From assembly GCA_946187865.1 (NCBI GenBank), contig CAMHST010000001.1:1-64000 (forward strand): DNA of 64,000 bases, in the 5' to 3' direction. How positions within the stretch are numbered: the stretch's first letter is position 1; every line of letters starts with the position of its first letter. Shown here in pieces: positions 1 through 64,000 of this stretch. The stretch comes from an uncultured Bacteroidales bacterium (lineage in GTDB: Bacteria; Bacteroidota; Bacteroidia; Bacteroidales; UBA932). Position numbers and translations under genes: made by a program. The notes below the pieces were generated by a model. The model was not told where the DNA came from and ran no database searches. It saw only the letters and a list, made by a program, of their open reading frames with translations.

Positions 1-128
1 TGGTGAAATTCCTGGTCAACGAGAGAGAAACACCGCTGAAATTCGTTGCGCCGTATCAGGGTCCGTACTACAGATGGGAAGACGTGAAGGCTTTCTGCGC
101 CACCCGTCTGGAACATCTGGACCGCTAA
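1..128 (+). CDS. C-terminal fragment of an unidentified protein, truncated by window edge
   Basis: Open frame (…VKFLVNERETPLKFVAPYQGPYYRWEDVKAFCATRLEHLDR*) ending in TAA at 126-128, tail to tail with the next gene. Confidence 0.5.
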   Translation, partial: VKFLVNERETPLKFVAPYQGPYYRWEDVKAFCATRLEHLDR

Positions 129-772
129 TACTCCCTGGGGCCGAAGATATCCGTGCCGATCCGCACCATCGTGGCCCCGTGCTTGACAGCAAGGGGCCAA
201 TCATTTGACATGCCGATAGAAAGCTGGTCAAACCCAGGCAGTTCCATCGTCCGGATCCGCTCGAACAACGCCTGGATCCGCTCAAAATCCGCCTCCACAA
301 CCGCAGCATCGTCGGTATTCGTCGCCATTCCCATCAATCCCCTGATCCGCACGCCCTCCATCGGAGCGGCCGCAAGGATTCCCAGGATCTCCGGCTCGGT
401 AAGGCCGTGCTTGGTCTGCTCCGCCCCCAGGTGGAGCTCCAGCAGGATATCCACTACCCGGCCGTTATCCAGGCACCAGCGGTTCACGGCATCCAGAAGA
501 TGCAGCGAGTCAATCGACTGGACCATCGTGACATAAGGCAGCACCAATTTGAGTTTGTTGGTCTGCAGGTGGCCGATAAAGTGCCACTGCACATCCGGGG
601 GCATCAGCGGAACCTTGGCGAAGAGTTCCTGGGGGCGGTTCTCGCCGAAGATCCGCTGCCCGGCATGATATGCTTCCATCAGCCGCTCTACCGGATGGAA
701 CTTGGAGACGGCCACCAGGGAAACGCCGGAGGGCAGGGCCTCACGGATGGCATTCAGGGACGCAGCAATCAT
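125..772 (-). CDS. YggS/PROSC-family pyridoxal phosphate homeostasis protein
   Basis: VSLVAVSKFHPVE, FGENRPQE, WHFIGHLQTNK, LSIGMSNDW, VRIGTDIFGPREY motifs; start trimmed to MIAASLNA from the longer ORF. Confidence 0.93.
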   Translation of the reverse strand: MIAASLNAIREALPSGVSLVAVSKFHPVERLMEAYHAGQRIFGENRPQELFAKVPLMPPDVQWHFIGHLQTNKLKLVLPYVTMVQSIDSLHLLDAVNRWCLDNGRVVDILLELHLGAEQTKHGLTEPEILGILAAAPMEGVRIRGLMGMATNTDDAAVVEADFERIQALFERIRTMELPGFDQLSIGMSNDWPLAVKHGATMVRIGTDIFGPREY

Positions 773-1542
773 CAGAAACGCAAGGCTAATGACATGCCGT
801 AGGAAGATCCGTACGGGGTAGGTGAAATATAGGGCAAGGCCGACGCCCGAACTGAGGGAGCAGCCTTGGAATCCAGTTTGAGCCATTTCCGTTCCAGGGG
901 CAGCAACCAGTAAGCCGCATTGGCACAGAAGATACCGATGGCCGCCCCGGCCATCAGGTCCGTGGTCCAATGCCAGTTATTGTAAATGCGCATGAAGGCC
1001 GTTACAAAGGCGGTAGAATAGGCAGCCAGCCCCCACCAGGGGCCAAACTCCAGCCTAACCAGTTCCGCCCCCAGAAATACCGTGTCCGTATGCCCGGAGG
1101 GTAAAGATTGCCGGTTGGCCTTGTTGGGACGCTCGACACCGCAGAGCTCCTTCATGGACGCGGAGATAATGGCCGTAAAGACAATGGAAGTTCCCAGCGT
1201 AAGCGCCTGCTCCAGAAAGTTGTGCTCTCCGCAGCCGGACAGCATGCCGGCGGCATACCCGGCAAAAGGAGCATATTGGAGGTAATTGTCAAACGTAAGC
1301 TCCTTCCCGCCGCTATAGCGCTGCCGCATCTCGATGGCCCGGTCGCGGATGTTCTCATTCACCTCTGTCTGGTACCAGGGACTCAGCGTGCCGGCTACCC
1401 CTGCCCCCATCAAAAGGCCCGGAGCAATCAGTTTTTGCCACTTGAACTGCTCTGAACGGGTGTAAACCGAATCCCTCCGCTGCGCCTGCGCGGATAGGCA
1501 GAGGCAGAGGAGGGATGAGAAGACAATGAGGAAACGCTTCAT
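772..1542 (-). CDS. PAP2-family (phosphatidic acid phosphatase type 2) membrane phosphatase
   Basis: KELCGVERPNKANRQSLPSGHTDTVFLGA and NNWHWTTDLMAGAAIG phosphatase motifs; signal peptide MKRFLIVFSSLLCLCLSAQA; ORF trimmed to this start, overlapping the yidC stop. Confidence 0.88.
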   Translation of the reverse strand: MKRFLIVFSSLLCLCLSAQAQRRDSVYTRSEQFKWQKLIAPGLLMGAGVAGTLSPWYQTEVNENIRDRAIEMRQRYSGGKELTFDNYLQYAPFAGYAAGMLSGCGEHNFLEQALTLGTSIVFTAIISASMKELCGVERPNKANRQSLPSGHTDTVFLGAELVRLEFGPWWGLAAYSTAFVTAFMRIYNNWHWTTDLMAGAAIGIFCANAAYWLLPLERKWLKLDSKAAPSVRASALPYISPTPYGSSYGMSLALRF

Positions 1543-3425
1543 TACCGGCGTCCCTTTTTCTGTTGCTGTTCCATCTGGCGCTGCATCTTCTGGGCTTCTT
1601 CCAGACGCTGCTGCCACTTGGACTTGGGCGCCGGCTTGTTTTCCGCCGCCTTCACCTTGGCCACAATCTCTTCCGGTTTCACAATCCACTTCTTGATAAT
1701 CCAGGTTTCCAGCATGGTGATCAGGTTGGAAAGCAGATAATAGTAGCTGAGACCGGAAGACAGATTGTTACAGATGAAGAACATCATGATAGGCATCATG
1801 TACAGGCTCATGAAGCGCATCATCTTGGCGTTGGGATCGTCTCCGGTGTTCTGGTTCTGCATGGTGACCCGCGAGTAGAAGAACATGGACAGCGCCATCA
1901 GAAGGGCGAAGAGCGAGATATGGTCCATACCCAGGATGCTGGTTCCCCAGTGGATGACATCGTCGTAGGCACTCAGGTCTTCCGCCCAGAGGAAGGGCTC
2001 CTGGCGCAACTGGATAGAGGCCGGGAAGAAACGGAACATCGCCCACAGGATAGGCATCTGGAGGAGCATCGGCAGGCAGCCGCCCATCATGTTCACGCCG
2101 GCTTTCCGGTACAGCTCCATGGTTTCCTGCTGCTTTTTCATCGCGTCTTCCTGCTTGGGATACTTGGCGTTGATCTTGTCCAGGAAAGGCTTCAGGGCCT
2201 GCATCTTGGCGCTGGAAGAGTAGCTCTTGTAAGCAAACGGAAGCACCACGATCTTGATGAAGATGGTCATCAGCAGGATGATGATGCCGTAATTGGAGAT
2301 GAATTTGGAGAGCCAGTCGAACAGGGGGATGATCACGTATTTGGTGAATACGCCGATAATCTTACCACCCAGCGGAATCACTTTCTCATAGGAATGCCCG
2401 TACGCCTTCAGGCCCTTGTAATCATTGGGGCCGAAGTAGAATTCGAACGGGACCTGGATATTGCCGGACCCGGTGGGGATGTCGGCGCGCATCAGGGCGT
2501 TGCACTGCATGAGATTGTGCTCCGGATTGTCCTTGCCCGCATACTGGAGGGAAAACTCGCCGTAGCTGAAATTTCCGGGAGCCCGCATAATGGCCGAGAA
2601 GAACTGCTGCTGGAAAGCGAACCATTCGATCTTGTTGTCGAAGCGCTTGCTGCCGTCCCGCCCGTTGCCGATATTGGCCGGCTTGTTGTCGTCCGGGAAA
2701 TAATAGTTGAGGCGGGAATACTGGGACTCGTTCTTGTATCCCTTCTCCATGCGGGGAATCATGGCCTCGAAATCCACGTCGATGGTGTTCACGTTACGGG
2801 GGATGAGTTCCTGCATGCCCACGAAGGAGACGACCTCGTTCAGGGAGTAGGAATCCTTGAGCAGGGTGTACCGCTGCTCGATGTAGCCGCCGCCCTGGAA
2901 CGGAAGACGCATGACCACGGTGGAATCCGAGGAGGCTTCTGCCACGTACTGGAAATTGAACTTGCGGGTATCTACGGCCGTAGGGGCATACACGACATAG
3001 CCCAGCTGGGACTTGCCCTCCGGGAGGATATAAAGATCCGACTTGTCGTAATTGTAGTAATCCTTGACCTTCACCGACCAGGGCTGACCGCCCTTGGTGG
3101 TAAAGGTAATCTGGAGTTTCTCGTTTTCCAGGGTTACATAGGAAGCTTCACCGCCAACAGCCGCATTCAGGAGGCTGTCGGAATAGACAGCCTGGGCGGG
3201 AGTGGTGCCGGCTACAGGGGCGCTCTCCTGCGGGAGGGCGGCCTCCGGATGTTCGGCACGGTAGATGCTGTCCAGCCGGAACTGTTCATAAGCCTCTGCC
3301 GCGGCGATGGAGTCCAGCCTTGCCTGCTCCTTCTGCTGCTTGGCCACCTGACGGCTCTGGTAGCCGAAGAAGCCAAACATGATCAGGGCGATCAGGACAA
3401 AGCCGATGATTGATTTCTTATCCAT
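1542..3425 (-). CDS. yidC: Membrane protein insertase YidC/Oxa1
   Basis: N-terminal TM, periplasmic domain, and C-terminal Oxa1-like core (GIIILLMTIFIKIVVLPFAYKSYSSSAKMQALKP…MMGGCLPMLLQMPILWAMFRFFP). Confidence 0.96.
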   Translation of the reverse strand: MDKKSIIGFVLIALIMFGFFGYQSRQVAKQQKEQARLDSIAAAEAYEQFRLDSIYRAEHPEAALPQESAPVAGTTPAQAVYSDSLLNAAVGGEASYVTLENEKLQITFTTKGGQPWSVKVKDYYNYDKSDLYILPEGKSQLGYVVYAPTAVDTRKFNFQYVAEASSDSTVVMRLPFQGGGYIEQRYTLLKDSYSLNEVVSFVGMQELIPRNVNTIDVDFEAMIPRMEKGYKNESQYSRLNYYFPDDNKPANIGNGRDGSKRFDNKIEWFAFQQQFFSAIMRAPGNFSYGEFSLQYAGKDNPEHNLMQCNALMRADIPTGSGNIQVPFEFYFGPNDYKGLKAYGHSYEKVIPLGGKIIGVFTKYVIIPLFDWLSKFISNYGIIILLMTIFIKIVVLPFAYKSYSSSAKMQALKPFLDKINAKYPKQEDAMKKQQETMELYRKAGVNMMGGCLPMLLQMPILWAMFRFFPASIQLRQEPFLWAEDLSAYDDVIHWGTSILGMDHISLFALLMALSMFFYSRVTMQNQNTGDDPNAKMMRFMSLYMMPIMMFFICNNLSSGLSYYYLLSNLITMLETWIIKKWIVKPEEIVAKVKAAENKPAPKSKWQQRLEEAQKMQRQMEQQQKKGRR

Positions 3426-3431
3426 AGGCGC

Positions 3432-5333
3432 CTACTCCTGTCCCTCCTCTGCTTCCTTGGCGCGAATCCGGGCCTTGAGCTCTTCGAGCTGCGCCTTGGC
3501 TGCATCTATACGCTCCTGCATCTGTGCCTTAAGCTGCTCCGCACCCTTGGAAAGGCCGAAGAAGCCGATATTGTTCTCGTAGGTCTGGATTTCCTGCTGA
3601 AGCTTGGTGAATTGCTCCCGGAGGCGGTCCGTCTCCGTGAGGGGACGGCGCTCACGCTCTGAACGGGCAGCACCCCGGCCGGCGCCCTGACGGCCGCCGC
3701 GGGAACCGAATCCCGGGAACTTCTCCGCCATGGCCTCGCGGTAGGCGGCGGTAATGCTTTCCTTCTCCTTGAACGGCACGAAGCCGATGGCATTCCAACG
3801 CTCGGAGAAATCCTTCTGGGCATCGGCATTTGCCTCTCCGCTGAAAGCTTTGATTTCCTCTATAAGGGCGCGCTTGGCCTCCAGGTTGGCGGCGAAGTCG
3901 CTGCTGCCACCCTTGCCCCGGTTATCCCGGGCGGTGAAGAAGGCGTCGCAGGCGGCGCGGAAACGCTTCCAGATCTGCTCCGACTTCTTGCGCGGTACGG
4001 CGCCGATCTCCTTCCACTGCTTCTGGAGCTCTATCAGGCGGTCTCCGGTGGCTTTCCAGTCCGTGCTGTCCTTGAGGGATTCGGCCTCCTGGATAATGGC
4101 CATCTTCTTCTCCAGATTGGCGTTCATGCTGTCTTTGAACTCCGTAAACGAGGCGCGCTTGCGCTCGAAGAATTTGTCGCAGGCGGCGCGGAAGCGCTCA
4201 TAGACCTTCTGGTTTTCCTTGCGGGTGGCAAAGCCGATTTCCCGCCAGCGGGCCTGGATTTCCTCGATCTTGCGGCTCAGGGCGTTCCACTGCGTAGAGG
4301 AAGTGATTTCCATGCCGGCAATCTCTTCCACCTGCTCACACAGGGCCACCTTGGCCTCCAGATTGGCCAGCTGCTGGGCTTTCTGGTCTTCGAAATGGGC
4401 CTGATAACGCTTGTTGATCACCGACGTGGCGGCGCGGAAACGCTCCCAGATGGCATCCCGGTATTCCTTGGCCACGGGGCCCAGGTCTTTCCACTGCTCG
4501 TGCAGTTTCTGCAGCTCCTTGAAAGCCTCCACCACGTTTTCGTCGGCCGCAAGGGCTTCTGCCTGCTCGCAGAATACGGTTTTGGCCTCCAGGTTTTTCT
4601 TGAAGTCCAGGTCACGGAGTTCGCGGTTGATATCTACCAGGTCGTAGAACTTGGTTACGTAGAGCTGATAGGTATCGTTGATGTCGCGGAAATTCTGCTG
4701 CGGAACGGGACCGGTTTCCCGCCAGCGGTTCTGGATGTCCCGGAATTTGGGGAAGGCGTCTTTCATGTCGCCGGGCTGCTCTACCAGGGCCTTCAGCTGA
4801 TCGATGATGGCCTGCTTCTTCACCAGGTTGTCTTCCCGCTGGGCATCCTGCTCGCGGTTGTATGCGGCACGTTCTTTCTTATAGTCTATATAAAGGGCCT
4901 TGAAACCGGCCTCGATGGCGGCAAAGGGGCTCACGGGACCGCTCTGCATGGGAACGGTGGCTTCCTCTGCGCTGTCTTCCGTCGGTTCCACCACGGTGGC
5001 GTCTTCTCCGGCGGCCGCCTTCTCGCGGGAGAGCAGCTTATAGAAGGCCGACTTGATGGCCTCCGCCTCCTTGGACCGTTTCATGCGGTCTTCACTTTCC
5101 GTAAGTTTCTGAAACAGCTCGGACAGCTCTGCCAGGGACTTCTCGTTGAAGTTCACCACTGTTTCCACGACCGGCTCCGCCGCCTCCTGGGCTGCGTCCG
5201 CGGTCTCCTGTACCGCCTCTTCAAGCTTTTGCTCCACGGTTTCTTCCACCACGGGAGCGGATTCCTGCTGCTTCTGGGCTACATCTGCGGTTTCGGCGCT
5301 GGCCATCACCTCAGGCTTAATTTCTTCACTCAT
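3432..5333 (-). CDS. DUF349 domain-containing protein
   Basis: Repeated helical DUF349 modules with WKDLGPVAKEYRDAIWERFRAA / WREIGFATRKENQKVYERFRAACDKFF / WKEIGAVPRKKSEQIWKRFRAACDAFF. Confidence 0.9.
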   Translation of the reverse strand: MSEEIKPEVMASAETADVAQKQQESAPVVEETVEQKLEEAVQETADAAQEAAEPVVETVVNFNEKSLAELSELFQKLTESEDRMKRSKEAEAIKSAFYKLLSREKAAAGEDATVVEPTEDSAEEATVPMQSGPVSPFAAIEAGFKALYIDYKKERAAYNREQDAQREDNLVKKQAIIDQLKALVEQPGDMKDAFPKFRDIQNRWRETGPVPQQNFRDINDTYQLYVTKFYDLVDINRELRDLDFKKNLEAKTVFCEQAEALAADENVVEAFKELQKLHEQWKDLGPVAKEYRDAIWERFRAATSVINKRYQAHFEDQKAQQLANLEAKVALCEQVEEIAGMEITSSTQWNALSRKIEEIQARWREIGFATRKENQKVYERFRAACDKFFERKRASFTEFKDSMNANLEKKMAIIQEAESLKDSTDWKATGDRLIELQKQWKEIGAVPRKKSEQIWKRFRAACDAFFTARDNRGKGGSSDFAANLEAKRALIEEIKAFSGEANADAQKDFSERWNAIGFVPFKEKESITAAYREAMAEKFPGFGSRGGRQGAGRGAARSERERRPLTETDRLREQFTKLQQEIQTYENNIGFFGLSKGAEQLKAQMQERIDAAKAQLEELKARIRAKEAEEGQE

Positions 5334-5373
5334 GATACAAATTTCAAAAGTTTAACATAAATTGTGTAACTTA

Positions 5374-5381
5374 CAAAGGTA
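5374..5381 (-). promoter_or_regulatory. Bacteroidota -7 box (TACCTTTG) for the DUF349 gene
   Basis: TAnnTTTG match on minus strand 41 nt upstream of the start codon. Confidence 0.5.
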
Positions 5382-5411
5382 AGAAAATTTCCTTAAATAA
5401 ACATAAAACAC

Positions 5412-5419
5412 TATTTTTG
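5412..5419 (+). promoter_or_regulatory. Bacteroidota -7 box (TATTTTTG) for trmD
   Basis: TAnnTTTG match 20 nt upstream of ATG. Confidence 0.55.
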
Positions 5420-5439
5420 CACAGAAAAAAAACACCGCC

Positions 5440-6120
5440 ATGCTGCGTATCGATATCCTTACTGTAGTACCGGAATTGCTGGACAGTCCGCTCAGCCATT
5501 CCATTCCGGGCCGCGCCGTCAAAAAAGGCCTGGCAGAGATCCATGTACACAACCTCAGGAAATACGGCCTGGGCCCGCGCCTGACCGTAGACGACTATTC
5601 CTACGGCGGAGACGCTGGCATGGTGATGATGGTAGAGCCGGTTTTCCGCTACATCGAAGAGCTTACGTCGCAGCGCCACTACGACGAAATCATCTACATG
5701 GCCCCGGACGGGGAAATCCTCAACCAGGGCATCGCCAACGAGCTTTCCCTCAAAGAGAACATCATTATCCTCTGCGGGCACTACAAGGGCATCGACGAGC
5801 GCATCCGGGAGCATCTGATCACCCGCGAGATCTCCGTGGGAGACTTCGTGGTAAGCGGCGGAGAAATCCCTGCCGCCCTTCTGGCCGACAGTATCATCCG
5901 CCTGCTTCCCGGCGTGCTCACGGACGAGACATCGGCCCTGAGCGACTCCTTCCAGGACGGGCTGGTCTCCCCTCCCGTCTATACGCGCCCGGCCTCCTTC
6001 AACGGATGGGACGTCCCGGAGGTCCTGCTCAGCGGGAATCCCAAACTCATCCGCGCATGGCAAGACCAGCAGGCCCTGCAGCGCACACAAGAACGCCGGC
6101 CGGGCCTGCTGGAGCAGTAA
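5440..6120 (+). CDS. trmD: tRNA (guanine-N1-)-methyltransferase TrmD
   Basis: MLRIDILTVVPELLDSPLSHSI, YSYGGDAGMVMM, LCGHYKGIDERI, SVGDFVVSGGEIPAALLADSIIRLLPGVL. Confidence 0.97.
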   Translation: MLRIDILTVVPELLDSPLSHSIPGRAVKKGLAEIHVHNLRKYGLGPRLTVDDYSYGGDAGMVMMVEPVFRYIEELTSQRHYDEIIYMAPDGEILNQGIANELSLKENIIILCGHYKGIDERIREHLITREISVGDFVVSGGEIPAALLADSIIRLLPGVLTDETSALSDSFQDGLVSPPVYTRPASFNGWDVPEVLLSGNPKLIRAWQDQQALQRTQERRPGLLEQ

Positions 6121-6138
6121 TCCGGGGGTATCGCTACC

Positions 6139-6519
6139 CTACTTGTTCATCTTCTGTTTCCACTGGTTGTCCACCTTCACATAGGACATGTGCTCATCCT
6201 CCTCTTCCCCGTTCTTGTAAACCACATGGACGGTAACGGTGGCCGTTTCTTCATTGACCCGGCAATCCGTAATCTTGAAGCTCTTGATGCCGCCCTTCTC
6301 CTTCATCTGCTCATCCACTTTCTCCTCGGCCAGGCCGGCGAGCATCTTCTGGTCCGACGAGGACAGGTCGAAGGTAGAGGCATAGGTGTCGTAATCGCCC
6401 TTCTGCAGGGCATTGATGGCTTTCTTGGCCACGGCCTCAGGCGTGTTTGAAGACGTGCAGGCCACGGCGGCGAAAACGGAGGCAGCCACAACGGCGGCCA
6501 AAATCATAAAACGTTTCAT
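6139..6519 (-). CDS. DUF4878-like small lipoprotein
   Basis: Signal peptide plus lipobox (AAVACTSS), ~105 aa NTF2-like fold sequence (TPEAVAKKAINALQKGDYDTYAS). Confidence 0.65.
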   Translation of the reverse strand: MKRFMILAAVVAASVFAAVACTSSNTPEAVAKKAINALQKGDYDTYASTFDLSSSDQKMLAGLAEEKVDEQMKEKGGIKSFKITDCRVNEETATVTVHVVYKNGEEEDEHMSYVKVDNQWKQKMNK

Positions 6520-6523
6520 AACT

Positions 6524-7138
6524 CTAATATTGAAAATAAACTTGATTGGCTGAATAGGTATAAAGGTGCTCCGGGAGCAGGCAGTCTGCATGGATGCGGA
6601 ACACGTCCAGGCGCCGGCGACGCCCCTCCGAGAGGTCTATCCCCGCACGCCGGTAGAGCCGCCACACCAGCTCCGTGCAGTACAGGCTGGAAGAGTCTGC
6701 GAGGGAATAGTCGTTGTCGAAGCGCACGCTGTCTGCCGCAAAGCGCAGGGCCGATGCACGCAAAGCCGACACCTGCAGCGAATCCGAAAGCCCGGTATGG
6801 GCCAGACAGCCCCGGAATGCCCGCCCGGGAGCGAAGAAGCTGGAGACCGGCTCTGCTTTCACGCGGTCGAAGTCTCCGGGAAAATCCGGCTCTGCCGGGA
6901 CGGCATGCACCACTTTCCACACTTCCCCGTCACGCACCAGCACCCCCACGTGGGAATACAGCGGATCTTCCTGGGCCGACGTAACCGCACGGCTGAACAC
7001 CCCTTGCCCGCAGCGGAAAGCCAAGTCCCCTTCCCGCATGTCCGGGAAAGGAAGTTCCGGCCCGGGAGCGGCCACGGAAGATTTGCATCCCGACAAAAAC
7101 AGGAGGCAGAGAAAGGCGATGAGGCTGCGTAACAACAT
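6524..7138 (-). CDS. YiiX/YebB-like permuted NlpC/P60 papain-fold hydrolase, lipoprotein
   Basis: Lipobox LFLSGCKSS; EGDLAFRCGQG, YSHVGVLV, SSLYCTELVWRLY (His/Cys motifs of the permuted family). Confidence 0.75.
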   Translation of the reverse strand: MLLRSLIAFLCLLFLSGCKSSVAAPGPELPFPDMREGDLAFRCGQGVFSRAVTSAQEDPLYSHVGVLVRDGEVWKVVHAVPAEPDFPGDFDRVKAEPVSSFFAPGRAFRGCLAHTGLSDSLQVSALRASALRFAADSVRFDNDYSLADSSSLYCTELVWRLYRRAGIDLSEGRRRRLDVFRIHADCLLPEHLYTYSANQVYFQY

Positions 7139-7186
7139 ATTCCGAAAGCGAAGTTACGCCATTCCGCTCAAAAAAGCAAAAAACAT

Positions 7187-7214
7187 AAAAACCTCGCTTC
7201 ACAGCGAGGTTTTT
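7187..7214 (-). terminator. Intrinsic-terminator-like hairpin, perfect 12-bp stem (AAAAACCTCGCT / AGCGAGGTTTTT)
   Basis: Direct inverted repeat with 4-nt loop and A/T tracts on both sides. Confidence 0.75.
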
Positions 7215-7287
7215 ACTTGGTTAGTTAGTAGTGTATTCTTACCTTAAAGAAGGTTAATTGTTGGTTAGAAGATGCGTTTTGTTGATG

Positions 7288-7318
7288 CAAAGTTAAGAAA
7301 AGATTTTTGTCTTACAAA
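7288..7318 (-). promoter_or_regulatory. Bacteroidota promoter TTTG-N19-TAACTTTG
   Basis: Minus strand reads TTTG TAAGACAAAAATCTTTTCT TAACTTTG, matching TTTG/N19-21/TAnnTTTG. Confidence 0.6.
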
Positions 7319-7353
7319 ATTTTATAAAACTTTTTTCAATTTAATAAATATTT

Positions 7354-9588
7354 TTAAAAACTAAGCGTTGCCTTTACGCAGAAATTACGCGGTGCCTGCG
7401 GGTAAACCCCCACGCCGGCGGTGATGGATCCCGAGGCCTCATTGTACTCTTCCCAGCGCCAGCCGGAGGCATAGTACAGGTGATTGAACAGGTTGTTCAC
7501 ATACACGCTTAATCCCACGGACTTGCCGTCCCAGTCAAAACTGTGGCTCAGGGTGAGATTGGCCACGAAATAGGCCGGGATAGCCATCTGATCCCGCATG
7601 GTATTGTCAATGAACTGTTTCCCCACATATTTCCCATCCAAAGTGAGGGTGGTGGTTTTCAAGGAGTTGGAGGCGATTCCCTTCCAGGGACTCAGGCTCA
7701 GCCGCGCCATCCCGATGGCGGAAGGCGACATGAGCATGGTGGTTTCCCCGTAAGAGACGGGATGGGTGCGGCCGGAGTAATCGTCAATCGTCACATAGGA
7801 CGTATAGTCGGCAATCCGGTTCATGGACAGCGTGGCATTGCCGTCCATCCTGAGCCAGCGGACCGGTTCCCAGGCCGCGGCCAACTCGATGCCCCGGCGC
7901 CAGGAACGGGGCACATTCTCCTTGATGGCGTAGCCGGAGGACGAAAGACGTCCCGTTTCCAGCAGCATATCCCAGTATTCCATCAGGTACAGATTGGCCG
8001 ATGCCGTAAAGGCGGGACTCTCGAACTGCCAGCCCAGCTCCGCGTCCAGCATCTTTTCCGGCCGGATGGGATTGTCCTCGCCTTTGATATTCTCCTTGAT
8101 GTCTCCCCTGCCCGGTTCACGGTGTCCCAGCGCCAGGGAAGCATAAACTTTATTCCGGCCGAAACGGGCTGTCACGCCCGCCCGCGGATTGAAGAAATCC
8201 CATGTCCGGTGAAAATCCATCCGGTCTTCCGGCACGGCGCCGTACTCCAGCCAGTCATCGTCCGGACCCACGAGCGAATACCGGATGCCCCGGTACTGCA
8301 CATCCAGATAGGCGGTTATCCAGGCGGCCGGCTGATATTCGGCCCGAAGGAAAGCGCTGCCGTCCAGTTTTACGGCATTGTTCCGGTACCAGTCGGCCCG
8401 GGAATAATCGAAATCCTTTCCCAGCACCTTGGCCCAGAGGACCTCGCCCCAGTGGCCGCCGCGATAATGCGAAAGGTTCACGCCGCCCGTCACATCCAGC
8501 TGCGAAGTGCGGTAACGGAGGCTGGAATTGAGCACCCAGAGGTCGTTGTCCATCTTTTTCTGGTAGATCATGTCGCTGCGGGACACCTGGGCCGCGCCGC
8601 CCAGACCGTAATTCGCCAGTTTGCGGTTCACCTTGTAGTATTCGTCGTAACCGTCGCCCCGGGTGTAGTTGACGGTATTGGCCCAGGTCAGGTGCTCCCC
8701 GAAACTGTGCGTGTAATTCAGCTGCAGGTGATGCTGGGCGTAGTTGTCGGTCTGGTTGTCGTAGTAATAGGTATTGCCCAGCTCGTCGTAATACTCGCCC
8801 GCCCCGTTGTAACGCCGGTCCACATAATACTGGTCCAGGTCTATCCCGTCCCAGGTGATGCCGCTGCGCTGCCGGCCCATCAGGTAGGTCAGGCGCACGG
8901 AATTGCTGCCCCGGAGCCAGCCCAGGGCGACGAAGGCGCTGCGAGACTGGACGAAGGCATTGCGGATATAGCCGTCCGTGGTCCCGGAAGAATAGGCGGC
9001 CGACCCATAGAAGCCTTTGCCGCTCAAACCGGTGGAACCGCTCACCGTGGTGATGAACGTATTGTAGGAGCCCCCGCTGAAATCCATCCGGGCGCTGGGT
9101 TCGGCCCCGACAAAAGCGGTGTTCATGTTCAGGCTGGCCCCGAAAGCGCCGGCACCGTTGGCGCTGGTGCCCAGGCCGCGCTGCACCTGCACATTGGAAA
9201 TGAGGCTGGAAAGGGCGGGGATGTTCACCCAGAACACCTCCTGGCTCTCTGCATCGTTGAGGGCGATGCCGTTCAGGGTCACGTTGATCTGGGAGCCCTT
9301 GGACCCGCGGATGGTCATGGCCGAATTGCCCAGTCCGGTGCCGCCCTCGTTGTAGGTAACCACCGAAGGAAGCAGGTTCAGGGCCATGGGCAGCGAATTC
9401 ATGGCGGAAGACGCGCCCAGTTCTTCCTTTCCTACATTGGTAAACGTTACAGGGGTTTGCTTCCCGGCGCGGGAAACGGAGACGACGACACTGTCCAGAC
9501 GGTCGTAGATGGGCTGTTCGGCATTCTGCGCAGCCGCGCAGACACCCAGCACGCCCAGTGCTGCGGTAAGTAAAGTTTTTTTCATCAT
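7354..9588 (-). CDS. TonB-dependent outer membrane receptor, probably thiamine/thiamine-precursor uptake
   Basis: Plug domain (SLPMALNLLPSVVTYNEGGTGLGNSAMTIRGSKGSQINVTLNGIALND), C-terminal aromatic-ended beta barrel (…RNFCVKATLSF*); downstream of a TPP riboswitch. Confidence 0.85.
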   Translation of the reverse strand: MMKKTLLTAALGVLGVCAAAQNAEQPIYDRLDSVVVSVSRAGKQTPVTFTNVGKEELGASSAMNSLPMALNLLPSVVTYNEGGTGLGNSAMTIRGSKGSQINVTLNGIALNDAESQEVFWVNIPALSSLISNVQVQRGLGTSANGAGAFGASLNMNTAFVGAEPSARMDFSGGSYNTFITTVSGSTGLSGKGFYGSAAYSSGTTDGYIRNAFVQSRSAFVALGWLRGSNSVRLTYLMGRQRSGITWDGIDLDQYYVDRRYNGAGEYYDELGNTYYYDNQTDNYAQHHLQLNYTHSFGEHLTWANTVNYTRGDGYDEYYKVNRKLANYGLGGAAQVSRSDMIYQKKMDNDLWVLNSSLRYRTSQLDVTGGVNLSHYRGGHWGEVLWAKVLGKDFDYSRADWYRNNAVKLDGSAFLRAEYQPAAWITAYLDVQYRGIRYSLVGPDDDWLEYGAVPEDRMDFHRTWDFFNPRAGVTARFGRNKVYASLALGHREPGRGDIKENIKGEDNPIRPEKMLDAELGWQFESPAFTASANLYLMEYWDMLLETGRLSSSGYAIKENVPRSWRRGIELAAAWEPVRWLRMDGNATLSMNRIADYTSYVTIDDYSGRTHPVSYGETTMLMSPSAIGMARLSLSPWKGIASNSLKTTTLTLDGKYVGKQFIDNTMRDQMAIPAYFVANLTLSHSFDWDGKSVGLSVYVNNLFNHLYYASGWRWEEYNEASGSITAGVGVYPQAPRNFCVKATLSF

Positions 9589-9589
9589 A

Positions 9590-9668
9590 ATCCCTCCGGC
9601 GGTATGAACCGCATCAGGTTCAACGGGTATGTTCTCAACCGGGCGGCAGCCCGATACCCCGTATTGGT
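9590..9668 (-). promoter_or_regulatory. TPP riboswitch (THI element)
   Basis: Minus strand reads ACGGGGTATCGGGCTGCCGCCCGGTTGAGAACATACCCGTTGAACCTGATGCGGTTCATACCGCCGGAGGGATT, containing the conserved TGAGA…ACCC…GAACCTGAT…GGTT.ATACC.GCG.AGGGA core. Confidence 0.93.
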
Positions 9669-9681
9669 TAAACTTAAATAT

Positions 9682-10443
9682 TTACTGCCGGACCAGCTCT
9701 ATCCGATAGAGTCTGGGCCAGTTTTTTCCGGTGATATAAATATTTCCCTCCCCGTCCACGGCGATGCCGTTGAGCACATCCGTATCCCGCGTCTTCAGCT
9801 TGGCAGGGAGAAGGCCTGCACAGTTGATCGCCGCCTCCACCTTGCCGGAAGCCGGGTCGATGACCACGATCAGGTCTGTCAGGTACACGTTCGCCCACAC
9901 TTTCCCGTCTATCCATTCCAGCTCGTTCAGGTTCCTCAAGGGGCGTCCCTCCAGGGTGACCGGCTGTCTGCGCAGCAGTTTCAGGTCCCCGTCCAGGAAG
10001 TACAGGTTGGCGCTTCCGTCGCTGGCGATAAGCTGCTTCCCGTCCGTGGTGAGGCCCCAGCCTTCCCGGGGATAGGAAACCGTGGATTCATATTTCAGGG
10101 TGGTGGCGTTGTACTTGAACGCCACCTTGTTGGTCCAGGTAAGGATGTACAGCGTGTTCCCCAGGATGACGGAGCCTTCGCCGAAATACTTGCGGCCGAA
10201 GCGCTGGTTGGTCAGGGGTTTTCCGCTTTCCAGATCTACCGTGCGCAGGCTGCTGGAGCCATACTGTCCGGTGGTCTCATAGAGCACCCCGTCGTGGAAG
10301 AACAGCCCCTGGGTATAGGCGCCCGTGTCGTGCGGGTACTCCTGCAGGACCTTGATGCCGTAACGGGTGACCTGCGCGCCCGAACAGGTGCACAGCAGCA
10401 GGCCAAGCAGGCCCGAAAAAAATATCTGGAACGCTCGATTCAT
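9682..10443 (-). CDS. Glutaminyl-peptide cyclotransferase (PF05096-like), lipoprotein
   Basis: HDTGAYTQGLFFHDGVLYETTGQYGSSSLR, EGWGLTTDGKQLIASDGS, LNELEWIDGKVWANVYLTD, VLNGIAVD; signal peptide with LLLCTCSG. Confidence 0.9.
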   Translation of the reverse strand: MNRAFQIFFSGLLGLLLCTCSGAQVTRYGIKVLQEYPHDTGAYTQGLFFHDGVLYETTGQYGSSSLRTVDLESGKPLTNQRFGRKYFGEGSVILGNTLYILTWTNKVAFKYNATTLKYESTVSYPREGWGLTTDGKQLIASDGSANLYFLDGDLKLLRRQPVTLEGRPLRNLNELEWIDGKVWANVYLTDLIVVIDPASGKVEAAINCAGLLPAKLKTRDTDVLNGIAVDGEGNIYITGKNWPRLYRIELVRQ

Positions 10444-10455
10444 GCTTTCGAAGAG

Positions 10456-10463
10456 CAAAGATA
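10456..10463 (-). promoter_or_regulatory. -7 box TATCTTTG for the cyclotransferase gene
   Basis: TAnnTTTG on minus strand 13 nt upstream of ATG. Confidence 0.45.
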
Positions 10464-10485
10464 GCAATAATCCCGGAATAATTCT

Positions 10486-10493
10486 TATCTTTG
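10486..10493 (+). promoter_or_regulatory. -7 box TATCTTTG for pgi
   Basis: TAnnTTTG on plus strand 38 nt upstream of ATG. Confidence 0.55.
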
Positions 10494-10531
10494 TAAGATT
10501 TAAAAGATAAATCAAAACAAACCAAAAGAAT

Positions 10532-11875
10532 ATGATCAAAGTAGATGTCAAAGGCTGCAGCACATTCATTGATGCACAGCAGTACGGTTCGTACGTACAG
10601 AAAGCCCTGGATGCTTTCGATGTCCTGGAAAGTGAAAACGGCGCCGGAAACGATTTCCTGGGCTGGAAGCACCTGCCCTCGGAGGCCTCCGAGGCCATCC
10701 TGTCCGATATCGAAGCCATCCGCAAGGATTGGGCCGCCAAGGGCGTGGACCTGGTAATTGCCATCGGCATCGGCGGCAGCTACCTGGGCGCCAAGTGTGT
10801 CATTGAAGCCCTGAGCCACAACTTCGCCCGGGACCTCAAGCGCAAAGACGCCGCCCAGGTCATCTTCGCCGGCAACAACATGTCGGAAGAATATCTGGCA
10901 GAACTGATGGACCTGGCCGCGGAGCGCAACGTGGCCTGCATCGTCATCTCCAAGAGCGGCACCACCACGGAACCCGCCGTAGCTTTCCGCATCGTAAAGC
11001 AGTTCATTGAAGAGCGCTACGGCAAGGCCGAGGCCGCCTCCCGCATCGTGGCCATCACGGATGCCAAGAAAGGCGCGCTCAAGACCCTCTCAACCCAGGA
11101 AGGCTACAAGAGCTTCATCGTCCCGGACAACGTGGGTGGCCGCTTCAGCGTGCTCACCCCCGTGGGCCTGCTGCCCATCGCCGTGGCCGGGCTGGATATC
11201 CGCGCCCTGCTGGAAGGCGCGCTGGAGGCGGAGAAAGAGCTGGCCAAAAAGTCGGCCGACAACCCCGCCGTGGTATATGCCGCCATGCGCAACCTCCTGT
11301 ATAAAGAATGTGGCAAGAAGGTGGAGATCCTGGTGAATTACAATCCCAAACTCACCTATGTGGCCGAATGGTGGAAACAGCTCTACGGAGAATCCGAGGG
11401 CAAGGACGGCGTGGGCATCTTCCCCGCCAGCGTCAACAACACGGCAGACCTCCACTCCATGGGACAGTTCATCCAGGAAGGAGACCGGGTCATGTTCGAG
11501 ACCGTCCTCCATGTAGAGAAAGCCCGGCGCAGCGTTGTGATCGGCGAGGATCCCCAGAACCTGGACCAGCTGAACTACCTCACCGGAAAGCACGTGGAGC
11601 ACTGCAACCATATGGCCGAACTGGGCACCAAACTGGCCCATATCGACGGCGGCGTGCCCCAGATGGAGGTATCCTTCGAGCAGGTAGACGCCCGCAACCT
11701 GGGGAACCTCCTGTACTTCTTCGAGTTCGCCTGCGGCGTAAGCGCCTATACGCTGGGTGTGAATCCGTTCAACCAGCCCGGCGTAGAGGCCTACAAGAAG
11801 AACATGTTCGCCCTGCTGGAGAAACCCGGCTACGAAGAGGCCACCCAGGCCATCAAGGCCCGCCTCTCCGAATAA
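10532..11875 (+). CDS. pgi: Glucose-6-phosphate isomerase
   Basis: IGIGGSYLGAKCVIEAL, ISKSGTTTEPAVAFRI, DNVGGRFSVLTPVGLLPIAVAG, FNQPGVEAYKKNMFALL. Confidence 0.97.
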   Translation: MIKVDVKGCSTFIDAQQYGSYVQKALDAFDVLESENGAGNDFLGWKHLPSEASEAILSDIEAIRKDWAAKGVDLVIAIGIGGSYLGAKCVIEALSHNFARDLKRKDAAQVIFAGNNMSEEYLAELMDLAAERNVACIVISKSGTTTEPAVAFRIVKQFIEERYGKAEAASRIVAITDAKKGALKTLSTQEGYKSFIVPDNVGGRFSVLTPVGLLPIAVAGLDIRALLEGALEAEKELAKKSADNPAVVYAAMRNLLYKECGKKVEILVNYNPKLTYVAEWWKQLYGESEGKDGVGIFPASVNNTADLHSMGQFIQEGDRVMFETVLHVEKARRSVVIGEDPQNLDQLNYLTGKHVEHCNHMAELGTKLAHIDGGVPQMEVSFEQVDARNLGNLLYFFEFACGVSAYTLGVNPFNQPGVEAYKKNMFALLEKPGYEEATQAIKARLSE

Positions 11876-11876
11876 A

Positions 11877-12515
11877 ATGCGTAAGCTATTGATAATATGC
11901 CTTTTAACCGTTGCTGCGCCACTTTTTGCGGCGCAGCCGCCGGTTAATAGGCACACCGTCCGCCTGGGCTGGGGAGACATGCTCTTCGAGCGGCTTGCCT
12001 TCCACGCCAGTTACAAGGGCACCTATGGGACGCCCGAAACCCTGCCCGCCACCTTTTCCCGCCACGAGACCTTCGACTACGGATACACCGGCCACATCTT
12101 CGCCGAGTATTTGTACCGCTGCACCGACGTTACCAGCGTCGGCATCCAGACCGACGTGGAAGGCATTTTCTGGAAAGAAGGCCAGTTCGACCGCTACCAC
12201 CAGCTGCAAGGAGCCGCCACGACCGTCCGCAACTGGGACATCGTGGTGATGCCCACCGTCCGGTTCACTTATCTCACCCGGCCGTGGGTACGGCTGTACT
12301 CGGGGCTGGGCACCGGCGTACTCGTCGCCCTGGACAATCAGGGCGGAGCGAAACTGGCCCCTGCATTGAACCTTAACTGGATCGGGATGGAGATCGGAAA
12401 AGGAAACTGGGGCGGCACCCTGGAGCTGGGCATGCTCAATGCCCTGATCAATCCCTATCACATCTACCAGCTGGGCTCCCGGCTTCTTTCGTTCAGCGTT
12501 TATTATCAATGGTAA
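11877..12515 (+). CDS. Small outer-membrane beta-barrel-like protein of unknown function
   Basis: Signal peptide, alternating aromatic/glycine strands, starts 1 nt after the pgi stop codon. Confidence 0.55.
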   Translation: MRKLLIICLLTVAAPLFAAQPPVNRHTVRLGWGDMLFERLAFHASYKGTYGTPETLPATFSRHETFDYGYTGHIFAEYLYRCTDVTSVGIQTDVEGIFWKEGQFDRYHQLQGAATTVRNWDIVVMPTVRFTYLTRPWVRLYSGLGTGVLVALDNQGGAKLAPALNLNWIGMEIGKGNWGGTLELGMLNALINPYHIYQLGSRLLSFSVYYQW

Positions 12516-12519
12516 GCCT

Positions 12520-13731
12520 ATGAAAAAGATCTTCTGGACAAGCCTCTGCCTTGTTTTGGCCTGGGCGTGCAGCCATCCGGAGGTGGAAGTGGCAGACTTT
12601 GACACATTCCATGTCAGTTCGGTTTCCAGCAGCGATGTCCTCGTCGGGAACAGCCTGAACCCGGATATCCACATGATGGAACTGGGAGAGGAGGAGGAGA
12701 CCAAGGTGGCCGATATCGCCGCCGTGGACCTGGTGAAGGAAATCCTGGGCATGATCAACAGCAACCAGCTCATCCACATTGCCGGCACCTACGTCGGACA
12801 CGACATTGACGGCTCTGCCCTCACCCAGTCCGGCAAAGTGCTGCTGCCCGCCAAAGGTCCCATCAAGAACATGCTCATCGTGAGCCACTTCACGATCGGC
12901 GCCAATTACGAATGCCCCTCCGAATGCTTCCCGCTGGAAGGCATCCTGGCCAGCCGGGGGTACGCCGTAGTCATCGCCGACTACATCGGCTTCGGGGTCA
13001 CCCGGGACCGGGTCCACCCGTACATGCACGTGGAAAGCACGGCCCGCAGCGTAGTGGACATGGCCCTGGCGGTAAAGCCTTTCCTGGAGCATATCGGCCG
13101 CAAGCCGGAAAGCAATGAGGTGATCCTGCTGGGCTATTCCCAAGGCGGGTCCACCACCGTCGCCGTGATGAACATGCTCCAAAGCGAATACAACAGGGAA
13201 CTGCCCATCAAGAAGGTTTATGCCGGAGGCGGCCCCTACGACCTGGCTGCCACCTTCGACATCTCCATGATGGAAGACCTCACCGGTATCCCCTGCGCCA
13301 TTCCCATGATTGTCCAGGGTATCAACGAAGGCGAGGACCTGGGGCTCAAACTGGAAGATTTCTTCAAGCCCGTACTGCTGGAACATTATCAGGAATGGAT
13401 CAACTCCAAGGAATACACGGTTAAAAGCATCAACCTCCTGATGAACGCCAAGAAAGTGAGCGACCTGATGACCGACGTGGGCCGGGACAAGAAAAACCCG
13501 CAGACAGCCCGCCTGTACCGGGCCATGATGCAGAATTCCGTGCTCAATTTCATTCCCTACGCCCCGATGTACATCTTCCACAGCATGCAGGACGCAACCG
13601 TTCCCTTTGTGAACGGAACCAAGGCGGAGCAGCATTTCAAGGGAAAGAATGTCACCTACGACTTCGGCGACTACGGCTCTCACAGCTCCGGAGCCATCAA
13701 GTTTATTATCAACGCCTTTAAAGACCTCTAG
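12520..13731 (+). CDS. Secreted alpha/beta hydrolase (secretory lipase-like), lipoprotein
   Basis: Lipobox-like LAWACSHPE; nucleophile elbow LLGYSQGGSTTVAVM; HSMQDATVPFVNGTKAEQHF; C-terminal His region YGSHSSGAIKFI. Confidence 0.8.
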   Translation: MKKIFWTSLCLVLAWACSHPEVEVADFDTFHVSSVSSSDVLVGNSLNPDIHMMELGEEEETKVADIAAVDLVKEILGMINSNQLIHIAGTYVGHDIDGSALTQSGKVLLPAKGPIKNMLIVSHFTIGANYECPSECFPLEGILASRGYAVVIADYIGFGVTRDRVHPYMHVESTARSVVDMALAVKPFLEHIGRKPESNEVILLGYSQGGSTTVAVMNMLQSEYNRELPIKKVYAGGGPYDLAATFDISMMEDLTGIPCAIPMIVQGINEGEDLGLKLEDFFKPVLLEHYQEWINSKEYTVKSINLLMNAKKVSDLMTDVGRDKKNPQTARLYRAMMQNSVLNFIPYAPMYIFHSMQDATVPFVNGTKAEQHFKGKNVTYDFGDYGSHSSGAIKFIINAFKDL

Positions 13732-13732
13732 G

Positions 13733-14560
13733 ATGAAAAGAGCCCTATATTTCGCCGTGCTTTCCCTGGCGCTGCTTTCCTGCACCAACAAGGCCGAACA
13801 ACCCGCCGAATTCAAGCTGGTTTTGGAATCCGTGGGCGGCTCACGCGCGCGGTTCTCCGTATCCTGTACAAGCCGGGATGTATATTATACGTATCGCCTC
13901 TGCAGCGAAACTGATTACGACTGGTGGAACCGTCCGGACATGGACGTAGCCAGGGAGGAGATAGCCCGGATGGAAGAATCGTTCCAGTTTTTTGCGAAGG
14001 TGGACGTCGAAAAAGATGTCAGCTTCGCAGACCGCTTCCTGTACCGGGGAAGCCGCCAGTTTACCATGCAAACCCTGAACGACGACACGGATTTCCGCTT
14101 TATGGTCTTTCAGGTGAGTCCCACTACACACTCCATCATCGGAGAACCCATCAGTGTGCCCTTCCACACCAGGGAAATCCCGGAACGGGACCTCAGCTTC
14201 GATGTAAAGTTCGAGGGAAACACCATGGTGATCACCCCCTCCGACGATTCCCTCACGTATTTCTGGGAATACGAAAGCACCGAACTCGTGAACGAGAATT
14301 ACTATTTCGCCAGCAACTACGCCTATTCCCTGATCAGCATGTACGACGAGTATGGCTTTATGGAAAGCCAGCTGTCAACAGGCCAGGAAATCTGGGATTT
14401 CGCCGATGACAGCTGGATTAAAGAAGGAGACTCCTGTACGCTGGTCGTGGCCGGCTGTGAAGACGGCGAACTGACCACCGAGGTTAAAGAATACCGCTTT
14501 GTCTACATGAAAGACCGTATCTTTTATATCGAACCGGAAGAAGGCGGATATTACTTTTAG
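13733..14560 (+). CDS. Hypothetical lipoprotein
   Basis: MKRALYFAVLSLALLSCTNKAEQ signal/lipobox; start trimmed; follows the lipase gene by 1 nt. Confidence 0.55.
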   Translation: MKRALYFAVLSLALLSCTNKAEQPAEFKLVLESVGGSRARFSVSCTSRDVYYTYRLCSETDYDWWNRPDMDVAREEIARMEESFQFFAKVDVEKDVSFADRFLYRGSRQFTMQTLNDDTDFRFMVFQVSPTTHSIIGEPISVPFHTREIPERDLSFDVKFEGNTMVITPSDDSLTYFWEYESTELVNENYYFASNYAYSLISMYDEYGFMESQLSTGQEIWDFADDSWIKEGDSCTLVVAGCEDGELTTEVKEYRFVYMKDRIFYIEPEEGGYYF

Positions 14561-15219
14561 CCCCGGAACCAGTCCAGGCACTTGGTACAGAGGTCGGAAA
14601 TGGCTTGCCAGTTTCCGGCCTTTATCGTTTCCTTGGGGAAGAGTTTGGAGCCCATCCCGACGGCCGTAACGCCGGACTTCGCCCAGGCGGTAAGGTTTTC
14701 TTCTGCGGGTTCCACCGCACCGGTGCACATGACCATGGCCCAGGGAAGCGGACCCAGGATGTTCTTCACGAACGCGGGGCCGCCCACCGTTCCGGCGGGG
14801 AACACTTTCACCAGGTCGCAGCCCAGTTCCATGGCACGGACAATCTCCGACACCGTTCCGCAGCCGGGGCTATAAGGCACTCCCCTGCGGTTGCAAAGGG
14901 GAACCACCTCTTCCGAGAGGCAGGGAGAGACCAGGAAATCGGCCCCCATCTGGAGATACTGACCAGCCGTAGGGGCATCCAGGATGGTTCCGGCGCCCAG
15001 GGCCATTTCCGGGCATTCTGCCCGGACGAAGGCGATCAGCTGCTCGAATACCTTGTAGGCGCCGTCGCCCCGGTTGGTGAACTCGAAGGCGCGGATACCG
15101 CCGTCGTAACAGGCTTTCACCACCTTTTTGGCCACTTCTACGTCGGCATGGTAAAACACGGGCACGATCCCGGTGGAACGGATGATGCCGATGGTATCGA
15201 TTTTATTGAATTTTGCCAT
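14557..15219 (-). CDS. eda: Bifunctional KDPG/KHG aldolase
   Basis: GTILDAPTAGQYLQMGADFLVSP, GCDLVKVFPAGTVGGPAFVKNILGPLPWA, CTGAVEPAEENLTAWAKSGVTAVGMGS. Confidence 0.93.
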   Translation of the reverse strand: MAKFNKIDTIGIIRSTGIVPVFYHADVEVAKKVVKACYDGGIRAFEFTNRGDGAYKVFEQLIAFVRAECPEMALGAGTILDAPTAGQYLQMGADFLVSPCLSEEVVPLCNRRGVPYSPGCGTVSEIVRAMELGCDLVKVFPAGTVGGPAFVKNILGPLPWAMVMCTGAVEPAEENLTAWAKSGVTAVGMGSKLFPKETIKAGNWQAISDLCTKCLDWFRG

Positions 15220-15231
15220 AATACAGAGGGA

Positions 15232-16275
15232 TTAACGGGAAACACGGCCGGAGCCGCCGCCTTTGACCAGGGCTTCCACCTCCGCCACGGAAACGCGGTT
15301 GTAGTCGCCGGGGATGGTGTGTTTGAGGGCCGATGCGGCTGCGGCAAACTCGATGGCCTCCTGGTCCGTCGGGTAGGTCAGCAGGCCGTACAGCAGGCCG
15401 CCCATGAAGGAATCGCCGCCGCCCACACGGTCCACGATGTGGGTAATGTCGTACCGGCGGCTCTGCCACAGGGTCTTTCCGTCGTACAGCACACCGCCCC
15501 AGGTGTTGTGGTTGGCATTGATGGAACCGCGCAGGGTGATGGCCACCTTCTTGCAACGCGGGAATTTCTCCATCAGCTGGCGGCAAACGCTGATAAAGGC
15601 GGTCTGGTCAATCTCGCCGCCGGTCTTTTCCGCATCGAAGCCTTCGGGCTTGATGCCGAACTCTTTCTCCGCGTCTTCCTCGTTGCCCAGGATCAGGTCG
15701 CAGCCGGCAACCAGCTCGGGCATCACTTCTGCTGCGGTTTTTCCGTAATTCCAGAGTTTCTTGCGGTAATTGAGGTCGCAGGAGACCTTCACGCCCATCT
15801 CATTGGCCACGCGGATGGCCTCCAGGCAGGCATCGGCCGCGCCCTGGCTCAAAGCCGGCGTGATACCCGTCCAGTGGAACCAGTCGGCTCCTTCCAGGGC
15901 TTTGTGCCAGTCCACCATGCCGGGTTTGATCTCGGCGATGGAAGACCAGCTGCGGTCATACACCACCTTGGAACCGCGGGCAACCGCCCCGGTCTCCAGG
16001 AAGTAAATGCCCAGACGGTCTCCGCCATAGACGACGCTGTCCAGATTCACGCCGAAACCGCGCAGTTCGGCCGCGCACATGGCGGCGATGTCGTTCTTGG
16101 GAAGGCGGGTCACGAAATGTGCATCCACCCCGTAATTGGCCAGGGATACGGCCACGTTGGCCTCTCCGCCGCCAAAATTGATGTCAAACTGCCGGGCCTG
16201 CGAAAAACGGAGGTATCCCGGAGTGGAAAGGCGAAGCATCACCTCGCCGAAAGTCACTACTTTTGCCATATTCAA
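15232..16275 (-). CDS. kdgK: 2-dehydro-3-deoxygluconate kinase (PfkB family)
   Basis: VVTFGEVMLRLSTPG, FGGGEANVAVSLANYG, WFHWTGITPALS, DRVGGGDSFMGGLLYGL. Confidence 0.93.
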   Translation of the reverse strand: MNMAKVVTFGEVMLRLSTPGYLRFSQARQFDINFGGGEANVAVSLANYGVDAHFVTRLPKNDIAAMCAAELRGFGVNLDSVVYGGDRLGIYFLETGAVARGSKVVYDRSWSSIAEIKPGMVDWHKALEGADWFHWTGITPALSQGAADACLEAIRVANEMGVKVSCDLNYRKKLWNYGKTAAEVMPELVAGCDLILGNEEDAEKEFGIKPEGFDAEKTGGEIDQTAFISVCRQLMEKFPRCKKVAITLRGSINANHNTWGGVLYDGKTLWQSRRYDITHIVDRVGGGDSFMGGLLYGLLTYPTDQEAIEFAAAASALKHTIPGDYNRVSVAEVEALVKGGGSGRVSR

Positions 16276-16284
16276 TACTGTTAA

Positions 16285-17127
16285 TTATCTCAAATCCTTG
16301 GTTTCGCACCAGTCCATGTCGTTGTAATCGTCGTTCTCGCCGCACATGCCCCAGATGAAGGTATAGTTGCGGGTTGCGCAGGCGCTGTGGATGCTCCACT
16401 GCGGGGAGATCACGGCCTGCTCGTTGTGCATCCAGATATGCCGGGTCTCCTGGGGTTCTCCCATGAAATGGCACACGGCGGCATCGTCCGGCACTTCAAA
16501 ATAGAAGTACACCTCCATCCGGCGGTTGTGCGTGTGGGCCGGCATCGTGTTCCAGGTGCTGCCCGGAGCGAGCTCGGTCATGCCCATCTGCAGCTGGCAG
16601 CAGGGCACTACCTCCTTGACTAGCAAACGGTTGATGGTGCGCTCGTTGGACTCTTCCAGGCTACCCAGGTGCATAACCACGGCGTCTTTCTTGGACACCT
16701 GCTTCACCCCCGTCTCCTTATGGGCGGTGGCGGAGCAGAAGTAGAAATGGGCGGGGTGCTCCGGATCCATGCTCTTGAAGGTGACGTGGCGGTTTCCGCG
16801 TCCCACATAGATGGCCTCCTTGAAGGGAATCGTATATTCCTCCTCCCCTACCCGGACAATGCCGGTACCGCCGACATTGATGATCCCCAGCTCGCGGCGC
16901 TGGGTGAAGTAGTCGGCCCGGAGAATCTCCGGAGCGGAAAGCAGGAGCTCTTCCTTCACCGGGACGGCGCCGCCCGCGATGATCCGGTCGAACATGGAAT
17001 AGACCATATTGATCTGGTCGGGGACCATGATATTCTCTACGAGGTACTCCTTGCGCAGGCGCGCAGTGTCGTAGTGTTTCGCGTCCAGGTTGCCGGACGC
17101 TTGTCTTACCTCACAGTTGATCTTCAT
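16285..17127 (-). CDS. kduI: 5-dehydro-4-deoxy-D-glucuronate isomerase
   Basis: EYTIPFKEAIYVGRGNRHVTFKS, HLGSLEESNERTINRLL, WNTMPAHTHNRRMEVYFYFEVPDDAAVCHFMGEPQETRHIW. Confidence 0.95.
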   Translation of the reverse strand: MKINCEVRQASGNLDAKHYDTARLRKEYLVENIMVPDQINMVYSMFDRIIAGGAVPVKEELLLSAPEILRADYFTQRRELGIINVGGTGIVRVGEEEYTIPFKEAIYVGRGNRHVTFKSMDPEHPAHFYFCSATAHKETGVKQVSKKDAVVMHLGSLEESNERTINRLLVKEVVPCCQLQMGMTELAPGSTWNTMPAHTHNRRMEVYFYFEVPDDAAVCHFMGEPQETRHIWMHNEQAVISPQWSIHSACATRNYTFIWGMCGENDDYNDMDWCETKDLR

Positions 17128-17143
17128 TGCACAAGATTGGTTT

Positions 17144-17947
17144 TTAAGGTTGTTTTCCGATATAGGCGAGAATGCCGCCATCGACATAGAGGATGTGCCC
17201 GTTTACGGCGTCTGAAGCGTGAGAAGCCAGGAAAACGGCGGGGCCGCCCAGCTCATCGGGGTCCAGCCAGCGTCCGGCCGGCGTCTTGGCACAGATGAAG
17301 CTGTCGAAGGGATGGGGGCTGCCGTCGGCCTGCCTCTCCCGGAGCGGAGCCGTCTGCGGGGTGGCGATGTATCCCGGGCCCAGGCCGTTGCACTGGATGT
17401 TATAGCCGCCGTACTCCGAGCAGATGTTGCGGGTGAGCATTTTGAGCCCGCCCTTGGCTGCGGCATAGGCCGACACGGTTTCCCGGCCCAGCTCCGACAT
17501 CATGGAGCAGACATTGATGATCTTGCCTTCGCGGCGTTCCATCATCTCGGGCACCACCGCGGCCGAGCAGATATACGGGCCCACCAGGTCCACGTCTATC
17601 ACCCGCTGGAATTCTTCCCGCTTCATCTCGTGCATGGGGATGCGTTTGATGATGCCGGCATTGTTCACCAGGATATGGATAGGGCCCACTTCCCGGTGGA
17701 TGCGCGCGACAAGGTCCTTGACCTGGACCTCGTCCGTGACGTCGCACACGTAGCCGTGCACATTGGTGATACCGGCCTCTCGATAGGCCTCCAAGCCTTT
17801 TAGCATGGATGCCTCGTTGCTGGTGTTGAAAACAATATTGTCTATGCCGGCGCGTACAAAGGCCTGCGCAATGGCAAAGCCGATACCATAAGCGGCTCCG
17901 GTAATCCAGGCATTCCTGCCTTCCAGGGAAAATAAACTGCTGCTCAT
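17144..17947 (-). CDS. kduD: 2-deoxy-D-gluconate 3-dehydrogenase-type SDR (KduD)
   Basis: ITGAAYGIGFAIAQAFVRAG, LVNNAGIIKRIPMHEM, VCSMMSELGRETVSAYAAAKGGLKMLTRNICSEYGGYNIQCNGLGPGYIATPQT; adjacent to kduI. Confidence 0.9.
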   Translation of the reverse strand: MSSSLFSLEGRNAWITGAAYGIGFAIAQAFVRAGIDNIVFNTSNEASMLKGLEAYREAGITNVHGYVCDVTDEVQVKDLVARIHREVGPIHILVNNAGIIKRIPMHEMKREEFQRVIDVDLVGPYICSAAVVPEMMERREGKIINVCSMMSELGRETVSAYAAAKGGLKMLTRNICSEYGGYNIQCNGLGPGYIATPQTAPLRERQADGSPHPFDSFICAKTPAGRWLDPDELGGPAVFLASHASDAVNGHILYVDGGILAYIGKQP

Positions 17948-18804
17948 AGCTGCTCTCTTACCATGTTAAACCATGCTTCGGCCGACTCCGGGCCGCCTTT
18001 GGACCAGCAGGAGCCGAACTTGTAAAGGAAAGGCTCTCCGCTGCGGATTTCACGGGTGCAGATTCCATGGATGCCGTCGGGCGTAACAACCGCCTCACCG
18101 GCCCCGGGAACCACCACGGCCACCCCCAGCATGCCGTCTTCCGGCTCGATGCTCTGGTCGGAGGCGTGCTCCCAAAGCGCATAGATTCCGGGAGCGAGGC
18201 ACTCCTCGGAGAGGGTTTCCTGCGCGGGATGACGGTTCACGCCCGCAGCGATGGTCAGGGACTCTGCCCCGGTGAAGGTGTAGGTATCCTCCACCTCGCA
18301 GAAATGCGTGTCCGGCAGCACCGTAACCTTCTTGTCCAGGGAAACGGAAATGCTGTCGGAGGCCTGCCAGGCCGGATAATGAAGCACGAAGACCACTTTT
18401 TCCGAGCCCTCTTCCAACATGTCGAAGGAGCGGTAATTGGTGGCCGGATAACAGAGTTTCCCGTCTACGAGCGGGGCCGAAGCGCCGCCGCCCAGCGAGA
18501 CAGCCACCTTGTAGCAGTCTTTGCCGCCGTGGTCGTGGTGATAGTAATCCGGATCTTCCATCGCTCCTTTGTACCACTGATCGGCCACCAGGGAGCCCGG
18601 GAGTTTGACCCAGATGTCTATGCCCGGCGAAGTGGGATTCCCTTCCAGGGCCTTTCCGTAGAAACGTCCGGCCACCAGGTTATTCTCGAACACGAAATCG
18701 TCGGCACGCTCGGGAACGTAACGGGCCATGACCCTTTTCTCCTTCTCCCCCGAACAGGAGAGAAGGGAAAACAGGGCCGCTGCAATTATCAGAAGTTTCC
18801 TCAT
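17944..18804 (-). CDS. DUF4861-like lipoprotein
   Basis: Lipobox SLLSCSGE; RADDFVFENNLVAGRFYGKALEG…GIDIWVKLPGSLVADQWYKG, DYYHHDHGGKDCYKVAVSLGGGASAPLVDGKL. Confidence 0.75.
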   Translation of the reverse strand: MRKLLIIAAALFSLLSCSGEKEKRVMARYVPERADDFVFENNLVAGRFYGKALEGNPTSPGIDIWVKLPGSLVADQWYKGAMEDPDYYHHDHGGKDCYKVAVSLGGGASAPLVDGKLCYPATNYRSFDMLEEGSEKVVFVLHYPAWQASDSISVSLDKKVTVLPDTHFCEVEDTYTFTGAESLTIAAGVNRHPAQETLSEECLAPGIYALWEHASDQSIEPEDGMLGVAVVVPGAGEAVVTPDGIHGICTREIRSGEPFLYKFGSCWSKGGPESAEAWFNMVREQL

Positions 18805-18805
18805 A

Positions 18806-20257
18806 TTAGACTTCTACGGGTTTGTACTTGGGAACAAGGGCTTTCATGATGCTCCAGGCAATCAGATAGGCCACGCCGCAGAAACAGAACATGATAAAGT
18901 AGCCTGCAGGCTTGCCTTCGAAGCCGAAGAAACGGAAAGCCGCCCCCATTTCCTCTGCATGGGTGAACAGCTTACCGGCCACATACTGAATAATCATGGA
19001 GCCGATACCGCCCGCCATGGCGCCGATGCCGGTGATGGTGGCGATGGTGCTCTTCGGGAACATGTCACCGATGGTGGAGAAGAGGTTGGCGCTCCAGGCC
19101 TGGTGACCCGCACCGGCAAGGCCGATCAGGATGGCCGGCCACCAGGGCGTATTGAAGTTGATGCCCAGCGGCTGCGCAAAGAGAGCGGCAATGGGGAAGA
19201 AAGCGAAGATGAGCATGGCGAGCATGCGGCCCGCATACGGATTCATGCCTTTCTTTTCCACGAAGACCTTGGGCAGGTATCCGCCGAAGATGGAGATCAC
19301 GGTCACGATGGCGTAGAGCGTGAAAATCAGTCCCTGGCCCAGACCGGAAGTGGCGGGGGCGTTGAACTGGTTGCTGAAATAGGAGGGCGCCCAGAACAGG
19401 AAGAACCACCATACGCCGTCGGTGAAGAACTTGCCGGTGATGAAGGCCCAGGTCTGCCTGTACTTGAAGCACTGGATCATGGGGATGGACTTCTGGTCGG
19501 CCACGGCAGCCTTTTCGGCCGCCTCGGCGGCGTCGTCCTGATGGATGTATTCCAGCTCGGCCTCGTTGACATGCTTGCTGGCCTCCGGCTTGTCATACAT
19601 GAAGGTCCAGAAGAACATCCAGATGAAGCCCAGGCCGCCGATGATGATGAAAGCCCACTCCCAGCCCAGTTTCACGGCCAGCGGGGGAATCAGCAGCGGA
19701 GCGGCCAGCGCGCCCACGGAGGCGCCGGCATTGAAAATGGAGGTGGCGAAGGCGCGGTCTTTCTTCGGGAAATACTCGGCCGTCACCTTGATGGCCGCCG
19801 GGAAGTTCCCGGATTCACCCAGGGCAAGGATGCCGCGGCACAGCAGGAACAGATAGACGGAAGTGGTGGCAATGGCCAGGGCCGCTTCGCTTCCCGCCTG
19901 GACGGCGCGCATGGCTGCCACGCTGTCCAGACCGGCGATATGGGCCGTAGCCCAGCCGCAGGCGGCGTGCAGGCACGCACCGGCCGACCATACGCCGATG
20001 GAGATCAGGTAACCCTTCTTGGTCCCCATCCAGTCCACGAACTTGCCCGCGAACAGGCAGCAGATGGCGTAGAAGATGGAGAAGAAGGAGGTAATGGTGC
20101 CGTAGTGGGCATCCGTCCAGTGGAATTCAGGTTTGATGAATTCCTCGTACGTGAGGGACAGAACCTGGCGGTCCAGGTAGTTTACCGTAGTCGCCACGAA
20201 AAGCAGCGAACACAGCCACCAGCGCCAGTTGCTCATCAGTTTCTTCTGCGTACTCAT
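18806..20257 (-). CDS. MFS hexuronate transporter (ExuT-like)
   Basis: 12-TM pattern; NYLDRQVLSLTYEEFIKPEFHWTDAHYG, CRGILALGESGNFPAAIKVTAEYFPKKDRAFATSIFNAGASVGAL; set among uronate catabolism genes. Confidence 0.88.
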   Translation of the reverse strand: MSTQKKLMSNWRWWLCSLLFVATTVNYLDRQVLSLTYEEFIKPEFHWTDAHYGTITSFFSIFYAICCLFAGKFVDWMGTKKGYLISIGVWSAGACLHAACGWATAHIAGLDSVAAMRAVQAGSEAALAIATTSVYLFLLCRGILALGESGNFPAAIKVTAEYFPKKDRAFATSIFNAGASVGALAAPLLIPPLAVKLGWEWAFIIIGGLGFIWMFFWTFMYDKPEASKHVNEAELEYIHQDDAAEAAEKAAVADQKSIPMIQCFKYRQTWAFITGKFFTDGVWWFFLFWAPSYFSNQFNAPATSGLGQGLIFTLYAIVTVISIFGGYLPKVFVEKKGMNPYAGRMLAMLIFAFFPIAALFAQPLGINFNTPWWPAILIGLAGAGHQAWSANLFSTIGDMFPKSTIATITGIGAMAGGIGSMIIQYVAGKLFTHAEEMGAAFRFFGFEGKPAGYFIMFCFCGVAYLIAWSIMKALVPKYKPVEV

Positions 20258-20260
20258 AGG

Positions 20261-21700
20261 CTAGATAATGGTCTTGACGGCTTCACGCATACCTTTTTCC
20301 TGGATCAGGGCCAGGTCTTTGCAAAGCAGGTCGGTAAGGCCGGGAATGGCATTGAGGTCTTCGCCCCAGATAAATTCGTCGGCAAGGACGCCCTTGGCCA
20401 CGGCGGCGACATCACCGGTGGCCCAGAGGTCCCTCAGCAGCTGCATGATCTTGGGATCGTCGTTGGGGACAATCTCGTCCTCTCCGCGTTTGCCGCCCTT
20501 ATAGTAGGTGCAGATGGCGGCGAGACCCATCACGAGTCCCTGCGGAAGCTCGCCCCTGCGCTCCAGATAGGTCTTGAGGCCGGGCAGGTCGCGGGTCTTG
20601 AACTTGGGGAAGGAATTGAGCATAATGGAAGTTACGAAATGCTTCACGAACGGGTTGCGGAAGCGCTCCATCACGTCGGCGGCAAATTTCTCCAGTTCGT
20701 CCTTGGGCAGGTTGCAGGTGGGAAGGAGTTCCTCGAACATCACCTTATGGACAAATCTGCCGATTTCAGGGTCTTCGCAGCACTCTTTCACGGTGTTCAG
20801 GCCGCTCAGGTAGCCTACGGGGCTCAGGACGGTGTGGGGGCCGTTCAGCAGGGTCACTTTCCGCTCGTGGTAAGGAGCCTCGGAGGGGACGAACAGCACG
20901 TGCAGGCCGGCTTTGTCGGCCGGGAATTCGGCGGCGACTTCCTTCGGGGCCTCGATGACCCAGAGGTGGAAGATTTCGGCCTTGTCCAGCAGATGGTCGT
21001 CGTAGCCCACGCGCTCGCAGAGCTGGGCGGCGTTGTCACGCGGATAACCGGGAACGATGCGATCTACCAGGGTGCTGTACACACCGCAGGCGTCCTCGAA
21101 CCAGGCGGCGAAGTCCGGGCCCAGGTTCCACAGGTCTATATACTGCCGGATGCACTCTTTAAGGTGCTTGCCGTTTTCGAAGATGAGTTCGCAGGGGAAA
21201 ATGATGAGTCCCTTGTCGGCGGCACCCTTGAAGAACTGCCAGCGGTGATACAGCAGCTGGGTCAGCTTGCCGGGATAGCTGCTGGCGGGCTTGTCGTCCA
21301 GCTTGCAGGCCGGGTCGAAAGCGATGCCGGCTTCCGTCGTATTGGAAATGACGAAGCGGATCTCCGGCTGCTCGGCCAGTTTCAGGTAAGCGCCGAAATC
21401 CTCGTAGGGATTCAGGCCGCGGGAGATGACGTCGATCAGGTCCACGCTGTTTACGGGCTGTCCGTCCTGCAGGCCCTGGAGATTCAGGTGATACAGGCCG
21501 TCCTGCTCGTTGAGCCAGCCTACCATGCCCTTCTCGATGGGCTGGACAACGACGACGGAGCCGTTGAAATCGGTCTTCTGGTTGGTCTTCCAGATAATCC
21601 ACTCGATGAATGCGCGGAGGAAGTTTCCTTCGCCGAACTGAATCACCTTTTCGGTGTACTGCTTGGCCTGCGGTGCAGACTTACGGTTTAGTCTTTCCAT
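20261..21700 (-). CDS. uxaB: Tagaturonate reductase (altronate oxidoreductase)
   Basis: VIQFGEGNFLRAFIEWIIWKTN, FVISNTTEAGIAFDP, FPCELIFENGKHLKECI, KVTLLNGPHTVLSPVGYLSGLNTV. Confidence 0.93.
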   Translation of the reverse strand: MERLNRKSAPQAKQYTEKVIQFGEGNFLRAFIEWIIWKTNQKTDFNGSVVVVQPIEKGMVGWLNEQDGLYHLNLQGLQDGQPVNSVDLIDVISRGLNPYEDFGAYLKLAEQPEIRFVISNTTEAGIAFDPACKLDDKPASSYPGKLTQLLYHRWQFFKGAADKGLIIFPCELIFENGKHLKECIRQYIDLWNLGPDFAAWFEDACGVYSTLVDRIVPGYPRDNAAQLCERVGYDDHLLDKAEIFHLWVIEAPKEVAAEFPADKAGLHVLFVPSEAPYHERKVTLLNGPHTVLSPVGYLSGLNTVKECCEDPEIGRFVHKVMFEELLPTCNLPKDELEKFAADVMERFRNPFVKHFVTSIMLNSFPKFKTRDLPGLKTYLERRGELPQGLVMGLAAICTYYKGGKRGEDEIVPNDDPKIMQLLRDLWATGDVAAVAKGVLADEFIWGEDLNAIPGLTDLLCKDLALIQEKGMREAVKTII

Positions 21701-21709
21701 ATCAATGAT

Positions 21710-23188
21710 TTATAAAGTTACTCCTTGTTTAAAGATGGCAATCTCGCGGATGCCGTGTTTTTCGTTGTTCACCGGGGTGCCGCTGGCGGCTGCCAGGACA
21801 AAATCTATAAAGCGGGCGCTCACCTCCTCCATCGGCTCTCCCTGGGCCAGCACACCTGCATTGAAGTCTATCCAGGAGGGTTTGGCCTGGTAAAGCGGCG
21901 TGTTGGTGGAAATCTTCATGGTAGGGACGAAGCTGCCGAACGGCGTGCCCCGGCCGGTCGTGAACAGCACAATCTGGCAGCCGGAAGCCGCCAGGGCCGT
22001 GGACGCTACCAGGTCGTTGCCGGGAGCGCTGAGCAGGTTCAGCCCCTTCACCTGCAGGGGCTCGGCATATTTCAGCACGCCCCGGACGATGCTCTTGCCG
22101 CACTTCTGGGTGCAGCCCAGCGACTTCTCTTCCAGCGTGGATATACCGCCTGCCTTGTTGCCGGGCGAGGGATTCTCGTACACGGGCATCCCCTGCTTCA
22201 TGAAATACTCCTTGAAGTCGTTGATCAGGTGCACGGTCTTGTCAAAGGTAGCCTGGTCCTGGCAGCGGTTCATCAGGATGGTTTCCGCGCCGAACATCTC
22301 CGGCACTTCCGTAAGCACGGTGGTGCCGCCCTGGGCCACGATCCAGTCGGAGAATACGCCCAAGAGCGGGTTGGCGGTAATGCCGGACAGACCGTCGGAG
22401 CCGCCGCACTTGAGTCCTACACGGAGCTCGCTCACAGGCACTTCCGTGCGTTTATCCCGGCTGCAGACGGCGTAGATTTCCCGCAGTCGGTCCACGCCAT
22501 ACTGGATTTCGTCGTCCACTTTCTGGCACACGAACATCTTCACGCGGGACTCGTCCACGGGACCCACCAGCTCCCGGAATGCGTCCAGCTGGTTGTTCTC
22601 GCAGCCCAGGCTCACCACCAGCACGCCGCCGGCATTGGGATGATGCACCATGTCGCGAAGCACCTTGCGGGTGTTCTCATGGTCGTCGCCCAGCTGGGAG
22701 CAGCCGTAGTTGTGCGGAAAATGGACGATCGCGTCCACGGAAGATGTCTCTCCGACAAACTCTGCCTTGAAGCGGTTCACAATCTGCTCGCAGATGCCGT
22801 TCACGCAGCCCACGGTGGGAATCACCCATATCTGGTTGCGGACGCCCACCTGCCCGTCGGCCCGGCGGAATCCCATGAACGTGCGTTTGGACGCGCTTTC
22901 CGGAATCTCCACCAGCGCGGGCTTGTACTCGTAGTCCAGGAGCCCTTCCAGGTTGGTCTTGATGCAGCTGTGGTCTACCAGGGTACCCGCCGCCGCATCA
23001 CGGGTCACGTGTCCGATCGGGAAACCGTACTTGACCACATTGTCCCCTGCTTTGAGCGCCTGGAGCACGACTTTGTGCCCGCGGGGAATGTCGGTCGCCA
23101 GGGTGACACCCTCCACCACCTCCCCTTTGGAGAGGTCCTGGAGCGCCACGGCCACGTTGTCGGCCGGATTGATCTTGATGTATCTCAT
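21710..23188 (-). CDS. uxaA: Altronate dehydratase
   Basis: SAF domain then FMGFRRADGQVGVRNQIWVIPTVGCVNGI, HNYGCSQLGDDHENTRKVL, LKCGGSDGLSGITANPLLGVFSDWI; start trimmed to MRYIKINPADNVAVALQDL. Confidence 0.95.
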   Translation of the reverse strand: MRYIKINPADNVAVALQDLSKGEVVEGVTLATDIPRGHKVVLQALKAGDNVVKYGFPIGHVTRDAAAGTLVDHSCIKTNLEGLLDYEYKPALVEIPESASKRTFMGFRRADGQVGVRNQIWVIPTVGCVNGICEQIVNRFKAEFVGETSSVDAIVHFPHNYGCSQLGDDHENTRKVLRDMVHHPNAGGVLVVSLGCENNQLDAFRELVGPVDESRVKMFVCQKVDDEIQYGVDRLREIYAVCSRDKRTEVPVSELRVGLKCGGSDGLSGITANPLLGVFSDWIVAQGGTTVLTEVPEMFGAETILMNRCQDQATFDKTVHLINDFKEYFMKQGMPVYENPSPGNKAGGISTLEEKSLGCTQKCGKSIVRGVLKYAEPLQVKGLNLLSAPGNDLVASTALAASGCQIVLFTTGRGTPFGSFVPTMKISTNTPLYQAKPSWIDFNAGVLAQGEPMEEVSARFIDFVLAAASGTPVNNEKHGIREIAIFKQGVTL

Positions 23189-24603
23189 CAGAAGTTGAAA
23201 TAGTTTTTTGCGTTGTTGTAGGAAATGTCCTCTACCATCCGGCCGATGAAATCCATCTCGGAGGCGGGAAGCCTGCCCTCCTCGATATCCTTCCCCAGGA
23301 CATCGCAAAGGATGCGGCGGAAGTACTCGTGGCGGGGATAAGAGATGAAGCTGCGGCTGTCCGTGAGCATGCCCACGAAGCGGGAGAACAGGCCCAGGAC
23401 GCTTAGGGCGTCCATCTGGCGGCGCATGCCCACTTCCTGGTCCAGGAACCACCAGCCGCTGCCGAACTGCATCTTGCCGGGAACGGTTCCGTCGTTAAAG
23501 GTATAGAGCATGGTCATCATCACCTCGTTATCCTTGGGATTGAGGCAGTAGAGGATGGTCTTGGTGAGTTTGTCCTCTGCGGCAAGGCGGTCGAAGAACT
23601 TATGGCCGGCAGCGGCGATTTCCTGGTCGTGAATGGCATCATAACCCGTATCGGGGCCGATCAGGCCGAACATCTTGCTGTTATTGTTGCGGATGGCACC
23701 GATATGGAACTGCTGGGTCCATCCTGCCTCGGCGTCCATGACGGCCTGGTCGTGCAGGAAGGCGCTGCGGAACTTCTCCAGTTCTTTGGGATTGGGCTTG
23801 ATGCCCATGAGCACTTTCTTGAAAATAAGTTCGATTTCCAGTTCCTTGTAGTCGGCCGAATAGAAATTCTCCAGACCATGGTCGGAGAGCTTGCAACCAT
23901 TGGCGGCAAAGTAGTCGTGCCGCTTCTGCAGGGCCTCGCACAGGTCGGCATAGGAGTCGATCTCCATGCCGGCGGCCTCGCCCAGCTGCTGCAGATAGGC
24001 CTTGTAAGCGGCGGGATTCTCGATGGCCATGGCCTTGTCCGGGCGCCAGGCGGGAATCACCTTGGTACCGAATGGATTCGCGGCAATCATCTTGTGCCAG
24101 CGGAGGTCGTCGGCCGGGTCGTCGGTGGTGCATACGGTCTCCACATTGAACTTGCGGATAAGGGCCTGTCCCCGGAACTCCGGCGTGGCCAGTTTGGCGT
24201 TGCACTCCTCGAAGATTTCACGGGCGGTGGCCGGGCAGAGGAGCTTGTCGATGCCGAATACACGGCTCAGCTCCAGGTGCGTCCAGTGATAGAGCGGGTT
24301 CCGCATGGTGTAAGGAACCGTCTCTGCCCACTTCCGGAAGGTTTCCCAGGAGTCGTATTTCCCGCCGGTGATATAATCCTCATTAACGCCGTTGGCGCGC
24401 ATGGCACGCCATTTATAATGGTCTCCATAGTGGCCGTCCACCAGCCACAGCTGGGTGATGTCCCGGAACTGGATATTCTCCGCTATCTGCTGCGGAACCA
24501 GGTGGCAGTGATAGTCGATGATGGGCATCTTCTCCGCGTGCTCGTGGTAAAGCTTCCTGGCGGTCTCCGTCTGGAGCATGAAATCAGGGTTGATAAAAGT
24601 CAT
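23188..24603 (-). CDS. uxaC: Glucuronate/galacturonate isomerase
   Basis: MPIIDYHCHLVPQQIAENIQF, LYHWTHLELSRVFGID, VCTTDDPADDLRWHKMI, GMLTDSRSFISYPRHEYFRRILC. Confidence 0.96.
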   Translation of the reverse strand: MTFINPDFMLQTETARKLYHEHAEKMPIIDYHCHLVPQQIAENIQFRDITQLWLVDGHYGDHYKWRAMRANGVNEDYITGGKYDSWETFRKWAETVPYTMRNPLYHWTHLELSRVFGIDKLLCPATAREIFEECNAKLATPEFRGQALIRKFNVETVCTTDDPADDLRWHKMIAANPFGTKVIPAWRPDKAMAIENPAAYKAYLQQLGEAAGMEIDSYADLCEALQKRHDYFAANGCKLSDHGLENFYSADYKELEIELIFKKVLMGIKPNPKELEKFRSAFLHDQAVMDAEAGWTQQFHIGAIRNNNSKMFGLIGPDTGYDAIHDQEIAAAGHKFFDRLAAEDKLTKTILYCLNPKDNEVMMTMLYTFNDGTVPGKMQFGSGWWFLDQEVGMRRQMDALSVLGLFSRFVGMLTDSRSFISYPRHEYFRRILCDVLGKDIEEGRLPASEMDFIGRMVEDISYNNAKNYFNF

Positions 24604-24632
24604 AGTGCTAATTGTTTAACTTGTTTTTGGAA

Positions 24633-24660
24633 GGGGGCGGGGCGGTCAGGCCCCGCTCCC
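24633..24660. other. Strong GC hairpin between the beta-helix lipoprotein gene and uxaC (GGGGGCGGGGC / GCCCCGCTCCC)
   Basis: 11-bp stem with one wobble/mismatch and 6-nt loop, no U tract on the transcribed minus strand. Confidence 0.6.
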
Positions 24661-24674
24661 TTAGATGCATGGAA

Positions 24675-27600
24675 CTACTTCCTGGGTTTGTAACTAGGAG
24701 AGGCGGAGTTCCAGCGGGGATCGCCAATGTCGGCCTTCTTGAGGTCGGCGTCGGTGAGCACCAGATTGAACTCGGCGGAACCGGTGCAAGGATCGGCCTC
24801 CAGGACGGCGCCGCCCTGGATGGCGGTGGCCTGGTCGATGGCGCCTCCGAAGAAGCCTTCACCCACGTTGAAGAAGTAGTTCCCCTCCATCACGGGCACC
24901 GTGGCACCGCTCTTGGCCAGAATGGTCTTGCCGGTGAGGTTCAGGAAGAGGTTCTTCTTCACGTTGTACTTCTGGGGAGCATTGGCGCAGGAACGGACCC
25001 AGAGCAGGCCGTTTCCGGCATCGATGGAGCAGGAGGCGAAGGTGTTGTTCACGATGGCGATGTTTCCGGCAATCTCCTTGTCGCAGCGGATGAAATCACG
25101 GCCGCCGTCGTAGAAGGAGTTCTTGGAAACGTTAATCACGTCATAGACGCCCTTGCGGATATCAATCATTCCCTGGCCGGTGCCAAAGCCGTGGACCAGG
25201 TTCTTCTGGAAGTCGAACAGTTCCACCCGGGAGTCGGCGCCGTTGCCGTAGAAGAGGCTCTTGTTATAGCCGAAGATGTCGCAGTCCACGATTTGGATCT
25301 TGTACAGCTGGGTGGCTTCGGCAATCTCGAAGGCGTTGCCCAAGGCCTTCTCGGAACCGTTGAACTTGATGTTCCGTGCCTCGAAGGTGGTGGTGCCCAC
25401 GCCCAGTTTGAAGCCGCCGATGATCTCTACGTTGCCGTTACCCTGCAGGCGGAGCGGAGCGATGAGACTGATGACGCCGCCTTCGGTGAGTTCGCGGAGG
25501 TCGTAGGTGCCCGCCTTGAGGGTGATTCCGGTCTTGCCGGCATCCAGGGCAGTGCCCAGTTCGGCCACCGTCTTCACGGTAACGTCGGAAGAGATGGTGC
25601 CCGCGTTGCGGTTCCAGGTGCCAGCGCCCACGTTGGAGGCCAGGCAGAGGGCGTCTACCAGGGTGAAGTCATCATTGGCGGCATCCCGCACCGGGTCAGA
25701 GGAGAGGATGGCGCCGCCGTTGGCGGTGGCCATCTCCTGGGTAATAAGGCCCGTCCAGAACTTCTCGGCCGTGCAGTTCCAGAAGAAGTTGCCGGCCATA
25801 TAGGTGGGAACGGTGATTCCGGCCGCCTTGGAAAGCAGGTTGTTCTCACCGTTCTCGTTCAGGAACAGGTTATTCTTCACCTCGTAGCTTTCGGGCGTGG
25901 AACGCACGTAGAGCACACCGTTGCCGTTGTTCAGGGTGACGCCGCTGAAGGTGTTGTTCACGATGTTCACGGCTCCGGTGACACGGCCCGCGTCGGCCCG
26001 GATGAAGTCACGGCCGCCCACCACGGTGTTGTGCTGGAAGGTAATCACCTTGTAGTCGCCCTTGCGGATGTCAAGGGTTCCTTGTCCGCCGCCCAGTTCT
26101 CCGAAGAAGTTGCCGGAGAATACCAGGGCCTGGAAGGAGGAGCCTTCGGCATTGCCGTAGAAGACGCTCTTCTTGATATTGGTGACGTGGCAGTTCCGGA
26201 GCGTGAGGTTGTTCACCACGGAAGCCGCGCCCACGTTGAAGAGGTTGTTGGCCCCGTCTCCTTCAATGACCAGGTTCTCGATGAGGATGTTGCCCAGCTC
26301 CCCTTCGGCCAGGTTCAGCTGGTTCACCTTGAGTACGGCGCCCTCCTCACTGCCCAGATGCATTCCGGCCGTGAGGGTGATGGCGGCGGCGGAGAGGTCA
26401 TACTCACCCGCGGCGAACTTGATGTCCGTCTTGCCGGCATCCACGGCGGCGGTGAACTCGTCCACGCTGGAAACGGTGATGGAAGCGCCCTCACTCACGG
26501 GCACGCTGGCGGGATTCCACTTGGAGGCACCGGCGCCCAGGCTCATGACCACAGCGTTGGTAAGGGTGTAGTTACCGCTGGCGGCATCCTGGAAAGGATC
26601 GTTGGTGAGCACCACGCCACCACCGTCCACGGCCAGTTCCGCATCAATGCAGCCGGTGTAGAACTTCTCGCCAATGTTGTACCAGACGTTCTTCTTCATC
26701 TTGGGCTTCATGGCGGCGGTACGGCCGCTGATGGAGTTGGCGATGTTGGCCACGATGTTGTAGGAAACCTCGTACACGGAAGGAGTGGCCCGTACGCAGA
26801 ACACACCGCCGGCATTGCCGGAATCGTTCAGGTTGTTGAGCGTGTTGTGCTTCACGTACACGGCGTCAATGGTACAGGGAGCGTCAATGCGCAGGAAGTC
26901 GCGGCCGCCGGTGACGGTGCTCTCTTCCAGCGTGAAGCTGCCGTAGGTACCGTTTCTCAGATCCAGCACGCCCTGGCCGGTACCGTGGTTCACCACCTCC
27001 ATACCGGAGAAGAGGATTTCGCCGATGTTGAACTTGTCGGCCGTGTTGGAAGCGTAGATGACACTCTTGGTAAAGCCGTCCACCACGGTGTTCTTCACCG
27101 TTACGGATTCGGCAGTAACGCCCTCGGCGTTGTCCAGGTTCAGGAGGATGTCTCCACCGCCAGCCTTCACAGTGAGGTTCTCCAGCGAGAAGCTGCCCAC
27201 CTGTCCGCTGAGCTTGAAGCCGCCCAGGAGTTCGGCACCAGGCTGTCCCTTGAGGGAGAGCGGAGCCGTTACGGTGAGGCTGCCTGCCAGGTCGTAGCTG
27301 CCGGCGGCCAGCGTAATGGCTTCCTTACCGGCTGCGATGGCGGCCAGCAGGGCGTCCACGTTGTTCACCACCAGTTCGGAGCCCTCTTCGCCGCCGCCCT
27401 TGGGCAGTACTGCGAAGGCGGCCACGCCTGCAGCCGATTCGGTGTTGTAGATATCATCCTTGGAAGGATTTGCATACACTTCCACCTTGTAGCTGCCGGC
27501 ATCCAGCATACCGGTAGTGGTACCGCCGATTACGAACTGGGTGCCTTCGGAGACTGCACTGGTCTTGCCGTTGAAGACTACGGAATAGCCGCCGGCACTC

Positions 27601-29816
27601 TCCACGGGATCCCAGGAGATGGTGATATCCACGGCATCACCGGCAGTGATGGAGACGGGATCGGCCTGGGGAGCGGGAGTGGGCAGGGCGGTGTTCACCG
27701 GTGTCACATCCGTGCTCCAGGCCAGTTTCTCCAGGCTCACGGGGCCGGAAGGGAATACGTATACCAGGGATTCCCCGGCGATGGAGGAGATTACAATCTT
27801 CTGTGCGTTCTGCATGTCGGCCATGGCGGAAGCACCGCCCTTGAGGGAAATCTCCGTTCCGTCCACGTTGCCTACGCCAACGACCAGGTGGTGGCCCTTG
27901 GATTCGGGATCCGCCGCCTTAATCAGCAAGGAGCCGGGGCCGTCAACCTTGAAGGCCAGATAGCCATTGGTGGGAACGCCCTGACGGTTGGTCACGGCCG
28001 CCGTCTGGAAGTTGAGCATGCCGCCGTCCGCCACGATGCTGTTCTGCTCGGAGGCGTTGATGTACAGGAGGTCACGGACCATCTGTTTCTTGATGGTGCC
28101 GGAGAAGTACTTGGCATTGGAGAGGTTCCAGGTCTTGTTACCTTCCACCTTGCCCAGGGTGAGGTCTTCTGGTTCCTCCACGTAAGGAGTCCACCACTTG
28201 GGCGCACCCACGTTCTTGCCAGCAATCTCGGAATCCGGATTCAAGTTGAAGAATCCGCCGGGAGCATTGTAGCAAGGGTCGCTCTCGAGGATAGTACCCG
28301 CGGCGTTGGCCAGGGTGAAGTTGTCGGTGAAATAAGTATCGACAATGTTATAGAACCAGTTGTTGGAAGCCGTTACACCCATGTCGGAAGCGGGTTTGTA
28401 CTTAGCGTTCGCACCGGCCAGCACAGCCTTTTCCACCATGTACAGGAAGAGGTTGTTCTTGAAGGAGAACGAGCCGGGGACAATCTGAAGGCCGAAGACA
28501 CCGGCGTTATTGGCGTTGTCCACGAAGTTCAGGTTGCACAGGGTGTTGTTCTCGAATACCAGGGACTCGATGGAACCGGCGTCGAAACGCACGAACGTAC
28601 GCATGCCCTGCCAGATGGTGTTGTTCACGAAGCTGAGGGTCTTGATGGTGGTTGCCTGACGGATGTCAAAGACGTCACCGCCCACGGTACCGTCGGTGTT
28701 GATGTCGTGGATGTCGCAACTTTCGTAAGTCACGTCACCCAGCACCATTTCGTTGCCCCACTCGTAGATAAGGCCCTTGGTGTAATTCGCGATCACGCAG
28801 TTTTTGTAGGTGATGCTGCCGATGTTCTTGCCCTTAACGGTGCCGCCGTTTTTGTTCTGGATGGCAAAGCCGAATCCGGAAGGACTGGTGGCCGTGGGAC
28901 CGCCGTTGAATTCCACGCCCTCGAAATAGAGGTTGTGGGTACCGTCGGAGGCCCAGTTGTCGGCAAAGTGGAATTCCCCCTGGATGACGGGCTTGGTGCC
29001 ATCGGCCGCCTCTTCACCGATGATGGTGAAGGGATTGGAGATATCCACGGCTTCCAGATCGTAGGGAGAGCCTTCCATCTTCAGGGAGATCTTGGCACCG
29101 GCGGTCTTGATGGCGTTCTGCAGGCCTTCCAGGCTGCTCACCTCCGTGAAACCGGTAATGTCGGGCGTGGTCCAGGCATCCACCTGGCCACGGCTGGCGC
29201 TCAGATACATGAGGGCGAAGACATACTCCGTCCCGGCAGGAAGCCCGTTCACGGTAGCAGCAGCCGCTTCAATCTCCTCGGGAGATAGTTCGTGGGAAAC
29301 CGCCACCTCGTCCCGTCCGGGATAGAACAGGTCGATCCGGGAGACTTCCCGGTAATCGGCCACATCCTTGCTCCAGGAGAGACTTACGCTCTCGGCGGTG
29401 CGAGCCGTGACTTTCAGGAACAGGTTGTCCTTGACGGCGAAGGTCTTGAACGTCTTTTCGTAGGTAGCCAGCTTGGACTCACCCTTGCCCTCGGCGCGGG
29501 CCTGGACAGTGAAGGTGAAGGTCTGGTCGGCGACCAGTTTCTTCTGGACGGGAACGGCCGAGGGGGACACGTCTTCAGTAAGGAAGGTGCTGCCGTCGGC
29601 GTTCAGGACCGTGAGGACATAGACCTCGGCATCCTTGGTCACATCCCAGGAGAAGGTGACAACATCGCCCAGGGCCGCGCTCACGCGGGCATTCAGGTTC
29701 ATCGGCTGCAGGCAGCGGGAGAGATTCAGCTCATCCCGGGGGACGAACTCCTCTCTGGCGCAGGCGCCCAGCACGATGGCCGCCAGGGCGATAATGGCAT
29801 ATTTGATCTTATTCAT
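24675..29816 (-). CDS. Giant surface-lipoprotein candidate: Fn3-like domains plus four right-handed beta-helix (DUF4957/DUF5123-like) modules
   Basis: Lipobox VLGACAREEF; recurring 'N.F..V...I..G..TG.G..D.R.G.Y..........GGRDFIR.D...........NT......GNG....VR…NLFLN…..DP…' modules; immediately 3' of susD. Confidence 0.8.
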   Translation of the reverse strand: MNKIKYAIIALAAIVLGACAREEFVPRDELNLSRCLQPMNLNARVSAALGDVVTFSWDVTKDAEVYVLTVLNADGSTFLTEDVSPSAVPVQKKLVADQTFTFTVQARAEGKGESKLATYEKTFKTFAVKDNLFLKVTARTAESVSLSWSKDVADYREVSRIDLFYPGRDEVAVSHELSPEEIEAAAATVNGLPAGTEYVFALMYLSASRGQVDAWTTPDITGFTEVSSLEGLQNAIKTAGAKISLKMEGSPYDLEAVDISNPFTIIGEEAADGTKPVIQGEFHFADNWASDGTHNLYFEGVEFNGGPTATSPSGFGFAIQNKNGGTVKGKNIGSITYKNCVIANYTKGLIYEWGNEMVLGDVTYESCDIHDINTDGTVGGDVFDIRQATTIKTLSFVNNTIWQGMRTFVRFDAGSIESLVFENNTLCNLNFVDNANNAGVFGLQIVPGSFSFKNNLFLYMVEKAVLAGANAKYKPASDMGVTASNNWFYNIVDTYFTDNFTLANAAGTILESDPCYNAPGGFFNLNPDSEIAGKNVGAPKWWTPYVEEPEDLTLGKVEGNKTWNLSNAKYFSGTIKKQMVRDLLYINASEQNSIVADGGMLNFQTAAVTNRQGVPTNGYLAFKVDGPGSLLIKAADPESKGHHLVVGVGNVDGTEISLKGGASAMADMQNAQKIVISSIAGESLVYVFPSGPVSLEKLAWSTDVTPVNTALPTPAPQADPVSITAGDAVDITISWDPVESAGGYSVVFNGKTSAVSEGTQFVIGGTTTGMLDAGSYKVEVYANPSKDDIYNTESAAGVAAFAVLPKGGGEEGSELVVNNVDALLAAIAAGKEAITLAAGSYDLAGSLTVTAPLSLKGQPGAELLGGFKLSGQVGSFSLENLTVKAGGGDILLNLDNAEGVTAESVTVKNTVVDGFTKSVIYASNTADKFNIGEILFSGMEVVNHGTGQGVLDLRNGTYGSFTLEESTVTGGRDFLRIDAPCTIDAVYVKHNTLNNLNDSGNAGGVFCVRATPSVYEVSYNIVANIANSISGRTAAMKPKMKKNVWYNIGEKFYTGCIDAELAVDGGGVVLTNDPFQDAASGNYTLTNAVVMSLGAGASKWNPASVPVSEGASITVSSVDEFTAAVDAGKTDIKFAAGEYDLSAAAITLTAGMHLGSEEGAVLKVNQLNLAEGELGNILIENLVIEGDGANNLFNVGAASVVNNLTLRNCHVTNIKKSVFYGNAEGSSFQALVFSGNFFGELGGGQGTLDIRKGDYKVITFQHNTVVGGRDFIRADAGRVTGAVNIVNNTFSGVTLNNGNGVLYVRSTPESYEVKNNLFLNENGENNLLSKAAGITVPTYMAGNFFWNCTAEKFWTGLITQEMATANGGAILSSDPVRDAANDDFTLVDALCLASNVGAGTWNRNAGTISSDVTVKTVAELGTALDAGKTGITLKAGTYDLRELTEGGVISLIAPLRLQGNGNVEIIGGFKLGVGTTTFEARNIKFNGSEKALGNAFEIAEATQLYKIQIVDCDIFGYNKSLFYGNGADSRVELFDFQKNLVHGFGTGQGMIDIRKGVYDVINVSKNSFYDGGRDFIRCDKEIAGNIAIVNNTFASCSIDAGNGLLWVRSCANAPQKYNVKKNLFLNLTGKTILAKSGATVPVMEGNYFFNVGEGFFGGAIDQATAIQGGAVLEADPCTGSAEFNLVLTDADLKKADIGDPRWNSASPSYKPRK
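24690..27382 (-). repeat. Three consecutive ~890-900 bp protein-coding modules (approx. 24690-25587, 25590-26487, 26490-27382)
   Basis: Repeat anchors LVVNNVDALLAAIAAGKEAITLAAGSYDL / ITVSSVDEFTAAVDAGKTDIKFAAGEYDL / VTVKTVAELGTALDAGKTGITLKAGTYDL; boundaries approximate. Confidence 0.8.
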
Positions 29817-29829
29817 AGTATTCAAGGGA

Positions 29830-31644
29830 TTAGAGATTGTCATAGCCATAATCGTTCTTGATGTAGCCCTGACTGTTGGTCATGGTATCGTTGAAGATGG
29901 GCCAGAACATATGCTGCTCGGGATCTCCCACATAAATGCCGTCGATCCTTTCCTTGTAGAATCCGGTCTTCTTGGCGTCGTCATATTTGTTGACGTAACC
30001 GGCAGAGAGTTCGTATCCGGCGGGCGCTTTCTCGCCGGGAGCCAGGAAGAGAATGTTCATCGACAGGCCGTCGTCAGAAGTGGCATAGGCGATGTCTCCG
30101 CCCAGAGCGGCATAATCGCCCTGCAGGTCGCGGAGGGCAAGCATTTCCTCCTTGGCGGCATCCAGGCTGCTCTTCAGGCGATTCCAGCGGATGAGGTCCG
30201 CCTTGCGGAGGAACTCGCCGCAGAACTCCAGGGCACGCTCATTCACCACAGCTTCGAAGAAATCCTCTTTGCTGCCCAGCGTGGCCACATAGTCCTCTGC
30301 GGCATCTTCACCACAGGCACGGGCACGCACTTCCTGAAGATAGCGCTTGGCGCCGGAGGGACCATTGAGCTCGTTCTCGATCTCGGCGGCCATCAGGAGG
30401 ATATCGGCATAACGCATCACCACGGGCTTGATTCCGTCGTCGTTGCCGCCGGTATAAGGCTGGGCGTTCATCCATTCGAAACGATATTTGCCGAAGTACC
30501 ACTTACCGATACCGGCAGGCTCCAAAGAATTGTCTTTGAGCCACTTGTAGTTTACGCAGGTAACGTCTCGGCGTTGGTCGCCGGCGCTGTACTTGAAATA
30601 CATGGTGGGAAGCGGACCAGCATCACCGCCCCGGGATACGCCGTTGGAAATGCTGGCGCCTTCCGAAGAGATGGCATAAGTGAAGTTCCAGCGTCCGCGG
30701 CCGGAGCCGAAGGGAATCACGTACAGGGTCTCATAGGCGGGGCCCGCCGTGAGGTTGTCCATATTGTTCATATTGTACCAGTACGTCCGGAAGTCCTTTT
30801 CCAAGGAAGCTTTTCCGTAGGCATCCTTCAGGTAAGCCAAGGCCTTGGGATAAAGGACGTCCTTGGAGAGTTCCGGATCGGAGGAGAGGCGGATGGTACC
30901 CAGGTCGCCGGTGCCCACCATGCCGTCGTCCGGACGGATGGCATAACCGGAAGCCGCCAGGGCAATACGGGCATAAAGACCCTCCGCAAACACCTTGTTC
31001 ACGCGGTCCGTGCGGGAAGTGGCAGCCGTAGCGCCAGGGTAAGGAAGGTAAGGTATAGCCTCTTCCAGGTCGGCAAGAATCTGCTTGTACACCACGTCGC
31101 GGCTGTCCTTGGCCGCATAGATGGTGGCCGATTCAAGCGAAGAGAAACGGGCGGGGACATCTCCCCAGGCCTTGGTGAGGTCGTAGTAGATCATGGCACG
31201 AAGAGTGAGGGCTTCGCCCAGAAGATACGCCATGTCGGCATGTTCTTCCACATTGCCGTATTCACGGATACCTTCGATTACCAGGTTGGCACGCTCGATG
31301 CCCATATACATCAGCGGGAAGGGGCCGTTGCTCAAGTTCAGCTGACTGTTGTTGGGCAGACAGTCGTAGCCGGAAATGTCCGACTTGCCGTCCCCTTTTT
31401 TGAAGGTGTTGTACCACTCGATATCAGTATTGTGTCCGTACCAGGGCAGGAAACGGCCGCGGTAGGAGTTCACCTCGCAGAAAGCCTCGGTGATGCCGAA
31501 GATGGTACCTTCCGTAAGGGAATAGTTGGAATAGACCGTGGCCGAATCAAAAGCCGACGGAGATTCCGTATCCAGGAACTTCTCGCAGGAAACCGCCAGG
31601 GCGGCGATCATTACCGCAGAAAGAATATATGCAATCTTTTTCAT
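29830..31644 (-). CDS. SusD/RagB-family nutrient-binding outer membrane lipoprotein
   Basis: AVSCEKFLDTESPSAFDS, AYLLGEALTLRAMIYYDLTKAWGDVP, VMRYADILLMAAEIENELNG, VVNERALEFCGEFLRKADLIRWNRL. Confidence 0.96.
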   Translation of the reverse strand: MKKIAYILSAVMIAALAVSCEKFLDTESPSAFDSATVYSNYSLTEGTIFGITEAFCEVNSYRGRFLPWYGHNTDIEWYNTFKKGDGKSDISGYDCLPNNSQLNLSNGPFPLMYMGIERANLVIEGIREYGNVEEHADMAYLLGEALTLRAMIYYDLTKAWGDVPARFSSLESATIYAAKDSRDVVYKQILADLEEAIPYLPYPGATAATSRTDRVNKVFAEGLYARIALAASGYAIRPDDGMVGTGDLGTIRLSSDPELSKDVLYPKALAYLKDAYGKASLEKDFRTYWYNMNNMDNLTAGPAYETLYVIPFGSGRGRWNFTYAISSEGASISNGVSRGGDAGPLPTMYFKYSAGDQRRDVTCVNYKWLKDNSLEPAGIGKWYFGKYRFEWMNAQPYTGGNDDGIKPVVMRYADILLMAAEIENELNGPSGAKRYLQEVRARACGEDAAEDYVATLGSKEDFFEAVVNERALEFCGEFLRKADLIRWNRLKSSLDAAKEEMLALRDLQGDYAALGGDIAYATSDDGLSMNILFLAPGEKAPAGYELSAGYVNKYDDAKKTGFYKERIDGIYVGDPEQHMFWPIFNDTMTNSQGYIKNDYGYDNL

Positions 31645-31656
31645 GTCAGTAGCGGA

Positions 31657-34600
31657 TTAGAAGGTGAGGTTGAGACCAGCCACAAAGCCGATGCTCTTGG
31701 GATAGGCGGAATAGTCCACACCGGGGGTAAGCGGGGTGGCGCGGCGGGTATCCACTTCCGGATCATAGCCGGAATACTTGGTGAGGCAGAACAAGTTGGT
31801 TCCGGTCACGTAGATACGGGCACGGCGCAGATGCACCTTCTGGGTAAGTTTCTCGGGCAAGGTATAGCCAATGGTCACGCTCTGCAGTCGCAGGAAGGAC
31901 GCGTCCTCCACGGCCCAGTCGCTGAAAATGGCGTTGCCCACGAAGGGAGCCCACATGGTCTTTCCGGCATTCACCTGCCTGAGCGTGGCGGCATCCGTAA
32001 TCATCTCGCCGGTGTTCCAGTCGATGTTGGTCCAGCGCTTGTCCACGTCCATCACATTCATGAGGTTGCGGTTGGAGAATTTGCGGGAAGATGTGAATTC
32101 CACTTTGTTGGCGTTATACACCTGGTTGCCGATCATGAAGTTGAAGTTGGCGCTGAAGTCGAAACCGTAGGCGTATCCGCTGAAGTTGAAGCCGCCGGTG
32201 AAGTCCGGGCTGGCGTTGCCAATGACAGTGCGGTCGGCCACAGTGACCTTGTTGTCCTCACTGCCGTCCACGTTCTTGAACTTGGGCGCGCCGGGAATCA
32301 TGTAGTTGGCGCCCAGGATGGCGGAGCAGTCCACCACACCCTCGTTGAGCACCCACTTGGAGCCGTTCCAGGTGAAGTCATCGGGGGTGTACATGCCGTC
32401 GCTGACATAGCCGTACATATTGCCCATCGGCTGACCCACTTCCACCACGTAGTCGTCACCAATCTCGGTGGAAGCCCAGTAGGACTGAGCCGTAATGCGC
32501 TTCAGGCCGCCCAGGCTCGTCACCCGGTTCCTGTTATAAGCGATGTTTCCGCCGATATTCAGGGAGAAGTCCTTTTTGGAGATGACGGGTGCGTTCAGGG
32601 TGAGTTCGATACCGCGGTTGCGCGTGCTGCCCAGGTTGCGGTACTGGCTGTCATAACCGGAACCGGTGATGGGGAAATTGATGAGCAGGTCACGGGTGTC
32701 GTTCTGATACACTTCCACGCTACCGCTCAGACGTCCCTGGAACAGGCCGAAGTCCAGACCCACGTTATGGGTGATGGTGGTTTCCCAAGTGAGTTCAGGG
32801 TTGTTCATGATCTTGCCGGCCATCCAGTAGTTGGTGCTTTGGCTCAACCACGAGGTGACGGTGGAACTGAACTGCTTGACAATCTGCCCGGAAGGGATGT
32901 TGTTGTTACCGGCGGTACCAAAGCTGTAACGAAGCTTGAGCTGGTCCAGCCAATTGCGTGTATTCTCCATGAAGCTCTCGTTGGAGATGGTCCAGGACAC
33001 GGCGGCGGAGGGGAAGAAGCCCCAACGTCTGCCGCGGGAGAACTTGGACGAGCCGTCGGCGCGCAGCGTGGCGCCTACGGAGTAACGGTGCTTGTAGTCG
33101 TAATTCACCCGGCCAAAGAAGGAAAGGAGCTTGTCGTCCGGATCGAAGTAATTGTTGGTGGAAGCAGGCGTACCGGAAGACATAAAATTCCAGGCCATGG
33201 GCGCATCGTAGGATGCGTTGAGGCCGTCCACCATCATGGTGAGGAGGTTGCTCTTGGTGATGGTCATCTCCTCACCCAGCAAAAGGGTAAGGTTGTGGTC
33301 TTCGTTGTTCAGGATTTCCGCAAAATCATAATTGAGCGTATTGGTATTGCGGTATTTGGTCCGGAAAGCCTCTTTGTGCTGATTGGATACGCCTGTCTTG
33401 TCAGTGGAGTTGTTGGCCACATAGTAGGTGGTCATCCCGTAGAAACGGTCGTCGGTCTGGCTGTATTTCTCCAGGCCGCCCTCAATCTTGAGGTTCAGGT
33501 TCTTGATGATCTTCCAGTTGAAGGCCGCGTTGGCGTTCCAGGTGGTACGGATACGGCGGGAATCGTTGTCGGATACGGAGAGCAGCGGCGGAGCGTTGTC
33601 ACCGTAGTCCTGCTCCTCGTCCACACCCTGGATGGTGGAGGCGATGGGAATGGGGGTATAGGAAACAGCGTGCTTGAGACGACCGTTGCCGGAGGTGGTA
33701 CCCGTATCGTTGATGCCATTGGCGCCGCCACCGCGCACATTCACGCGGGAATATCGGACGTTGGCGTCAATAGAAGTATTCTCCGAGGTCTTGAAATTGG
33801 CCTTGAAATTCAGGTTGTCACGGCTGTAGGTGGAGCCCACCATGATGGCCTGGTCGCCCATATGGGCATAGCCCAGAGTCCAGTTCACGCTGTCGCTGGA
33901 ACCGCTTACGGAGAAATCGGCCGAGAATGTGCTGCCGGTATTGCCGAACACCGCGTCAATCCAGTTGTTGGTGGCCATGCCCTTGTACAGGTCGATATCG
34001 GAGAAATTGCCGAAATACGGCAGGTAGTAAGAGCTCAAGTTGTCCCTCACCACGCCCAGCTCGTACTGGAACTTCACGAAGTTCTCGGCGTCCATCGCGA
34101 CGATGGCATTCCGGTTGGCCATGGTCTTGAGGCCGTAGTAGGTGTTGAACTTGACCGAAATCCGCTGGCCTTTCTCGGCGCTCTTGGTGGTGACGATAAC
34201 AACACCGTTTGCGCCGCGGGAACCATAGATGGCAGTGGAGAAAGCGTCTTTCAGAACGTCGATGCTCTGGATCTCGGACGAAGGGATATCGTTGATGGAT
34301 TCCACCGGGAAACCGTCCACAATATACAGCGGAGCGCTGTCCTGGGTGATGGAACCGCCGCCGCGGACGCGGATCTTGATGTCGGCGTCGGGATCACCTT
34401 CCGTGGTGACGACGGACACACCGGCCATTTTTCCGGAGAGCGCCTGCGACACGGTGGTTACCGGCTGCTCGGTGAGTTTGTCACTTCCTACGGACGACAC
34501 GGAGCCCAGCAGGTCGCGGCGCTTGACCGTCGCGTAACCCACTACGACAACCTCGTCCAGGAAGGTCTGGTCGGCGGCAAGGACCACGTTGATTTCCGTC

Positions 34601-34866
34601 TGACCCGCAATGGCGACGGTCCGGTCCGCCAGTCCGATGAAGGAGAACACCAGATTGACTGCATCTGCGGGGACCACGAGCGAATAGTCGCCGTCCAGTC
34701 CGGTGATGGTTCCCACGGTGGTGCCCTCTACGAGGACGCCCGCACCGATGAGCGGTTCACCGTTTTCGTCCGTCACGACACCATGGATGGTAGTCTGTGC
34801 GGAAAGCGACCATGCAGTGCCCAGGCAGAGAAGCGCAAGAATGAGTTTCTTTACTGGATTTTTCAT
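31657..34866 (-). CDS. SusC/RagA-family TonB-linked outer membrane protein
   Basis: N-terminal carboxypeptidase-D-regulatory-like domain (GVVTDENGEPLIGAGVLVEGTTVGTITGLDGDYSL), VVVGYATVKRRDLLGSVSSV, RGGGSITQDSAPLYIVDGFP, SusC barrel. Confidence 0.97.
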   Translation of the reverse strand: MKNPVKKLILALLCLGTAWSLSAQTTIHGVVTDENGEPLIGAGVLVEGTTVGTITGLDGDYSLVVPADAVNLVFSFIGLADRTVAIAGQTEINVVLAADQTFLDEVVVVGYATVKRRDLLGSVSSVGSDKLTEQPVTTVSQALSGKMAGVSVVTTEGDPDADIKIRVRGGGSITQDSAPLYIVDGFPVESINDIPSSEIQSIDVLKDAFSTAIYGSRGANGVVIVTTKSAEKGQRISVKFNTYYGLKTMANRNAIVAMDAENFVKFQYELGVVRDNLSSYYLPYFGNFSDIDLYKGMATNNWIDAVFGNTGSTFSADFSVSGSSDSVNWTLGYAHMGDQAIMVGSTYSRDNLNFKANFKTSENTSIDANVRYSRVNVRGGGANGINDTGTTSGNGRLKHAVSYTPIPIASTIQGVDEEQDYGDNAPPLLSVSDNDSRRIRTTWNANAAFNWKIIKNLNLKIEGGLEKYSQTDDRFYGMTTYYVANNSTDKTGVSNQHKEAFRTKYRNTNTLNYDFAEILNNEDHNLTLLLGEEMTITKSNLLTMMVDGLNASYDAPMAWNFMSSGTPASTNNYFDPDDKLLSFFGRVNYDYKHRYSVGATLRADGSSKFSRGRRWGFFPSAAVSWTISNESFMENTRNWLDQLKLRYSFGTAGNNNIPSGQIVKQFSSTVTSWLSQSTNYWMAGKIMNNPELTWETTITHNVGLDFGLFQGRLSGSVEVYQNDTRDLLINFPITGSGYDSQYRNLGSTRNRGIELTLNAPVISKKDFSLNIGGNIAYNRNRVTSLGGLKRITAQSYWASTEIGDDYVVEVGQPMGNMYGYVSDGMYTPDDFTWNGSKWVLNEGVVDCSAILGANYMIPGAPKFKNVDGSEDNKVTVADRTVIGNASPDFTGGFNFSGYAYGFDFSANFNFMIGNQVYNANKVEFTSSRKFSNRNLMNVMDVDKRWTNIDWNTGEMITDAATLRQVNAGKTMWAPFVGNAIFSDWAVEDASFLRLQSVTIGYTLPEKLTQKVHLRRARIYVTGTNLFCLTKYSGYDPEVDTRRATPLTPGVDYSAYPKSIGFVAGLNLTF

Positions 34867-34899
34867 GGATTGGTTGATTAAATTGGTTAATAATTTATG

Positions 34900-36759
34900 T
34901 TAAAGTTTTACATAAGATCCTTTTTCATTCCCACCGGCAACGATGTCCCTGACCAGATAGTGCAGGTACATCTCCAGGTTGGTATACCGTCCCTTCGGGT
35001 CGATGGTGCAGGCAGCACCGTCGGCGGCACTCCCCTTGTCCATCCCCCAGGCATCTTCCACGGCATCCGGAATACCGTCGCCGTCGGAATCCTTCACGGC
35101 AGCGAGTTCCCGGGCCGATGCCTCGTAGGCAGGCCAGCCGCCCACATCCGTCTGAGAGTCAATCAACCCGCCGGTAGAGCCGTTAGAACCTGTATAAGTA
35201 GCATTCCTATTACGAACCTCTTTGGTCACACGTTCATCCACACGATCCCGGTCAAGGCTGGCGCCGGCATACTTAAGCACTTGTTCATAAGCATCATAGG
35301 CACCATGAAGCCAGAGGGAGGTCTCCAAATCGGGATAGCCGAAGCGGGAAGTGGAACGGATGGTGTTTATTACCGACACCGACGCCGTAGTGCCCTTCCA
35401 GTTGTCTGAAGACATGTCACCAGCAGCATCGGAACTGAAATCCATCACATTGCCATTCAGGAAAAAATGACCGGGAACGATGGTAGAACTGCCTGTTTTC
35501 TTGGTGCAGTTCTCACAGGCCTTGGTCCAGGGATCGATAAAACGGACCTTCCCGGCCCCCGTTGCAGGACCCGGTTTATAATAATTGTTTATAAGGTTGT
35601 ACCGCCTGAACTCGTTGTTGTCATTGGCGCTTTCGCCACCATAAGTACTGTTGTCCCCCCAGTTGTAAATGACATTGTTTATCAGGCTCACAGGTCCCTT
35701 GAGCGTAGAAACATAATCGTGGTCAAGGCGAGGGTTCCGGCTGTCGTGATGAGCAAGCAGATTGTGATGATAGGTGGCATTGGTTCCCCCCCAGATTCCG
35801 CCGTAACCATGCTTCCCGTCTCCATGTACCGAATTGCGAAGACTCTCCGAAAGGATGCTCCATCCCAAGGTAAAGTTGGTCATGCCATAAAAAGACCCGC
35901 ACTCGTCCGTGCTCCAGCTCAGGGAACAATGGTCAATGATGACATCATGAATGTCATTGTCTCCTGTATAGAGGTTCATGGCATCATCCACTGTCTTCTT
36001 CTCATCCCCCATCCGGCAACGGATGTAGCGTACAATCACGTTGCTGGCATTGATTCTGAGCGTATAATTCTTCAAGCAGATACCCTCCCCCGGAGCTGTC
36101 TGGCCTGCTAAGGTAACATCTCCGTTCCGGACTACCAGGGTGGATTCCAAGGGAATCACACCTGCCACGTCGAAGACGATGGTCCGTGCGCCTTTTTCTT
36201 CCAACGCCGCCCGCAGGGAACCGCTGCCCTTGTCGTTCAGGTTGGTCACATGGATTACCTTTCCTCCCCTGCCGCCGGTCGTGTACATGCCGCCGCCCTC
36301 GGCGCCGGGGAAGGCGCGGGCCACGCCGTCTTCTTCATCGGCGGGAATCTTGAAGTCCTCATAGGCGACGGTCGGGCCGGGCGTGGGATTCACCGGATCC
36401 GCGGTACCCGCCGTGGTGGCATCCAGATAGGTGTAGGCCGATGTCTGTTTGTCGCTGTTCACGCTCCGCACACCGAAGCGGTAGGCAGTAGCCTTCTTCA
36501 GGCCCGCAACCGTGGCATTGCGCTTGGTCTCGCGACCGTCCAGGGACACGCCCTCCCCGGTAAGCGTCCACTCATAGGCCAGGGCGCCTTCCACCACATC
36601 CCACTGGAACGTGAGGGATGTTTCCGTGGAGCCGTGCAGCTTGAGCCCGGTGGGAGCAGCGGGCGGGTTGGAAGCAGGCGTCACAGGGTTTTCCGGAGTT
36701 TTTCCGCAAGCCCACAACACAAATGCAGCCGCCAAAGCCCATGTGAAGTTAATTCTCAT
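34900..36759 (-). CDS. Fn3-pectate lyase-like lipoprotein (PL1-type)
   Basis: RAFPGAEGGGMYTTGGRGGKVIHVTNLNDKGSGSLRAAL, TLAGQTAPGEGICLKNYTLRI, HCSLSWSTDECGSFYG, HHNLLAHHDSRNPRLD. Confidence 0.88.
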   Translation of the reverse strand: MRINFTWALAAAFVLWACGKTPENPVTPASNPPAAPTGLKLHGSTETSLTFQWDVVEGALAYEWTLTGEGVSLDGRETKRNATVAGLKKATAYRFGVRSVNSDKQTSAYTYLDATTAGTADPVNPTPGPTVAYEDFKIPADEEDGVARAFPGAEGGGMYTTGGRGGKVIHVTNLNDKGSGSLRAALEEKGARTIVFDVAGVIPLESTLVVRNGDVTLAGQTAPGEGICLKNYTLRINASNVIVRYIRCRMGDEKKTVDDAMNLYTGDNDIHDVIIDHCSLSWSTDECGSFYGMTNFTLGWSILSESLRNSVHGDGKHGYGGIWGGTNATYHHNLLAHHDSRNPRLDHDYVSTLKGPVSLINNVIYNWGDNSTYGGESANDNNEFRRYNLINNYYKPGPATGAGKVRFIDPWTKACENCTKKTGSSTIVPGHFFLNGNVMDFSSDAAGDMSSDNWKGTTASVSVINTIRSTSRFGYPDLETSLWLHGAYDAYEQVLKYAGASLDRDRVDERVTKEVRNRNATYTGSNGSTGGLIDSQTDVGGWPAYEASARELAAVKDSDGDGIPDAVEDAWGMDKGSAADGAACTIDPKGRYTNLEMYLHYLVRDIVAGGNEKGSYVKL

Positions 36760-37925
36760 CGTTTCTCGTATTCCAGTGACGCCCAGATCAGGGGGCCGAT
36801 GCCCTTGGGATCGTTGGACCTCACCCGTTCATGGATATAATAGTCGTAGTCTCCCCTGCGGTTGTCCTTGCCGCCCAGGCCGGCCACCTCGCAGCACTGG
36901 TTCAGGTTCACCAGGCCGTCTTCTACCGTAACGAAGGTCTTGATCAGGGAATCGTAGCTTTGCAGGGCCGCTTCCCGCCCCCGCAGGAAGCCCAGGCGGG
37001 TGCCCTTGAGCCAGGCGTAGGTGAACATGGCGCTGCAGGTGGCTTCCAGGTAATTGCCCTCGCGGTAGGGCTGGTCCAGCACCTGGAACCACATGCCGCT
37101 GTCGTTGTCGGCATAAAGGGGAAGCACCTGATACACATTGTTCAGGATGCCGATCAGGGCGTCTTTATAGGGGCCGTCCGGCAGGATTTCCGCCACATCT
37201 ACCAGGGCCATGCAGTACCAGCCCAGGGCACGGCCCCAGGCGTGGTCGCTCTGCCCCGTTTCCGGATTGCACCAGAACATCTGGTGGGAGGAGTCCCAGG
37301 CGTGACGCAGAAGCCCCGTGGCAGCGTCGTACGTGTGGTTGTACACCGTGGTGAACTGGTGTACGATATCCCCGTAGTTCCGCTCCCGCTCCAGGCTGTC
37401 GGCCACAAAGCGGCGGGTGTATTCTGCATAGAAGGGCTGGGCCATGTACAGGCCGTCCAGCCACATCTGGTCCGGATACACCTGCTTGTGCCAGAAACCG
37501 CCTTCCGGGGTGCGGGGCTGGTCCAGGATCTGGCTGTAGAGGCTGTCCATGGCAGCGCGGTACTTCTCCTTGCCCGTGATGTCGTAGAGCTGGAAAAGGG
37601 TGCGGCCGGGGCAGATATGGTCCGTGGAGAAATTGGACTTCTTGTACTTGTAAATGACGCCGCCATCGTCGATGATGGCATCGTACCAGGCATCTACATA
37701 ATCCAGAAGAGAGTCATCGCTTCCGTCGGCGTGGCAATAGACATCCAGGAAAGCCTTGAGCTCCAGGCCGGTGGTGTAATTCCATTTGAGATTGCCCTCC
37801 TGGCCGTCCAGGTACGTGGCTTCGGGGCAGCGGACCATCTCCGAGCGCACGACCTCCTGGAACAGCGGAGCCTTGGCCGTACAGGCGGTCAAGGCGGCAA
37901 GCAGTATGACAAGGCCTCTTTTCAT
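36756..37925 (-). CDS. GH105 unsaturated (rhamno)galacturonyl hydrolase, lipoprotein
   Basis: GGFWHKQVYPDQMWLDGLYMAQPFYAEYTRRF, FWCNPETGQSDHAWGRALGWYCMALVDV, EATCSAMFTYAWLKG. Confidence 0.92.
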   Translation of the reverse strand: MKRGLVILLAALTACTAKAPLFQEVVRSEMVRCPEATYLDGQEGNLKWNYTTGLELKAFLDVYCHADGSDDSLLDYVDAWYDAIIDDGGVIYKYKKSNFSTDHICPGRTLFQLYDITGKEKYRAAMDSLYSQILDQPRTPEGGFWHKQVYPDQMWLDGLYMAQPFYAEYTRRFVADSLERERNYGDIVHQFTTVYNHTYDAATGLLRHAWDSSHQMFWCNPETGQSDHAWGRALGWYCMALVDVAEILPDGPYKDALIGILNNVYQVLPLYADNDSGMWFQVLDQPYREGNYLEATCSAMFTYAWLKGTRLGFLRGREAALQSYDSLIKTFVTVEDGLVNLNQCCEVAGLGGKDNRRGDYDYYIHERVRSNDPKGIGPLIWASLEYEKR

Positions 37926-39568
37926 CGGTTGTCGTAGGGATTCCATTTAATTCCGTCTTCCTTCTGGTACATCACCTTCTCGAAGCTGTAATCCGAAAGG
38001 TCTTTTGCCGACAGTTTATGCGCCCAGTCCGCCCTGGGGCCGCGGGCGCCGGGGCCCGTACTGCCGTATTCGGCATAGAAGGAATTCTTGCGGGTATTGG
38101 GTTTCCCCTCCTTTTCCCAGTCGTGCCAGCCTTCCGGCACAATGTGGCTGCCCAGTTCGCAGCCGATGAAAACGGTCTTGGCAAAAGAGCCCCAGGGGCG
38201 GCCCAGATAGCATTTCGTAACGCCCGGGGCAGCCGTAAGTTTGCAGTTTTTGAACACATAGCCGTATTTCTGGCCTTCCAGGGTAGAGGCGGCCGTGACA
38301 TAACTGTCTTTTTTGCTGTGGATGGTGCAGTTCTCGAAGTAGGCGATGCTGGTCCCGAAAATAAAGTCCGTGGTACCCTCTATGTAGCAGTCCAGGAAAT
38401 AGTTGCGCTTGATGCCGCCGTTCTTTCCATAGCGGCCGTAGGTGTACAGGGTGTCCTGGTTGCCCAGGAAGCGGCAGTTCTTGAAAAAGAGGAAATCCCC
38501 GTCCGTGAACACGGCCACAGCCTGGCCGATCTCCTTCCCTTCCCCGGCGGAATTCTCGAAGGCCAGGTTCTCGAAGGTTACATAGCTGGCGTGGATATAG
38601 ATGGTGGCGCTGCCGGAAGTGCCGATGTCGAAATTGCGGCCGGGCCAGAATTTCCGGGCATATTTGTCGAAGGTGATCAGGGTGGTTTCCGGGTCTTCTC
38701 CCTTGAAATGCACGCGGAACTTGCTGTGCGGGATGGTCACCTCTTCCTTATATACCCCTTTCCGGATGTACACCGTGGTGATTTGCTCGTGGCTGTAGTC
38801 CGGGATGGCGTTCACCGCTTCCTGGACTGTCATGTAGTCTCCGTGGCCGTCGGGCGACACTACGATATCGTAGCGGACCAGATGGGCGGCAATCTCCGGG
38901 AGCTGTTCCCGGATCTTGTCACAGACCAGTTCCGTTATCTTGCGCGCACCGCTGGCAACCGTGTGGGTGTTGTCGTCTTTGCCGGTGGAAATCATGAAAA
39001 AGGGACGCGAAGCGGCATCTCCCAGGCCTTCCAGCCAGTTGAGACTGGCCGTGGTGATGTCCAGCAGCGGAATGCCGAACTCTGCGGCTACCTGCTTCAT
39101 GGCATCGGGATAGTCCGTGTGGCAGTTGCGGTCCAGCCGGCCTTCCTTGAACCAGCGGCGGGCCACCGGCGTGAGCAGGACCGGATGCGCACCTGCATCC
39201 AGGGCCGTACGGACGAACAGGCGAAGATTCTCCTGATAGGCCCCGTAAGCGGGAGCATAGCGGGCAGGGTCGTCCTGTTTGGCATCGTTATGGCCGAACT
39301 GGATAAACACATAGTCCCCTGCCTTGAGATTGGCTTTCACCTTGTCCCAGAGGCCCAGGTCGATGAAACTCTTGGTGCTTCGGCCGTTCTGGGCGTAATT
39401 CACCACATCGATGCCGCTGTCCAGGAAATTGGGGAACATCATGCCCCAACCCCGCTCCGGATTGCCGCCGGCGAGGTTTTTCTCCGCCATGGTGCTGTCT
39501 CCCATCAGGTGGATGGTGAAAGAACTGGCAAGCAGCCAGATTCCAATCAGGTAAAGGAGTTTTCTCAT
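37922..39568 (-). CDS. Fused rhamnogalacturonan acetylesterase (CE12-like SGNH) and pectin methylesterase (CE8)
   Basis: N-half: LMGDSTMAEKN…GWGMMFPNFL, FIQFGHNDAK; C-half: VSPDGHGDYMTVQEAVNAIP, VAVFTDGDFLFFKNCRFLGNQDTLYTYG, YIEGTTDFIFGTSIAYFENC, YLGRPWG. Confidence 0.93.
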   Translation of the reverse strand: MRKLLYLIGIWLLASSFTIHLMGDSTMAEKNLAGGNPERGWGMMFPNFLDSGIDVVNYAQNGRSTKSFIDLGLWDKVKANLKAGDYVFIQFGHNDAKQDDPARYAPAYGAYQENLRLFVRTALDAGAHPVLLTPVARRWFKEGRLDRNCHTDYPDAMKQVAAEFGIPLLDITTASLNWLEGLGDAASRPFFMISTGKDDNTHTVASGARKITELVCDKIREQLPEIAAHLVRYDIVVSPDGHGDYMTVQEAVNAIPDYSHEQITTVYIRKGVYKEEVTIPHSKFRVHFKGEDPETTLITFDKYARKFWPGRNFDIGTSGSATIYIHASYVTFENLAFENSAGEGKEIGQAVAVFTDGDFLFFKNCRFLGNQDTLYTYGRYGKNGGIKRNYFLDCYIEGTTDFIFGTSIAYFENCTIHSKKDSYVTAASTLEGQKYGYVFKNCKLTAAPGVTKCYLGRPWGSFAKTVFIGCELGSHIVPEGWHDWEKEGKPNTRKNSFYAEYGSTGPGARGPRADWAHKLSAKDLSDYSFEKVMYQKEDGIKWNPYDNR

Positions 39569-41034
39569 TGCTCTTTTCCGTTAACGATTACATGCTTGAA
39601 CACCACCGGCTCCGCGTAGTTGATCTCTACGTCTTTATCCGAGCTGAACACACAGTCTGTGAAGGAAACGCCTTTCAGGGGCAGTTCCGGCAGGCCGTTG
39701 ATATAGATAGCCTGCTGCGCGCCGCTGCAGACGATATCACTGAAACGGAAGTCCCGGAATTCCGGAGTGGTTTCGTCTACGGGCATCAGGTCTGCCTGGA
39801 CATCCTTGTCCATGTCCGTCGCGGCCACCCCGGCATAGTAGAGGTTGAATACCACCCCGTACGTGACGATGTCTTTCATATAAATATGGTCGCACCAGAT
39901 GTTCCGGACCAAGCCGCCCCGGCCCCGGGCGCTTTTGAAGCGCAGGCCTACATCCGTGCCGATGAAGCGGCATCCCGTGACCCAGATGTTCTCCACGCCG
40001 CCGGACATCTCGCTGCCAATCACAAATCCGCCATGGCCGTGGTACACGGTGCAGTCGCTGATAATCAGGTTCTTGCAAGGGATGCCATGCCTGCGGCCGT
40101 CCGCGTCCTTGCCGGACTTGATGCAGATGGCGTCGTCTCCGACATCGAAACTGGACCCGGTGAGCAGCACATTCTCACAGGCGTCGATATCGATCCCGTC
40201 CCCGTTGGCGGAATAATGCGGGTTACGGACCGTTATATCTTTGATGGTGACATGTTTGCAATAGAGCGGGTGCAGGTTCCAGCAAGGCGAATTCTGGAAC
40301 GTGACGCCTTCCAGCAGAACCCGCTCGCAATTTCTCAGGCTCACCAGCACCGGACGCAGGAAGGTCTTGATTTCCTGCTCGTCCAGGGAGGGATCCGGGT
40401 AGTTGAGCGAGCCGGCGGTGGCCCGGGCCTTGGCATAACCCGCATCCGGATACCAGACACTGCCGTCTTCGGAGAGCACGCCGCCCCTTTTCAGGATTTC
40501 CTTCCACAGGTCCTCCCCGACCTTGCGGCGTTTCACTTCCCGCCAGTATTCGCCGCTGCCGTCGATGATGCCCGATCCGGTAATGGCGATATCCGTTGCT
40601 CCCTCCGCATGGATGGGAGAGAGGCAACGGCGTACGTCCAGGCCTTCGAAATTGGTGTCGATGATGGGATACAGGGACTGGTCCGGGTCAAAGACAATGA
40701 CGGCATCCTTGTCCAGGTTCAGGCAGATATGGCTTTTGAGGCCGATAGGGCCTGTGCGCCAGATGCCTGCGGGAACCTGCAGTGTACCGCCGCCTTGCTC
40801 CGAGAGCGCGGCAATGGCGTCTGCAAAGGCCTGGGTGTTCAGCGTAACCCCATCCCCTACGGCGCCGAAACCGGCCAGGGAAACCTGCCGCTGGGGAATG
40901 GAGGGGCGCTCCACCCGGGGCATGTCAAAGGGGACGCGTTGATACAGTTCCTCTTCCGCGGAGGAAGAAGAACCCGCGCAGGCTGTTACAAGCAGGGATA
41001 CTGCAGAAAGCAGGAAAGTTCCGAGTTTATTCAT
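39565..41034 (-). CDS. GH28 polygalacturonase, lipoprotein
   Basis: GDGIDIDACENVLLTGSSFDVGDDAICIKSGKDADGRR, GHGGFVIGSEMSGGVENIWV; lipobox LLVTACAGSS. Confidence 0.95.
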   Translation of the reverse strand: MNKLGTFLLSAVSLLVTACAGSSSSAEEELYQRVPFDMPRVERPSIPQRQVSLAGFGAVGDGVTLNTQAFADAIAALSEQGGGTLQVPAGIWRTGPIGLKSHICLNLDKDAVIVFDPDQSLYPIIDTNFEGLDVRRCLSPIHAEGATDIAITGSGIIDGSGEYWREVKRRKVGEDLWKEILKRGGVLSEDGSVWYPDAGYAKARATAGSLNYPDPSLDEQEIKTFLRPVLVSLRNCERVLLEGVTFQNSPCWNLHPLYCKHVTIKDITVRNPHYSANGDGIDIDACENVLLTGSSFDVGDDAICIKSGKDADGRRHGIPCKNLIISDCTVYHGHGGFVIGSEMSGGVENIWVTGCRFIGTDVGLRFKSARGRGGLVRNIWCDHIYMKDIVTYGVVFNLYYAGVAATDMDKDVQADLMPVDETTPEFRDFRFSDIVCSGAQQAIYINGLPELPLKGVSFTDCVFSSDKDVEINYAEPVVFKHVIVNGKEQ

Positions 41035-41065
41035 TGGCCTGATATAGTAATAGTGTGTACGGGTG

Positions 41066-41073
41066 CAAATATA
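41066..41073 (-). promoter_or_regulatory. -7 box TATATTTG for the pectin operon
   Basis: TAnnTTTG 32 nt upstream of the GH28 start on the minus strand. Confidence 0.6.
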
Positions 41074-41086
41074 AAACTAATTTCCG

Positions 41087-41112
41087 ATTTTCCGTGCACG
41101 TGCACGGAAAAT
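41087..41112. promoter_or_regulatory. Perfect 26-bp palindrome, candidate LacI-family operator (ATTTTCCGTGCAC|GTGCACGGAAAAT)
   Basis: Sequence equals its own reverse complement; central C|G; between divergent lacI-type gene and operon, at the -33 side of the operon promoter. Confidence 0.8.
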
Positions 41113-41158
41113 TTTTCAACGAAATAACAAACCGGCCTTCCAACGCGCTGCAGGGCAT

Positions 41159-41175
41159 CCGTGCCCGTGCACGAA
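41159..41175. promoter_or_regulatory. Second, imperfect operator copy (CCGTGCCCGTGCACGAA)
   Basis: Matches CCGTGCaCGTGCACGgA from the palindrome at 15/17 positions; just upstream of the lacI-type promoter. Confidence 0.55.
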
Positions 41176-41212
41176 TTTTTAAAATATTTATTGGAAACCT
41201 TGATTTTATTCG

Positions 41213-41220
41213 TACATTTG
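41213..41220 (+). promoter_or_regulatory. -7 box TACATTTG for the LacI-type regulator
   Basis: TAnnTTTG 22 nt upstream of ATG. Confidence 0.55.
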
Positions 41221-41242
41221 CAAAAGCACTAAAACCTTCGGC

Positions 41243-42298
41243 ATGAGCGCCTCAGAAAAAATAACCATCCACGACATCGCCCGTCTTAGCGGCCTTTCCA
41301 AAGGAACGGTAGACCGCGTGCTCCACAACCGCGGAGAAGTCTCCAAGAAAAGCTACGAGAAAGTGATGGCTGTAATCAAGGAGCTGGGATACGAACCCAA
41401 CGTATACGCCTCCCTGCTGGCCAAGCAGCAGAATTACAGCATCGCCATCCTTCTCCCCCGCCCGGAGCCGGGCTCTTACTGGGAACTGGCCACCAGCGGC
41501 ATTGAAAAGGCGGCCGAAGAGGAAAAGCAGTTCGGCATTTCCACCACCCTCTATACTTACGACGAATACAGCGCGGAATCCTTCCGGGAAGCCTGTTACC
41601 AGGTACTCTCCCAAAAGCCCTCCGGCGTTGTGATCGCCCCCATGTTCCAGTACGAGACCCAGGTGTTTGTCCAGGAACTGGCAAACAGCCACATCCCATA
41701 TGTCTATGTAGACACCAAACTGGACACGCCCGGCGGTTATCTGGCCTTCTACGGCCTTCCCGCCTACAAAAGCGGCTACCTGTGCGCCTCCATCCTGCTG
41801 ATGAAAGAGAAAGTGAAGGAACTGCTCATCGTCCGCGTAACGCGGGACAAGGAGCGCCAGAGCGACCCTACAGTCCAGCGCAGGGCCGGCTTCCAGGACT
41901 ATATCCGGGAACACAATCCGGGCTGCACCCTGCGCAGCATCTTTGTCAGCCCCACGGACCCGGCCGCCACAGACGAAGCCCTCAACGCCTTTTTCTCGGA
42001 ATTCCCGCAGGTGAGGCACATCGTCATGTTCAATTCCCGCATTCACCTGATCGTCCCCTTCCTGGAACGCCATCCCGCCAAAGACATGTGGGTGGTGGGA
42101 TTCGACAACCTGTCGGCCAACGTGGCCGCCCTGAAAGAAGGAACGGTGACCACGCTCGTCGCCCAGCACCCGGAGCTCCAGGTCCAGAAGGCCATCCACG
42201 CCCTGTCGGAGTTTATCGTCTTCAAGCGTAAGCCCGCCGTGGCCGACAATCACATGCACATGGACCTACTCACCCGTTATAATCTGGAAGACTATTGA
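41243..42298 (+). CDS. LacI-family transcriptional regulator
   Basis: N-terminal HTH ITIHDIARLSGLSKGTVDRVLHNRGEVSKKSYEKVMAVIKELGYEPNVYASLLAK, followed by periplasmic-binding-protein-like sensor domain. Confidence 0.96.
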   Translation: MSASEKITIHDIARLSGLSKGTVDRVLHNRGEVSKKSYEKVMAVIKELGYEPNVYASLLAKQQNYSIAILLPRPEPGSYWELATSGIEKAAEEEKQFGISTTLYTYDEYSAESFREACYQVLSQKPSGVVIAPMFQYETQVFVQELANSHIPYVYVDTKLDTPGGYLAFYGLPAYKSGYLCASILLMKEKVKELLIVRVTRDKERQSDPTVQRRAGFQDYIREHNPGCTLRSIFVSPTDPAATDEALNAFFSEFPQVRHIVMFNSRIHLIVPFLERHPAKDMWVVGFDNLSANVAALKEGTVTTLVAQHPELQVQKAIHALSEFIVFKRKPAVADNHMHMDLLTRYNLEDY

Positions 42299-42300
42299 TC

Positions 42301-43983
42301 ATGAAACGCTTGCTTCTCCTATTCCTGCTGCTTTCCGCCGCAGTGACCTCCGCCCAAACCCGATACAAGAATCCGGTGCTGCACCAGGACTTCTCAGACC
42401 CGGACATCTGCCGCGTGGGAGAAGACTATTATATGACGGCGTCTTCGTTCAACTGCTTCCCCGGCCTTCCCATCCTGCACTCGAGAGACCTGGTGCACTG
42501 GGAGCAGGTCGGCGCCGCCCTCACGGACTATCCCGGCCCGGGGTGGGACGCCCCGCAGGACGACTTCCACGGAACCGTCCAGCATGGAAACGGCGTCTGG
42601 GCCCCGTCTATCCGCTACCACGACGGCTGGTTCTACATTTTCTGCGCAGACCCGGACCGCGGCGTGTTCATGGTCCGGACCCAGGACCCCGCAGGCACCT
42701 GGGAAGCCCCTGTGTGGGTGGTCAAGGCCAAAGGCTTCATAGACCCGTGTCCGCTTTGGGACGATGACGGGAAAGCCTGGCTCTCCCATGCGCTGGCCGG
42801 CTCCCGCGCCGGACTCAAAAGTGTCCTCTACGTGGCGCCGATGGCCCCGGACGGCACCCGTCTCACCGGCCCCTCCCGGATCGTGTACGACGGACACCGC
42901 ACCCAGCCCACCATCGAAGGCACCAAACTCTACAAGCGGAACGGACTGTATTATCTGTTCGCCCCGGCAGGCGGGGTGGCCACCGGCTGGCAGACCGTCC
43001 TGCGCTCCGGCAATATCTTCGGCCCGTGGGAAGAGCGCGTGGTCCTGGCCTGGGCCCCCGGCACCATCAACGGCCCGCATCAGGGCGGCTGGGTGGAGAC
43101 TCCGTCCGGAGAAAGCTGGTTCCTGCATTTCCAGGACAAGGGCGCCTATGGCCGTATTGTTCACCTGCAGCCGATGACCTGGCGGGAAGACGGCTGGCCC
43201 GTGATTGGGGAAGACCCCGACGGAGACGGCGTGGGGCAGCCTGTTTCGGCCGGCATTATTCCCGTCCCCGGCCGCAAGGAAGCGGTTCTTTCCCGGCTCA
43301 ATGCCTATGGGACGGGCATGGAATGGCAATATCCCGCCGTTCCCTCCCCCACCTGGCACGCTACCCTGCCGGACGGGTCGCTGCGGCTCTATTCCGTTCC
43401 CCAGGACAAGCCCGGAGCCAATCTGTGGAACTGCCTCAACCTGCTGCTGCAAAAATTCCCGGCGGCACGTTTCACCGTCACGGCCCGGCTCCGCTTCCAT
43501 CCCAATCCGCAGCTGCCCGGAAAGGGCGAACAGGCCGGATTCATCGTCATGGGCAACGACTACGCCACGCTCCGGCTCACAGACACCGAGTCCGGCGCCC
43601 GGCTGCAGTATGCCGTGTGCCTCCAGGCTTCCAAGGGGTCTGCGGAAACTGTCACCGACCTCTGCATCCTGCCTTATGAGACCACGCCCCATACCCTTCC
43701 CTACGCCTCCGGCAATGTTCCGCCGGTAGTGTATCCTCACTGGCAGGAGGCTGTCCTGTGGGTCAAGCTGGAGGTGACCCCCCGTACAGTGGAAGGGAAT
43801 GTGCCGGATGCCGTCTGCCAGTTCAGCTTCTCTGCCGACGGAAAACGCTTCACCCCCGCCGGCGCGCCTTTCACGGCCAAACCGGAAACCTGGATCGGCG
43901 CCAAATTCGGCTTTTACTGCAACCGCCCCGCCCCCCGCAACGATGCCGGCTGGGTGGACGTGGAGCAGCTGCAAGTGAACTAG
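42301..43983 (+). CDS. GH43-family glycosidase (arabinosidase/xylosidase type) with C-terminal beta-sandwich
   Basis: YKNPVLHQDFSDPDICRVGEDYYMTASSFNCFPGLPILHSRDLVHWEQVG, WAPSIRYHDGWFYIF, KGFIDPCPLWDDDGKAWLSHA, GPHQGGWVETPSGESWFLHFQDKGAYGRIVHLQPM. Confidence 0.93.
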   Translation: MKRLLLLFLLLSAAVTSAQTRYKNPVLHQDFSDPDICRVGEDYYMTASSFNCFPGLPILHSRDLVHWEQVGAALTDYPGPGWDAPQDDFHGTVQHGNGVWAPSIRYHDGWFYIFCADPDRGVFMVRTQDPAGTWEAPVWVVKAKGFIDPCPLWDDDGKAWLSHALAGSRAGLKSVLYVAPMAPDGTRLTGPSRIVYDGHRTQPTIEGTKLYKRNGLYYLFAPAGGVATGWQTVLRSGNIFGPWEERVVLAWAPGTINGPHQGGWVETPSGESWFLHFQDKGAYGRIVHLQPMTWREDGWPVIGEDPDGDGVGQPVSAGIIPVPGRKEAVLSRLNAYGTGMEWQYPAVPSPTWHATLPDGSLRLYSVPQDKPGANLWNCLNLLLQKFPAARFTVTARLRFHPNPQLPGKGEQAGFIVMGNDYATLRLTDTESGARLQYAVCLQASKGSAETVTDLCILPYETTPHTLPYASGNVPPVVYPHWQEAVLWVKLEVTPRTVEGNVPDAVCQFSFSADGKRFTPAGAPFTAKPETWIGAKFGFYCNRPAPRNDAGWVDVEQLQVN

Positions 43984-44009
43984 GATTTGCAAAATCCAAG
44001 TTCCCGCCG

Positions 44010-44017
44010 TACCTTTG
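44010..44017 (+). promoter_or_regulatory. -7 box TACCTTTG for rnpB
   Basis: TAnnTTTG ~13 nt upstream of the RNA 5' stem. Confidence 0.5.
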
Positions 44018-44027
44018 CGCTCAGAAA

Positions 44028-44363
44028 AATGGTGGGACGATCTGTCGCGGTGCTCCGGCACTGAGGAAAGTCCGCACAGGACAGGGCACCCGTCTGCGGA
44101 AAGCGCAGTAGGGAGTAATCTTTAGATATCGTAACAGAAAATAACCGCCGCGGGAGGCCTTTCGGGGCCGATTGCACCGCCGGCAAGGGTGAAAACGCGG
44201 GGTAAGGGCCCACGACGCTGCATGGCGACATGCCGCGGGTACGGTATCCGGGCCTGCAAGACCAAATATACCGGCAGATGAGGACGGCCCGTCCGATGCC
44301 GGGGGGTAGGTTGCGAAGATAAATGACAGATTTAAAAACAGAAAGCGGCTTACGGCCCCACCA
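44028..44363 (+). ncRNA. rnpB: RNase P RNA (bacterial type A)
   Basis: Conserved GAGGAAAGUCCGCACA, ACAGAAA, UUGCACCGCCGGCAAGGGUGAAAACGCGGGGUAAGGGCCCAC; terminal P1 pairing GGTGGG…CCCACC; T run follows. Confidence 0.95.
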
Positions 44364-44368
44364 TTTTT

Positions 44369-44827
44369 TTATTCTCCCTTAAGCACGCGGGATACGGCGG
44401 CTTCCACATCGGCATATTCATAGCCCCGGGAAAGGGCGAACTTGAGCAGTTTCAGCCGGCACTGCGGGTCTCCCTGCAGGGTGCGGTACTTGGCGGCGAT
44501 GAGGCGGTCCAGTTTGTCGGCGGCTTTTTCCGGGTCTATCTCTTCCAGGGCGGCCCGGATGGCTTCGTCGGCAATGCCCTTTCCCTTCAGCTGGAAACGG
44601 ATTTTCACGGCGCCCCAGCCCTGCAGCGAGGATTTCTCCCGGGCGAAGGCCGCGGCATAGCGGGCGTCGTCCACGTACCGCTCCGCCACCAGCTGCGCGA
44701 CAATGCGCTCTGCGGCATCGGCATTCCCCTCCAGATCTTTCAGGGCTTTCCGGTACATGTCCTGACGGCAGTATTCCGCCCGGGAGCACAGCCGCTGCAG
44801 GCGGGACAGACACTTGGCGCTTTCCAT
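44369..44827 (-). CDS. recX: Regulatory protein RecX
   Basis: RIVAQLVAERYVDDARYAAAFAREKSSLQGWGAVKIRFQLKGKGIADEAIRAAL. Confidence 0.85.
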   Translation of the reverse strand: MESAKCLSRLQRLCSRAEYCRQDMYRKALKDLEGNADAAERIVAQLVAERYVDDARYAAAFAREKSSLQGWGAVKIRFQLKGKGIADEAIRAALEEIDPEKAADKLDRLIAAKYRTLQGDPQCRLKLLKFALSRGYEYADVEAAVSRVLKGE

Positions 44828-44831
44828 GGCC

Positions 44832-47234
44832 TTAGAAATTGAAGCCCAGGGACACGTACGCGCCCACCTTTTTGGTGAGGGAATTCCAGTGGATGTCCAG
44901 TTTCAGGGGGCCCACTACCGAATCGTAGGCATATTCCAGGCCAGCCCCGAAAACATGTTCTCCCAGCTCGAAGGTGCCGAAATTGTCGAAATCATAAGCG
45001 GCATTGAAAATGGCGCTCACATAATGGCTTTTGCCGAACCCCAGACGGGCGTCCAGCCGGCCGATCATCATGTAGTTGCGCCGGAAGGCCCCGCTGGGAA
45101 TGCCCATGAAGGGCAACTGCTGCTCTACGTAGCGGCCGGCAAAATCACCGCCCATCACGTTGGAGTACACGATGGGGACATTCTCTCCCAGGATGTAACG
45201 GAGACTGCCCTGCGGGATCAGGGCGAACCGGCCCATAGCCACCGGCATCTTTCCGTCCAGGGATACGATGCCGAACAGGCTCCCCTTCTCCGGTGTGAAC
45301 ATCCGGGACACCAGTTCCGCCTTGATTCCGCCCGAGATGCCCCGGGTGGGGAAATACCCGTCGTCCATGGTCTCCATCCGGCCGTTGACAAAGAAGCTGG
45401 GATAGTCCCGGGTCACGGCCGCGGGATCATAGGCGCCCGACTCTTCGGCGGAGAGGATACGCTTGACCCGGAAATACTGGTTCCGGATACCGGCCTGCAG
45501 GTCAAAGGAATACCACTTGAGGTTGGACGCGTAGATCTCCTGGGTGTACTGGGTAAAGTCGATGGAGTAGATATTGCTCCCGGACAGGAAATTGTTGCGG
45601 TCGTTCCAGCGGAAACGGGCCGTGACATTGATGGTTGGCATCTTGGGCGCGTCGTAGGCATAGTGGAATTCCAGGAAGGGATTCACGCCGATCCGTCCGG
45701 TCAGGTCCAGGGAAGACCCGCGGACGGCGTGCGTGTTGAAGCCCAGATTAACCAGGATGGAAACCAGGTCTTCTGAATCGGCCCGAAAACCCAGTCCCAG
45801 CTGATGCAGAGGTCCCCGCTTGCACAGAATCCGGAGCCGGTAGGGCTCCATGGTTCCGCGAAGCTCATAGCTCACAAAGTCATAGGTGCCCTGCCCGAAG
45901 ACCCGCGCGATATCCTCTTCGATGGCCTGTTTGGTGACCACGGCACCAGGCTGTACGGCCAGCTTGGAGCGGATGAATTCCGCATCGGAGGCGGGCACGC
46001 CCACGATATCGATGTCGCCGATGACCACCGGCTTCACGTTCAGGTCTACCGCCTTCGGGGCCTGCAGTTGCCTCTTGGCGCCGCCCACCTTCTTTTTCAC
46101 GGCGGCAAGCTCGGCGGCGCTCGCACGGGCGGCACGGAGCCCCCGCTGGTACATGGTATCGATGGCAACGTCGTTGAAGCTGAGCATGTCGTACCCCGTA
46201 AGGTCCGGATGGATGCGCACGTCCACCGACTGGATATTCCGCTCGAAGGAGTCGTTGGACAGCATGTCTATCCCCTGCATCAGGATGTCTCCCAGGTTGT
46301 TGATCTTGTCCGCCCCGGGAGAGGAGCCGGAAAGGTCTATGCCGATGACAATGTCGGCGCCCATGTCCCGGGCGATATCCACAGGGAAATTGTTCCGCAT
46401 GCCGCCGTCGGCCAGGACCATTCCCTGGGTGCGGACCGGCGTGAACAGGCCGGGGATGGACATGGTGGAACGAAGGGCCAGGTTCACGGAGCCGCTGTGC
46501 CAGATCTTGGCCTTGCCGGAAGCCATGTCCGTGGCCACGCAGGCGAAGGGAATGGGGAACTTGAAGAAATCGGTGGAATCACTGTAGCCTACTGTCCGGG
46601 AATTGATGATCTGGCTCACATTCTGCCCGTACACGAAGCCGGAGGGAAGGCTGCCCATGAGGTTGTCTCCGAGGATCCGGTCTATGGAGCGCGCCTGCTC
46701 ATCGTCGGCCCGAAGGTGCAGGAAACGGTCTTCCCCGTTGGAAAAAGGCATATCACCCGCCACGAAGGATTTGTAATCGTCTGTCCGGTAGTAGAAAGGG
46801 ATGGATACCAGGAACTTCTCCTTGTACCGGATCCTGGAATAGGGGATGTATTCCCGCTGCACCTTGTCGCTCAGGGCCATGTCCCAGTTGATGGAATGGA
46901 TGAGCGTATCCAGATAGGCGGCGTCGTACCCCAGGGCGTACATGCCACCCAGCAGGCCGCCGATGCTGGTCCCCACCACCATGTCTACCGGAAGGCCATA
47001 CTCTTCGATGACTTTCAGCGCCCCCACCGTAGCCGCGCCCTTGGCGCCGCCGCCGGACAGGACCAGCGCCACCGTGGGCCGATGCTTGCGGATCTGGGCC
47101 ATCCGGTTGCGGATACTGTTCACAGCCTTGGCGTCTTTGGGATCCAGGCCGAAAGTGGAAGAAGAGCGGTCCTGGGCCAAGGCGGACAAGCCGGCAAGGA
47201 CAAGACAGGACAGCCAGGTGAGGACTTTTCTCAT
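44832..47234 (-). CDS. Patatin-like phospholipase with POTRA-like/Omp85-type C-terminal barrel
   Basis: VALVLSGGGAKGAATVGALKVIEEYGLPVDMVVGTSIGGLLGGMYALGYD; DGGMRNNFPVDIARDMGADIVIGIDL; long C-terminal barrel ending …YVSLGFNF*. Confidence 0.9.
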   Translation of the reverse strand: MRKVLTWLSCLVLAGLSALAQDRSSSTFGLDPKDAKAVNSIRNRMAQIRKHRPTVALVLSGGGAKGAATVGALKVIEEYGLPVDMVVGTSIGGLLGGMYALGYDAAYLDTLIHSINWDMALSDKVQREYIPYSRIRYKEKFLVSIPFYYRTDDYKSFVAGDMPFSNGEDRFLHLRADDEQARSIDRILGDNLMGSLPSGFVYGQNVSQIINSRTVGYSDSTDFFKFPIPFACVATDMASGKAKIWHSGSVNLALRSTMSIPGLFTPVRTQGMVLADGGMRNNFPVDIARDMGADIVIGIDLSGSSPGADKINNLGDILMQGIDMLSNDSFERNIQSVDVRIHPDLTGYDMLSFNDVAIDTMYQRGLRAARASAAELAAVKKKVGGAKRQLQAPKAVDLNVKPVVIGDIDIVGVPASDAEFIRSKLAVQPGAVVTKQAIEEDIARVFGQGTYDFVSYELRGTMEPYRLRILCKRGPLHQLGLGFRADSEDLVSILVNLGFNTHAVRGSSLDLTGRIGVNPFLEFHYAYDAPKMPTINVTARFRWNDRNNFLSGSNIYSIDFTQYTQEIYASNLKWYSFDLQAGIRNQYFRVKRILSAEESGAYDPAAVTRDYPSFFVNGRMETMDDGYFPTRGISGGIKAELVSRMFTPEKGSLFGIVSLDGKMPVAMGRFALIPQGSLRYILGENVPIVYSNVMGGDFAGRYVEQQLPFMGIPSGAFRRNYMMIGRLDARLGFGKSHYVSAIFNAAYDFDNFGTFELGEHVFGAGLEYAYDSVVGPLKLDIHWNSLTKKVGAYVSLGFNF

Positions 47235-48256
47235 AGTTGCATGTGTTTTCCGGCCAGAAGGCCGCAGGCGGCGAAAATATCTTCTCCGCGCGAGGCGCGG
47301 ATGGTGGCGGTGAGCCCGCCCCGGGAAAGGCGGTCCCGGAAGGCTTCCATCTGCGTGTCGCTGGCGGGTCCCAGGGGGAAATCGGGGATACGGTGGAAAC
47401 GGATCAGGTTAACGCGGCATTCCAGTCCGGAAAGCAGGCGCAGGAGCGCGTCTGCATGCCGTTTGGTGTTGTTCCACCCGTCAAAGACCGTGTACTCGAA
47501 ACTGACCCGGCGCTGCCCGGTGAAATCGTAGCGGCGGATCAGTTCCACCACCGACTCCAGGGGCCACGCCTTCTCTACGGGCATCATTTCCAGACGCTCC
47601 TCCGGGAAGGGATTGTGCAGGCTCACGGCCAGGTGGCAGTGGCTTTCGTCCAGGTATTTTTTCAGGTTGGGCAGCACGCCGATCGTGGAAAGGGTGATAC
47701 GCTTGGGACTCCAGGCCAGCCCCCAGGGGGCCGTGAGGATTTCGATCACCTTTTTCACCTGGTCCCAGTTGTCCAGCGGCTCTCCCATGCCCATGAAGAC
47801 GGTGTTGGTGAGCTCCGCGGCTTCGTCGATCGCGAAAAACTGCGAAAGGATGTCTGCGGCCGACAGGTTTCCGTGGAAGCCCTGCCGCCCCGTCATGCAG
47901 AACTTGCAGCCCATCTTGCAGCCGGCCTGGGAGCTGACGCAGAGGGTTTTCCGGTCCTGGTCCGGGATCATGACCGTCTCTACGGCGTTCAGGGGGTCCT
48001 CCCCTACCGGGAACAGGTATTTCCGGGTACCGTCGACCGAAGTCTGGGAGCCCAGGGGGCGGGCCATGCCCACCTCCCAGTTTTGGGAGAGGGCTTCCCG
48101 GCCGGCCTTGGACAGGTTGGTCATTTCCTGCAGCGAATGGGCGCGGCGCACATACAGCCACTGGGCCATCTGCTTGCCGGCGAAAGCGGGCAGGCCGGCG
48201 TCCAGGGCAATCTCTTTCAGTTCTTCCGGGGTTTTTCCAAGCAGGCGTTGTTTCAT
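47231..48256 (-). CDS. rlmN: 23S rRNA/tRNA (adenine-C2)-methyltransferase RlmN
   Basis: VSSQAGCKMGCKFCMTGRQGFHGNL radical-SAM motif, VFMGMGEPLDNWDQV, ITLSTIGVLPNL, VSLHNPFPEERLEMMPVEKAWPL. Confidence 0.95.
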   Translation of the reverse strand: MKQRLLGKTPEELKEIALDAGLPAFAGKQMAQWLYVRRAHSLQEMTNLSKAGREALSQNWEVGMARPLGSQTSVDGTRKYLFPVGEDPLNAVETVMIPDQDRKTLCVSSQAGCKMGCKFCMTGRQGFHGNLSAADILSQFFAIDEAAELTNTVFMGMGEPLDNWDQVKKVIEILTAPWGLAWSPKRITLSTIGVLPNLKKYLDESHCHLAVSLHNPFPEERLEMMPVEKAWPLESVVELIRRYDFTGQRRVSFEYTVFDGWNNTKRHADALLRLLSGLECRVNLIRFHRIPDFPLGPASDTQMEAFRDRLSRGGLTATIRASRGEDIFAACGLLAGKHMQL

Positions 48257-48278
48257 GGACTCACTCTTTTCCTTCGCA

Positions 48279-48286
48279 CAAAAATA
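48279..48286 (-). promoter_or_regulatory. -7 box TATTTTTG for rlmN
   Basis: TAnnTTTG on minus strand 23 nt upstream of ATG. Confidence 0.45.
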
Positions 48287-48332
48287 ATAATAAATATCCA
48301 ATGAAAAAATTCTGAATAACCGAGTTTTTGAT

Positions 48333-48340
48333 TAACTTTG
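48333..48340 (+). promoter_or_regulatory. -7 box TAACTTTG for recA
   Basis: TAnnTTTG on plus strand upstream of recA. Confidence 0.5.
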
Positions 48341-48390
48341 TCTTTCAGCGGTAAAGGATGCCCGCGCAAAACTTTTAACTAAAACAGATT

Positions 48391-49425
48391 ATGGCAAAAG
48401 CAGCAGAAGAAATGACCGAAGCCCAGGTAAACGCAGCCAAACTCAAGGCCCTGCAGGCTACGATCGACAAGATTGAGAAAGATTACGGGAAAGGAACCAT
48501 CATGAAGCTGGGAGACCAGCCGGAATGGGATGCCTCTCAGGTCATCCCCAGCGGTTCCATCTCCCTGGACCATGCGCTGGGCATCGGCGGATACCCCAAA
48601 GGCCGCATCATCGAGATCTACGGTCCGGAATCCTCCGGTAAAACCACCCTGGCCATCCACGCCATCGCCCAGGCCCAGAAAGGCGGGGGCATCGCCGCCA
48701 TCATCGACGCAGAACACGCGTTCGACCGCAGCTATGCCAAAGCCCTGGGCGTGAATCTGGACACCCTCCTCATTTCCCAGCCGGACAACGGGGAACAGGC
48801 CCTGGAAATCGCCGACAACCTTATCCGCAGCGGCGCCGTGGACATTGTGGTGATAGACTCCGTGGCCGCCCTTACCCCCAAGGCGGAGATCGAAGGAGAG
48901 ATGGGAGAGAACAAAGTCGGCCTGCAGGCCCGCCTGATGTCCCAGGCCCTGCGCAAACTGACGGCCAACATCTCCAAGACCGGCACCTGCTGCATCTTCA
49001 TCAACCAGCTGCGTGAGAAGATCGGCATCATGTTCGGCAACCCGGAAACCACCACCGGCGGCAATGCGCTCAAGTTCTACGCTTCCGTCCGGCTGGATAT
49101 CCGCCGCACCACCCAGATCAAAGACGGCGACGACGCCCTGGGCAACCACGTGAAGGTAAAGGTGGTCAAGAACAAGATGGCTCCGCCCTTCAAGAAAGCG
49201 GAATTCGACATTGTCTTCGGCGAGGGCATTTCGCGCAGCGGAGAAATCGTGGACCTGGGCGTAGAGCTGGGCATTATCCAGAAGTCCGGTTCCTGGTTCA
49301 GCTATAACGACAGCAAACTGGCCCAAGGCCGGGAAGCCACCAAAAAGCTTATGCTGGACAATCCGGAACTCGCAGAGGAAATCGAAGGCAAGATCCGGGA
49401 AGCCATGAGCAAAATCCAGGACTAA
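48391..49425 (+). CDS. recA: Recombinase RecA
   Basis: [114 protein letters not shown]. Confidence 0.98.
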
Positions 49426-49445
49426 GGTGCCGTTGCACCCCCATC

Positions 49446-49480
49446 AAGAGGCAGACCTTCCGGGCCTGCCTCTTTGTTTG
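49446..49480 (+). terminator. Intrinsic-terminator-like hairpin downstream of recA
   Basis: AAGAGGCAG…CTGCCTCTT stem followed by TGTTTGTGT. Confidence 0.6.
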
Positions 49481-49510
49481 TGTCCCGTAAGCCGCCAGGC
49501 CGGTGTTGGT

Positions 49511-49614
49511 CGTGACTTCCGCGCCGTCACTTTTGGCCGATTTTGCGGGCGCCGATGTCAGCCGTGACTTCCGCGCCGTCACTTTTGGCCGTTTTTGCGG
49601 GGGCCGATGTCGGA
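49511..49614. repeat. Two-copy 52-bp tandem repeat
   Basis: CGTGACTTCCGCGCCGTCACTTTTGGCCG(A/T)TTTTGCGGG(C/G)GCCGATGTC at 49511-49562 and 49563-49614. Confidence 0.9.
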
Positions 49615-50730
49615 CAGGGGTGCAATGAGGCAGAGCGACAGGCGGGCGGCGTGATCTTCCGAGAGTACGCCGGCTTTCCGGAGGCCTTCTACCGTACAGG
49701 CTTCTGCCCGGTTATGCTGGCGGTACAGGACGATACCGTGGGCTTCGGCCTTGGAGATATACGGGTGGCGGGCCAATTCCGCCTCCGGAAGGGTCCAGAG
49801 CGGGTATGGAGCCGGCGGAGAACAGCTGATCAGGTCGCTCAGGCCGTCGTATTTTTCCCGGTCGAAGCGATAGATTTCCAGCAGCTGCTCCGGATGCGAA
49901 TACCCGCCCAGCTCTTCCCGGTAGCTGATCATTTTGGCGGCAAACCAGGGGCCGATACCAGGAAGGGTTACCAGCGCGGCGCTGTCGGCCCGGTTGATGT
50001 CGATTTTGGGGATGTCGATGTAGGGCGCCAGCCGCTCATACACGGAATCGGCCACCACGTACGACTTGGCAAAATCCGTCTTTCTGCGGAAGCGGCCGCC
50101 CTTTTCCCGATAGCGGACGATGGAGAGCGCCTGCTTTTCAGAGAACCCCAGCCGCTGCAAGTCCTCCGCCGAGACCGTATTGGGGTTGAACCGGAAGTTC
50201 TCCACCCGGCGTGGCTGCGCCTTCTCCCGCACCGCCCGGACCGCCGCCGAATGCACCGCATTCTTCCGCACCACCACCGCACCGGCCTTCTTGCTTCGTC
50301 CGGCTTCGGCGTTGTTTCCAAGGGCATCAACCTTTTTGCTTCGTCCGGCTTCGGAGATGCCGCCAGGGGCATCGGCCTTCTTTTTTGCCCCTGGAGGCAT
50401 CTCTGAAGCCCTATCACCTGAAGCCCTATCACCTGAAACCCTGTCAGCAACCACCGGATCTTCGGATGCAATGAAAGAGGCCGATGCATCCGACGATTCC
50501 GCGGCTTCCGGAGAGAAATCGGCCTCCCGGAGGATTTCTTCGGCCAGGGCACGGTCTATCACATACACCGTGTCCGGCCGGTCCCGGTTGGCCTGGATAC
50601 GCATTACCGCAGCTTTGTGCACGAACAAAGCCACTTCATAACCGATAATCAGGAATACCAGGGCGATGGCGCCCGTTACGAAACTGCCGTGAAGGCTACT
50701 CCCCTTCCGTTTGTCCTTCCCCTCTTTCAT
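49579..50730 (-). CDS. Helix-hairpin-helix (ComEA-like) protein with N-terminal TM and low-complexity linker
   Basis: FNPNTVSAEDLQRLGFSEKQALSIVRYREKGGRF; IDINRADSAALVTLPGIGPWFAAKMISYREELGGY. Confidence 0.85.
   Translation of the reverse strand: MKEGKDKRKGSSLHGSFVTGAIALVFLIIGYEVALFVHKAAVMRIQANRDRPDTVYVIDRALAEEILREADFSPEAAESSDASASFIASEDPVVADRVSGDRASGDRASEMPPGAKKKADAPGGISEAGRSKKVDALGNNAEAGRSKKAGAVVVRKNAVHSAAVRAVREKAQPRRVENFRFNPNTVSAEDLQRLGFSEKQALSIVRYREKGGRFRRKTDFAKSYVVADSVYERLAPYIDIPKIDINRADSAALVTLPGIGPWFAAKMISYREELGGYSHPEQLLEIYRFDREKYDGLSDLISCSPPAPYPLWTLPEAELARHPYISKAEAHGIVLYRQHNRAEACTVEGLRKAGVLSEDHAARLSLCLIAPLSDIGPRKNGQK
50291..50448. repeat. In-frame tandem repeats (45-bp x2 degenerate at 50291-50380; 15-bp x3 at 50404-50448)
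   Basis: TTGCTTCGTCCGGCTTCGG at 50291 and 50336; TGAAGCCCTATCACC at 50404 and 50419, TGAAACCCTGTCAGC at 50434. Confidence 0.85.
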
Positions 50731-51430
50731 ACCGCCTCTTTTTTTCCGATTTCACCGGCTCTGCGCCGGCCACTACAATGACAATTTCCCCTTTGGGTTC
50801 ATGCTCCCGGAACCAGTCCGCCACTTCCTGGAGGGTGCCCCGGCGGTGCTCCTCGTGCACCTTGGAGATTTCCCGCGCCACCGAACAGCGGCGCTCCCCG
50901 CCGAAGTGTTCCGAGAGCTGCTCCAGCGTTTTCACCAGCCGGTAGGGCGACTCGTAAAAGACCATCGTCCGGGTTTCCGCGGACAGCTGCTGCAGGAGCG
51001 TCTGGCGGCCCTTTTTCTGGGGCAGGAAGCCTTCGAAGCAGAAACGGTCACAGGGAAGGCCGGAAGACACCAGCGCCGGGATGCAGGCCGTTGCCCCAGG
51101 AAGCGTCTGGACCTCAATGCCTTCTTCCGCGCAAGTGCGCACCAGCAAGAAACCGGGGTCCGAAATGCCCGGCGTGCCGGCATCGCTGATCAGGGCCACG
51201 TTGAGCCCGCCCAGGATGCGCTCTTTGATGAGCTGGACCGTCTGGTGCTCGTTGAATTTGTGATGGCTCTGCAGACGGGCCTGGATGCCGTAATGATGCA
51301 GCAGCACCGAACTGGTGCGGGTGTCCTCCGCCAGCACCAGATCCGCCTCCCGAAGCACCTGAACGGCCCGGTAAGTCATGTCTTCCAGATTCCCCACCGG
51401 TGTGGGGACGATATAAAGTTTCCCTGCCAT
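50696..51430 (-). CDS. rsmI: 16S rRNA (cytidine-2'-O)-methyltransferase RsmI
   Basis: LYIVPTPVGNLEDMTYRAVQVLREADLVLAEDTRTSSVLLHHYGI, ALISDAGTPGISDPGFLLVR, TLPGATACIPALVSSGLPCDRFCFEGFLPQKKGRQ. Confidence 0.96.
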   Translation of the reverse strand: MAGKLYIVPTPVGNLEDMTYRAVQVLREADLVLAEDTRTSSVLLHHYGIQARLQSHHKFNEHQTVQLIKERILGGLNVALISDAGTPGISDPGFLLVRTCAEEGIEVQTLPGATACIPALVSSGLPCDRFCFEGFLPQKKGRQTLLQQLSAETRTMVFYESPYRLVKTLEQLSEHFGGERRCSVAREISKVHEEHRRGTLQEVADWFREHEPKGEIVIVVAGAEPVKSEKKRRYERGEGQTEGE

Positions 51431-52119
51431 CAGCCCAGCTTTTTGCGGACAGCCATCATGAAACTGTACACCACATCCGAATGCAGGTTCCAGTCCGGGA
51501 AGTGCCTCCGGATATAGTCCACGGCCTGGTCCAGGGTGGTGAGCTCGTTCAGTTCCCGGATGGTGTTGTCGTACAGGGTGAAGTCTTCCTTGAACAGCGT
51601 GCCGATAAAAAGGGCCCGGTCGTACAGGGAGATGCCGCTGCGGATGTTTTTCACCTGCAGGCCAGGACGGTCTTTCCGCCAGGGAAGGTCTGCCGTGTCG
51701 TCCGGTTCAAGGGGCGCGGGAGCTTCTTCCTCCGCAGGAACATCGGCCGCAGGGACATCCCCCGCAGGCACCTCCACCGGAGCCTCTTCCGGTACGGACA
51801 AAACCTCCGGGCCGAACGCTTCCCCGTCCATCTCAACGTCCGTGAAATCCACCGGCGCAGCGTCCTGCACGGCAGCCTCTACAGGAACGTCCCCGGCCGA
51901 TGCCTCCTCCACGGCGGCCTCGTCCACCGGCGCGAAATCCACTGGAGGAAGATCCATCGGCGGCATGTCCGCTTCCGGGATATCGGCCTCCGGGACATCC
52001 GCCTCCTGCGCCTCCGCCTTCCAGGCCGACAGCTTCTCCTCCAAGGCCGCTACACGCTCTTTGAGCAGGGCGAGCTCCGCCTCGCATTCTTGCAAAAAAT
52101 CTGTATGAGTTTTGTCCAT
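51430..52119 (-). CDS. Conserved-looking protein: N-terminal coiled coil, acidic Pro/Ala/Glu/Asp linker, C-terminal globular domain
   Basis: Abuts rsmI; VPEADIPEADMPPMDLPPVDFAPVDEAAVEE linker; DRALFIGTLFKEDFTLYDNTIRELNELTTLDQAVDYIRRHFPDWNLHSDVVYSFMMAVRKKLG. Confidence 0.7.
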   Translation of the reverse strand: MDKTHTDFLQECEAELALLKERVAALEEKLSAWKAEAQEADVPEADIPEADMPPMDLPPVDFAPVDEAAVEEASAGDVPVEAAVQDAAPVDFTDVEMDGEAFGPEVLSVPEEAPVEVPAGDVPAADVPAEEEAPAPLEPDDTADLPWRKDRPGLQVKNIRSGISLYDRALFIGTLFKEDFTLYDNTIRELNELTTLDQAVDYIRRHFPDWNLHSDVVYSFMMAVRKKLG

Positions 52120-52126
52120 AAATGAC

Positions 52127-52134
52127 TATATTTG
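52127..52134 (+). promoter_or_regulatory. -7 box TATATTTG for tdk
   Basis: TAnnTTTG 27 nt upstream of the trimmed tdk start. Confidence 0.55.
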
Positions 52135-52161
52135 CATTCAAGCACCAACAAAGTTACGGAA

Positions 52162-52740
52162 ATGTTTTTGGAAAATGCAAAAAAAGCGGGCTGCATCGAA
52201 GTGATTTGCGGCTCCATGTTCTCCGGCAAAACGGAGGAACTGATCCGGAGGCTCAAAAGGGCCCAGTTCGCCAAACAGAAAATCGCCACTTTCAAACCCA
52301 CGATAGACAAGCGCTACTCAGATCTGGACGTTGTCTCGCACGACTCCCACAGCATTTCCTGTACGCCTATCAAATCCCCGTCCCGGATGCTCCAGATAGA
52401 CCCTGACGTGCAGGTGGTGGGCATCGACGAAGCCCAGTTCTTCGACGAGAGCATCATCCCCGTATGCCAGGAACTGGCAAACCGGGGCGTCCGCGTGATC
52501 ATCGCCGGACTGGACACGGATTACCTGGGCAAGCCCTTCGGCCCCATGCCCGGGCTGATGGCCATCGCGGAGGATGTGCAGAAGGTACACGCCATCTGCG
52601 TACGCTGCGGTTCCCTGGCCAACCATTCCCATCGGCTCTCCGCCTCCAAGAAACTGGTGGTGCTGGGAGAGAAAGACACCTATGAGCCCCTGTGCCGGGA
52701 ATGCTACCAAAAAGCCCTTGCAGAAGATGCGCAGCAATAA
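52162..52740 (+). CDS. tdk: Thymidine kinase
   Basis: [65 protein letters not shown]; start trimmed because the longer ORF start lies inside the promoter. Confidence 0.95.
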
Positions 52741-53125
52741 GAACCTGTCGGCAGAAGACCTCCCCGTCTATCAGGGAGAATACAACGAGGACAAACTCTG
52801 GAAAAAAGTGGGCAAGATCGCCAAAAAGGCCGGCATCAAGCTCATCTACTACGTCCTGCTGCTGTATTATGTCCTCAAAGACCCTTCCACCCCCGCCCGC
52901 TACCGCATGGTCATCATGGGAGCCCTGGGCTATTTCATCCTCCCGGCCGATGTAATCCCGGACCTGCTCCCCTTTGCGGGCATGGCCGACGACTGGGCCG
53001 CCCTGATTGCGGCCGTCAGCTTTGTGGCATCGGCCATCACCCCCGCCATCAAGGAAAAGGCCAAGGCGCAGCTGCGCGCCTGGTTCGGGGATTATGACGA
53101 TTCCCAGCTGGGGGAAATGGCTTGA
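52727..53125 (+). CDS. YkvA-family DUF1232 membrane protein
   Basis: [57 protein letters not shown]. Confidence 0.88.
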
Positions 53126-53151
53126 AACCAAACCAACAACCAATAACTGAC

Positions 53152-55458
53152 ATGAAAAGAATCTTCCTTCTGACTGCAGCCGCACTGAGCTTCTTCTGCA
53201 GTTGCAGTAACGGTTCCGGGTCGGCTTCGGCCGACGCCAAAATGGACCGCTTTATCGACAATCTGATGGGCAAAATGACGCTGGAACAGAAGATCGGCCA
53301 GCTGAACCTGCATTCCGCCTCCGGCTTCGTGTCGGCGCTCCGCGTCACCGAAGAAGACGAGAACGTGAAACTGCTCCGCGCCGGAAAGCTGGGCGGCATC
53401 TATGGCAGCGGAAACGTGGAGTATCTGCGCGACATCCAGAAAATCGCCATGGAATCCGGCGCCGGCATCCCCCTGATTACCGGCATGGACGTCATCCACG
53501 GCTACCAGACCGTATTCCCGGTTCCTCTGGCCCTTTCCACCTCCTGGAATCCGGAGATGGTGGAAAAGACCGCCCGCATCGCCGCCAAGGAAGCGTCGGC
53601 CAGCGGCATCAACTGGGTGTTCAGCCCCATGGTGGACATCTGCCGCGACGCCCGCTGGGGCCGAATCGTGGAAGGCGGCGGTGAAGACCCTTTCCTGGGC
53701 GGTGAACTGGCCAAGGCCTATGTGTACGGCTACCAGGGCCGCGACGGCGTATATGACAATACGGACGTGATGACCTGCGTCAAACACTACGCCCTTTACG
53801 GCGGAGCAGAGGCCGGCCGCGACTACAACTCCGTATTCCTGAGCCGGCAGGAAGCCCTGAACGGCTACCTGCGCCCGTATCAGCAGGCCGCCTATGCCGG
53901 CGCCGCCAGCTACATGAGTTCCTTCAATGAATTCGAAGGCATTCCCGCCACCATGAACACCTACCTGATGGACGAACTCCTCCGCAAGGCCTGGGGCTTC
54001 GACGGCTTCATCGTGAGCGACGCCACCGCCGTGCTGGAAGAGGTGGCCCATGGCATCGGAGACCTCCAGGAAGTGTCGGCCCGTTCCCTCCAGGCCGGTC
54101 TGGACATGGACATGAACTCCGACGGCTTCGTGGGCACCCTGGAGAAATCCCTTCAGGAAGGCCGCATTTCCAAGGCCGATATAGACCGCGCCTGCCGCCG
54201 CATCCTGGAAGCCAAATACAAGCTGGGCCTGTTCGACGACCCTTACAAATACCTGGATCCGGAGCGTGCCGCCAAGGATGTCTATACGCCCGAACACCGG
54301 GCCTTCGCCCGCGAGGCCGCCCGTGAGTGCCTGGTGCTGCTGAAGAACGACGGCGTACTGCCGCTCAGGAAAGGAACCCGCGTTGCCGTGGTGGGTCCGC
54401 TGGCCCAAAATGGAGAAGCCATGGCTGGCAGCTGGTCCATGTCGTCCCACAATGCCGAGAGCGTGACCCTGTTCCAGGGCATCTCCGAAGTCACCCCCGC
54501 CACCTATGCGGAAGGCAGCTGGCTCTTCAAGGACAAAGACCTGGAAGAGAGCATCCTGTACGGCATGATCAAATACTTCGCCCCCAACTACCCCATCCCT
54601 GAGCTCCACACCGTTCCCCAGCAGAAGCTGGTGGCCGACGCCGTTGCCAAGGCCCGTCAGGCCAACGTAGTAATCGCCTGCGTGGGTGAGGTGCCCAATA
54701 TGAACGGCGAAGGTGCCTCCCGCACGGACATCTCCATGCCGGACGCCCAGCTGGAACTCCTGAAGGCCCTGAAAGCCACCGGAAAGCCCGTCGTGATGGT
54801 GCTCGTGACCGGTCGTCCGCTCACCCTGAACTGGGAAAACGAGAACATGGACGCCATCCTCAACGTGTGGTCCCCGGGCTCTGAAGGCGGTCATGCCGTG
54901 GCAGACGTGCTCTTCGGCGACTACGCCCCTTCCGCCAAGCTCACCACCACCTTCCCGCGTGCCGTGGGTCAGCTGCCGCTCTATTACAACCACAAGAGCA
55001 CCGGCCGTCCGCACCCGGATTACGAGCCTTACCGGAAGTTTACCAGCTGCTATGAAGACGAGCTGAACGGGCCGCTGTATCCCTTCGGTTTCGGCCTGTC
55101 CTACACCACCTTCGCGTACTCCCCTGTTACTCTGAGCGCCGCTGAGATGCCGCTCAGCGGCTCCGTGACCGCCTCCGTGACCGTGACCAACACCGGTTCC
55201 CGCGATGCCGATGAAATTGTGCAGTTATACATCCACGACATCTACGCCACCTCCACCCGTCCGGTGAAGGAACTGAAGGGCTTCAAGAAGGTGCACATCG
55301 CGGCCGGAGCGTCCGTCAAGGTAGATTTCACCCTAACCGCGGAAGAACTCTCCTACTTCAACCACGACTGCGAGTGGGTCTGTGAACCCGGCGACTTTGA
55401 AATCATGGCCGGCCCCGACAGCGAACGCCTGCAGAAGGCCGTCCTCACGGTGAAATAA
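53152..55458 (+). CDS. GH3 beta-glucosidase (BglX-like), lipoprotein
   Basis: LTLEQKIGQLNL-type N-terminus, FSPMVDICRDARWGRIVEGGGEDPFLGG, WGFDGFIVSDATAVLEEVAHG, GFGLSYTTFAYSP. Confidence 0.95.
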   Translation: MKRIFLLTAAALSFFCSCSNGSGSASADAKMDRFIDNLMGKMTLEQKIGQLNLHSASGFVSALRVTEEDENVKLLRAGKLGGIYGSGNVEYLRDIQKIAMESGAGIPLITGMDVIHGYQTVFPVPLALSTSWNPEMVEKTARIAAKEASASGINWVFSPMVDICRDARWGRIVEGGGEDPFLGGELAKAYVYGYQGRDGVYDNTDVMTCVKHYALYGGAEAGRDYNSVFLSRQEALNGYLRPYQQAAYAGAASYMSSFNEFEGIPATMNTYLMDELLRKAWGFDGFIVSDATAVLEEVAHGIGDLQEVSARSLQAGLDMDMNSDGFVGTLEKSLQEGRISKADIDRACRRILEAKYKLGLFDDPYKYLDPERAAKDVYTPEHRAFAREAARECLVLLKNDGVLPLRKGTRVAVVGPLAQNGEAMAGSWSMSSHNAESVTLFQGISEVTPATYAEGSWLFKDKDLEESILYGMIKYFAPNYPIPELHTVPQQKLVADAVAKARQANVVIACVGEVPNMNGEGASRTDISMPDAQLELLKALKATGKPVVMVLVTGRPLTLNWENENMDAILNVWSPGSEGGHAVADVLFGDYAPSAKLTTTFPRAVGQLPLYYNHKSTGRPHPDYEPYRKFTSCYEDELNGPLYPFGFGLSYTTFAYSPVTLSAAEMPLSGSVTASVTVTNTGSRDADEIVQLYIHDIYATSTRPVKELKGFKKVHIAAGASVKVDFTLTAEELSYFNHDCEWVCEPGDFEIMAGPDSERLQKAVLTVK

Positions 55459-55523
55459 GCTTCTTTTAAAGAAATTGATAGGATAAAAACAGTTTCTGAA
55501 ATAAAAGAAAGAGTCTGGGCTGT

Positions 55524-55531
55524 TATCTTTG
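55524..55531 (+). promoter_or_regulatory. -7 box TATCTTTG for the GH2 gene
   Basis: TAnnTTTG 13 nt upstream of the ORF start, after the GH3 gene. Confidence 0.5.
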
Positions 55532-55544
55532 CATTCAGTAAAAT

Positions 55545-58500
55545 GTGCAAATGATGAACAGTTTCAGACCCTTTCTTTTTGTCTTTGCCCTGACGGGCCT
55601 CTCGCTCAGTCTCCGGGCCGAGGAACGGAATTTCAGCAAAGGCTGGGAATTCTCCCGGGATTCCCTTGCAACCGTTAAAACAGTGGACCTCCCCCACGAT
55701 TTCAGCATGGAACCTGCCGTAGAGGCCGAAGGCGTCACTACCATGGGCCCTTTCACCAGTGCCTCCGCCAACGGCCGCGCCATGGGCTACCTGGGCGGCG
55801 GAACCGGCTGGTACCGGAAAACCTTCACCGTCGCCCCGGAAGAGGCAGGGAAACGGTTTTCCCTGCTCTTTGACGGCGCCTACATGGAAACCGACGTCAC
55901 CGTGAACGGGAAACCAGCCGGCAGCCACAAGAACGGATATACGCCTTTTTATTTCGACATCACGGACCTTCTGCTCGCTCCCGGAGAGGCCAACGAAGTC
56001 ATCGTCAAAGTCCGGAATATCGGCCGCAACACCCGCTGGTACAGCGGCTCCGGCCTGTATAGGGAAGTCTCCCTGGTGGTTACAGAGCCTGTGCATGTGG
56101 CCCAGTGGGGCGTCAATGTGACCACACCGTCCGTTTCCAAGGCCGATGCCGAAGTGCTGGTCGCCGTCTCCGCCGTCAATGACACCCGCAAGCGCACGGA
56201 CATCCAGGCCGTCGTTTCCATCCTGGACGCCGCCGGGACCTGTGTCGCCGAGGGAAAGGCGTCCCTCCGCCTCAATGCGGCGGCATCGGCCCAGGGCAAA
56301 GTGAATATGAAAGTGGAGAGGCCCCGCCTCTGGGACACGGAGCATCCCCATCTCTATACCGCCCGCGTAGAGTTGAAAAGCAAGGACGGCACCCTCCTGG
56401 ACAGCTACGAGCAGCGTTTCGGCATTCGCTCCATCGCGTGTGACGCACAGGACGGTCTCCGCATCAACGGTGAGCCTGTCCTTCTCAGGGGCGGCTGCGT
56501 CCATCACGACAACGGCCTGCTGGGAGCCGCCGCTTACCGCACGGCCGAATACCGCCGGGTGCGCCAGCTCAAGGAAAGCGGCTACAATGCCGTCCGCTGC
56601 GCCCACAACCCGCCTTCCCGCTATTTCCTGGAAGCCTGCGACGAACTGGGCCTGCTGGTAATGGACGAGTTCACCGACATGTGGGAACAGCCCAAGAATA
56701 CAGACGACTACTCCCGGTTCTTCGTAGAATGCTGGGAAAGCGACCTTACCGATATGATGCTGCGGGACCGGAACCATCCGTCCATCATCCTTTGGAGCAT
56801 CGGCAATGAAATTCCCAACTGGAGCATCAAGGATGCCTCCCGGATCGGGAAACAGCTCAGCGACAAGGTCCGTCAGCTGGATCCCACCCGCCTGGTCACC
56901 CAGGGCATTACAGGCGCTTACATCCACCTGGAATGGGACAATTCCCAGTACACTTTCCAGCATCTGGACGTGAGCGGTTACAACTACCTCCGCCATCTTT
57001 ACGAAGGCGACCATGCAAAATTCCCCGACCGGGTGATCGTAGGGACCGAATCCTATCCCAACCAGTCCTATGCCTACTGGAAGGACGTGGAGGAGAAGCC
57101 TTATGTCATCGGTGACTTTGTCTGGACGGCCCTGGACCATCTGGGAGAGGCCGGGCTGGGTTCCAGCCGCTATGTACCGGCCGACCAGCCCGAGCGCCAG
57201 ATGCCGCAGTCCCAGACCTCGATGGGTCCCAAGGAGAACCAGAATCCGGCCATGATGTGGTTCGGAGGTGGCGGAAACGCCCCTGCCGGTGCCCCGCGCA
57301 TGCCGCAGGTGCAGTTCCCGGCCACCTACGTGAATTACTGCGGTGACATCGACCTCGTCGGGGATGTGAAGCCGCAGGGACGCTACCGCCGGGTGATGTG
57401 GGATGTTTCTCCGCTGGAGATCCTGGTTCACGAACCCATGCCGGAGAATACCAAAGAGACCATGGGCCTCTGGGGCTGGCAGCGTGAGGAATCTCTCTGG
57501 TACTTCCCCGGCCATGAGGGCGAGAAAGTGCAGGTCCGCGTATTCACCAAGGAGCCGCAGGTGCGCCTGGAAGTGAACGGCAAGGTCGTGGGGATCCAGA
57601 ACACGGACGACAACCTCACAGCCACCTTCGAAGGTGTCGAATACTTGCCTGGCAAGTTGGTCGCCATCTCGCTCCGCGACGGCAAGGAAATGGAGAGCCG
57701 CGTGCTCCGTACCCCCGGAAAACCCGCCGCCGTCCGCATCCTCCGCGAGCGCTACAACGTAGCCGATGACTTGGTCTTCCTGAAACTGGAAGTGATTGAC
57801 AATGAAGGAGTCATCGTTCCGGACACCTTTAAGCTGAACATCAATGTGCAGGGAGCGGAGTTTGTCGCTTCCGGCAACGGCTCGATCAGCGGGATGGAGA
57901 GTTTCGGCTCCCATACTCCCCTTACTCACCTCGGCGGTGCCATGGTGATTGTGCGTCCGGACAGTCCGGAGGCCATCGTGGATGTGACGGCCGCCTGCGA
58001 AGGACTTGAGACAGGCCGTGCCATCTTCGACGGCAAAGGCCAGGACATCCTGAAAAAAGACATCGGCGTTGGGCTTTGCTCGGTCATCGGCATCGGGGCC
58101 GATTTCGAGGATTCCGTCCGCCGGGTGGCGCAGACAGGCGCCACCTATGTAGAGATGAACAACTTCATGGGCGGCCGCATGTTCGGGCTCACACCTCAGG
58201 AAACCAGGGCCATCATGGACAAATACGGCCTTCGCGTGGTTTCAGACGTCACCATGGCCAGCGCCATCGAAGATACCCCTGAATATCTGGCCCGCTGGGA
58301 GGAGACCTTCAAGGAAGACGCCGTCCTGGGCGTGAAGTACGTAGCCATGACCGCCAACATGTTCTGGGGCAACGAGGAGCACGCCCTCACCTGCTGTCAG
58401 GTACTGGATAAGATCGGCGCCATCGCCAAGAAATACGGCATCCAGTTCCTCTATCACCTGCACAACATCGAGTTCAACCCGCTGGTGGATTCCGACAAGC

Positions 58501-59042
58501 AGATTGTGGATTTCATGATAGAGCATACCGACCCCGACCTGGTGAAATTCGAGGACGACGTGTTCTGGGTGCAGATCGGCGGCCGGGATGCGGCGCAGTT
58601 CCTGCGCGACCATGCCGACAGGATTCCCATGCTGCATGTGAAGGACTTCTATTTTATCGGCCAGGGAGATTTCATGGACTATAAGGCCGTACTGGGCCAG
58701 TTCTATGCGAACGGAGGCCACGACTGGGTGCTGGAGATGGAAGACCCGATGACCCGCGAGGCCATGTTCCAGAAGGCCGAAGGACACAACCGCATGAGCC
58801 AGACCCGCGAAATGCCCCGCATGAACTTCGGCCCGGGCGGACCCGGCGGACAGCGTCCCCAGCCCTCCGAGGAGGAACTGGCGGCCCGCCGCGAGCAGCA
58901 GAACCGCTCCCGCCTCAAAGCCCTCAGGGACATCGAGACCAACATGCGCACCCTGGAAGGCTTCCCCTTCATTCCTTACATCCCGCTGACCACCCTTTCT
59001 CCATCGACAACCGTTTCAGCAAACTCGCACAGTAGGCCGTAA
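55545..59042 (+). CDS. GH2 beta-galactosidase-like enzyme fused to a C-terminal sugar isomerase/epimerase-like TIM barrel; likely frameshifted 3' end
   Basis: GH2: WYRKTFTVAPEEAGKRFSLLFDGAYMETDVTVNG, RGGCVHHDNGLLGAAAYRTAEYRRVRQLKESGYNAVRCAHNPPS, ILWSIGNEIPNW, IVGTESYPNQ; C-terminus: DIGVGLCSVIGIGADFEDSVRRVAQTGATYVEMNNF…GLTPQETRAIMDKYGLRVVS…YHLHNIEF. Confidence 0.88.
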   Translation: MQMMNSFRPFLFVFALTGLSLSLRAEERNFSKGWEFSRDSLATVKTVDLPHDFSMEPAVEAEGVTTMGPFTSASANGRAMGYLGGGTGWYRKTFTVAPEEAGKRFSLLFDGAYMETDVTVNGKPAGSHKNGYTPFYFDITDLLLAPGEANEVIVKVRNIGRNTRWYSGSGLYREVSLVVTEPVHVAQWGVNVTTPSVSKADAEVLVAVSAVNDTRKRTDIQAVVSILDAAGTCVAEGKASLRLNAAASAQGKVNMKVERPRLWDTEHPHLYTARVELKSKDGTLLDSYEQRFGIRSIACDAQDGLRINGEPVLLRGGCVHHDNGLLGAAAYRTAEYRRVRQLKESGYNAVRCAHNPPSRYFLEACDELGLLVMDEFTDMWEQPKNTDDYSRFFVECWESDLTDMMLRDRNHPSIILWSIGNEIPNWSIKDASRIGKQLSDKVRQLDPTRLVTQGITGAYIHLEWDNSQYTFQHLDVSGYNYLRHLYEGDHAKFPDRVIVGTESYPNQSYAYWKDVEEKPYVIGDFVWTALDHLGEAGLGSSRYVPADQPERQMPQSQTSMGPKENQNPAMMWFGGGGNAPAGAPRMPQVQFPATYVNYCGDIDLVGDVKPQGRYRRVMWDVSPLEILVHEPMPENTKETMGLWGWQREESLWYFPGHEGEKVQVRVFTKEPQVRLEVNGKVVGIQNTDDNLTATFEGVEYLPGKLVAISLRDGKEMESRVLRTPGKPAAVRILRERYNVADDLVFLKLEVIDNEGVIVPDTFKLNINVQGAEFVASGNGSISGMESFGSHTPLTHLGGAMVIVRPDSPEAIVDVTAACEGLETGRAIFDGKGQDILKKDIGVGLCSVIGIGADFEDSVRRVAQTGATYVEMNNFMGGRMFGLTPQETRAIMDKYGLRVVSDVTMASAIEDTPEYLARWEETFKEDAVLGVKYVAMTANMFWGNEEHALTCCQVLDKIGAIAKKYGIQFLYHLHNIEFNPLVDSDKQIVDFMIEHTDPDLVKFEDDVFWVQIGGRDAAQFLRDHADRIPMLHVKDFYFIGQGDFMDYKAVLGQFYANGGHDWVLEMEDPMTREAMFQKAEGHNRMSQTREMPRMNFGPGGPGGQRPQPSEEELAARREQQNRSRLKALRDIETNMRTLEGFPFIPYIPLTTLSPSTTVSANSHSRP

Positions 59043-59073
59043 AATGGAACATCATACAAATCAAGCATTTAAC

Positions 59074-59110
59074 AAAAAGTGTCTAGTTGAAATCGACTAG
59101 ACACTTTTTT
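59074..59110. terminator. Bidirectional-type terminator, perfect 14-bp stem (AAAAAGTGTCTAGT / ACTAGACACTTTTT)
   Basis: Inverted repeat with 8-nt loop and flanking A/T tracts between convergent genes. Confidence 0.88.
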
Positions 59111-59150
59111 ATAACAATATGTTTATCAATTAGTTCCACTCAACGCTATT

Positions 59151-61541
59151 TCAGAGCACGATCTCCAATACCTGCTTTCCCTCTTTGTAGGGGATGAACG
59201 CCTGGGGGGCCTTGCCTTCCTGGCGTATGGTTATGTCGTATTCCGCATTCCGGAAACGGCGGTGGACGCGGTAGGTTCCTAGCGGAATGCAGGGGCGGAT
59301 GAGCAGGCCATCAAACTGCGGCTGGATGCCCAGCAGCGCCTCGCTCACGGCCTTCCAGGCCCAGGCGGCCGTACCGGTGAGCCAGCTGTTCTTGCCTTCG
59401 CCGGGGCGGAAAGCATCTTTTCCGGACACCATCTGGCAGAACACATACGGCTCCACTTTCCGTAGCTGCTGGTCTTCCGCAAAGGCGGGAGCAATCTTGC
59501 GGTAATGGCGCCAGGCATCGTCGGCCCGCCCGGCCATGGCCTCCGCGATGATGATCCAGGGATTGTTGTGGCAGAACACACCGGCGTTCTCCTTGTAGCC
59601 CTGCGGGTAGGAGCTGATCTCTCCGTAGTCCTTGATATAGGCCGAATAGGCCGGGTTGTTCAGGACCAGCCCCTGCTCACATTCCAGGTACTTCACAGCG
59701 GCGTCCAGGGCCTTGTCGCACAGGCCTTCCTCCGCCCCGATCCGAGCCATGGCGCACCAGCCCTGGCTCTCGATGAACACCTTTCCCTCCGCATTTTCCT
59801 TCGACCCGATCTTATTCCCATAGTAATCGTAGGCTCGCAGGAACCACTCCCCGTCCCAACCATATTCCTTCACGGCTTTCTCCATGTCGGCCACGGCCGC
59901 TCGGACCTGGACCACATACGGAGCGGGGGCTTTCACGCGGGGATGCTCCAGCAGCTCCGCGAAGTCCTTGCCCTGAGCTACAAACAAGCCGGCGATCATC
60001 AGGGATTCCGCCTTGGAGCCCTCCGTCTTGTTCTCCGTGGTCTGGAAAGACTCGTCGGGGTTGTCGGAGAAGCAGTTCAGGTTCAGGCAGTCGTTCCAGT
60101 CGGCCCGGCCGATGAGCGGGAGGCCGTGCGGGCCGAGGTTGTCCGTCACGTGCCGGAAGCTGATTTTCAGGTGTTCCAGCAGGGAGACCTCGGTTCCGGG
60201 CTGATTGTCGAAGGGCACCGGCTCCTGCAGGATGCCGAAATCCCCCGTCTCGCGGATATAGGCGACGGTGCCGAAGATGAGCCACAGCGGGTCGTCATTG
60301 AAACCGCCGCCGATGTCGTTGTTCCCGCGCTTGGTGAGGGGCTGGTACTGGTGGTAGCAGCCGCCGTCCGGGAACTGCGTGGAGGCGATGTCGATGATGC
60401 GCTGCCGGGCGCGGTCCGGGATGAGGTGGACGATGCCCGCGAGGTCCTGGTTGGAGTCGCGGAAGCCCATGCCCCGGCCGATGCCGCTCTCGAAATAGCT
60501 GGCGCTCCGGCTGAAGAAGAAGGTGATCATGCACTGGTACTGGTTCCAGATGTTCACGGTGCGGTCCAGCTCCGGGACCTCGGAGGTCACGGAGAAACGG
60601 CCGAGCAGGTTATCCCAGAAGGCCTTGAGCGCGTTAAAAGCCCGCTCTACCTTTTCACTGCTGTCAAACGCCTCCATCATGGCCAGGGCCGGCGCCTTAT
60701 TGATGACCCCGGGCGCCGAAAACTTCTCCCCGTCCGGATTTTCCACATAGCCCAGCACGAAGATGATTTCCTCCGTCTGCCCCGGTTCCAGATCCAGGCA
60801 GAAACGGTGAGAGGCCACCGGGCTCCAGCCATGGGCCACGGAATTGCCGGAAGTGCCGGCGAGCACCTGCTGCGGGGCGTCGAAACCGTTATACAGGCCG
60901 ATGAACGTTTCCCGGTCCGTGTCGAAACCGTCGAAGGACCGGTTGGCCCCGAAGAACGCGTAATGGTTGCGGCGTTCCCGGTATTCCGTCTTGTGATAGA
61001 GGACATTCCCTTCCACCTCCACTTCCCCGGTAGAGAGGTTGCGCTGGAAGTTCTCCATGTCGGTGGAGGCGTTCCACAGGCACCATTCCACAAAGGAATA
61101 CAGTTGGACCTGCTTCCGCTGATTTCCCGTATTGGTCAGCCGCACCCGGTGCAGCTCGCACCGGTGGCCGATGGGGACGAAAAACAGCACCTCCGAGCGA
61201 AGGCCGCCTTTCTCCCCCGTGATCCGGGTGTATCCCATTCCGTGTCGGCACTCATAGAAGTCCAGCGGCGTCTTGCAGGGCTTCCAGCCGGGATTCCACA
61301 CGGTGTCACCGTCTTTGATGTAGTAATACCTGCCCCCGTCGTCCATGGGCACTCCGTTGTAGCGGTAGCGGAGGATACGCCGGAATTTGGCGTCCCGGCA
61401 GAAGCAGTAGCCGCCTGCCGTGTTGGAAATGAGCGAGAAAAAGTCTTCCGTGCCCAGGTAGTTGATCCAGGGCCAGGGGGTGTCCGGGCGGGTAATCACA
61501 TACTCCCGGGCCGGGTCGTCGAAATGTCCGTATCGTTTCAT
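59151..61541 (-). CDS. GH94-like glycoside phosphorylase (cellobiose/chitobiose phosphorylase type), no signal peptide
   Basis: [118 protein letters not shown]. Confidence 0.93.
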
Positions 61542-61570
61542 GGATGATGGAAATGATTGCTGGTAAAGGA

Positions 61571-62581
61571 TTACAGTCTGAGCCCCAGGATAACATGCCC
61601 CTCCGTGCGGGCGTTGGAGAACTCCAGCCGGTCCTGGGCGCCGTAGGTGGCCCCCCGCACCGACAGGTTAACCCCGTAGAACCATCGGCCTGTCCAATGG
61701 AGGGCGGCGGCCTGGAACACGCCCACCCAGTCCGGGAAGGTTTTCTGCATCCGGTAATCCCCCGCCGACGTGTATAACTTGTTATAGCTGAGCAGGGACA
61801 GGTTGGCCATGGCCGACACATGGAACAGCCAGTGGTGCGGCGTGACAAAATTGTGCGCATAGCCGGCGCCCACCGCCAGGATATTGGTAATCAGGGACAT
61901 CTCCTCTGTCCCCTGGTAGCTCAGGCCCGCGAAGCGCGTGACGCCGTTTCGCAGGGATAGGCTCAAGACCGGACTGCCGGCACTCCTTTTCTGGGTCTGC
62001 ATCATGCTGAAGGCGGCAGGGAAGGAGAATTTGTCCCCGTTGAAAACATAATAGGCGTCGAAGTCTCCGGAGATGTCGGCGTTGACGGCGCCCAGGGGGA
62101 TCTCCGTCACCGTGGAGTCCGGGTAGGAGATGATGCTTCCCCGGTAGGAATTGGACACCCGGAAAGTGGCCGACATGCTGAATTTATTGCCGAAAAAGGA
62201 AATGGAATAGGCCTGGTCGCTGTTTTTCAGGCTGGGGATGAACCAGCCCGGGTTGACGCTCACCCCCAGCTCCAGCCACCGCCAGGCCACGGAAAACCCC
62301 TGCGAGAGCGTGGGGGTGGAATTCAGGACCGTGGCATAGCCTTCCTCCTGCTCCTGGTGACGGATGCCCAGGGTGTTCCAGGAATAGTTGGACGATGTCT
62401 TGAAGGTCCAGCGCTCTTCGGGGATATCGATATACGCGGTATCCACCCGGGCCTTGTGCTGACTGCGGTACATGCGTGCGTCTATCCGCTGGAACATATT
62501 CAGGCTGTCAGCTACCTCCTGCGCCGTCAGGGACAGGGCAGGAAGCAGGAACAAAAAAAGAAGGAGTATCTTTTTCATCAT
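61571..62581 (-). CDS. DUF4421-like outer membrane protein
   Basis: Signal peptide; [25 protein letters not shown]; beta-rich barrel-like sequence. Confidence 0.6.
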
Positions 62582-62617
62582 CCAAAGATACTCCTTTTTC
62601 CACAGAATGGCAACAGC

Positions 62618-63550
62618 TTAGATCTCTTTTACGGAAGAGCCGCGGGAGGCGTTGATAATCCTGGTTCCCAGCTTGCCCGCCGCCTTGTACCGGCAGGTCG
62701 AGGCGCCGGAGGCCTCCACTTTCAGGCTCTCCTGTGCCGCCACCCGGCACTTGGAGGCGCCGCTCAGTTCAATCTCCACCTCGCGGGCCGGAGCTTCCTC
62801 GGCGTCCAGGGAAGAGGCGCCGCTCCCTTCGTATTCCAGCTTGTCCGCCTGTACTTCCAGGCTTGCGCCGGCCGATCCGGAACATTCCATCTCAACCGAC
62901 CGGCATTCCGCGCCCCGGAGAGTGGCTTTGGCCGATCCCGAGAGAACCACCTTCCATGTATCGGCCTGGAGGTCGAAGCCGCCCTTGGCCGCTCCGGACA
63001 TGCGCAGGTCTACCTGCGGAATCTGACCGGTGAACGAAGGCAGTTTGGCCGCCCCGCTGGCTGCCAGCCGCGCTTTGGGGGCCGATACGGCCATGCCGTC
63101 CACGACGGCGGCGCCGGAGACATCCAGCCGGAATGTATCTCCCGCAGGCTCGAAGGAACCCTGCGCATTGAGCCGGGCCGCGCCGCTGACCGTGAGTTTG
63201 TTCAGGCGCGGCATGTGCACCTTGGCCGTGAGCACCTTGTTCTCCTTGTAATTACGGCTGCGCTGGACAGACTGCGGCACGTTTTTGAGGTTCAGTTTGA
63301 GCTGGCTGCCGGCAAGCTGCACATCCAGATACGGCTCCAGGAAATCGCTGTATTCGATGCTCACCTTCCACTGGTTGTCCTGTACCAGTTCCACCTGGAA
63401 GGAATGCCCTACTGCAAGCTCCTGGAAATTCTTGAAATCGAAGGTTTTAGATATTACCTTCGGCGTGGCGTCCGCCGGGTTTTCCACGGCATGCAAGCCC
63501 GTGACAGACAGGGCGAGAAGGGCGGTAATAAGGGTAAGGATTCTTTTCAT
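62618..63550 (-). CDS. Head-GIN-domain (DUF2807) protein
   Basis: FQELAVGHSFQVELVQDNQWKVSIEYSDFLEPYLDVQLAGSQLKL and repeated 'LxxSGAAxL' beta-helical pattern. Confidence 0.88.
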   Translation of the reverse strand: MKRILTLITALLALSVTGLHAVENPADATPKVISKTFDFKNFQELAVGHSFQVELVQDNQWKVSIEYSDFLEPYLDVQLAGSQLKLNLKNVPQSVQRSRNYKENKVLTAKVHMPRLNKLTVSGAARLNAQGSFEPAGDTFRLDVSGAAVVDGMAVSAPKARLAASGAAKLPSFTGQIPQVDLRMSGAAKGGFDLQADTWKVVLSGSAKATLRGAECRSVEMECSGSAGASLEVQADKLEYEGSGASSLDAEEAPAREVEIELSGASKCRVAAQESLKVEASGASTCRYKAAGKLGTRIINASRGSSVKEI

Positions 63551-63556
63551 ATCGTT

Positions 63557-64000
63557 TTACTTTTTATTGGTTTTCAAGATAGATTCCACGCCGTCCAGCA
63601 GGGCGCCGTAATAGTCGCGGAGAATTTGCGCCTGCTCCGCTGCCGGCAACTCTTCCGGCAATTGCTCCAGCATAGGAACCGTTTCCTCCGTGAGGCCGGA
63701 GAGCTGGTCGGAGAGGTCTTCGTACGGTCCCGCCAGTTCCCAGGCATGTTCCACCTGGGCCAGATAGCTGCTGTAAACGGCTTCCGGGGTATTGTCTATG
63801 CCGCGGAACCAGTCGTGCGGCGTAGCGGACCGAACCCAAAGCAGTGCGGCGACAACGGCGGCAGCGGCGGCACTCCAGAAGACGACACGCTGGATTCCGT
63901 GTGCAGGCTTCTGCCGGTCATGCCCGGCCTCCCAGCGCTCCAGGAAGCGTTCTTCCGCTTCTTCGGGCAGCGGGGCCGTATCCAATTCGGCGGCGTGCTG
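63557..64000 (-). CDS. Single-TM protein of unknown function, truncated at window edge
   Basis: Frame stays open to position 64000 (QHAAELDTAPLPEEAEERFLERW…); listed ORF start is TTG, so the real N-terminus lies beyond the window. Confidence 0.6.
   Translation of the reverse strand, partial: QHAAELDTAPLPEEAEERFLERWEAGHDRQKPAHGIQRVVFWSAAAAAVVAALLWVRSATPHDWFRGIDNTPEAVYSSYLAQVEHAWELAGPYEDLSDQLSGLTEETVPMLEQLPEELPAAEQAQILRDYYGALLDGVESILKTNKK

Follow-up and report, generated by a model that had tools for sequence, protein, structure and literature searches.

A 26-bp palindrome as the probable operator of a LacI-type regulator at a pectin operon of uncultured Bacteroidales

A perfect 26-bp palindrome in the genome of an uncultured Bacteroidales bacterium, a gut organism of rumen type, is very probably a conserved DNA switch by which the adjoining LacI-type sugar sensor shuts off a long row of pectin genes. 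It lies in the window, that is, the whole 64-kb stretch of DNA that was analysed. According to the model as a whole, in which we have high confidence, the palindrome (operator 1, O1) and a second site (operator 2, O2) would both be operators of the regulator encoded from 41243; a dimer on O1 would repress the 16-gene operon, a dimer on O2 would stabilise it, and an intermediate of the pathway would bring about release. The model is built on sequence, gene content, conservation, site placement, regulon content and helical phasing, and from these we infer the binding, the repression, the looping, the inducer and the single transcript.

Gene content and operator sites of the window

The row consists of 16 genes, all on the minus strand from 41034 to 14557, and since the gaps between them are short or negative (the largest, before UxaC, is about 71 bp), it reads as one 26.5-kb operon that is probably a single transcript. 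The first gene encodes a GH28 polygalacturonase (39565-41034), followed by a GDSL esterase plus pectin methylesterase (37922-39568), a Glyco_hydro_88-family (GH88/GH105-type) unsaturated uronyl hydrolase (36756-37946), a PelZ-like pectate lyase with an fn3 domain (34900-36759), a SusC-type TonB-dependent receptor (31657-34866), a SusD-type lipoprotein (29830-31644) and a 1724-aa protein of DUF4957/DUF5123 repeats (24675-29849). Next come the uronate isomerase UxaC (23188-24603), the altronate dehydratase UxaA (21710-23188, start approximate), a UxaB-type tagaturonate reductase of the mannitol dehydrogenase family (20261-21700), an MFS transporter, probably for hexuronate (18806-20257), a DUF4861 protein (17944-18804), a KduD-type dehydrogenase (17144-17947), the KduI isomerase (16285-17187, start approximate), the PfkB-type 2-keto-3-deoxygluconate kinase KdgK (15232-16266) and, as the final gene, the KDPG aldolase KdgA/Eda (14557-15219). 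Read together, this gene set would take pectin to pyruvate and glyceraldehyde phosphate. In the window genome the whole pathway stands behind one predicted controlled promoter; in many relatives it is divided among a number of transcription units, every one of which has a site. The 1724-aa protein after SusD carries four DUF4957 and four DUF5123 matches as well as an fn3 match, and is perhaps a large surface glycan-binding protein.

Divergent from this operon, on the plus strand, is the gene of the 351-aa LacI-family regulator (41243-42298). Its N-terminal HTH matches PF00356 at 58.6 bits and its C-terminal periplasmic-binding-type sugar sensor matches PF13407 at 97.4 bits, both above the cut-off, and its C-terminus ends where the 3gbv core ends, with no evident LacI-type tetramerisation tail. 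A GH43 gene (42301-43983, plus strand) starts 2 bp past the regulator stop and is probably co-transcribed with it; in several relatives the GH43 gene on the regulator's 3′ side is on the opposite strand. Further downstream of the locus, 44832-47234 encodes an 800-aa patatin-like phospholipase family protein. A locus from another rumen MAG (L070) is about 88% identical to the window in DNA over 16 kb, and 98–100% identical in the 34.8–36.8 kb stretch; its regulator gene (L070:8001-9050 against window 41243-42295) has a DNA identity of only 57–72% and a protein identity of 62%, with the HTH and O1 unchanged. It looks as if the regulator alone has been replaced or is diverging fast, and as if the lyase gene has been recently exchanged.

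Between the two divergent transcription units, positions 41087-41112 read ATTTTCCGTGCACGTGCACGGAAAAT, which is perfectly self-complementary over 26 bp with C|G at the centre, just as the first-pass annotation had described. It is the longest perfect palindrome of the window (the runner-up has 18 bp), and about 0.001 such palindromes would be expected by chance per 64 kb of uniform sequence. The 20-bp core of O1, TTCCGTGCAC|GTGCACGGAA, occupies 41090-41109. The likely -7 box of the pectin operon, TATATTTG, is of the Bacteroidetes type and was correctly placed in that annotation at 41066-41073 on the minus strand; it is 16 bp from the O1 core. O1 spans this promoter's -33 region, which also agrees with what had been proposed. 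For the regulator gene, the consensus points to a likely -7 box, TACATTTG, at 41213-41220 on the plus strand. A scan for sigma-70-type promoters gave counts equal to those of shuffled sequences and so carries no information here. The second copy of the palindrome, earlier placed at 41159-41175, does exist upstream of the regulator promoter, and its limits are now set at 41157-41176: in full O2 reads ATCCGTGCCCGTGCACGAAT, divided as ATCCGTGCCC|GTGCACGAAT, and its centre is 67 bp from that of O1.

The window genome (2.25 Mb in 95 contigs, 87% complete) was scanned by pattern searches. Among the matches listed, the exact degenerate core YCGTGMNCGNKCACGR occurred at O1 and O2 only, the rest being mismatched, and the 20-mer core with at most 3 mismatches was found at O1 only. 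Matches of low stringency elsewhere in this genome (2–3 mismatches) reached only about three times the numbers of the reversed control, and hence they were not counted as sites.

Conservation, spacing and proposed action of O1 and O2

Orthologues were taken from 100 relatives and from 80 loci in named records, and more than 100 related regulators were compared. The 80 loci are nearly all from MAGs titled Bacteroidales or Bacteroidia, mostly of ruminant guts. One record titled Lentisphaeria (L087) is a 1.8-kb contig with a regulator of rumen-Bacteroidales type and the start of a GH28 gene, and is probably a case of binning contamination.

O1 was found in all 55 loci in which the orthologue faces a GH28-led pectin operon. 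Its pattern, CCGT..C|G..ACGG, is near-invariant (34 bits), and within it CGT, the central CG and ACGG do not vary. The usual form of O1 is asymmetric, TTCCGTGCAC|GGTAACGGAA, in either orientation, and the fully symmetric form was seen in the window, L070 and G312. Since the orthologous sites are mostly asymmetric, the window palindrome represents a symmetric variant of an operator whose two halves normally differ; that is to say, the palindrome that first drew attention stands as a real operator candidate, but its perfect symmetry is not conserved. O2 was found in 50 of the 55 loci with a weaker pattern (25 bits), and because about five of them have no detectable O2, this site is not essential everywhere. 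After clustering, two sites were present in 43 of the 48 pectin-facing clusters, and in the sister clade, which faces kdgK and not GH28, a single site was present in 48 of 49.

The distances between O1 and O2, for which the sites were located independently of spacing, are confined to 22–24, 33–34, 44, 56–57, 65–68 and 76–77 bp, so that neighbouring bands are about one helical turn apart. For the 44 regulators that remained after clustering at 93% identity, every spacing is within 1.9 bp of a 10.65-bp lattice, and the tree of these regulators requires at least seven changes between spacing bands. When one value was used per band, the phasing test gave P = 0.007 against uniform spacing, and P = 0.08 if the bands were also required to be at least 8 bp apart, so the support for phased spacing is good but not overwhelming. 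Such phasing suggests contact between two bound dimers, with looping at the longer spacings. The first-pass annotation had one regulator controlling both directions, possibly by looping; the looping part gains support from the helical phasing, but direct autorepression is unlikely in the window, because some 14 bp lie between the end of O2 and the likely -33 region of the regulator gene downstream of it. Autorepression there would be indirect, through the O1-O2 complex.

The proposed action of the two sites is as follows. In the absence of inducer, the dimer bound to O1 would occlude the minus-strand promoter at its -33 region, so that the pectin/hexuronate operon would not be transcribed. A second dimer, bound to O2 on roughly the same helical face, would make the first more stable, either by touching it or through a short loop: at a spacing of 22–24 bp the dimers would sit side by side, and at 44–77 bp a short loop would be formed. 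The dimer on O2 would also damp the regulator's own promoter. Judging from pathway logic, galacturonate, KDG or an unsaturated oligouronide is the candidate inducer, which would release both dimers.

The two sites could also be independent, O1 repressing the operon and O2 controlling the regulator gene or acting as a decoy, with neither cooperation nor loop. This would agree with the absence of O2 from some loci and with the P of 0.08 under the most conservative null; moreover, in the 22–24 bp class O2 ends 14–17 bp from the regulator -7 box in most loci, so that it could repress the regulator directly. Against it are the fit of all 44 clustered regulators to the lattice, the repeated changes of band and the test against uniform spacing, and in the window the distance of O2 from the regulator -33 region makes direct occlusion unlikely. 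We therefore regard independence of the sites as doubtful. The cooperative reading can be put in a more far-reaching form, which is offered tentatively: a family of LacI-type repressors that are dimeric and lack a tetramerisation tail would regulate pectin loci from two operators, whose spacing would have shifted in nature in steps of whole helical turns, from 2 to 7, local cooperative contact and DNA loop being interchangeable states of one evolving switch; O2 is kept in loci with the SusCD pectin operon opposite the regulator (43/48 clusters) and absent in those with kdgK there (48/49).

Some LacI-family proteins act as activators, and the position of O2, well upstream of both promoters, would suit an activator or a dual regulator. 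The usual position of a repressor, however, is over the -33 region, and this is where O1 lies, at 13–17 bp from the operon -7 box (TAnnTTTG type) in 54 of the 55 pectin-facing loci. In addition, the LacI-type regulators of hexuronate use are described as local and mostly autoregulated (PMC4052901). Activation in place of repression is accordingly improbable.

The regulator and its regulon

The exact degenerate site was scanned across 300 congeneric genomes, 250 of which were also searched for the regulator. The site was present in 66 of the 300, and the reversed control pattern had no match in the same genomes among the matches listed. Among the 250 genomes, the regulator was found in 50 of 53 that bear the site and in 54 of 197 that do not (Fisher p = 1e-19, a value that is only a guide because the genomes are related). 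The first-pass annotation had named the occurrence of the palindrome at unrelated loci as grounds against its reading. This was not what was found. Of the 44 sites examined, 36 came from the exact pattern and the remainder had at most 2 mismatches; each of the 44 lies upstream of GH28, SusC, UxaB, UxaC, KduI, KduD, KdgK or the regulator, at a distance of no more than 150 bp. No site falls within a gene, and 23 are not adjacent to the regulator. Two more matches with 2 mismatches, in G053 (L033) and G100 (L032), have no adjoining pathway genes and for this reason were taken as chance.

Moreover, residue 32, which is beside the recognition helix and aligns with H29 of LacI, covaries with the outer bases of the half-site among paralogues: E or G goes with CC/TC, R with GC/GA, and S or N with TT. 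The covariation covers few clades, and relaxed matching brings exceptions, with the R-clades noisy; with this limit it links the regulator lineage to these palindromes. For R at residue 32 (the window regulator has E32), the predicted matching operator is TTGCGTGC. A paralogous clade with R32 (L020, L022, L023, L025, L165 and L166) has palindromes TTGCGTGCACGTGCACGCAA or TTGAGTGCAC... and faces a different, dehydrogenase-like gene, so it is a probable separate regulon of shifted specificity.

The three site-bearing genomes in which a full-length regulator was not detected (G002, G101 and G210) might suggest that a different transcription factor, and not the adjacent LacI protein, uses the site. 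Their assemblies, however, are incomplete (68–78% complete), and G002 has regulator fragments of 53–56% identity at contig ends. The co-occurrence of site and regulator and the covariation of residue 32 also argue against another factor, as does the form of the site itself, for an even palindrome of 16–22 bp with central CG is the hallmark of LacI-family operators (Ravcheev 2014, PMC4052901). The core has 20 bp, and C|G is at the centre in 55/55 O1 and 50/50 O2 sites, as located by a site finder that favoured the central CG without requiring it. A different factor is thus very improbable. In summary, the conserved position and sequence, the regulon content, the co-occurrence and the residue-base covariation support the earlier proposal that the LacI-type regulator serves the divergent pectin operon, and they indicate that O1 and O2 are the operators of this regulator.

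An RNA hairpin or intrinsic terminator, suggested by the run of T that comes after the GC-rich palindrome on the plus strand, was rejected as the least probable reading of all, since the site is between two divergent promoters, where transcription from either is not expected, the same site precedes many unlinked pathway genes, and positions 7–9 are unpaired with 12–14 in most orthologues; the retention of CCGT, the central CG and ACGG while the inner stem is unpaired fits protein contacts and not stem pairing.

Comparison with known systems

For Bacteroides, the LacI-family regulators KdgR, UxaR, UxuR and UxmR have been predicted for the use of uronates (Ravcheev 2013, PMC3878776). The first-pass annotation held that LacI control of a SusCD locus is less usual; this stands in so far as the full SusCD locus is included, but LacI control of uronate genes was already predicted in Bacteroides by that source. 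The Bacteroides UxaR, UxuR and KdgR systems share with the window the LacI family, the hexuronate catabolic genes, the even palindrome with central CG and autoregulation, and the 44 of 44 sites at pathway genes or the regulator are those of a hexuronate regulon of this type. In other Bacteroidales families, homologues at 29–40% identity stand beside uxaC, uxaB, kdgK and hexuronate transporters. The window locus differs from UxaR, UxuR and KdgR in having extracellular pectinases and SusCD in the same operon and two phased operators. Judged by these features, the window regulator appears to belong with the KdgR/UxaR/UxuR kind, the full pectin SusCD locus in the operon and the phased operators being less usual.

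The ManR and AraR regulons of Bacteroides (PMC3878776) are alike in that a cytoplasmic sensor of a monosaccharide also controls a SusCD operon, but these regulators are of the GntR and NrtR families and respond to mannose and arabinose, not galacturonate. The pectin PUL of Gramella flava is also alike, with pectinases, SusCD, a full hexuronate pathway and an annotated hexuronate-operon repressor, exuR; in the part of PMC5306329 drawn on here, exuR is known by annotation only and its operators are not described. Under the proposed model, a whole polysaccharide locus including SusCD would be under a cytoplasmic LacI-type sensor and not a hybrid two-component system, and the sites provide a testable operator sequence for a probable master switch by which a large group of uncultured Bacteroidales from ruminant guts would regulate their use of pectin.

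The arrangement of a main operator at the promoter and an auxiliary operator is shared with E. coli LacI (lac O1/O2/O3), whose repression depends on how the operators are phased along the helix; the repeat apparent in vivo is 11.1–11.6 bp (PMC1762422). E. coli LacI, however, is a tetramer, unlike the window regulator with no evident tetramerisation tail, and the spacing that was engineered for E. coli lac varies naturally in the pectin loci here. This natural series of phased spacings is therefore a ready set of promoters for asking whether dimeric LacI-family proteins loop DNA.
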